From assembly GCA_003142575.1 (NCBI GenBank), contig PLMS01000110.1, positions 11,577-45,440 on the forward strand: DNA of 33,864 bases. The letters run 5' to 3'. Origin of the DNA: Ignavibacteriota bacterium. GTDB lineage: Bacteria; Bacteroidota; Ignavibacteria; UBA10030. Of this stretch, positions 1 through 33,864 are shown in pieces (the first letter of the stretch is position 1; each line of letters begins with the position of its first letter). The position numbers were made by a program, and so were the translations under genes. The notes under the pieces are model-generated. The model saw only the letters and a list, made by a program, of their open reading frames with translations. It was not told the origin of the DNA and ran no database searches.

Positions 1-774
1 CTCATTCGTCGAACCGTATCGATTTTTCAACGCACGCAGAATTCGATAGGCGTAATGTGCCTCGCCCTCAAATTGCAGAACTGTGTCTACCATATGCTCT
101 ATCACCTTTGGACCAGCAATAGCACCTTCTTTTGTTACATGCCCTACGAGGAAGATCGGAATGCCGCGCGTCTTGGCAAGACGCAGCAGTAAGGCGGCAG
201 ATTCCCGCACCTGACTTACACTACCCGGTGCGCTTTCAAGTCCAGGGCGGAACATGGTCTGAATGGAATCCACGATCACGATATCGGGAGTGCCGGAATC
301 AATCACATCCAGAATGAGATCAAGATTGGTTTCAGCAAGGAGTAAAATATTTTTTGCCGAGACGGCATTCAACCGTTCAGCACGAAGCTTGATTTGCCGG
401 ACGGATTCTTCACCGGTTATATACAAGACCACTTGATCCTTCAATGCAATCGCCAGTTGCATCATGAGTGTGGATTTACCAATACCTGGATCGCCGCCAA
501 GCAGAACGAGCGAACCAGGGACAAGTCCGCCGCCAAGTACGCGGTCAAATTCATTCAACGTCGTTTTGATGCGCGGAACATCTTCCTTCTCAATTTGATC
601 GAAGGAAACCGGTTCAATCTTTGAGGTAACTCCTGTTTTGCGCGATGCTCTTACCGGTACCGTAACTTCTTCAACAAATGTATTCCACTCGGAACAATTT
701 GGGCACTTGCCAATCCACCGCGGCGAAACATATCCGCATGATTGACAGACATATTTTGTGAAATTCTTGGACAT
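1..774 (-). CDS. radA: DNA repair protein RadA, N-terminal 258 residues (cut by window edge)
   Basis: The reading frame opens at an ATG at 774 on the minus strand and runs off base 1 without a stop. The N-terminus is a four-cysteine zinc finger (CQSCG, then CPNCS, about residues 10-27). A RecA-like core follows, with the Walker A motif GDPGIGKST near residue 94, a Walker B-like IVIVDSIQT, and the RadA signature KNRYGS close to the window edge (KNRFG in most homologues). RadA is a RecA-family ATPase that promotes branch migration during homologous recombination. The C-terminal Lon-like domain would lie outside the window. A terminator of the upstream gene lies just before it, so radA probably has its own promoter, which I could not place. 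Identification is very secure; the F-to-Y change in the signature is conservative. Confidence 0.97.
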
Positions 775-831
775 ACACAGATTAAACAACTTTGGCAATA
801 TACCAAGGTGTGTTCAGAGATACAAGACAAC

Positions 832-863
832 AAAAAACCCTGTCAGATACATCCAACAGGGTT
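832..863 (-). terminator. Rho-independent terminator of the CpoB/YbgF-like gene
   Basis: An 8-bp perfect inverted repeat (AACCCTGT at 836-843, ACAGGGTT at 856-863) encloses a 12-nt loop. On the minus strand it is followed by a run of T (the A-run 832-837 read in reverse). It lies between the stop of the 892-1776 gene and the radA start, so it should end transcription before radA. Confidence 0.85.
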
Positions 864-891
864 CACTTGTTAATCCAAATTCTAAACTGTA

Positions 892-1776
892 TTATAATTT
901 TGCCCAATGTGCTTTTGCTGCTTTTACGTTCTTGCTCATCGGATAATTCTTTACAACTTTTTCATAAGCTGCTTTTGCTTTTGCCTTGCTGCCAAGGTTT
1001 TCATACGATCGCGCGATCATGTATTGAGCATCGGCTTTCTTTTCGGAATTTTTAAACTTGAGAGTTTCCTGGAACAATGGTAAAGCTGCATTATACTTTT
1101 TCTGCGCAAAGTAAGTTTCACCCAGCCAGTATGTTGCACGTTTAGCAAGGTCATCGTTGTTACCGCGACCAATTGCTTCAAAGCCCTTCGCTGCACTATC
1201 ATACCTACGCGCTTTAAATGCTTTCATTGCATTATCATAAGTCGATTGGGATGCCGGAAAAGTCTTCTCTTCGTCGAGCGTACCTTTTGGTTCAGCTTCA
1301 ACTCCTTTTGATGCTAAACCAGAAGTCTTGTTCAACACTTCCATCGAGTCAGCATAATGCTTTTCTGCTGCATATTTTGCATCGACTTCTGTCATGCGTG
1401 CATTGATGCTTCTATTTTCTTGTTCAAGCTTTACAATGTTTTGTTTCAAACTTGTGTTCTCAGTGCGGAGATCTTCAATTTGCTTTTCATATTGTGCTAA
1501 TTGAGTTGGTGATACAGCAGGAGCCGGAGGCGGTGCTTCAGCCGGTTCGGTATTAGGTCCAATGAAGCTCGTTAATGCTTGGTCCGACGGATTCTCCTCC
1601 TTCGGTTTTTGTTGTTCACCTGTCGCTGCCGGCTTTACTCCTTGTGCTTGAGACTCTTCCTTCGTAGCTTCTTCGCTTTCACCGCAGCCAATTAGCAAAA
1701 ATGTGAACAGGACGAGAATGATAAACCAAGAATGTCTTTGTACAGAACTACTACCAATCAAGTTATTGAGACCCAT
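892..1776 (-). CDS. CpoB/YbgF-like periplasmic TPR lipoprotein
   Basis: This 294-residue protein starts at the ATG at 1776, which has a GGAGG ribosome site (1781-1785) at ideal spacing. A TTG further upstream (1791) is open but would overlap that site. A signal peptide ends in the lipobox LLIGC (Cys31). A Glu/Pro/Ala-rich linker comes next, then a predicted coiled coil (about 90-130), then C-terminal tetratricopeptide units (about 180-290; for example YDSAAKGFEAI and YNAALPLFQETL). This order of coiled coil plus TPRs is that of CpoB/YbgF, the Tol-Pal-associated protein that coordinates outer-membrane constriction and peptidoglycan synthesis. The E. coli protein is not lipidated, so a lipoprotein form is a variation. 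No tol or pal genes are visible nearby, so the role is inferred from architecture only. BamD-like TPR lipoproteins are an alternative. Confidence 0.75.
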   Translation of the reverse strand: MGLNNLIGSSSVQRHSWFIILVLFTFLLIGCGESEEATKEESQAQGVKPAATGEQQKPKEENPSDQALTSFIGPNTEPAEAPPPAPAVSPTQLAQYEKQIEDLRTENTSLKQNIVKLEQENRSINARMTEVDAKYAAEKHYADSMEVLNKTSGLASKGVEAEPKGTLDEEKTFPASQSTYDNAMKAFKARRYDSAAKGFEAIGRGNNDDLAKRATYWLGETYFAQKKYNAALPLFQETLKFKNSEKKADAQYMIARSYENLGSKAKAKAAYEKVVKNYPMSKNVKAAKAHWAKL

Positions 1777-1911
1777 AAAGCCTCCAAACAATAGCGAATG
1801 AATAGTGGATTTCTCACAGCTTGTGCTAATTTATCAATACACTCGTTGAAAGTCAAGTGGTTTTGCCAAAATCATCCACGAATTTTGTTCTGACCAACCT
1901 CAGAGATTCTT

Positions 1912-2835
1912 TCACTTCACACACTCCATCATTCGGGCAACGATTTGTTGTACAATGATATCCGGTACACCGTCGGAAAACTGCGATTGAAGCCGCATAT
2001 CGCACATTTCATTCACGTAATCTACTGCAACACATCTTCCATCGGTCGTGAAAGCTAATTCTGTTGAAAAGAAATCAAGTTGACAAATGGTGTGAATACG
2101 CTCCGTGATTGTTCGGAGTTGTCCAAGACCTAACCGTCTTTCTTCTTCTTCAGGCATCGGAGAATAGATGTGAGTAATGTCATTCCACCAAGAAGGGATG
2201 ATGTCACCAAAAGCGTAGAATACGCGAAACCATGCCCGATGCTCAGCAAGGATGGTCGGCGTGATCGTCTCCTGCAATAGATATTTATCGTTCTTATGGG
2301 ATTGGCGCGCATCGATGATTTCTTTTAAGGTTTCGGCTCCGATCACCACACCGATACCACCCCCGGTTGTATTTGCCGGCTTGATGATAAACGGTCGTCT
2401 GAGCTTTGCCAACTCGCTCAACGAAAGTTCAACCTCATTTTTATGGTTATACGGGGAGACAATGATGGTATAAGGAACCTCAATGTTGTGCGTAAGAAAT
2501 TCGAGATGCATCGTCGCTTTATCGGCAGCAATGATTCGGAGATCATACGGATTGATGGGATGCGGTGCATACCTTTCACTAGAACGAAATTGTCTTAGTA
2601 CATACCACGCCAAAGGTTGAAACATTTCATCTTCATCGGAGGCACGGTCGAGAAAGTATCGGAAGCGGATTTTTTCTTTTCTCAACAAATTGAAAATTTC
2701 TTCTACGTTTTCATTGCGAATTTCTAATACCTTCATATCATTCCGGCAGGCGACCTCGTGCACAAGATCAATAAACCCAAAGTCATATTCCCAGTTCCAA
2801 GCAATGGCAAGATCGTATGTCTGGGCCGTTTCCAT
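1912..2835 (-). CDS. ATP-grasp domain protein of unknown substrate
   Basis: This 307-residue protein has no signal peptide and is probably cytoplasmic. The ATP at 2835 (ATG) is the first good start; an in-frame TTG at 2871 is possible, and neither has a strong ribosome site. The middle carries an ATP-grasp nucleotide-binding segment, RRPFIIKPANTTGGGIGV, with the expected lysine at about residue 152 and a glycine-rich loop. The C-terminal part ends with an acidic metal-binding segment (DFFSTELAFTTDGR, then VDYVNEMCDMR) typical of RimK/D-Ala-D-Ala-ligase-like enzymes. Such enzymes form amide or peptide bonds through an acyl-phosphate. The first 100 residues look like a degenerate pre-ATP-grasp domain. 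It stands alone, divergent from the TPR-lipoprotein operon, so context gives no substrate. The fold is secure, the function unknown. Confidence 0.75.
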   Translation of the reverse strand: METAQTYDLAIAWNWEYDFGFIDLVHEVACRNDMKVLEIRNENVEEIFNLLRKEKIRFRYFLDRASDEDEMFQPLAWYVLRQFRSSERYAPHPINPYDLRIIAADKATMHLEFLTHNIEVPYTIIVSPYNHKNEVELSLSELAKLRRPFIIKPANTTGGGIGVVIGAETLKEIIDARQSHKNDKYLLQETITPTILAEHRAWFRVFYAFGDIIPSWWNDITHIYSPMPEEEERRLGLGQLRTITERIHTICQLDFFSTELAFTTDGRCVAVDYVNEMCDMRLQSQFSDGVPDIIVQQIVARMMECVK

Positions 2836-2921
2836 ACGAGTAAAAGTACATGCTTTCCGGTTACGAAACAAGCACTACCAATACTTGTAAGTGGCGTGCT
2901 GTTTCAATATATTTATATGTG

Positions 2922-4661
2922 ATGAATAACACCATGAAGTCATTTTCATTCCTCACCTCCATCGTGGGGATTTTTTTTCTATCCGGCTGCGGTAGTTCAC
3001 AGCAATCATCTCAGCCAACACGTTCTGAACGCACAAACACACTGCAAAACGACAAAATTCAAGAGATGCGGCATGATAACGCACTCCAGCATTTTATCGA
3101 AGGCACAGCACTGGATGCAAAAGGTTCATCCGCCGAAGCAATTCTTGAATATCAAGAAGCGCTTCAAGCAGAACCGAATGCCGCAATTTTCTTTGCTATT
3201 TCTAGAGATTATTTGCTGCTGAGCAAATTCAATCGTGCCGCTGAAACAGCAGGTGAAGCTGTTCGGTTGGAGCCACAGAACATCTCCTACCGCGAAAATC
3301 TTGGATCTATCTATTTTCAAGCATCACGAACAGATTTAGCTATCCGCGAGTACGAAGAGATCATAAAGATCGATTCAAATTATACGGCTGGTTGGTTCGC
3401 ACTGGCACGTCTCTACCAACCGTTGCAACCTCAGAAAGCAGTTGAGATTTACGAGAAGATGCTGAGCCGAGACGACGGGCAATTGGAAGTTCTTTTTCAA
3501 TGTGCACAGCTTTATTCCTCACTCGGACGTTATGATGAAGCCGCCACAAAATATAAGCGGATGTTGGAACTTAACCCAGGCAATAAACAACTCCAGAGAC
3601 AACTCGCTGAAACTTTTGCAAAAGGCAGCAGGTTGGACCAAGCGCAGACACTGCTTGAGACAATGGTTGCTGCAGACTCTTCCGATGCGGAGGTCCTTGC
3701 AACACTCGCCGATGTTTATCTAAACCAGAAGCAATTCCAAAAAGCTATCGATCTCTATGAAAAACTCTTGAGTCAAGGCATAAAGAACACAGAAATTAAA
3801 TTACGGATCGGTATCGGTTTTTTTGGATTGACCGAGCATGACTCTACGTTGATTCCAAGAACGATTACTCTTTTTGAAAACTTGCAGACGGAAGTTCCTA
3901 CCGATTGGCGGCCGTATTGGTATCTCGGAGCTATCGCTGCTAACCAGCATAAGGACTCGCTTGCCGGAAGCTACTTCGAGCAAGTAACAAAGCTGGAAGA
4001 ACATCACGGCGATGCGTGGTGGTTTTTCGGTTCCTCCTTATTTGAACAAGAAAAGTATGACAAGCTGCTTGAAACGATGGAACAGGCTCAAAAAGTGCTT
4101 CCGAACGATTTCCGTTTCTACTTATTACAGGGACTTGCACTCACACGTATGGAGAAACAGGAAGAAGCTGTGAAACCATTAGAGAAAGCGTACGAGCTGA
4201 ATCCGAAAGACCTCAATACCCTCAGCACACTCGCTTTAACACTGGATGGATTACAGCGTTATCCACGAAGCGATAGTTTATACGAAGAAGGATTGAAGCA
4301 AGATCCAAAATCCGCTCTCCTTCTCAACAACTATGGATACAGTCTTGCCGAACGAGGACTTCAACTACAGCGCGCATCGGAAATGGGAAAACAAGCTATC
4401 ACCGTAGAACCGGATAACGCCGCGTACCTTGATACATACGGTTGGATACTTTTCAAATTGCAAAAGTATGAAGATGCTGCGATGTACATTGAAAAGTCCA
4501 TTGCATCCGGAAAGGCCAGTTCTGTTGTTCACGAGCACCTCGGAGACATCTATGAGAAGTTGGGGCAAAAGGAGAAGGCACTCGAGTTGTGGAAAAAAGC
4601 ATTTGAGATGGATTCCAAGAACAAAGATGTAAAAGAAAAAATCATGCGCGGAGCGAAGTGA
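2922..4661 (+). CDS. TPR-rich lipoprotein, first gene of an envelope operon
   Basis: The protein is 579 residues from the ATG at 2922; an in-frame ATG at 2934 (MKSFSFL) is equally plausible. Neither has a clear ribosome site. The lipobox FLSGC puts the lipidated cysteine at residue 23. The rest is a nearly continuous array of tetratricopeptide repeats (roughly 12-14 units), with repeated signatures such as AxxxYxxALxxxPxN. It should be a periplasm-facing, membrane-anchored scaffold. The stop overlaps the start of the next gene by one base (TGATG), implying translational coupling with the LolB-like lipoprotein and the EnvC-like protein. The same trio order occurs in Bacteroidota genomes to my knowledge. 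A role in envelope assembly is inferred from context; no enzymatic motif is visible. Confidence 0.85.
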   Translation: MNNTMKSFSFLTSIVGIFFLSGCGSSQQSSQPTRSERTNTLQNDKIQEMRHDNALQHFIEGTALDAKGSSAEAILEYQEALQAEPNAAIFFAISRDYLLLSKFNRAAETAGEAVRLEPQNISYRENLGSIYFQASRTDLAIREYEEIIKIDSNYTAGWFALARLYQPLQPQKAVEIYEKMLSRDDGQLEVLFQCAQLYSSLGRYDEAATKYKRMLELNPGNKQLQRQLAETFAKGSRLDQAQTLLETMVAADSSDAEVLATLADVYLNQKQFQKAIDLYEKLLSQGIKNTEIKLRIGIGFFGLTEHDSTLIPRTITLFENLQTEVPTDWRPYWYLGAIAANQHKDSLAGSYFEQVTKLEEHHGDAWWFFGSSLFEQEKYDKLLETMEQAQKVLPNDFRFYLLQGLALTRMEKQEEAVKPLEKAYELNPKDLNTLSTLALTLDGLQRYPRSDSLYEEGLKQDPKSALLLNNYGYSLAERGLQLQRASEMGKQAITVEPDNAAYLDTYGWILFKLQKYEDAAMYIEKSIASGKASSVVHEHLGDIYEKLGQKEKALELWKKAFEMDSKNKDVKEKIMRGAK

Positions 4662-5434
4662 TGGTACAGCGTTTTTCTTTCGTATTGGTTCTTTTCTTTC
4701 TCTCGTTCATCGGATGCCGAACGACGAGCACGTTGAATCTGGGCAACCGATCCATCACTTCGACGGAAGTTCAGGAAATCGCTCGTACACATCACGCACG
4801 TATTCAATCCATACAAGGCGAAGGACGGATTTCTGTTGAAACACCGGAGATTGCTCAAAGCGGTGCATTCATCTTAACACTTCGGAAACCTGACTCCGTT
4901 CTTATCAATCTTCAAGGACCGTTCGGTATCAAAGTTGGATCAGCGCTTGTGACCCGTACCGGATTTTCTTTTTATAATAGTCTAGAGAATAAACTCATCA
5001 CTGGTTCTACAAACATAGAAAACCTGAATCGCATCCTTCACGTCCAACTAAGTTTTGATGATCTGCTGAACATCTTTACCGGCGGGGGGTTTCTCGATGA
5101 CGACCTCCGCTCACCCGATGAAACACGCATCGAAGACGACCAGTTTGTTTTCATCTATACTTCCCACAATTCCAGCCGACGGTATTGGATCGAACCGACA
5201 TCCTTGTACATCCAAAGAATCCAGTTTTTGGATCGAAGCGGGAAGCTTACACTTGAGCAATCCTTTAACGACTTCGAGAATGTCGATGGAATTGCGATGC
5301 CGTACACTATTCGTATCACACAGCCACAAACGCAGCAAATGCTGACTCTTAAGTATTCCAACATCATGGTGAACGTCGAACAACTTCAGTTCACCTTTAC
5401 GATTCCACAGAACGCAGAACGAATTCGCTGGTAA
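4661..5434 (+). CDS. DUF4292/LolB-like outer-membrane lipoprotein
   Basis: This 257-residue protein starts at ATG 4661, overlapping the preceding stop by one base; a GTG at 4658 is also in frame. A short signal peptide ends in the lipobox SFIGC. The body begins with the alternating beta-strand pattern of the LolA/LolB fold: QGEGRISVETP, then SVLINLQGPFGIKVGSALVT, then FSFYNSLENKLITGS. These match my knowledge of DUF4292, a family placed near LolB. LolB accepts lipoproteins from LolA at the outer membrane. Whether DUF4292 proteins do this is not established. Its stop (TAA) overlaps the next ATG by one base. Coupling to an EnvC-like protein suggests a joint role in the cell envelope. Confidence 0.8.
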   Translation: MVQRFSFVLVLFFLSFIGCRTTSTLNLGNRSITSTEVQEIARTHHARIQSIQGEGRISVETPEIAQSGAFILTLRKPDSVLINLQGPFGIKVGSALVTRTGFSFYNSLENKLITGSTNIENLNRILHVQLSFDDLLNIFTGGGFLDDDLRSPDETRIEDDQFVFIYTSHNSSRRYWIEPTSLYIQRIQFLDRSGKLTLEQSFNDFENVDGIAMPYTIRITQPQTQQMLTLKYSNIMVNVEQLQFTFTIPQNAERIRW

Positions 5435-6696
5435 TGTGCCCTCTGCCTCGCATCTTTTTCTTCATCCTGTTTCTACTCTTCGCGCTTCCTGCTACTGCCC
5501 AAAAAACGGAACGGGAGATTAAACAGAAGGAAAATGAGCTGCAAAAACTTCGCAGCGACATTCAAGCGTACGAAAAAAAATTAAGGGAAAGCGACAAAAA
5601 GGAAAAGGTCACACTTGAACATCTCGATAATCTCGAACGGCAGTCCATTCTTATCCGCCAATTGATTCAGAAACTTCGAGAAGAAGAACTTGGAATGACA
5701 GCGGAAATCGACACCGCCAAAACAACGATTGCCGGTTTGGAGGGACAACTTCAGTTTCTGAAATCACATTATGCCAACTACGTCTGTTCGGTATACAAAC
5801 ATGGCCGTGTGTACGATCTCGAATTACTTTTCTCCTCTCAATCGATCAACCAGCTTTCTATCCGTATTCAATATTTGAAGAGATTTTCCGAGCAACGCGC
5901 CAAAGACCTCAAAGAAATCGACGAAAACAAAGTAATCCTGGAACAGAAGAATGAGCAGTTGCAAGGAAAGCTTCAGAGCGAACGACAACTTCTGATTGAA
6001 AAGACTCGTGAAGAGGAAAACCTCAAGCGAACATTTTCCCAGCGGCAAACGGTGCTCAAGAAAATTCGGAAGAATAAAAAAACATATCAAAAAGAACTTA
6101 ACCGCAAGATGGGAGCATTTCAGCAAATTGAAAAACTCATCGCAGATCTGATTGAGAAAGAACAAATTCGGAAAGAACGTGAGGAAACCGAACGTCGTGT
6201 CCGTGAGGTAGCAGAAGCGCGGGAACGCGAACAAGTAAACAGTATTCCATCAGCTACACTAAAACCAGTTGAACTGAAGACCTCTATTTCTTTTGCACAG
6301 CAAAGAGGAAAGCTCCGATGGCCAGTGACACATGGATCGGTGCAATCACGCTTTGGCAATCAAATCCATCCTGTTCTGAAAACTGTCACACAGAACACCG
6401 GCATTGACATAGCCACCCCGGTTGGTTCCGATGTCCTTGCTGTTGCAGACGGAGAAGTAGCCGTGCTGTCCTTCATTCCCGGTTTCGGTAATGTACTTAT
6501 CTTAAATCACTACAACGGTTACCGTACAGTATATGCACATCTCTCGGATGTTTCAGTCACAGAGTCACAACGCATCACAGAAGGAACGGTCATCGCAAAA
6601 AGCGGCGACACTGTAGCAGGTGCCATTCTCCACTTTGAAATTTGGAAAGAACGGGAAAAACAAAATCCCGAATGGTGGCTGGCGAAACGTCGGTAA
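5434..6696 (+). CDS. envC: EnvC-like murein hydrolase activator (degenerate LytM/M23 domain)
   Basis: The 420-residue protein starts at an ATG overlapping the previous stop (TAATG). A signal peptide ends around ATAQ (residue 22). A long charged coiled coil (about 22-265) follows, then a C-terminal LytM/M23 domain (about 290-415). In that domain two active-site histidines are replaced. The HxxxD zinc motif reads NTGID (Asn321, Asp325) and the HxH motif reads ILH (Ile398, His400). His369 in YAHLS is kept. Loss of a zinc ligand and a catalytic histidine is the hallmark of EnvC-type proteins, which bind and activate amidases rather than cleave peptidoglycan. It is the last gene of the coupled operon. 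An amidase partner is not in the window. The gene symbol is by architecture. Confidence 0.85.
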   Translation: MCPLPRIFFFILFLLFALPATAQKTEREIKQKENELQKLRSDIQAYEKKLRESDKKEKVTLEHLDNLERQSILIRQLIQKLREEELGMTAEIDTAKTTIAGLEGQLQFLKSHYANYVCSVYKHGRVYDLELLFSSQSINQLSIRIQYLKRFSEQRAKDLKEIDENKVILEQKNEQLQGKLQSERQLLIEKTREEENLKRTFSQRQTVLKKIRKNKKTYQKELNRKMGAFQQIEKLIADLIEKEQIRKEREETERRVREVAEAREREQVNSIPSATLKPVELKTSISFAQQRGKLRWPVTHGSVQSRFGNQIHPVLKTVTQNTGIDIATPVGSDVLAVADGEVAVLSFIPGFGNVLILNHYNGYRTVYAHLSDVSVTESQRITEGTVIAKSGDTVAGAILHFEIWKEREKQNPEWWLAKRR

Positions 6697-6922
6697 TTCT
6701 CAGCATTCACCAGCCGTTATCGTGTTGCTCCAATCATCAAATTAAACCTCTATCCATTTATCCAAAGCATCAATACTTCACAAATTTCTACATTTCCCAA
6801 AGTATACTCATGGTTTACATCAAGTTTCTCTTTTTTTACAAAGTTGTATTGAGCAATAATGATAAGCGCGAGGCTGCAAATCGCGGTACTAATATCGTGA
6901 CTATAATGTCAAAGAGTAATTG

Positions 6923-6951
6923 TTGTTTTGCCCCCATCTTTTCCGTACATT
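6923..6951 (+). promoter_or_regulatory. Candidate sigma70-type promoter of tRNA-Pro
   Basis: TTGTTT (6923-6928) and TACATT (6946-6951) are 17 bp apart and lie about 20 bp upstream of the tRNA. The rest of 6697-6970 shows no gene, and I saw no clear terminator for the envC-like gene there. Confidence 0.45.
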
Positions 6952-6970
6952 AGAATCAGGTGTAAGAATT

Positions 6971-7046
6971 CGGGGTGTGGCTCAGCCCGGTTAGAGCGCC
7001 TGCCTTGGGCGCAGGAGGCCGGAGGTTCGAATCCTCTCACCCCGAC
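6971..7046 (+). tRNA. tRNA-Pro (anticodon TGG)
   Basis: A full cloverleaf folds by eye. The acceptor CGGGGTG pairs with CACCCCG, and the anticodon stem CCTGC/GCAGG holds loop CTTGGGC, giving anticodon TGG. The T arm is GGAGG-TTCGAAT-CCTCT. The discriminator base is A and the CCA end is not encoded. Confidence 0.97.
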
Positions 7047-7077
7047 AAATTTTTACATATCTTATGGCATTTTTACA

Positions 7078-7095
7078 ACAATACAGTTGTATTGT
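7078..7095. repeat. Perfect 8-bp inverted repeat, operator-like
   Basis: ACAATACA (7078-7085) and TGTATTGT (7088-7095) are exact reverse complements separated by 2 bp. The spacer is too short for a stable hairpin, so a dimeric-protein binding site is more likely than an RNA structure. It lies between tRNA-Pro and the promoter of the TPR/TonB operon. Confidence 0.4.
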
Positions 7096-7113
7096 GCATT
7101 TAGATTCATCTTT

Positions 7114-7163
7114 AAGGCAGCATCCTTCAGACATCTTCGTCAATGCCGCCTTCTTGTTCTTTT
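7114..7163 (+). terminator. Probable terminator after tRNA-Pro
   Basis: AAGGCAGCAT (7114-7123) pairs with ATGCCGCCTT (7143-7152), 10 bp with one G-U pair and a 19-nt loop. A T-rich tail (CTTGTTCTTTT) follows. The long loop makes it weaker than the other terminators here. Confidence 0.5.
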
Positions 7164-7178
7164 GAGTGATCTGGTTTA

Positions 7179-7207
7179 TTGACAATATCTTGGAAATTAT
7201 CTACCAT
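7179..7207 (+). promoter_or_regulatory. Candidate sigma70-type promoter of the TPR/TonB operon
   Basis: TTGACA (7179-7184, perfect -35) is followed after 17 bp by TACCAT (7202-7207, -10-like). The predicted start would leave a leader of about 50 nt before the ATG at 7267. Confidence 0.55.
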
Positions 7208-7246
7208 GAATCGCCGAAGTGTGTTTTTACTAGTAGAAATAATAAG

Positions 7247-7260
7247 CTCCTCAAAAGGAG
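7247..7260 (+). promoter_or_regulatory. Hairpin that can hide the ribosome binding site of the TPR-repeat gene
   Basis: CTCCT (7247-7251) is the exact complement of AGGAG (7256-7260), the Shine-Dalgarno sequence of the gene starting at 7267, with a CAAA loop. A 5-bp hairpin here would mask ribosome binding. Its real stability is untested. Confidence 0.4.
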
Positions 7261-7266
7261 AGAGCA

Positions 7267-9966
7267 ATGGCTAAAGGGCCAGAAAATCCAAGAAGCGCTG
7301 AGCAGTTAAAAGAAGTCGCGATATTCCTGAAACAAGCTGATAAACTTGTACGGGAAGGGAACCACGCTGCTGCATTGGAAGAGATTGCCAAAGCACGCGC
7401 ACGGGATCCAAGGAATCTGTACGCTTTGGCATATGAGGAACGAGTCCGTTCTCTTGTCACGGCTCAGAAAGATAAGAAACCGGAGACGGGTTACGCTTCT
7501 CAGCAACCTACAGCACCTCAACCTCTTCCGGCTGCCTTAGAACACATCTCGAACCTCGCTATTGTGGAAGCGCAACGTTCTGCTGCCGTTGCAGTAAAGC
7601 AAGAACAAGAAGTAATACTTCGCAAAAAGGAGGATGAAGACCGCCGGAAGAATGAAGAGCTTCGACGACAAGCCATCGAATCTAAGATTGCCACCTTCCT
7701 CACACGCTCAAAGGATTATTTAGAAAAAGGAGACTTCGACCGCGCACTGGATGAAATTGCGCGTGCATACCTGCTTGATCCTGCCAATGAAAAAATTCAT
7801 GCGGCAGAAAACAACATACGGAAGAGGCAAGAAGAGACCCGCTTACGTGATGAACAAGAACGACTTCAGAAACAGCAGGATGACGAACGCAAGCGCCAAG
7901 AGCTTCTGAGAGCTCAAGTAGCGCGCATGCAAAAAGAGAAGGAAGAAAAGCGACGCAAAGAAGAAGAAGCCCGCAGACAGGCACAACAACAGAAGATTAC
8001 CCAATATCTTGACCGTGCACAAGATTTCCTCAACAACGGACGTCTTGATGATGCGTTAAGTGAGTTAGCATTTGTTGTTGTGATAGATCCACTGAACGAA
8101 GAAGTCCTGGCATTAGAGCGAAAAATTCGTGATGCTCAAGAACAGGAACAAGCCGAACAATTTAAGCAATACCGTAAACGAGAAGAAGAGCAGCGAAAAA
8201 AGCGCGAAGCAATCTTCGGCGCAATTCAAAAGCACATCGAAAATGCCGAGCGACTCGCCGGTCAACAAAAGTGGTCGGAAGCATTGCGAGTCATTACACG
8301 GGCATATGTATTGGATCCTGTGAACGATGCATTGCAGGCTTGCGAGAAACGTATCCAGGCAGCACAAGAAGAGGCATTGGATATTGCTGGAGAGCAGCGC
8401 CGTGTTCAAGAAGAAACCGTACGCCGCCGACAAGAAGAAGAACTTCGCCAGCTTGAACAAGCAGAGCGTGAACGTGCCGTACTCGGCGAGAGTGCTGAAA
8501 CCGAAGCGAAACGACGGGCTGACAAGGAGAAGGTTTTCCTCTACCTGACCAAGGCCCGCGGGTACCTGACCGATGGAAGATACGAAGATGCTCTCGGTGA
8601 AGTCGCGCTTGCATTTATCGTCAATCCGTTTGATGAAGATGTCAAACAGATGGAGCAGGAAGTTATTACGGCACAGGACCAGAAAAAAGCACAAGAAGCA
8701 GCTTCAGCGAAAGAGGATTTAGCAGCTATTCCTGCTGACGAGACCGCTGAACAAATTTCCAATTACATCGCGGAAGCATCCCGATATGCATCCGAGAACG
8801 AGTTCAGTAAGGCACTCGACGAGGTTGCAAAAGCATTCATGCTTGATCCTTTAAATGAGTCAATCCAGAAATTCGAATCTCAACTTCAAAAGGAATTTCA
8901 CGATTACCAAGAGGAACAGCATAAGACACAACAAGAAGAAGCTCAGAAAAACGCCATCATCAAACATCAGACACGGGCAAAGGAATTTCTTGATCGGGAA
9001 GCATTTGACGAAGCATTGACAGAAGTTGCAGATGGATATTCCTACGACCCAAACAATGCAACACTCATAGCTCTCGAGCAGCAGATTCAAGATGCCTATC
9101 AACGATGGCAGGAAAAACGGGCAGAGGAAGAGAAAAATACTCAAATTGAAGATTTCCTTTTCAAAGCAAAAGAGTACCTCGCAAAGGAATTGTTCGAAGA
9201 GGCTCTCAAGACTATCACACAAGCGATCGTGTTAGATCCAAAGAGAGAAGCTTTGAAATCAACGAAAAGTGAGATTGAAAAGGCACAAGGAGCATTCAAG
9301 AAACGGAAGCAGTCAGAAGTAAGCAATAAGGTCATCCAAAAACATATCTTCCGTGCAAAGGAATGCAGAGTTCTCCGCAGCTACGAAGAAGCCATCGCCG
9401 AAATCGATCAAGCGCTCACACTCGATTCTTCACGGGAAGACTTACTCCAGCTTAAGAATCAATTACAACAGGAATTTGCTGAGTGGCAAGCCCAGAAAGA
9501 TCAGAACGCTCAACAGACATTGCTCAAACAGCATCTCCGTCAAGCGCGTGAACATCTTACCAACAAAGTATACGATGAAGCGCTTATGGAGATTGCCCTT
9601 GGATTAACGATCGATCCCAAAAACTCAGATCTCGCAACACTTGAAGAAGAGGTTATAAAAACTCAGGCAAAAGCAGAGGTTGTTGAGAATGAACTTGCCG
9701 CGAAATCAACCGAATCTGGTTTCAAGAACGAGGAACGAGATCAGTTGATATGGATTCATTTACGGGCGGCAGATGAACTCCAGAAACAAAATGAATTTGC
9801 TCAAGCACTTGATGAATTGGCGAAAGCGTATGTCATCGACCCGTTGAACAAGGAAGTCAAAAAAGCAGAACTCCGCGTACGGCAAAATGAGATTCGACAT
9901 GCACAGCAGACCGGTCAGACACTGAAATTGATTTACCCAAACGAAAAATCAATGGGCGGAAGCTGA
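7267..9966 (+). CDS. Large cytoplasmic protein of 11 TPR-like units spaced by charged helices
   Basis: The 899-residue protein has an AGGAGA ribosome site, no signal peptide and no membrane segment. I count eleven related units of about 48 residues, each reading roughly hxxaxxhlxxxxaxALxEhxxAhhhDPxNxxhxxhExxh. They start near residues 14, 140, 243, 319, 422, 496, 563, 626, 689, 752 and 827. The starts of units 7-10 are exactly 63 residues apart. Between units lie Glu/Lys/Gln/Arg-rich stretches that look like coiled coil (the longest are about 188-242 and 370-421). Each unit resembles one TPR followed by a capping helix. The next gene has similar units in its N-terminus, so the two products probably act together. 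I know no named family for the full protein; a scaffold role is inferred. Confidence 0.85.
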   Translation: MAKGPENPRSAEQLKEVAIFLKQADKLVREGNHAAALEEIAKARARDPRNLYALAYEERVRSLVTAQKDKKPETGYASQQPTAPQPLPAALEHISNLAIVEAQRSAAVAVKQEQEVILRKKEDEDRRKNEELRRQAIESKIATFLTRSKDYLEKGDFDRALDEIARAYLLDPANEKIHAAENNIRKRQEETRLRDEQERLQKQQDDERKRQELLRAQVARMQKEKEEKRRKEEEARRQAQQQKITQYLDRAQDFLNNGRLDDALSELAFVVVIDPLNEEVLALERKIRDAQEQEQAEQFKQYRKREEEQRKKREAIFGAIQKHIENAERLAGQQKWSEALRVITRAYVLDPVNDALQACEKRIQAAQEEALDIAGEQRRVQEETVRRRQEEELRQLEQAERERAVLGESAETEAKRRADKEKVFLYLTKARGYLTDGRYEDALGEVALAFIVNPFDEDVKQMEQEVITAQDQKKAQEAASAKEDLAAIPADETAEQISNYIAEASRYASENEFSKALDEVAKAFMLDPLNESIQKFESQLQKEFHDYQEEQHKTQQEEAQKNAIIKHQTRAKEFLDREAFDEALTEVADGYSYDPNNATLIALEQQIQDAYQRWQEKRAEEEKNTQIEDFLFKAKEYLAKELFEEALKTITQAIVLDPKREALKSTKSEIEKAQGAFKKRKQSEVSNKVIQKHIFRAKECRVLRSYEEAIAEIDQALTLDSSREDLLQLKNQLQQEFAEWQAQKDQNAQQTLLKQHLRQAREHLTNKVYDEALMEIALGLTIDPKNSDLATLEEEVIKTQAKAEVVENELAAKSTESGFKNEERDQLIWIHLRAADELQKQNEFAQALDELAKAYVIDPLNKEVKKAELRVRQNEIRHAQQTGQTLKLIYPNEKSMGGS

Positions 9967-9993
9967 TAACAGCACATACGACGAGACGACAAC

Positions 9994-11349
9994 ATGGAAC
10001 CACAAGATATACTGACCACTCAAAAATTCGTTGTCGATGGCTTGCACGATATTCAGCGGAAAGCGGAAACCAGTAAGTTCACCGACGCTCTGGCAACCAT
10101 AAAAGAAGTAAAGACAGCGGATTCAAAGAATATATACCTTATCGCCATTGAAAAACAGATTGCAAAATTATGTGATAGTTCGTTGCCGGAGGAAAGCCGT
10201 TCTGGGATTGTAAGATCACTTCCTTCCATGATTGATCGCGCTATCAGCGATATCCAACGCCGTGCTTCAGTTCCTAAAGTAGATGACTCACAAAAGGAAC
10301 AAAAGGAAGCCGCCCTCGAAAAACTCAAAAGCCAGTATTTTCAACGTGCAGATGATTATGTTGAGAAACAAGAATATCAACGTGCACTTGAGGAAATTAG
10401 ACGCATTTATATCATCGAACCGGGAAGCGTTGTTGCAAAGGAATATGAGCAAAAGATTGAACAACTCGCTGCTCTGCATGTTCGCAACGAATTACAAGCA
10501 GCAACTTCAGCAGAAATAAAAGAAACTAAAGCAAATGTAAAAGAACCGAAAGTAGAAGTCAAGAAGCCAAAAAAGGCAGATCCAGTCATTGAGCCGCCAA
10601 AAGAAAAGGTTGTACAACAAACTGAAGAAGAACCAAAGAAATCAAAGTTACCATTTATAATAGCTGCGGCAGCAGTAGTGGTTCTCGCTATCGGAGCATG
10701 GTTTATTTTTGGAAGAGGGTCTGGCAGTACTCAAACAAGTCAAGCACAACAATCTTCAACTGCACAGGAAAGTGTCCCTCCCTCACCAACTTCAGTCGCA
10801 ACTTCTACTCCTCAATCCGGAAAGGAATCTGCTCCTAGTGCAGAAACATCGAAACAACCTGTAAAAATTGAAAAGAAACAACCGGAAGTGAAACCTGTTC
10901 CTCAGGGACAAAAACCTGTTCAACCTACTACGACACCATCAGCTACAACTCCGGCAACAACGCAACCAACGAATATGAAGTCACAAGCTGGGCAACCTCC
11001 TTCCGCTACCCCAACACAACAACCTGCTCAACAACCCAGTACGACAGAAAGTGCTCCAGCACCTATGCCGTTTGTCGTGATCGAAAATCCACCTGAGATT
11101 ATTCGCCGTGAGCCCGCAAAGTATCCGGAAATTGCTATCAAGATGGGGATTCAGGGAAGGGTTACAGTTGAAGTCACTGTCGATATTCAAGGGAAACCGA
11201 TTCAGACGAAGGTTGTGAAAAGTTCAAGCGATGTTTTTAATGATGCAGCTGTTGAAGCTGTCATGAAATATACATTTAAACCTGCAATGCAATCCACCGG
11301 TCCGGTAACCGCAAAAGTATATATACCTATTGACTTCCGCTTAAAGTAA
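9994..11349 (+). CDS. TonB-like protein with cytoplasmic TPR-like N-terminus
   Basis: This 451-residue protein starts 27 bp after the previous stop; the ribosome site is weak. Two units like those of the upstream protein lie at about residues 5-60 and 108-160. A Lys/Glu/Pro linker follows, then one transmembrane helix (about 220-241). Next come about 120 residues rich in Ser, Thr, Gln and Pro, and finally a TonB C-terminal domain (366-451; KYPEIAIKMGIQGRVTVEV and VKYTFKPA-like ending). Classical TonB has only a few residues before its membrane anchor. Here some 220 residues would face the cytoplasm and the TonB domain the periplasm. TonB domains transmit proton-motive force from ExbB/ExbD to outer-membrane receptors. 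No exbB, exbD or receptor is nearby, so energy transduction is not proven; a cytoplasm-to-outer-membrane linker is an alternative. Confidence 0.85.
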   Translation: MEPQDILTTQKFVVDGLHDIQRKAETSKFTDALATIKEVKTADSKNIYLIAIEKQIAKLCDSSLPEESRSGIVRSLPSMIDRAISDIQRRASVPKVDDSQKEQKEAALEKLKSQYFQRADDYVEKQEYQRALEEIRRIYIIEPGSVVAKEYEQKIEQLAALHVRNELQAATSAEIKETKANVKEPKVEVKKPKKADPVIEPPKEKVVQQTEEEPKKSKLPFIIAAAAVVVLAIGAWFIFGRGSGSTQTSQAQQSSTAQESVPPSPTSVATSTPQSGKESAPSAETSKQPVKIEKKQPEVKPVPQGQKPVQPTTTPSATTPATTQPTNMKSQAGQPPSATPTQQPAQQPSTTESAPAPMPFVVIENPPEIIRREPAKYPEIAIKMGIQGRVTVEVTVDIQGKPIQTKVVKSSSDVFNDAAVEAVMKYTFKPAMQSTGPVTAKVYIPIDFRLK

Positions 11350-11354
11350 AAATG

Positions 11355-11396
11355 AAAAGGCTTCTTCATTATCAAGAAGAAGCCTTTTTATTTTTT
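11355..11396. terminator. Strong bidirectional terminator between convergent operons
   Basis: A 13-bp perfect stem (11355-11367 with 11376-11388, core GGCTTCTTC/GAAGAAGCC) has an 8-nt loop. It is flanked by T-runs on the plus side and A-runs on the other. It closes the TPR/TonB unit and probably also the RND operon coming from the right. Confidence 0.93.
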
Positions 11397-11426
11397 AATT
11401 TAATCTTGTTGTGACTGTATCGACGC

Positions 11427-14400
11427 TTACTGAATCATTTTCACAGAAGACTTTGTTCGCTTTATATACTCAGGAACATGTTTTAAATCTGCCTCTTGCC
11501 CGTTGTGCCTTCTTTTAAAAAGTGTCGATGGCTTTCTAAAGAACGCTGGTACCTTTTCCTTCCATTCATCCACCTTCATGTAGACAACAGGCACAACAAT
11601 CAATGTTAAAAACAACGAGCTTGTTAATCCGCCGATGATTGCCCATGCCAGACCAGATTTAAATTCTGAACCAGGAGAAACCGATAATGCAATCGGCATC
11701 ATACCAAAAATCATGGTAAATGTCGTCATTAAAATTGGCCGCAATCGGGATTTAGCAGCTTCTAATAAGGCGTCATAAACTGATAAGCCTTGTTCCAGCC
11801 TGGTTTGAATGGTTCTATCAACAATCAGAATTGCATTCTTGGTTACTAGCCCCACCAACATAATAATGCCGAGGATAGTAAAGATGCTGAGCGATTTTCC
11901 AGTAATTGCAAGTGCAACCATTGCACCGACTATTGCCATTGGAATTGCAAATAGAACAACGAAAGGATAGACATACGAATCGTACAAAGCAACCATAATC
12001 AGATAGACAAATAGAATGCCGGTTAACAAGGCAAGAAAAAGATTAATGAAGCTATCACCACGCATCTTTTCCATGCCAAGGTACGAAATTGTGATTCCGG
12101 TTGGAAGTCGCACGCTTGCAATTTTGGCTTTAAAATCTTGCATAATCGTACCCGTCGGCCTGCCTAATGTTTGAGCATACACATTCACCATGCTCATGCG
12201 GTCTCTTCGTTCCAATTTCGTTGGTCCAGAAGTCATAAACACATCGGCAAATTGTTTTAATTCAATCAACTGACCACGGTTGTTCATAAATGTAATATTG
12301 CCAATACTTTCCGTCCGCGAACGATTGTACTCATCGAACTGAATGCGAATGTCATATTCGTTGGTACCATCACGATATTTCGACTCATCGTCTCCTGTTA
12401 ATGCCACACGCAATGTTGTGCCGACATCAGCAACAGATAAACCAAGCTGCGCCAACTTTGCGCGATCAATCGAAATCTGCATTTCAGGTTTTCCCGATTC
12501 CGAAGAAAGACGAATATCTGTTGTTCCTTCTACAGAACTTAAAACATTCTTGACCTGATCTGCGGCTTGTGCAATAAGTTTGTAATCAGTCCCGTTCACT
12601 CCTATCTGAATTGCAGATTGATCTGACGAACCAAATATACCGATTGGATTTACATATACCTTTGCTCCCGGAATCTGACGCACTTTTGTTTTGATTTCTT
12701 CTCCAACCTGCGAAGTGGTTTTTTTACGATTTTCTTTCGGGATAAGCGCTACATTAAACTGTACCAGGTTGTTAGAGGATAAAGTAAGAGATCCGCTTTC
12801 TTGTGCCCCAACGCCCGTAAAGACCTTTTTTATTTCCGGCATTTGAGACAGCATTTTTTCTATCTGTAATCCTGCCTGGTTAGTCTGTTCTACAGAATAA
12901 CCGGGCATAAACTCAACAGATACACCAAATTCACCACGATCCGTCTGCGGCATGAATTCATTCCCTATAAGTCCCAAGGCAGGAATAAGCAACGCTAAAA
13001 GAAAAATGACTGTTGCCCCGATTCCAACTTTTCCTTTGTTCACAAGAGCCCATTTTAGCATCTTTTGATAGAAATCAGAAAACCTGTGATAGAGCTTTTC
13101 AAATGCAAGCGCAAATCTTCCCAGCAATGTTCGGTCCGTCAAGCGTTCCAATTTTGCGAAACGCGATGCAAGCGTCGGTGTGACAGTAAATGATACGAAG
13201 AGGCTCATTAATGTCGCACCTACAACAACAAGTGCATATTGCCGCATAATTTGTCCCACGATACCGGAAACTAATGACAACGGCAAGAACACCACCACAT
13301 CCACCATAGTGATAGAAAGTGCTGCTAACCCGATTTCATTTCTTCCGCGTAATGCAGCAGAACGAGATTCTTCTCCTTTTTCTATGTGATGATAAATATT
13401 TTCCAGGACAACTATTGAATCGTCTACAAGAATACCAATCACCAGCGACAAACCAAGCAGTGTCATCATATTCATAGAAAAACCTAATGCATACATGAAT
13501 ATGAATGTCGCAATTAGGGAACAAGGAATCGCGACGAGGACAATAAGCGAATTCCGAATGCTGTGTAAAAAGAGCAGCATCACGATTGCTACCATCAGAA
13601 CTGCCAGCAAGAGATCTTTTTTCACGGCATTTGCAGATTCTATTGTAAAAGTAGAGCTGTCCTGAGCAATATCAAAAATAATTCCTTGCTCTTTGTACTC
13701 CGCCTGAATTTTCTGCAATTCTGCACGCACTAATTCGCTGACACTCACTGCATTTGCATCGGATTGCTTGACAACTTGAATTCCTACGGAAGTTCGTCCG
13801 TTGACACGGTTCATTTGTTCATACTCTTTAATTCCATCCTGGACTTCTGCAATATCCCGCAGGCGTACATCACCGCCTTGGTGAGAACGTCCCACAACAA
13901 GATCCCTAAGATCTTCAATAGATTTGAATTTACCAGCAATACGCACTACAAATTGAGCATCCTCATCTTTTATTTTCCCTGTTGGAAAATCCATATTGGC
14001 CGAACGTACCGCTTGAACAACCTGCATAATAGACATGCCATAGGCGCGTACTTTATTAGCATCCATGTTTACTTTGATCTCACGTTCTTCACCGCCCGTT
14101 AGAGAAACCTGGGCAACACCGGCAATCTTGGATATTCTAGGTTGTACGCGGTCCTTTAGGAATTGAAAGAATTCCCGTGAGTCCATTTGACTGGTAACCC
14201 CCATTTTTAGAACGGGAATTTCATCGAATGCGATCTTTGATACAACAGGCGTTTTTGCGTCTGTCGGAAGATTGGCAAGAATCGCATTTACTTTACGAGA
14301 GGCATCTTGTACTGCAAAGTCGATGTTTGCATCCTGTTTAAATTCGATAATAACGAGAGACATACTCTCATACGACCTGGAACTTACAGCATCAATTTTA

Positions 14401-14624
14401 TCTATTCCGGATACGGCATCTTCAATAACTTTTGAAACATTGTTTTCTACCTCATATGGAGATGCACCGGGGTAAATCGTTTGCACCACGACGACAGGAA
14501 TGGACATTTTTGGAAGTAACTCATAATTCAGCTGGAGGTAACCAAATATTCCCAGCACGGCTATTACCGTAAAAACCACCACTACAAGCGTGGGGCGCTT
14601 AATGGATAATTCAGTAATCGTCAT
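11427..14624 (-). CDS. RND multidrug efflux transporter, HAE1/AcrB-type inner-membrane pump
   Basis: The 1065-residue protein has the usual length and layout of AcrB-type pumps: twelve membrane segments and two large periplasmic loops. The proton-relay residues are present: Asp401-Asp402 in VIGILVDDSIVVLEN and Lys929 in GLVTKNAILIVDR. The N-terminus (ELSIKRPTLVVVVFTVIAVLGIFGY) is typical. The protein would use proton entry to export hydrophobic or amphiphilic compounds through the TolC-like channel encoded upstream. It is the last gene of the tetR-tolC-MFP-RND operon, 21 bp after the adaptor gene. The substrate cannot be told from sequence. Heavy-metal (CusA-type) specificity is unlikely, since the relay residues and length fit HAE1. 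Confidence 0.95.
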   Translation of the reverse strand: MTITELSIKRPTLVVVVFTVIAVLGIFGYLQLNYELLPKMSIPVVVVQTIYPGASPYEVENNVSKVIEDAVSGIDKIDAVSSRSYESMSLVIIEFKQDANIDFAVQDASRKVNAILANLPTDAKTPVVSKIAFDEIPVLKMGVTSQMDSREFFQFLKDRVQPRISKIAGVAQVSLTGGEEREIKVNMDANKVRAYGMSIMQVVQAVRSANMDFPTGKIKDEDAQFVVRIAGKFKSIEDLRDLVVGRSHQGGDVRLRDIAEVQDGIKEYEQMNRVNGRTSVGIQVVKQSDANAVSVSELVRAELQKIQAEYKEQGIIFDIAQDSSTFTIESANAVKKDLLLAVLMVAIVMLLFLHSIRNSLIVLVAIPCSLIATFIFMYALGFSMNMMTLLGLSLVIGILVDDSIVVLENIYHHIEKGEESRSAALRGRNEIGLAALSITMVDVVVFLPLSLVSGIVGQIMRQYALVVVGATLMSLFVSFTVTPTLASRFAKLERLTDRTLLGRFALAFEKLYHRFSDFYQKMLKWALVNKGKVGIGATVIFLLALLIPALGLIGNEFMPQTDRGEFGVSVEFMPGYSVEQTNQAGLQIEKMLSQMPEIKKVFTGVGAQESGSLTLSSNNLVQFNVALIPKENRKKTTSQVGEEIKTKVRQIPGAKVYVNPIGIFGSSDQSAIQIGVNGTDYKLIAQAADQVKNVLSSVEGTTDIRLSSESGKPEMQISIDRAKLAQLGLSVADVGTTLRVALTGDDESKYRDGTNEYDIRIQFDEYNRSRTESIGNITFMNNRGQLIELKQFADVFMTSGPTKLERRDRMSMVNVYAQTLGRPTGTIMQDFKAKIASVRLPTGITISYLGMEKMRGDSFINLFLALLTGILFVYLIMVALYDSYVYPFVVLFAIPMAIVGAMVALAITGKSLSIFTILGIIMLVGLVTKNAILIVDRTIQTRLEQGLSVYDALLEAAKSRLRPILMTTFTMIFGMMPIALSVSPGSEFKSGLAWAIIGGLTSSLFLTLIVVPVVYMKVDEWKEKVPAFFRKPSTLFKRRHNGQEADLKHVPEYIKRTKSSVKMIQ

Positions 14625-14645
14625 TTTATTATTCCTTCTCTCTCA

Positions 14646-15710
14646 TTATTTACGGATTATGACGGGTGCACCGTCGCTCAAATTATTTTGACCGTTGATG
14701 ACGACCTGCTCACCTTCCTGCAAACCGCTCAGAATTTCAATATTGGTTCCCGCCTCTTTTCCTGTTACCACAGAACGAAGTTTCGCTACATTGTTATTGA
14801 CGACGTAGAGCGTTGCGTCCTTTACACTTCCGACAATGGATTCACGAGGTATAACAATCAGATTACCAGCCGACTTTGGTGTGAACACAACCCGCCCAAA
14901 CATTCCGGCTTTTAATTGCAGTTTGGAATTTTTTAACACTACTTCGACAGGATATGTGTGGCCTTCATCCCCCTTAGAAGAAATACTGAAAATGGATCCG
15001 GTGAATACGTCGCTGGGAAATACGTCTGTAGTCACTTCCACTTTTTCACCGACTTTTAAGCGGATCACATCTTTTTCCGCAACATTTAATTTCACTTTAA
15101 GGCGAGAAATGTCCACAACATTTGCTATCGTCGTTGCTTGAGGAGCACCCATCACCATATTCCCTATATTTACATTACGAGCTGTGACAATGCCAGAGAT
15201 GGGAGTCGTAATTTTTGTGTCGCTTAATTGACGTCGCGCAACAATGTACTGTGATTCTGCCGACTGATAACTCCATCTTGCTTGCTCAATTTGAGAATCA
15301 GAAATAGATCCCTCTTTATAAAGTGCCTCATATCGTTCAAGATCCTTTTTTGCTTTTTCGTAGGTCACATCTGCTGCCTTATATGCGGCTTCTTTAAGTT
15401 CGCTGTCTACTTCTACCAGTACCGACCCGGCTGGTTTGTAATCTCCGACTTCAGCATCCACTTTTACCACACGCCCTGATGTTTCGGAAACCACCGCCAC
15501 ATCATTATACGCCACAATTGTACCGACTTGTGAAAAGCTATCAGTTACTTCTTTCCTTGTCGCTGTTATAACGGAAACAGAGTAAGATGTTGCAATTGTT
15601 GCGGTTGCACTATTTTGCCTGTCACTTTTCGCATTGTTACACGAATAGAAGCCAAATACGAGAGCGACCAGCACCACTCCTAAAGTAATATATTTCATTG
15701 TTGTATTCAT
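14646..15710 (-). CDS. RND efflux periplasmic adaptor (membrane fusion protein), lipoprotein
   Basis: This 354-residue protein starts at ATG 15710 with an AAGGAC ribosome site. The N-terminal hydrophobic segment ends in GFYSC (Cys24), a slightly unusual lipobox. The order that follows is that of AcrA-like adaptors. There is a first half-lipoyl segment (GRVVKVDAEVGDYKPAGSVLVEVD), an alpha-hairpin (about 105-150), a second half-lipoyl segment (TKITTPISGIVTARNVNIGNMV), then beta-barrel and membrane-proximal domains ending in GLQEGEQVVINGQNNLSDGAPV. It bridges the RND pump and the TolC-like channel. It lies 30 bp after the channel gene and 21 bp before the pump gene, fully consistent with one operon. 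Confidence 0.94.
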   Translation of the reverse strand: MNTTMKYITLGVVLVALVFGFYSCNNAKSDRQNSATATIATSYSVSVITATRKEVTDSFSQVGTIVAYNDVAVVSETSGRVVKVDAEVGDYKPAGSVLVEVDSELKEAAYKAADVTYEKAKKDLERYEALYKEGSISDSQIEQARWSYQSAESQYIVARRQLSDTKITTPISGIVTARNVNIGNMVMGAPQATTIANVVDISRLKVKLNVAEKDVIRLKVGEKVEVTTDVFPSDVFTGSIFSISSKGDEGHTYPVEVVLKNSKLQLKAGMFGRVVFTPKSAGNLIVIPRESIVGSVKDATLYVVNNNVAKLRSVVTGKEAGTNIEILSGLQEGEQVVINGQNNLSDGAPVIIRK

Positions 15711-15740
15711 TGTCCTTATCCTTTTAGTAATAATTTATAA

Positions 15741-17099
15741 TTACTCACCTATCGCTCTGGAAAGCTGCGCGATGGCGAGTTCATAATCGACTAATGATTG
15801 TGTTAAATTTAATTTTGCCTGAAGCAATGCTACTTCTGCATCAAGCAATTCGGAATTTGCGACAAGGCCTTGTTTGTATATCCCGTCTGTCATGCGGTAA
15901 TTTTCTTCTGCTTGACTGACGCCCTGTTCCGAAACAATCTTTCGTTCTTTTGCTTTTTGAATATTCAGATAGCTTTGCGTCACTTCTAACGTAATGCCGT
16001 CCTTCGTCATCGAAAGCCCTTCTTGCGCCTGCGCCAATTGCGCCTGCGCCTGCGTTGTTTGATGTCCGGTCTGGTTCCAATTCCAGAGATCAAACGAAAC
16101 CGCCACTGATACATCCCATGAATCTTTGAAATCATCGGTTGCAGGGAAATAACGCTGATTCGGCCTATTGTAATTATAATTTCCAACTAAATAAATTTGC
16201 GGCCACCATCCACCGCGTGCCGACGTTAATCCTGCTTGGCTTGCTTTTACGCGAGCATCCATACCTAACATTTCCGGGCGTTTTTCAAATGCAGATTTAA
16301 TCAATTGATCTGCAGGCGCCCAATCTCGATCTGTAATGTTGATGGTAGAAGAGAGTTCTATTTCCGTTTGCAGCGGAAGCCCCAGTGTATTATTCAACAT
16401 ATACATCGCCAGTTGCACGTTATTTTTTGCATCGATCTGACGCACCAACGCATCAGAAAGTTGAACACGAACTTTCATCACATCGTTTTTCGTCAACATT
16501 CCTTGCTTAAAAAGATTTTCAGCATCAACAGCATGTGATTTTATTTGATCGACGTTTTCATCTATAAATATTTTGAATTCGATGGCACGGTACAAATTCC
16601 AATACGCCGCTTTGATGTTGTACAGAACATCCGCTTGATCTTTTTTATGATCTTCTTGTGTCGCTTTTGCTGCATACTCCGCAGCATCGATAGCACCGGA
16701 TATTTTACCGCCAGTGAACAACGGCTGCTGCAACGTTGCTTTCAAGCCATAATTATTAACGATGTCCGACGTCAATGGATAATTCATGGTCTGAAATTGA
16801 ACTATATTGGTCGAAGGGTCATTGATTCCATATACCGGGAACGGAAGCGTCAATGCCGGAACAGGGCTCAATCTTGTGTATGTCCCGTTAAATTTCAAAG
16901 ATGGCAATCCAAGCGTATTCACCTCGCTCGCTTTTGCATCCGCCGCCTGCACTTGAAATTGCGATGTACGGAGTGCTTTGCTGTTTTCCATTCCTGTTTG
17001 AATGGCTTGTTCAATAGTAAGTGTAAGTTTTTGTTGTGCCCGCACAGGCAGTGTAAGCAAAGAAATTAATATGAGTATTGTCGTTAATCGTTTTGTCAT
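15741..17099 (-). CDS. TolC-family outer-membrane efflux channel
   Basis: The 452-residue protein starts at ATG 17099 behind a GAGGAAAC ribosome site and has a signal peptide ending at PVRAQ. It shows the two-fold repeated TolC pattern. Each half has long amphipathic helices (for example YNIKAAYWNLYRAIEFKIFIDENVDQI and VTQSYLNIQKAKERKIVSEQGVSQAEENYRM) and short beta segments. The C-terminal NSELLDAEVALLQAKLNLTQSLVDYELAIAQL is a recognisable TolC/OEP ending. It forms the trimeric outer-membrane exit duct of the efflux system. It sits 39 bp after tetR in the operon. Confidence 0.95.
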   Translation of the reverse strand: MTKRLTTILILISLLTLPVRAQQKLTLTIEQAIQTGMENSKALRTSQFQVQAADAKASEVNTLGLPSLKFNGTYTRLSPVPALTLPFPVYGINDPSTNIVQFQTMNYPLTSDIVNNYGLKATLQQPLFTGGKISGAIDAAEYAAKATQEDHKKDQADVLYNIKAAYWNLYRAIEFKIFIDENVDQIKSHAVDAENLFKQGMLTKNDVMKVRVQLSDALVRQIDAKNNVQLAMYMLNNTLGLPLQTEIELSSTINITDRDWAPADQLIKSAFEKRPEMLGMDARVKASQAGLTSARGGWWPQIYLVGNYNYNRPNQRYFPATDDFKDSWDVSVAVSFDLWNWNQTGHQTTQAQAQLAQAQEGLSMTKDGITLEVTQSYLNIQKAKERKIVSEQGVSQAEENYRMTDGIYKQGLVANSELLDAEVALLQAKLNLTQSLVDYELAIAQLSRAIGE

Positions 17100-17138
17100 C
17101 GTTTCCTCTTATGTAAAGATATATTGTCGTATAAACTT

Positions 17139-17813
17139 TTATCCGCGATTCAATCCTGCAAATTCAGCACGCACGCGGTCGGTAAGAATGGATTCAAATA
17201 ACAATTTATTAGATATTTCAAGCGCGTGCTCTAAATCGATATTCATCCGCTCTTTCCAAGTATCGCCTTCGCTGTCAACCCGCAGCAGGAGCGCTGTCGC
17301 GCTCGACCAGAGTATAATGGCAACTTCAACCGGATTGAGATCCGAACGAAAAGCACCCTCTTCCATTCCGCGCCTCAATAATCCAATCATCAAATCCCAC
17401 ATTTTCCTGCTTTCCACACTGCATGCCTGCCTCATCTCTTCCGACACCTGTTTGTGAAATTGTGGCGCCTGTAAAAAATGAAACATTCGAAAAAAACTCC
17501 GATGAGAGTGAAAGAAATTTTTATAGGTATCGCCAAACTTCGCTAACTTTTGAACAGAAGTATCATTTGAAGAAACGATGGGTTCATAAATTTTGTAAAG
17601 CACTTCCATGCCGCGCATCATCACAGCAAGATACATGTCCTCCTTGCTCTTGTAGTAAAGATACAGTGTCCCTTTGCTCAACTCTGCCGCTTCGGCAATT
17701 TCATCCATTGTAGCTGTTGTAAGTCCTTTTTCAAAAAAGAGTTTCTGTGCTGCATCGAGAATCTCCTCTTTTCTATGCTCTTTTTCGCGTTCTTTTCGCT
17801 CTGTTATACCCAC
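17139..17813 (-). CDS. TetR/AcrR-family repressor of the efflux operon
   Basis: The 224-residue protein most likely starts at a GTG (17811-17813), preceded by AAAGGTG. The N-terminal DNA-binding domain (about 10-60) is a clear TetR helix-turn-helix: EEILDAAQKLFFEKGLTTAT, then MDEIAEAAELSKGTLYLYYKSKEDMY. The rest is an all-helical ligand-binding domain. It is the first gene of the operon that also encodes the channel, adaptor and pump. It therefore probably represses its own promoter and is released by a pump substrate. The operator-like dyad at 17833-17845 lies just before its start. The inducer is unknown. Confidence 0.94.
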   Translation of the reverse strand: MGITERKEREKEHRKEEILDAAQKLFFEKGLTTATMDEIAEAAELSKGTLYLYYKSKEDMYLAVMMRGMEVLYKIYEPIVSSNDTSVQKLAKFGDTYKNFFHSHRSFFRMFHFLQAPQFHKQVSEEMRQACSVESRKMWDLMIGLLRRGMEEGAFRSDLNPVEVAIILWSSATALLLRVDSEGDTWKERMNIDLEHALEISNKLLFESILTDRVRAEFAGLNRG

Positions 17814-17832
17814 TTTATCACCTTTTAATTAC

Positions 17833-17845
17833 TGACTCGTAGTCA
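17833..17845. promoter_or_regulatory. Putative TetR operator dyad
   Basis: TGACT-CGT-AGTCA is a perfect 5-bp-arm inverted repeat lying just downstream of the -10 box and before the tetR start. A related half-site, CTGACTCATT on the minus strand, occurs at about 17921-17930, upstream of the -35. This arrangement fits autorepression. Confidence 0.55.
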
Positions 17846-17858
17846 TTTACTACAATAT

Positions 17859-17887
17859 AGTATAATAAAAGTTGCGATTCAATTCAA
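17859..17887 (-). promoter_or_regulatory. Promoter of the tetR-efflux operon
   Basis: On the minus strand, TTGAAT (17887-17882) and TATACT (17864-17859) are separated by exactly 17 bp. The match to sigma70 consensus is good, and the start point would be near 17852, about 40 bp before the GTG. Confidence 0.65.
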
Positions 17888-18024
17888 CTATTTTTTTGTT
17901 AAGATTTTATAATGAGTCAGAAATAATATCTAATCTTCAAATCAATAAGCTATTACTAAAATACTATAGGAAGGCAGAAATGTTGCAGGAATTTCGGCGA
18001 TTGGAGAGGAATTATCGGTAGATA

Positions 18025-18061
18025 ACTAAAAAAGGACATGATGTTTTGACCATGTCCTTTT
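18025..18061 (-). terminator. Terminator of the nfnAB-like operon
   Basis: An 11-bp perfect stem (AAAAGGACATG 18030-18040, CATGTCCTTTT 18051-18061) with a 10-nt loop is followed on the minus strand by a T-run. It lies 20 bp past the stop of the oxidoreductase gene. Confidence 0.9.
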
Positions 18062-18082
18062 GACTTAAAGAAAGAGTGAAAT

Positions 18083-19513
18083 TTATTGCTTTTTCTTCTG
18101 AAGATACAGATGAATTTCATTCGCAGCAATCTTCCCATCGCGCATCGCAAGAATCACAGTTGCCCCGCCGCGAGAAAGATCACCGCCTGCAAAAATTCCT
18201 TCTCTGCTAGTGCGTTGAACATCGTCTGCAACGACGACGCCTTTCCGCCCGGTCTTTAAACCGGGAGTTGTCGATTGGATGATAGGATTGGGCGATTGTC
18301 CAACAGCTTCAATAACATTTTGCACTTCCACAACAAATTTCGGTTCGCTGGATGGAACGGGTTTACGGCGTCCCGACTCGTCGGGATCACCAAGTTCCAT
18401 TTTCTGGCATTCGATGCCGCATACACTTCCGTTTTGATCGCCAAGAATACGAGTCGGATTTGTCAGCATCATGAATTCAATACCCTCTTCCTCTGCATGA
18501 TGAACTTCTTCCGCACGTGCAGGCATTTCTGTGCGTGAGCGGCGATAGATCAAATATGCATGTTCCGCACCAAGACGTTTTGATGTGCGTACTGCATCCA
18601 TAGCTGTGTTGCCCCCGCCGATCACTGCGACACTTTTCCCGACTTTAATCGGTGTATCGTATTCAGGAAATTTATATGCCTTCATTAGATTAACGCGTGT
18701 GAGGAATTCATTCGCCGAGTAAACACCATTGAAACTCTCGCCGGGAATTCCCATAAACTGCGGGGTGCCTGCGCCAGTCCCGAGGAATATTGCATTGAAG
18801 CCCCACTCTTCTAAAAACTCATCGATGGTCGCTGTGCGTCCAACCAGGAAATTCGTTTCAATTTTTACGCCTAATGCCTTGATGCGCTCGGCTTCCAAAT
18901 CAAGAATAGTGCGTGGAAGGCGAAACTCCGGAATACCGTATCTGAGCACTCCACCAACTGCATGGAGCGCTTCAAAGATCGTCACTTGATAGCCGAGCTT
19001 CGCTAGCTCAGCGGCGCATGTCAAACCAGCCGGACCTGAACCGACGATTGCAATTTTCTCAGAGCGATGCTCTTTAATAATCGGCGGAGAAAACAAATTA
19101 TGCTTTAATTCATAATCTGCTACGAATCGTTCTAATTTCCCGATTGCTACAGGATCATGTTTTTTCCCAAGCGTACAGACCAGCTCGCATTGCTCTTCCT
19201 GAGGACACACACGGCCGCAAATTGCCGGTAGATAATTTGATTCCCTGATTTTGTTGACAGCCCCCACATAGTCTTTCTGATAGACCAATTGAACAAAGGA
19301 ACGAATATCGATATTAACCGGGCATCCTTCCTGGCAAACAGGGTTCTGACATTCGAGACAACGAGCCGCTTCGAGCAAAGCTCTTTCCTCATCTACTCCA
19401 AACGACACTTCGGTGAAATTGCGGTTTCGTTCATCTGGCTGCTGCTCGAGAGAAGATTGTCGCGGAATTTTCATTCTCTCGGAGGGTTTCATTTTATTCA
19501 CGTTGATCTTCAT
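18083..19513 (-). CDS. nfnB: NfnB/GltD-like FAD-dependent oxidoreductase (large subunit of ferredoxin:NADP oxidoreductase)
   Basis: The 476-residue protein starts at ATG 19513, which has a GGAGGG site and a 4-bp ATGA overlap with the upstream gene. The N-terminus is a cysteine-rich Fe-S domain (CLECQNPVCQEGCPV, then CGRVCPQEEQCELVC). Two Rossmann motifs follow: IAIVGSGPAGLTCAAEL for FAD and VAVIGGGNTAMDAVR for NADP(H). It ends in the family C-terminus GGDLSRGGATVILAMRDGKIAANEI. The sequence type is shared by the glutamate synthase small subunit and NfnB. The partner gene encodes an FNR-like NfnA subunit and no glutamate synthase large subunit is near. An NfnAB complex, which couples ferredoxin, NADH and NADPH by electron bifurcation, is therefore the better call. 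Sulfide dehydrogenase (SudA) is a closely related alternative. Confidence 0.85.
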   Translation of the reverse strand: MKINVNKMKPSERMKIPRQSSLEQQPDERNRNFTEVSFGVDEERALLEAARCLECQNPVCQEGCPVNIDIRSFVQLVYQKDYVGAVNKIRESNYLPAICGRVCPQEEQCELVCTLGKKHDPVAIGKLERFVADYELKHNLFSPPIIKEHRSEKIAIVGSGPAGLTCAAELAKLGYQVTIFEALHAVGGVLRYGIPEFRLPRTILDLEAERIKALGVKIETNFLVGRTATIDEFLEEWGFNAIFLGTGAGTPQFMGIPGESFNGVYSANEFLTRVNLMKAYKFPEYDTPIKVGKSVAVIGGGNTAMDAVRTSKRLGAEHAYLIYRRSRTEMPARAEEVHHAEEEGIEFMMLTNPTRILGDQNGSVCGIECQKMELGDPDESGRRKPVPSSEPKFVVEVQNVIEAVGQSPNPIIQSTTPGLKTGRKGVVVADDVQRTSREGIFAGGDLSRGGATVILAMRDGKIAANEIHLYLQKKKQ

Positions 19514-20364
19514 GCCATACCCTCCCGTTTGCAAACGTGAGGTTCTTCTGTGAATCGGTCAACTGATATTTTTTCCATTTCAGTATAGCTTCGATTGCGC
19601 AAGAGCATTTCGTCGAAATCTACTTCATGCCCTTCAAACTCCGGGCCATCAACACATGCAAATTTCATCTGACCATTCACCGAAACGCGACAGCCTCCGC
19701 ACATTCCTGTGCCATCTACCATCACGGCATTTAAGCTCACAACTGTTCGCACATTATATGGTCTTGTAAGATTGGACACCGCCTTCATCATGGGCAATGG
19801 ACCAATAGCGTAGACCAGGTTAATTCCAAGATTGGTATCGAGTAATTCCTTGAGCTGATCTGTTACAAATCCTTTACGTTTGTATGAACCGTCATCCGTT
19901 GTGATATATAATGTATCAGAGACTTGTTGCATTTCTTTTTCGAGAATCACCAACTCCTTAGACCGGGCACCAATAATCGTGTAAATTGTATTCCCTGCTT
20001 CCTTTAATGCCTTTGTTATCGGATACAATTCTGCAGTGCCAACACCACCGCCTATACAGGCAATCGTTTTTCCTGTTTCGATTGGCGTAGGATTCCCCAA
20101 TGGACCCATAAGATCCATGATGTACCCTCCGGCATTTTTCAACGCGAGCGCTTTTGTGGTTTTACCAATGGCTTGAACTATTAAAGTAACAGTGCCCTCT
20201 TTGATATTGCTGTCAACCAATGTGAGCGGAATACGCTCGCCTGTTTCTTCCACACGAATGATGACGAAATTGCCCGCTTTCCGTTTTCGCGCTACATATG
20301 GCGCCTCAATTACATATTTTGTAATTGTCGGTGCCAGAATTTCTTTTTGAATAATCCGATACAC
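19510..20364 (-). CDS. nfnA: NfnA/SudB-like FNR-type subunit (FAD and [2Fe-2S])
   Basis: The 284-residue protein probably starts with GTG at 20364, with AAGGAG seven bases upstream. The N-terminal half is a ferredoxin-reductase-type flavin barrel (ending GERIPLTLVDSNIKEGTVTLIVQ). The middle is a nucleotide-binding segment (TIACIGGGVGTAELYPITKAL). The C-terminal part has the iron-sulfur motif GMCGGCRVSVNG with a further cysteine 11 residues after CGGC, then the family segment VDGPEFEGHEVDFDEML. This matches NfnA/SudB and related PyrK-like subunits. Its stop overlaps the next gene's start by 4 bp, so the two subunits are co-translated. Confidence 0.87.
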   Translation of the reverse strand: MYRIIQKEILAPTITKYVIEAPYVARKRKAGNFVIIRVEETGERIPLTLVDSNIKEGTVTLIVQAIGKTTKALALKNAGGYIMDLMGPLGNPTPIETGKTIACIGGGVGTAELYPITKALKEAGNTIYTIIGARSKELVILEKEMQQVSDTLYITTDDGSYKRKGFVTDQLKELLDTNLGINLVYAIGPLPMMKAVSNLTRPYNVRTVVSLNAVMVDGTGMCGGCRVSVNGQMKFACVDGPEFEGHEVDFDEMLLRNRSYTEMEKISVDRFTEEPHVCKREGMA

Positions 20365-20598
20365 AACAACTCCTTCATTTTTTTCATTGAACTAGAGATG
20401 CATCTTTATGTCTTCAACCTTTATGCCGCTTTTTACGAACAGGTGTCTGTCAAAATCTCTGTCAGTTAGCCTTCTTTAATATAATTTACCGGGAGATCTT
20501 CTCAAATACTATACACTGCTTCTAACAATTGAGAACGAGAGTGCGAAAATAATCTTGCCTTTGCGTACACAATTCGATATCTTGATGTAGCTACAGTA

Positions 20599-20622
20599 AG
20601 CCTGTTATGCAAATAACGGGCT
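20599..20622 (+). other. Stable hairpin with GCAA tetraloop upstream of tRNA-His
   Basis: AGCCTGTTAT pairs with ATAACGGGCT (10 bp, one G-U) around a GCAA (GNRA-type) loop, then a T-rich tail. It lies 17 bp before tRNA-His. The surrounding 20365-20638 carries no gene that I can see. It could be a terminator of an unseen transcript or a leader/processing element of the tRNA transcript. Confidence 0.45.
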
Positions 20623-20638
20623 TTGTTGTCTATTTCAT

Positions 20639-20716
20639 GGTGGCCATAGTTCAGTTGGTTAGAACGCCAGGTTGTGGCCCTGGAGGTCGTGGGTTCAAAT
20701 CCCACTGGTCACCCCA
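20639..20716 (+). tRNA. tRNA-His (anticodon GTG)
   Basis: The acceptor GTGGCCA pairs with TGGTCAC (one G-U). The anticodon stem CCAGG/CCTGG holds loop TTGTGGC, giving anticodon GTG. An extra G precedes position 1 (20639) and faces C73, the tRNA-His identity element. The CCA end is encoded (20714-20716), unlike the other two tRNAs here. Confidence 0.97.
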
Positions 20717-20823
20717 AGTGCATTGAGTGATTTGCGATTTGATGAGTATGTGATTGTGTGTAGAGATGACTTTTCTTTTTCTTCCAATCATTAAATCGTC
20801 AATCAGAAAATCTACAATGATCC

Positions 20824-20896
20824 GCCCCTATCGTCTAGAGGCCTAGGACACGGGCTTTTCAAGCCTGGAACACGAGTTCGAATCTCGTTGGGGGCA
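20824..20896 (+). tRNA. tRNA-Glu (anticodon TTC)
   Basis: The acceptor GCCCCTA pairs with TGGGGGC (one G-U). The anticodon stem CGGGC/GCCTG holds loop TTTTCAA, giving anticodon TTC. The T arm is ACGAG-TTCGAAT-CTCGT. CCA is not encoded. The remnants downstream suggest its 3' end served as an integration site. Confidence 0.96.
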
Positions 20897-20921
20897 CAGG
20901 GTTTTATCATCTTCCTTCTTA

Positions 20922-20945
20922 TCTGCTAACACTTCTGCTAACACT
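20922..20945 (+). repeat. Exact 12-bp tandem duplication
   Basis: TCTGCTAACACT occurs twice in a row (20922-20933, 20934-20945), between tRNA-Glu and the integrase remnant. It could be a slippage product or part of an old integration site. Confidence 0.6.
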
Positions 20946-20963
20946 TTTTTGCAGGAGTGCATC

Positions 20964-21092
20964 ATGCCTTCTCTCATTCAGCGCTCAAATGGCATTTATT
21001 ATTTTATTACCTCCATCAATGGCGTACGTCCATACAGTGCTCTCGGTTATCGATCATCGAAAGAATTTATAGACGATTGTAAAATCGAATAA
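20964..21092 (+). pseudogene. Chimeric remnant: integrase N-terminus joined to IS3-type transposase C-terminus
   Basis: A 42-codon frame starts at ATG 20964 with a GCAGGAG ribosome-site-like stretch. Its first ~20 residues (MPSLIQRSNGIYYFITSING) look like the N-terminus of tRNA-targeting tyrosine recombinases. The rest (RPYSALGYRSSKEF) is the conserved C-terminal motif of IS3-family OrfB transposases. The domain switch occurs near base 21028. The likely history is an integrase gene beside tRNA-Glu that was interrupted by an IS3 element, with deletion of everything between. The product would have no catalytic domain. Both identifications rest on short motifs. Confidence 0.6.
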
Positions 21093-21217
21093 GTATCCGA
21101 AGCATAAACAAAATATTAATAACTTTCTCATTCAAACTGGATCAAAGATGGGGAGCAGTATATTTGTACTTTTCACTAAGTTCACAATGGATTGCTTTTT
21201 CGGGGGGACATGTCACT
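21093..21217 (+). mobile_element. Possible 3' end of a decayed IS3-family element
   Basis: Directly after the transposase C-terminus the sequence has two loosely similar stretches (TTTCTCATTCAAACTGGATC and TTTTCACTAAGTTCACAATG), each leading into a G-run (GGGGAGCA; CGGGGGGACA). This resembles the repeated terminal sites of IS3 elements. No left end is present and the exact boundary is uncertain. Confidence 0.35.
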
Positions 21218-21264
21218 ATGGCATCAAATGTATACTGCTTTGGCTTAACCGTCCCTCAGCTAAG

Positions 21265-21369
21265 ATATTATCCGGAACGAGTGGCGGTGTATTCTATTCA
21301 ACTGACAACGGGTCTCATTGGAGCACAGCCAACTCAGGACTCACCAACACAACTGTATTGTCAAACTTA
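21265..21369 (+). pseudogene. Fragment of a BNR/beta-propeller repeat protein
   Basis: About 35 codons read ILSGTSGGVFYSTDNGSH, then WSTANSGLTNTTVLSNL. This is a single blade of the Asp-box (sialidase/Ycf48-like) propeller repeats common in secreted proteins of this bacterial group. It has no start, signal peptide or further blades and runs into the 3' end of the opposite-strand hydrolase gene. It is a remnant of a lost gene. Confidence 0.55.
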
Positions 21370-21379
21370 CACAGCGAAC

Positions 21380-24300
21380 CTATCTTGCATTATACGACGC
21401 CAGGATGCGGCCGTTCTTTCCGATAAGAAGCAACGCTGCTCTTCCGGGTGCGAGTTTCACCCGGAAATCTTCACCGCTCAGCTTATCACGAAATGTCACA
21501 GGAGCAGTGCCTGCGCTTTCAGATGTTAGAACATACAATGTTGCATCTGGTAATTGTGTCGGACAGATTAATATTCCGGGATCTTCACATGAAGTTTCAT
21601 ACACGGCGCCGACTCCCGCACGTTTCATTGCATACTTATAGATGCGTCCGACTTCATCAAGTTGATCTGCTAACTCGAGCGGCAGTGCGGAGTAAAGTAT
21701 TCGACCTGCACCGTACGAGAATTCAATGAAAGTCCTGTCGTCTTTCAGCACACCGCGCTCTCCATAAGTTATTCTATCGCCGGAATAACTCAAATGTATT
21801 GCGCCTGCCGGAGATTTTATTTCTACTTCACGTGTTGTCAATGCTGCTGAGGTATATTCTATGTTCCAATCTTTTATCCTGTCAGGAATCGAAACCCAAT
21901 GTTCGTCTGCATCAATTTTTCCGGAAATGAGAAGCGTCGCTCCTGCTTTTACTTTTCGCATAAGAATATTCCACGCATCTTGATTGAACACCCATGGGGC
22001 AGGAACGATAATTAACTTTACATCAGGCATTTGTGAAAGTTGATATTCACCGACAACAAATGCTGTTGCACGTGCGTGATGATACAACGCCCGTACAGCG
22101 TTTTGTTGAACAGCGAGTCCCCAGCTTCCGAAGACCGAGAGCTGTAATGACTGAGGAAGCACTAATGCGACATCGGGTAATTTCGTTTCGGTTGCATACG
22201 CCTGAGCATCTCGTGCGAAGGAAGCAATCCCTTTTATGACATTCATCCATTGTTTCTGGGAGCCGTCGCGACGTAGGAGACCATACGTATCGCTTCTTGT
22301 CCAGTCCCATTGCAATACACCTGTGTTAGCGGCAAAGCCGAGTGCTAACTTTCTTTCTAACAACGGCATTCCCTGAAGATCATCCCATCGCCAGGATCCG
22401 TCCATTGACCAAACAGGCTGTGGTCCGGTTTCACCGATGAGATTCGGTTTGATCAAACATTTTGCGGCGACAGAACTCCAGAGAAGTGCATCATCGCGCC
22501 ACCAAGTGTGATTCACGGTGTAGTTTACATGGGATTCTGCCCAGAATTGGTTCAAGACACGGTCAGCTACACCGCCTTCATCCTGTCCGACTGTGACTGC
22601 TTGTCGTGCCCCGGTTGCATGGATTGCATAGATAATTGTATCGACCCAATGACGGAATGACTCCTGTGCAAATAGATTGTAGTCAACCGCGTGCACCGTA
22701 CGAAAATTTCCGGAGCGTACTAATTCAAGATCATTAAAAGAAGGAAGTGGTACTTTATCGAATGCACCAAACTCGGTAGTTGGAATGCGCCATCCCTGTG
22801 CAAGTTTATCGAAAGTTGTGTATCGTTTTTCCAGCCAATGGTGCCAGGCGTTTAATTCAACGGGATCACCATTCGGCGAATTTCCTTTCCAGATTCGTTT
22901 GGGATTGGAATAACTCGGTTCATTGATGAGATCGAAACTCAGGAATGGTACATTTCGAAACCGGGAAACTATTGTCTGTACGTAGGTGATCTGCGATTCA
23001 ATTGCGACCGGATCCAGATAGGGATTGGATCCTGGTCCCAACAGATCTCCTTCCTGTCCTGGTCCGGCTTCCATTTCATTTTGTGGATTGAAGGCAAAGA
23101 AAGTAAACACTACTTGCATGTGATGCCGCGCTGCTGCACAAAGGTACGCCTCGATGGCGTTCAGCAAGCGTTCTTCCGCCGTCCCGGTTACCAAGTCTAA
23201 ATAGCGCGCACGATTAAGCCAGATGCCAGTACGCACGGCAGTAATACCCTGCCGTTCCATCTCTGCAAAGTCCTTTTCCCAGCCCCAAGCATTTCCGCCG
23301 AGACTGCCTCCGACAAAAAAGTTGGATGTGTAGGGATCGGTTGAAAAATAATTTGTTCCGACCATTAAATATGGTTTTTTCCCGATACGGAAATAATCAC
23401 GCTCTGCTCCGAGCGGTTCACCTGAATGTAACAGGACCGAATCGCGGACTGATAATCCGGATGTGTATCGTTCGAAGATTGTGTCTCCAATACTTAATGT
23501 TGCCCTAACTCTATACAGTCCGGGATTATTCAATGGTTGTTTAATATTAATCTCTTCGTGTAGAGAATTGCTGCAGTTCATCGTCCGCGCGGCAAGAATA
23601 TTAGAACCGGAAAGTAGTTCAAGGGTTATCTTCGCGGGTGCTCCTGCTCGCAGCACATCGACAATACCCGAAATGTGCTCGCCGGATTCGAGTGTAAGTT
23701 TTTGGAGATCGATCCAGATGCGTATGGCTCCTCGAGATGCGTACATTGCTGCCTGATATATTAAATCAATTCCATTTTTGGAATTCCAAAAACTCGAATC
23801 CGCTTCGAAGCTGAGATACAGACGCCGTTGTCGCGGCAAACCACGGCCAATCAAATCTTCTGCTGATACAGGAGCTGCAAGACGATTGCCAAGCGAATCA
23901 ATCAGGAAACCAAGGCCGCGATATCTTTCGCCGTATCCTGCATTCACAAAAACTCGCTGAGGGTTCAAAGAAATGTCATGGAAGTACGGCGCATCTTCAT
24001 CCCATTGTAAACTCCATGGACCACGCTGTGGCACGGCATACGAATGCAGTATACCGAGATAACGTGCAAAAGTATTTTGCGGATTTTCGATGCGCCAGTT
24101 GGTACTATCCTTATACACAGGGACAAAGAAAGGCCTACCGCCGAGAACGAGCAAATTGCCGCGATTGAGATATAACTGTATTGTGTCCCATGCATCGGCA
24201 GGAAATGCTGAGCCGTACGGAAGTATAAACAGATCGCAATCATCCAAAGAATTTTTCTTCAACAGTTCAGCAAAGCCGATAAATTGCGGATTCAACGGTG

Positions 24301-24442
24301 ACAGCGCCTGTTCGAGCACACGCCTATCGATTCTACTGTTGTCAATAGTAGGAAAGTCTTTTTCATAAAACACTATTGTCTTGCTTAGGACAGTAGAAAT
24401 GTTGATTAGAAAAAAGGCAGCAAATAGAGATACATATCGCAT
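21380..24442 (-). CDS. Large secreted clan-A glycoside hydrolase, candidate exo-mannanase/beta-mannosidase
   Basis: The 1020-residue protein starts at ATG 24442 (GAGGAA site, signal peptide MRYVSLFAAFFLINISTVLS); an upstream ATG at 24472 is less likely. Domains in order are as follows. First is an N-terminal flavodoxin/GATase-like segment (about 20-170; LFILPYGSAFPADAW). Next comes a beta-sandwich region (about 220-330), then a TIM barrel beginning near YLMVGTNYF (about 345). The barrel has acid/base Glu508 in FDLINEPS and probable nucleophile Glu671 in LIGETGPQPVW. A GATase-like beta-galactosidase-trimerisation-type domain (about 790-880; LIIVPAPWVFNQDAW) and a C-terminal beta domain complete it. 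The barrel is GH5/GH2/GH42-like, but I cannot assign a family. Context suggests action on beta-mannan or its oligosaccharides. Confidence 0.75.
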   Translation of the reverse strand: MRYVSLFAAFFLINISTVLSKTIVFYEKDFPTIDNSRIDRRVLEQALSPLNPQFIGFAELLKKNSLDDCDLFILPYGSAFPADAWDTIQLYLNRGNLLVLGGRPFFVPVYKDSTNWRIENPQNTFARYLGILHSYAVPQRGPWSLQWDEDAPYFHDISLNPQRVFVNAGYGERYRGLGFLIDSLGNRLAAPVSAEDLIGRGLPRQRRLYLSFEADSSFWNSKNGIDLIYQAAMYASRGAIRIWIDLQKLTLESGEHISGIVDVLRAGAPAKITLELLSGSNILAARTMNCSNSLHEEINIKQPLNNPGLYRVRATLSIGDTIFERYTSGLSVRDSVLLHSGEPLGAERDYFRIGKKPYLMVGTNYFSTDPYTSNFFVGGSLGGNAWGWEKDFAEMERQGITAVRTGIWLNRARYLDLVTGTAEERLLNAIEAYLCAAARHHMQVVFTFFAFNPQNEMEAGPGQEGDLLGPGSNPYLDPVAIESQITYVQTIVSRFRNVPFLSFDLINEPSYSNPKRIWKGNSPNGDPVELNAWHHWLEKRYTTFDKLAQGWRIPTTEFGAFDKVPLPSFNDLELVRSGNFRTVHAVDYNLFAQESFRHWVDTIIYAIHATGARQAVTVGQDEGGVADRVLNQFWAESHVNYTVNHTWWRDDALLWSSVAAKCLIKPNLIGETGPQPVWSMDGSWRWDDLQGMPLLERKLALGFAANTGVLQWDWTRSDTYGLLRRDGSQKQWMNVIKGIASFARDAQAYATETKLPDVALVLPQSLQLSVFGSWGLAVQQNAVRALYHHARATAFVVGEYQLSQMPDVKLIIVPAPWVFNQDAWNILMRKVKAGATLLISGKIDADEHWVSIPDRIKDWNIEYTSAALTTREVEIKSPAGAIHLSYSGDRITYGERGVLKDDRTFIEFSYGAGRILYSALPLELADQLDEVGRIYKYAMKRAGVGAVYETSCEDPGILICPTQLPDATLYVLTSESAGTAPVTFRDKLSGEDFRVKLAPGRAALLLIGKNGRILASYNAR

Positions 24443-24640
24443 AAAGTATTCCTCTATAGCAAGAGACATCAAATGATGTAACGCAAATCGTAATGTACAA
24501 AATTAAGATAGCGAATAAATTAAATAACTCCAATCTAAGAATGTTCGGATACAATGAGGAAAATGAAATTATACGCATGTTTAAAATGTTCTGTGCTTAG
24601 TATATACAACAAGCCAGAAAATGAAATAACGATTCCTATA

Positions 24641-24669
24641 TTGACAATCGCGATGTAACAGAGTATATT
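24641..24669 (+). promoter_or_regulatory. Near-consensus sigma70 promoter of the 608-aa secreted protein
   Basis: TTGACA (24641-24646) and TATATT (24664-24669) are 17 bp apart. The distance from the -10 to the GTG start is about 32 bp. The divergent gene at 24442 must have a separate promoter in the AT-rich stretch 24443-24640, which I could not define. Confidence 0.65.
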
Positions 24670-24701
24670 TCCGACAGAATAATTTCTAAGGAGAAGTAAC
24701 C

Positions 24702-26528
24702 GTGGCTCATATTCCAAATTCCGTACGCAATTTTGTTGTATTCATGTTTTTGCTGTTCTTAACAATACCTCATGTTCATGCTCAGCCGGCAACCGTCTGG
24801 CAAAACCTGAAGTATGCTATCTATTTTACTTCGCACGATGTCGATTCGCTTCTCGCCGATCCTGATCGATTTAAAAAGACAATGGAATACTTTGCTCCTG
24901 TGAAACCGGTGCATGTATATCTTGAAGGAACGAGTCATGGAGAAGTAAATATCCCGCTCCTAAAAAACCTTTCAGATAAATTCAAGTCGATAGGTTTAAA
25001 GGTTTCCGGTGCATTAGTCCCGGTCGGACATCAAGGTCCATCCGTCTACAATAACCCCGAAGATATGGCAGCACTTGAGAAACGGGCACGCTCGTTAGCA
25101 CAGGTATTCGATGACATCATTCTCGACGATTGGCTTTTTACGACTGCCACAGATTCAAAAAGTGTTGCCGATCGCGGTAATTTGAGCTGGGCTGCATACC
25201 GCACAAAACTGCTTCTGGATCAATCCAAGAAATATATCATCGATCCGGCAAAAAAGGTAAATCCGAAAGTAAGGATCACCATTAAATATCCGAATTGGTA
25301 CGAAGGGCATCGAGAAAACGGATATGATGTGTATCATGAAACTTTACAGTATGATAATATGGCCGTTGGTATTGAGACCCGCAACCGGATGATTCACGAT
25401 CAACATATTCCCATTTACAGCAGCTACGTATTTCAGAAGTGGTGGTCAAGCGTCGATTCAAAAAAATGGATCGGCTCGTGGTTGGACAACTACGAAATGA
25501 AAGGCGACTCAAACGACTACGTTGCGCAGGTGTGGCAGGCAGTTTTCGCGCAAACTCCGGAAATTATTCTTTGGTGTGCCGGTCAATTGTATCCGACAAA
25601 TCCATCCAGCGATGTGTACCACCACTTCATAACAATGCTGCCGGATTTTGATAAGGTAGCTGGAATGTTAAAAGGCGAACAGCGTGGAATCCCGATTTAT
25701 CTCCCGTACGGTTCCACGGGCGAATATAATATATTCGGATATCTCGGCATGGCGGGGATTCCACTTATACCTGTTGCGCAATTCCCAAAAGACAGCCGGA
25801 GTGCAATTTTCACACTGCACTCCATTGCTGAGAGCGCAACCGGACGCGATACGAATCTTGCAAACGAAATGCTCGAACGACTTCGGAATGGAAAAGATGT
25901 TTTTATGACATGGCAGCTCTGGAAAAAACTTCAGAATGCAGAATTCAAAAATACATTAAACCTCCTGCCGGGTATTGAAGGCAGTGTAACATCCGATGCA
26001 TTCCGCCTGCGCGAAGGATGGTTCCGAAAAGAGATATTCAAGTCTGACAAACCGTTCACATTTCAAAAAATCGAAACGACTACATGGCCGGAAGTACGGG
26101 ATGTTGCAGTGGAACGAGACGACTATGATTTCGGAGTGCTCTTACATATCCCCTATCTTAAGGGAAATATTTACATTTTGAATATGCCAGATAATAGTTA
26201 CGACCTGTTGCGCTTGCCTGCACAAGCACTGAATCTTATTCGACGCGCATTCAACGAAGAATTAGGATTTGAGTTGGATGGACCGGGGGGAACAGGCATG
26301 TATTTATTTGGCAGCAAACAATATGTTCTTTATAATATGAGTGATGAAACGGCAGTCATGAAACTACGGTTTGATCAATCATCTTCCAACGGTTGGCAGG
26401 AACTTCTCAACGGAAAAGAATTAAAAGTGAATCAAGACACAACATTCGTTCGCCATGGCGGTCCAGTCATAACAGATGTTTCTGTCGAACTGAAGCCTTT
26501 CGAGGTTGCCGTTATTCAGGCGCCATAG
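24702..26528 (+). CDS. Secreted protein of unknown family, possible new glycoside hydrolase
   Basis: This 608-residue protein starts with GTG at 24702 behind AAGGAGAAG and has a signal peptide ending VHAQP. I do not recognise the family. About residues 30-330 read like a TIM barrel: strand-like segments NLKYAIYFTSHD, VHVYLEG, VSGALVPVG, DDIILDDWLF (Asp142, Asp143), VRITIKYPNWYEG, NMAVGIETRN, IGSWLDNYEM (Asp262, Glu265) and EIILWCAGQL. Acidic residues sit at strand ends, as in retaining hydrolases. About 330-450 resemble a GATase-like domain (GIPIYLPYGSTGEYN; EMLERLRNGKDVFMTW). The last 150 residues are beta-rich. This three-part layout recalls GH42-type enzymes. Location between two glycoside hydrolase genes in a mannan locus supports a carbohydrate-active role, but no catalytic residue is proven. 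Confidence 0.6.
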   Translation: MAHIPNSVRNFVVFMFLLFLTIPHVHAQPATVWQNLKYAIYFTSHDVDSLLADPDRFKKTMEYFAPVKPVHVYLEGTSHGEVNIPLLKNLSDKFKSIGLKVSGALVPVGHQGPSVYNNPEDMAALEKRARSLAQVFDDIILDDWLFTTATDSKSVADRGNLSWAAYRTKLLLDQSKKYIIDPAKKVNPKVRITIKYPNWYEGHRENGYDVYHETLQYDNMAVGIETRNRMIHDQHIPIYSSYVFQKWWSSVDSKKWIGSWLDNYEMKGDSNDYVAQVWQAVFAQTPEIILWCAGQLYPTNPSSDVYHHFITMLPDFDKVAGMLKGEQRGIPIYLPYGSTGEYNIFGYLGMAGIPLIPVAQFPKDSRSAIFTLHSIAESATGRDTNLANEMLERLRNGKDVFMTWQLWKKLQNAEFKNTLNLLPGIEGSVTSDAFRLREGWFRKEIFKSDKPFTFQKIETTTWPEVRDVAVERDDYDFGVLLHIPYLKGNIYILNMPDNSYDLLRLPAQALNLIRRAFNEELGFELDGPGGTGMYLFGSKQYVLYNMSDETAVMKLRFDQSSSNGWQELLNGKELKVNQDTTFVRHGGPVITDVSVELKPFEVAVIQAP

Positions 26529-26556
26529 TTTTTCTTCTTTGCTCTATCTAGAAGTC

Positions 26557-26587
26557 GGGTATGATCCGGTTATTTTGGATCGTACCC
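26557..26587. other. Hairpin spanning the stop codon of the GH5-like gene
   Basis: GGGTATGATCC (26557-26567) pairs with GGATCGTACCC (26577-26587), 11 bp with one G-U, and the TAA stop of the minus-strand gene lies in the loop. There is no T-run after it on either strand, so it is not a canonical terminator. It could act as a 3'-end stabiliser between convergent genes. Confidence 0.45.
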
Positions 26588-28390
26588 AATTTCTAATCTG
26601 CCAAGCTGCATGCCATCATTCAACATAATTTTAATATACCGATGATTCGCGGGAATGTTCTTTGTTGTGTAACGGACCGGACAGAAAAACCGATACTCAT
26701 TCGCGAATGGTTCATAAATTTCTTTTGACGTTGACAATGGCATCGTGCTATTGGGAGAGTCTCCGCTGAAGAAGATTAAATTATTGTCTCGATTCTCTGT
26801 CGTATAAAAAGCATCTACCTGCACTGAAGTCATTTTTTCTGGGAGCTTATATATTATGTACTCTCCGAATTTTCCAATAACCCTGGATTTATCTTCCTTT
26901 GCTCTTACTGTAGATTCACGGTCAGTGGAAAATGTAATGCCCTCTGATTTTTCAAACATACGATTATCATCGTTGAGATCATCGATAAGGATTCTACACG
27001 GTGCACTCACAGGGCCGACAACATCCGATGGTTCGGATACGCCTGACTCATTTTTAGCTAATATCCTATAAGAATACGTTACACCAGGAATGGAGGTGGT
27101 GTCGGAATAAAGCGGACGATACGCGATTGTTGCATCGCTTGCATTGCTATCCACAACGATCCATGGTGACGATGAAAGAGAATCTCTTATTTGACGTTCA
27201 AGAATATATCCAAATGCCCCCGCAGATCCCTGCCATGAGATTTTGTACGGCGTTTCAACCGGCAGGAATTTTGGCTTTGCAGGAACCGATATCGGTGGTT
27301 TAGGGATGCCGCTCATTTGAAACGCCTTGTCTCTAAAGAGCTGCACAATATTTTTTTCGTCTGATGTGTTGGTCTCAAATCCAGGCCAATGAAAAGAAAG
27401 TGTGTGATACAAGAATCCTCCGTCTCGATCATGCTGGCGCAAGCTCCAGATCATGATGCCGGAAATTCCGGATGATATCACAGAATCTAAAACCTCCCTC
27501 ACATCATCAGCGGTATACCCGCCGAACTCTCCAACAAAGTATGGCTTCACACCTTTCGTTTTTACACGTGCTTCGAGCATATACTTAATAATTTGTTTTG
27601 TCGGACGGTAATAGTGCGTGGAAAGCACGTCGATGTTCGTATCGGCAAGCGCTTCATCATGAATAACCTGACTATGTGTTCCCTCGATTACGAGATGATT
27701 TTTATCAAGACTTTTTATATACGCTGCAATATTTTTTGTCCAGCTGTAATCGGGAGTGACTAATTCATTTCCCGTTTCCCATCCCAAAATGGCTTTATCT
27801 TCTTTGTAGGGAACTCCGGTATAAGTATTAACACGATTGATGATGAAGTGAATTGTTTTTTTGAAGTCGTTGATAAGAACGGTATCCGTCCAGAATGTTT
27901 CTCTCGACTTCCCGCGGAATAGCGCATATTCCGTGACGCCACCCCACCATTTCCAGTTATCGATAAGCGGCACGATGATACGAATTCCAACTTCGTTTGC
28001 TATTTGCAATGCCTTATCCATCGACCTGAATGCTTCTTCATCGAATACTCCCGGCCCATAAACATGTCTGATGATGCTTGCATCATCCATCGCTTTTCGC
28101 AAAGACGGCGTATACATCCGTGTTACTTGTCCGCCTATTTGCTTTATCGATGTCAGTGCATCGCGAATTTCGAATTCATCCGGAAGCCGAAACGGATTGC
28201 GTTTATCAAACACCAGATCATCTTCGATGTATTGGAGATTCGGTATATTGAAGGAGATAAATCGTAATTCCTTGCTGCCTGTCATAAGTGTATCGCCATG
28301 CGCAGTAACGAAATCTGTAAATTGAGCACGCACAGTTTGAAATATTGTTAAAACGAGGACGAATGAAAAAATCAAAAATTTAGATTTCAT
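26570..28390 (-). CDS. Secreted GH5-like endo-beta-mannanase candidate with FN3 and C-terminal beta domain
   Basis: The 606-residue protein has a signal peptide ending TVRAQ. Residues about 25-365 form a clan-A TIM barrel. The acid/base is Glu209 in GWETGNELVT, and the nucleophile is Glu288 in PYFVGEFGG. An aromatic platform is visible (DNWKWWGG). Fungal-type GH5 mannanases share this layout, and mannan is the logical substrate given the mannobiose-handling genes next door. A fibronectin type III module follows (about 375-470; PYKISWQGSAGAFGYILERQI, then YSYRILAKNESGVSEPSD). The last 135 residues are a beta-rich domain that may bind carbohydrate. It is convergent with the 608-aa gene and divergent from the epimerase gene. 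Other beta-1,4-glycanase specificities cannot be excluded. Confidence 0.8.
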   Translation of the reverse strand: MKSKFLIFSFVLVLTIFQTVRAQFTDFVTAHGDTLMTGSKELRFISFNIPNLQYIEDDLVFDKRNPFRLPDEFEIRDALTSIKQIGGQVTRMYTPSLRKAMDDASIIRHVYGPGVFDEEAFRSMDKALQIANEVGIRIIVPLIDNWKWWGGVTEYALFRGKSRETFWTDTVLINDFKKTIHFIINRVNTYTGVPYKEDKAILGWETGNELVTPDYSWTKNIAAYIKSLDKNHLVIEGTHSQVIHDEALADTNIDVLSTHYYRPTKQIIKYMLEARVKTKGVKPYFVGEFGGYTADDVREVLDSVISSGISGIMIWSLRQHDRDGGFLYHTLSFHWPGFETNTSDEKNIVQLFRDKAFQMSGIPKPPISVPAKPKFLPVETPYKISWQGSAGAFGYILERQIRDSLSSSPWIVVDSNASDATIAYRPLYSDTTSIPGVTYSYRILAKNESGVSEPSDVVGPVSAPCRILIDDLNDDNRMFEKSEGITFSTDRESTVRAKEDKSRVIGKFGEYIIYKLPEKMTSVQVDAFYTTENRDNNLIFFSGDSPNSTMPLSTSKEIYEPFANEYRFFCPVRYTTKNIPANHRYIKIMLNDGMQLGRLEIGYDPK

Positions 28391-28487
28391 AATATTCTGA
28401 ATCTATTTAATGTATCATTGATTCGTTTTTAGAGACAATTTACATGCCCAAAACAAGAGATAGAATGACGGTATTAAGCAACAGTAT

Positions 28488-28509
28488 TGAACCTCAAATA
28501 ATAGGTTCA
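28488..28509. repeat. Inverted repeat TGAACCT-N8-AGGTTCA in the divergent GH5/epimerase interval
   Basis: Seven-bp perfect arms (28488-28494 and 28503-28509) flank an AT-rich 8-bp spacer. The position between two divergent mannan genes fits a regulator site. No regulator gene is in the window to match it. Confidence 0.35.
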
Positions 28510-28604
28510 GGTTATTAAATTAAGAAGATTTATCAATTTCATAGGGGAAACAATAATCTATAAATGAAAAACAAGATATATCCGTTTTAGTTATGCACAT
28601 ATTT

Positions 28605-28619
28605 ATTCCTTAAAGGAAT
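28605..28619. repeat. Palindrome ATTCCTT-A-AAGGAAT upstream of the epimerase gene
   Basis: A perfect 7-bp-arm palindrome centred on one base lies 27 bp before the epimerase start. It could be an operator overlapping the leader. The shorter repeat TCCTT-N6-AAGGA occurs at 33450-33465, before the esterase gene. Confidence 0.35.
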
Positions 28620-28645
28620 GGCATATCTATTGATACAGATTTGTC

Positions 28646-30013
28646 ATGATGGAATCTGTCATAAATATAATGGGTAAAACCCAATTCATTATTAAAGAAT
28701 TTGAAGACGTTCTTCTGAACGGAATCGTCAATCGATGGTATCCACTCGTTATTGATAAAGAATGCGGCGGATATTTTACGAATGTTTCATACAACTGGAA
28801 AATTTTGCCCGATCAAGAAAAGATGATCGTTTCACAGGCAAGGCACATATGGACATTGGCAAAAATCTCGAAATATTTTGGTGGCAAAGAATACTACGAT
28901 GAAATGGCATGCCACGGTTTTCAATTCTTAAAACAAAAAATGTGGGACAGTGACTATGGAGGGTTTTGTCAAATCCGTAGTCGCGAAGGAACGTGCACAA
29001 GTGTCAATGGCTGGAGGGATGAAAAGCGAACGTACGGAAATGCATTCGGTCTCTATGCACTCGCGGCACTGTACGATCGGTTTCATGATCCGGAAGTGTT
29101 AGAATTCGCTAAGAAGGTATTTTACTGGATTGAAGAACATGCATTCGATACAAAACATCTTGGGTACTACGAGTTCTTGACACGCGATGGAAAGCCATTC
29201 GATTGTTCATCCCCTTATAAAACTATTGCATTAGATAGTAATGAATTAGGATTCAAAGACCAAAATTCTTCCATTCATTTGCTCGAAGCATATACGGAGT
29301 TGTATCGTGTTTGGAAAGACCCGTTGCTTCGGAATCAATTGAAATCACTCTTGGAGCTTATTCGCGACAAGTTGGTGGCTGAACGCGGATATTTGCAGCT
29401 CTTTTTTCAAAATGACTGGACGCCGGTTTCTTTTCGCGATGCATCCGAAGAAGAACGAAAAGCGAATTTCGGTTTAGATCATGTTTCGTTTGGTCACGAT
29501 TATGAAACAGCTTTTTTAATGTTAGAAGCATCCTATGTGTTGGGTCTTCCTGATGATAGAAGGACATTGGCTGTCGCAAAAAAAATGCTGGATCATGCAA
29601 TAGCTAACGGGTGGGATGAATCTGTGGGCGGGTTTTATGACGGCGGTTATTATTTCTCTGGTTCCGATACATGTTCCATTGTGAAGGATACAAAAAATTG
29701 GTGGGCGCAGGCGGAAGGGTTAAATGCATTATTGTTGTTTTCGAAAATCTTTCCAGATGAATCCCGGTACCGTACATATTTCAAACGGGAATGGAATTAC
29801 ATAAAAACCTACATTCTCGATCCTGTTTACGGAGATTGGTTTGAGGGAGGCATCGACAAGGAGCCGCAGTTTAAAGAAGGCCCCAAAAGCCATATGTGGA
29901 AATGCACTTACCACACCTGCCGTGCGCTCATGAATTGCATTGCGATGATGAACAATGATGCAGATGCAGAGATCAACCGTGTCATTGCGCACTGGCGAAA
30001 AATTAGCGAGTGA
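28646..30013 (+). CDS. Cellobiose/mannobiose 2-epimerase (AGE family)
   Basis: The 455-residue protein has no signal peptide and is cytoplasmic. Candidate starts are ATG 28646, 28649 and 28670; ribosome sites are weak, so the first is kept provisionally. It is an (alpha/alpha)6-barrel protein of the acylglucosamine/cellobiose 2-epimerase family. Visible motifs are ARHIWTLAKIS, the histidines in SSIHLLEAY (His211), GHDYETAFLMLEA (His284) and KSHMWKCTYHTCRA (His416), and WWAQAEGLNALLL. The three histidines match the catalytic set of characterised cellobiose 2-epimerases in order and approximate spacing. The enzyme epimerises the reducing-end sugar of beta-1,4-disaccharides. Beside a GH130_1-type phosphorylase the likely reaction is mannobiose to mannosyl-glucose. 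It is convergent with the phosphorylase gene. Confidence 0.88.
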   Translation: MMESVINIMGKTQFIIKEFEDVLLNGIVNRWYPLVIDKECGGYFTNVSYNWKILPDQEKMIVSQARHIWTLAKISKYFGGKEYYDEMACHGFQFLKQKMWDSDYGGFCQIRSREGTCTSVNGWRDEKRTYGNAFGLYALAALYDRFHDPEVLEFAKKVFYWIEEHAFDTKHLGYYEFLTRDGKPFDCSSPYKTIALDSNELGFKDQNSSIHLLEAYTELYRVWKDPLLRNQLKSLLELIRDKLVAERGYLQLFFQNDWTPVSFRDASEEERKANFGLDHVSFGHDYETAFLMLEASYVLGLPDDRRTLAVAKKMLDHAIANGWDESVGGFYDGGYYFSGSDTCSIVKDTKNWWAQAEGLNALLLFSKIFPDESRYRTYFKREWNYIKTYILDPVYGDWFEGGIDKEPQFKEGPKSHMWKCTYHTCRALMNCIAMMNNDADAEINRVIAHWRKISE

Positions 30014-30081
30014 TTTTTACATCAATAAACTGAAGTCAGGATGGAGGGATGCGCTATCATTCACCATTTATTCGGACCAAG

Positions 30082-31323
30082 TTATTCCTTTAAATCGTTC
30101 TTAACTTTTACCGACACTCGCCGCGCTAGCATCATCGATTTCTTTTTCAGTATTTCCAAATTCTTTTTAATGAGTTGTATGCGTTGCTGAACATTGACCG
30201 CAGATCGAAGCCCGTCTTCAGGAGTATTCAGAACATAGTCCAGAAGCTTATCGATAGTCGAAACAGCAACGTGCATTCGCGTATCCGATGAACCGTAATA
30301 AATAAATACTTCGCCGGATGCACGCTTGACCCATCCATTACTGAAAACAACATTCGATACATCACCTACACGTTCATCATTTTCAGGTGCGAGGAAATAT
30401 CCACCGGGAGAAGCAATTACTTTTGCAGGATCTTTTAAGTCGGTGAGGAATAAGTACAACACGTATCGAAGTCCGGCTGCGGTATTTCGTACTCCGTGTG
30501 CCAATTGAAGCCAGCCCTTTTCTGTTTTTATGGGTGCCGGGCCTAATCCATTTTTTACTTCTTTAATAGTATGATAGAGCCGGTCATCGATAATAATTTC
30601 GTCGTGGATGACACTGTGTTCTATGTCATTACTTACACCCCAGCCAATGCCGCCGCCGGAGCCAGCTTCGATAAATCCATCCTGCGGCCTTGTGTAAAAG
30701 GCGTATTTGTCATGAACAAATTCCGGATGAAGTACAACATTTCTCTGCTGCGGTGATTTCGTTACGAGGTCCGGCAAACGCTCCCATGTCAGCAGGTCTT
30801 TTGTTCTGACGATACCGCATTGTGCAATGGCAGTAGAGGTGTCGGTTCTTTGTGCATCCGGATCTTTTCGTTCTGTGCAGAAGAGTCCGTAGATCCAGCC
30901 ATCTTCGTGTTGTACCAAACGCATATCGTATACATTAATATCCGGATCTTTTGTCTCCGGTATGACGACGGGATAATTCCAGAACCGGAAATTATCTATT
31001 CCGTTTCGGGATTCTGCTATTGCAAAAAACGATTTCCTGTCGTTGCCCTCTACGCGCACCATGAGCAGTATTTTATCGTCATGTTCAATGGCTCCGGAAT
31101 TAAATGTGCCGTTAATTCCCATTCGCTCCATCAACTGAGGATTTGTTTTACAGTTTAAATCGTACCGCCAAAACACCGGTGTATGTGCCGCGGTAAGTAC
31201 TGGATGCGTATATCGAAGGAATATACCGTTATCGTGTTTGCTTTTTACATTCTTTCGGCAAATGAGCTTTTTATGTTCCGCAAAAAGTTGCCGGACTCTT
31301 TTATTGTATTCAGACTTTTGCAT
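30082..31323 (-). CDS. GH130_1-type 4-O-beta-D-mannosyl-D-glucose phosphorylase
   Basis: The 413-residue cytoplasmic protein starts at ATG 31323, 2 bp after the symporter stop, with an AAAGGATAT ribosome site. It has the five-bladed propeller signatures of GH130: [20 protein letters not shown], then [20 protein letters not shown] with the catalytic acid Asp133. Later blades include VVLHPEFV and [14 protein letters not shown]. The [11 protein letters not shown] stretch and the long [27 protein letters not shown] segment are those of subfamily 1, known from the Bacteroides fragilis mannosylglucose phosphorylase. It would convert mannosyl-glucose and phosphate to mannose-1-phosphate and glucose. 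A mannooligosaccharide phosphorylase (GH130_2) is less likely. It is cotranscribed with the transporter. Confidence 0.9.
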
Positions 31324-31325
31324 AC

Positions 31326-33239
31326 TTATATCCTTTCGGGAGCATCAAGAGCAACATTCACCGGTGCGAGATCTTGCGGAACAAGATATTTTTGTGGAAT
31401 ACTCTGTTTGATGCGTTGATCAAAATCTTCTGGAAGCGTTTCTTTGCTTAACTCGTCCAGTTTATTCCACCAGTTAAATTTAAGAATGATAGACGTAATA
31501 ATAACGCTAGATATTGCACCAATAAAAAGCGTATGTTCTTGAATGACTAATGCAATAGCAGATACGACGAGCGATGTTTGCCAGATGACGCCGACAATGA
31601 CGTTGGTCATGTCCGTTTTGAAATTGTGGTTCGGCTCGAACTCCGGATAATAGAAATGAACTTTTTTAATAACAGGTTTCCAGAATCCCCACGGTCGGAT
31701 TTGCATGTAAAATTTCATCAGCACGGCATCTTCTTCCGGCTCTGTTAGCAAGCTGCCAAGGATACATCCCACTAATGAAATTCCGAGGACCACCGGGAAC
31801 ATATTGATAGCGGGAAGAGCAGGGAATGTAAGCGGGATGATCATCGATGCGGCGATTCCGGTCATCATCCCCCAGAAATATCCATGCCCATTAATTCTCC
31901 ACCAATACCATTTTAAAACATTCGATGCAGTGTACCCCCCGTAGAGTGCACTGACAATCCAGAGCGTTACTTGATTGATCGACTCGACAAAAAATCCGAA
32001 AATAAATCCAACGATAACAAAACCAATCGTTGCAAGAATGCTTAAGCGAACGTACACTTTTTCTTCTGCATGTGGATTGATAAATCGTTTGTAAATATCG
32101 TTGACGACGTACGCCGGTGCTGCATTAATGGTAGCGGCGTAGTTGGACATAAACGCAGCGATTAAACCTGCAAGGAGAAGACCGACTAACCCAACCGGGA
32201 GTGTATTCTTGATGATGTACGGAAGAATCATTTCAAAATCGATATTTGGCCCCATCAATTTTAATTGCGGAGAAAAATAAACAAGTGCCAGAACGGTAAT
32301 TCCGGTAATCATTAAATAACGCGGAACGCAAAGGACAATGTTCACGAACCAATTCATCTTTGCTGCATCTTTTGGAGACCGTGTGGCAAGCACGCGCTGC
32401 ATATCGTAATTGGGAGCCGGTCCTGCTGCGCTTTTGAGGATTCCCTGGAACAAAACCATGATAAAGAAAAACCCGAAAATGCCATACCCGTCTTGTGCTA
32501 TCTTGGTGTTGACGGCATCGATCAATCCGGTCCAGTTTAGATTTAAATGCCATCCGAAAAATGGCGAAGCCCACCCGTTAGGAATAAGTTGATGTAATTG
32601 TTCCGGTGTAACCGCATGGATAGCAAGAATGCCAATAGAAATTGATGCAATCGTCAATACAATAAATTGGAGGAATTCCGTAATGACGACACTAAACATT
32701 CCTCCCTTTACAGCATAGATCGCAGTCAAAGACATCAAGATGATTGCATACATATCGGGAGATAAATTCCATGGAAAAAAGATTGCCGCGAATTTACCGA
32801 TCCCTTTAAACGCATATGCAATGAATCCGATAACGCTTACAAGCGCAAAAATCACTACACTGATATGCGAGAGGTTTGCACCGGTACTTGTTCCGAATCG
32901 TGTCTGAATCCATTGTGCACCGGTCATTACTTTCGATTTTCGAAGCCAGATAGAAAGGTATGCCATCAAAAATATTTGATTGAATGTGGGCCAGATCCAG
33001 GGAAGCCAAACGCTCTTCAATCCATAAACAAAAAGTACATACACTAACCACATAGTGCCGGTTATGTCAAACATACCGGAGGCATCGGATACACCTAATA
33101 TCCACCACGGCAGCGTATTGCTGCCAAGGAAGTATGAATGAAGACTCTCATTTGCTCGTTTGGAGACGAGGATTCCTAAAAAAATTGCTGTGCAGAAATA
33201 ACCTATAATAATACATAAATCAAGTGTTGAAATAATCAT
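31326..33239 (-). CDS. Sodium/solute symporter (SSS family), putative mannobiose/mannooligosaccharide importer
   Basis: The 637-residue protein starts at ATG 33239 (weak ribosome site). I see about 13-14 hydrophobic segments with SSS/SGLT landmarks. These are the N-terminal [30 protein letters not shown], the middle [31 protein letters not shown], and the region [30 protein letters not shown], which lies near the sodium-binding site of this family. A longer hydrophilic loop follows TM12 (about residues 495-540), then a final membrane pair. It should use the sodium gradient. Position directly upstream of the GH130 gene, 2 bp apart, makes a mannose-containing disaccharide the best guess for substrate. 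No SusC/D, TRAP or ABC system is present. Confidence 0.88.
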
Positions 33240-33515
33240 ATTGTGTAATTTTGCTTTCTATAAAATAGTATTCCATATTCTACACACAAATAATGCCATA
33301 AACATTCAATCTATACTCGTTCCATTTCATCTATACATATAATAGAGAGGGTTATCAAGTTAATAATCTTTTATAGTATTGATAAATGTATTGCTCTTTT
33401 TTTGCATATAGAGCTATTAAAATTTGGGAAAAACTATCGTACAAACCATTCCTTACTGGCAAGGACTTTGCACACAATTGGATGTCGATTGCCCATTTTA
33501 TTCTTGGAGATTCTC

Positions 33516-33864
33516 ATGTTTAAATTGAATGCAGTTATTCGTTTCACCAGTCTATCTCTTTTTATTGTCATAGTAGCTTGTTCTCTTTTTTCTCAACCGA
33601 AACCCTTCTCTTTAACTCCGCTTTTTACAGACAACATGATTCTTCAACAGAAAGAAAAAGTACCGGTGTGGGGAAAAGGTCTGCCGGGAGTAAAAATCGA
33701 TATCAACGGCTCGTGGGGAAAAAAGGCGTCGACAGTTGTCGGGAATGATAGTAATTGGGTTGCATGGATCCAGACTCCGAAAGCATCAGGACCATTTAAT
33801 CTTTCAATTAAATATGGAGATTCACTCATTGTCCTCAACAATGTATTGATAGGTGAAGTGTGGT
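33516..33864 (+). CDS. Sialate O-acetylesterase-family (carbohydrate esterase) N-terminus, cut by window edge
   Basis: An ATG at 33516 with a GGAGA site (33506-33510) opens a frame that runs off the right end after 116 codons. The signal peptide ends around LFSQP. The mature start LTPLFTDNMILQQKEKVPVWG, and the last residues LIGEVW, are hallmarks of this esterase family. The catalytic GQSN block normally follows GEVW directly and so would lie just outside the window. Such enzymes remove acetyl groups; in this locus the target could be acetylated mannan. The interval 33240-33515 before it carries only AT-rich DNA and no gene. Confidence 0.85.
   Translation, partial: MFKLNAVIRFTSLSLFIVIVACSLFSQPKPFSLTPLFTDNMILQQKEKVPVWGKGLPGVKIDINGSWGKKASTVVGNDSNWVAWIQTPKASGPFNLSIKYGDSLIVLNNVLIGEVW

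Follow-up and report, generated by a model that had tools for sequence, protein, structure and literature searches.

The window analysed here, a 33,864-nucleotide stretch of DNA from an Ignavibacteriota bacterium, contains an open reading frame on the forward strand (positions 24702 to 26528) that begins with a GTG start codon and encodes a protein of 608 amino acids (aa). The gene is present as a single copy in the 3.28-Mb genome that holds the window, and a genome scan and a tree place its nearest relatives in Ignavibacteriota. Because full-length relatives that are 26 to 70% identical align with it, the frame is real far beyond chance. An AAGGAG ribosome-binding site (24688 to 24693, forward strand) lies 8 bases upstream of the GTG, and a consensus scan found a putative promoter, TTGACA-17-TATATT, at 24641 to 24669 on the same strand. 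Its 11 of 12 consensus matches were reached in 19 of 2,000 shuffles of the intergenic stretch, and the predicted site therefore stands mildly above chance. The first 27 residues (24702 to 24782, ending in HVHA before a Gln) are hydrophobic by eye and by hydropathy, form a helix in the model described below, and probably constitute an export signal peptide. A preliminary description of this DNA had named the frame, a signal peptide, and a near-consensus promoter, and all three were found again, the last as a putative site.

The same description had placed the gene between two glycoside hydrolase genes. Carbohydrate-enzyme genes do lie on both sides. On the downstream side, a GH5 beta-mannanase-like gene (26570 to 28390, reverse strand) was identified by profile and by PDB sequence match. 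On the other side lies a gene for a 1030-aa protein (21380 to 24472, reverse strand) whose only Pfam matches, to GH42 and GH5, are weak. PDB sequences contained no relative of this protein, which may be a further glycosidase that is poorly described. Beyond the GH5 gene are an AGE epimerase (28646 to 30013, forward strand), for which the nearest model is cellobiose 2-epimerase (150 bits, with a cut-off of 800), a GH130 enzyme of the 4-O-beta-mannosyl-glucose phosphorylase type (30082 to 31323, reverse strand; 585 bits to 3was), and a sodium/solute symporter identified by profile matches (31326 to 33239, reverse strand). Judged by sequence, the set from 26570 to 33239 resembles the known pathway in which mannan is used by way of an epimerase and a phosphorylase. 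Elsewhere in the window, the reverse strand of 11427 to 17813 carries efflux genes next to a TetR regulator. They encode a membrane-fusion protein, an outer membrane efflux protein, and a 1065-aa protein whose gene clusters with similar loci.

The 608-aa protein had no match in Pfam-A at E values up to 1, PF14871 (GHL6) included. The 60 family members that we aligned gave only scattered, low-scoring chance matches, and PF14871 is absent among the 25 of 26 Pfam families listed for them. The GH42 models PF02449, PF08532, and PF08533 and the GHL10/GH153 model PF02638 were likewise missing from the matches of the query and from the families listed for the 60 members. In NCBIfam, the sole match of the query was to a DNA-3-methyladenine glycosylase (E = 0.03; 13.9 bits, cut-off 229), an identity that was dropped, as so weak a match was taken as chance; the 60 members gave scattered matches, none better than E = 0.003. 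Among PDB sequences, nothing was found below E = 0.5 for the query, whose three weak matches were also taken as chance, or below E = 0.06 for the family profile. That profile did not retrieve the GH151 structure 6TVK at E values up to 10, and within the same limit the GH164 enzyme Bs164 gave no PDB sequence match. In the literature, we found no named family that fits the description of the protein, and a plasmid search returned nothing. The preliminary description could likewise place the protein in no named family, and the best reading of these searches is that the family is new relative to Pfam and NCBIfam, the CAZy and dbCAN models lying outside the comparison.

A scan of one genome per species recovered at least 344 encoded relatives among the matched stretches, with hosts in Bacteroidota, Ignavibacteriota, Verrucomicrobiota, Bacillota, Chloroflexota, Planctomycetota, Acidobacteriota, and archaea. 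The alignment of 60 members contained 33 invariant columns, including D142, D143, K195, N198, E201, E225, R227, W260, D262, and E341. A tree of the same members splits at its base into two sides, both with full support. One, of 22 rows, includes the query and consists of Ignavibacteriota, Bacteroidota, Verrucomicrobiota, and one Acidobacteriota, and the other, of 38 rows, comes from Bacillota, Bacteroidota, and others. Since the positions at which the two sides differ (residues 76, 106, 224, 256, 291, and 337) are found close to strand ends and within domain B, specificity may differ between them. Hydropathy indicates a hydrophobic N terminus in most members outside Firmicutes; most Firmicutes members and the Brockarchaeota member begin at the barrel and are presumably cytoplasmic. 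Three family copies appear to be split between frames (G009:C35:14045-15746, G050:C69:179115-180889, and L022:6001-7711), as decayed genes or assembly errors would be.

AlphaFold modelled both the query (pLDDT 91.7, pTM 0.90) and a relative from Caldicoprobacter that is 28% identical (L042:5992-7707; pLDDT 93.5, pTM 0.92) with confidence, and both models consist of a TIM barrel, a Rossmann/GATase-like middle of the GH42 trimerisation type, and a beta-rich end. The barrel, the GATase-like middle, and the beta-rich end had been proposed from the sequence. In the query, these correspond to domain A (about aa 30 to 300; 24789 to 25601), domain B (about aa 326 to 520; 25677 to 26261), and domain C (about aa 522 to 608; 26265 to 26525), all on the forward strand. 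In structural alignments, the query model matched both GH42 5E9A (Z = 20.9, 514 residues, rmsd 4.8) and GH164 6T7G (Z = 19.5, 522 residues, rmsd 4.5) along the whole chain. The Caldicoprobacter model aligned over 492 residues with GH42 1KWG (Z = 21.9, rmsd 4.7), over 513 with GH164 6T7G (Z = 21.1, rmsd 3.9), and over 526 with the GH151 fucosidase 6TVK (Z = 19.5, rmsd 4.3); Z values within one unit of each other are tied here, and a common fold says nothing on function. The structural comparison that the preliminary description had suggested thus yielded a confident TIM barrel with acidic residues. The top row of a Foldseek search, rhamnosidase 6Q2F, superposed poorly (rmsd 10.9, TM 0.39) and was rejected. 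A GH42-type homotrimeric build is also known from a different family, in the GH5 exo-beta-mannosidase Op5Man5 (PMC8233224), which matched with Z = 18.2 (query) and 19.6 (Caldicoprobacter model). Unlike the family, Op5Man5 has the clan-A Glu pair and lacks domain C.

Profile-profile comparison points to remote homology with two named families. Domains B and C matched the same domains of GH42 with E = 6.4e-8 and a score of 60.6, where 26 unrelated profiles reached at most 24.0. The barrel matched a set of GHL6 proteins with E = 1.3e-6 and a score of 56.9, where the same 26 profiles reached at most 24.6, and the full length matched that set with E = 4.5e-6 over 515 columns. This set represents GH151, as shown by the 459-bit match of its first member to 6TVK. 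It was drawn from Firmicutes because the phylum's best GHL6 match, in L162, appears to carry Asn in place of the catalytic Asp. This Bacteroidota GHL6 protein (L162:1-2055, reverse strand) reads GIFLNMPGY at the place of the GH151 catalytic Asp and is possibly inactive or a different enzyme. The family profile also matched a GHL6 frame in genome G367 (E = 6.8e-5). Identity between the family and GH151 in the profile alignments is 13 to 16%, and strands 5 to 8 alone gave no match to GH151. In the same comparison, the barrel reached only the control level against GH42 (score 22.6). The barrel alone superposes best on the GHL10 protein Cwp19, with Z = 21.5 for the query and 23.0 for the Caldicoprobacter model, the highest barrel-only values, and GHL10 shares the DD after strand 4; the profile similarity to GHL10 was weak (score 29.1, E = 0.006), and GHL10, which we compared together with GH153 (PgaB), was rejected as the source of the barrel in favour of GH151. 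The family therefore appears to be a new one inside a known superfamily, a remote homologue of GH151 in its barrel and of GH42 in its middle and end.

In the GH151 fucosidase ALfuk2 (6TVK), the nucleophile D154 ends strand 4, the acid/base E235 ends strand 6, and H503 from a neighbouring chain completes the active site (PMC10154630). The family shares with it the barrel, the three-domain build, and the strand-4 Asp. D142, which together with D143 ends strand 4 (codons at 25125 to 25130), pairs with D154 in all four MAFFT modes. E225 (25374 to 25376) is invariant and lies at the end of strand 6 in the model, as E235 does in GH151, and the spacing from Asp to Glu is 83 residues in the query (D142 to E225), 81 in 6TVK, and 82 in L187. 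Sequence aligners do not pair E225 with E235, so their equivalence is drawn from strand order. From these observations, we infer that D142 and E225 are more likely to be the catalytic pair than D142/D143 with D262/E265, the residues to which attention had first been drawn. Among the latter, D142, D143, and D262 (25485 to 25487, end of strand 7) are invariant in all 60 members and E265 is not conserved; the invariant K195, E201, and, most importantly, E225 had been overlooked. D262 may help in the pocket.

An alternative is a clan GH-A-like exo-beta-glucosidase or beta-mannosidase, which would remove backbone glucose or mannose with D142/D143 and D262 replacing the two Glu. D143 and D262 do end strands 4 and 7, the places of the Glu pair in GH42 and GH164, and the match to the GH164 beta-mannosidase Bs164 extends over 513 to 522 residues and three domains. 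Bs164 is a trimer with the catalytic Glu pair E160 and E297 (PMC7105311), a pair without counterpart at strands 4 and 7 of the family. GH42 is similar to the family in whole-chain fold and in domains B and C, but where it has a catalytic Glu, on strand 4 and on strand 7, every one of the 60 members has Asp, and neither strand end holds a Glu. Together with the strong profile similarity of the barrel to GH151 rather than to GH42, this weakens D143 and D262 as a clan GH-A pair, and we consider such an enzyme fairly unlikely.

Most family members also share with GH151 a cluster of cysteines. Of the 60 members, 47 have all four of C115, C149, C151, and C154, 10 have none, and 3 have half of them. 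The CxCxxC stretch and the Cys that precedes it are in register with those of a GH42 protein of locus L036 and of GH151 proteins. In GH42, such cysteines bind zinc, and the cluster, similarly placed, would be like a metal site. The query belongs to a set of eight members without all four (support 100/98), and the corresponding place, aa 149 to 154 (25146 to 25163, forward strand), has lost the motif in the query and its close kin.

Two features set the predicted pocket apart from that of GH151. The CHHG stretch that follows strand 2 in GH151 is absent from the family, and strand 5 ends in an invariant K(Y/F)PNWYE (aa 195 to 201; 25284 to 25304) instead of HNAGH or YNGGH. These differences disfavour a plain alpha-L-fucosidase, that is, a diverged GH151 enzyme releasing L-fucose from substrates such as fucosylated xyloglucan. 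The homology of the barrel and the aligned nucleophile would suit such an enzyme, as would the xyloglucan loci described below and the sugar-acid-like context of a pair of loci, L143 and L144, with its dehydrogenases, enolase-type dehydratase, and RraA-like aldolase. However, the L036 locus already encodes a GH29 fucosidase, and the neighbours in the window are of the mannan type, and this activity seems to us unlikely. The invariant Lys at the end of strand 5, in the company of invariant E201, E225, and R227, is unusual for a glycosidase and raises a further alternative, that this scaffold serves as a lyase, isomerase, transglycosylase, or sugar-binding protein. Many Bacteroidota members lack neighbours for carbohydrate degradation, which would also fit. 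With the GH151 nucleophile position invariant, and with glycosidases and sugar transporters as the operon neighbours in Firmicutes, a non-hydrolase is quite improbable.

Those operons are found in Bacillota and in one Chloroflexota genome. There, the family gene is grouped with genes for ABC permeases and a 580-aa lipoprotein, and with a GH31 alpha-xylosidase that scores 887 bits to MeXyl31 and a GH74 xyloglucanase identified at 241 bits; the L036 locus also has GH42 besides the GH29 fucosidase. A GH31 gene lies within 10 kb of the family gene in 8 of 20 genomes, against a chance expectation below 1, estimated from about three GH31 genes per genome of about 3 Mb in genomes that are neither independent nor randomly drawn. 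No GH3 beta-glucosidase gene lies within 10 kb of the family gene in the 20 genomes. The characterised xyloglucan cluster of R. cellulolyticum contains GH31, GH3, and GH42 (PMC4780118), so a glucosidase would seem to be missing from these operons, a role that the clan GH-A-like enzyme could fill. Against this, GH3 genes are present elsewhere in all 20 genomes. The lipoprotein (L042:1990-3759, with relatives in L036, L039, L053, and L063) is conserved and adjoins the ABC permeases. It has no Pfam or PDB sequence match; the xyloglucan-binding Athe_2052 has the PDB entry 9PMY (PMC12710961). Given its size and location, the lipoprotein probably binds the solute for a xyloglucan importer.

Both clades have members with a cellobiose-2-epimerase-like gene nearby (this window, L005, L006, L010, L064, L074, L076, L143, and L144); for the epimerase-like genes scanned, the nearest model is cellobiose 2-epimerase, yet all fall below its cut-off. 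In 3 of 15 genomes, a GH130 gene lies no more than 10 kb from the family gene. Both enzymes act on beta-1,4 disaccharides, a further point for a backbone-cleaving beta-glycosidase. Other Bacteroidota loci have mixed neighbours, and the gene neighbourhoods of the family differ from those of GH151.

Taken together, the computed fold, kinship, conservation, and gene neighbourhoods describe a family that most likely serves the breakdown of xyloglucan, mannan, and similar sugars of plant cell walls, and its best reading is as a sister of GH151. Counted against this reading are the low identity to GH151, the lack of a listed GHL6 match, the missing CHHG, the GH29 enzyme of L036, the failure of sequence alignment to pair E225 with E235, and the many Bacteroidota members without carbohydrate-degradation neighbours. 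For the 608-aa protein itself, we infer, at roughly even confidence, a glycoside hydrolase of GH42 build that is exported, exo-acting, and probably trimeric, is remotely akin to GH151, has no name in Pfam or NCBIfam, and trims hemicellulose oligosaccharides. The preliminary description, partly confirmed in its observations, had read the protein as a candidate new glycoside hydrolase family. That interpretation is partly supported, in that the family is unnamed, has the barrel, and occurs in carbohydrate contexts, but it is not isolated, having kin in GH151 and GH42.

Under the GH151-related reading, the enzyme would follow a retaining two-step mechanism, in which D142 attacks the sugar, E225 donates and then removes a proton, and domain B of the adjacent chain helps shut the pocket. 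It would cut a terminal, probably alpha-linked sugar from oligosaccharides of the xyloglucan or galactoglucomannan type, with the query working in the periplasm and the Firmicutes enzymes in the cytoplasm. The proposed alpha linkage follows from the GH151 kinship and from the rule that other barrels in which this strand-4 Asp is the nucleophile belong to alpha-glycosidases.

We hold more tentatively that the family is absent from CAZy and that its pocket, with K(Y/F)PNWYE and GxETR, is not that of GH151 and has a new specificity, for example, for a decoration shared by xyloglucan and galactoglucomannan. If true, this would join xyloglucan import operons to the cellobiose-2-epimerase/mannosylglucose-phosphorylase route. 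Because several members lie in xyloglucan operons of cultivable thermophiles such as Thermoanaerobacterium and Caldicoprobacter, a single assay could both identify a step in the breakdown of hemicellulose and establish a family. The joining of a GH151-like barrel to a domain B and a domain C of the GH42 type is also relevant to kinship among the trimeric glycosidases.

A further type of context is found at L143 (10669 to 18428) and L144, where a family member is accompanied by an AraC-type response regulator, two short-chain dehydrogenases, an epimerase, ABC permeases, an RraA-like aldolase, and an enolase-superfamily dehydratase, a locus that resembles a sugar-acid pathway.
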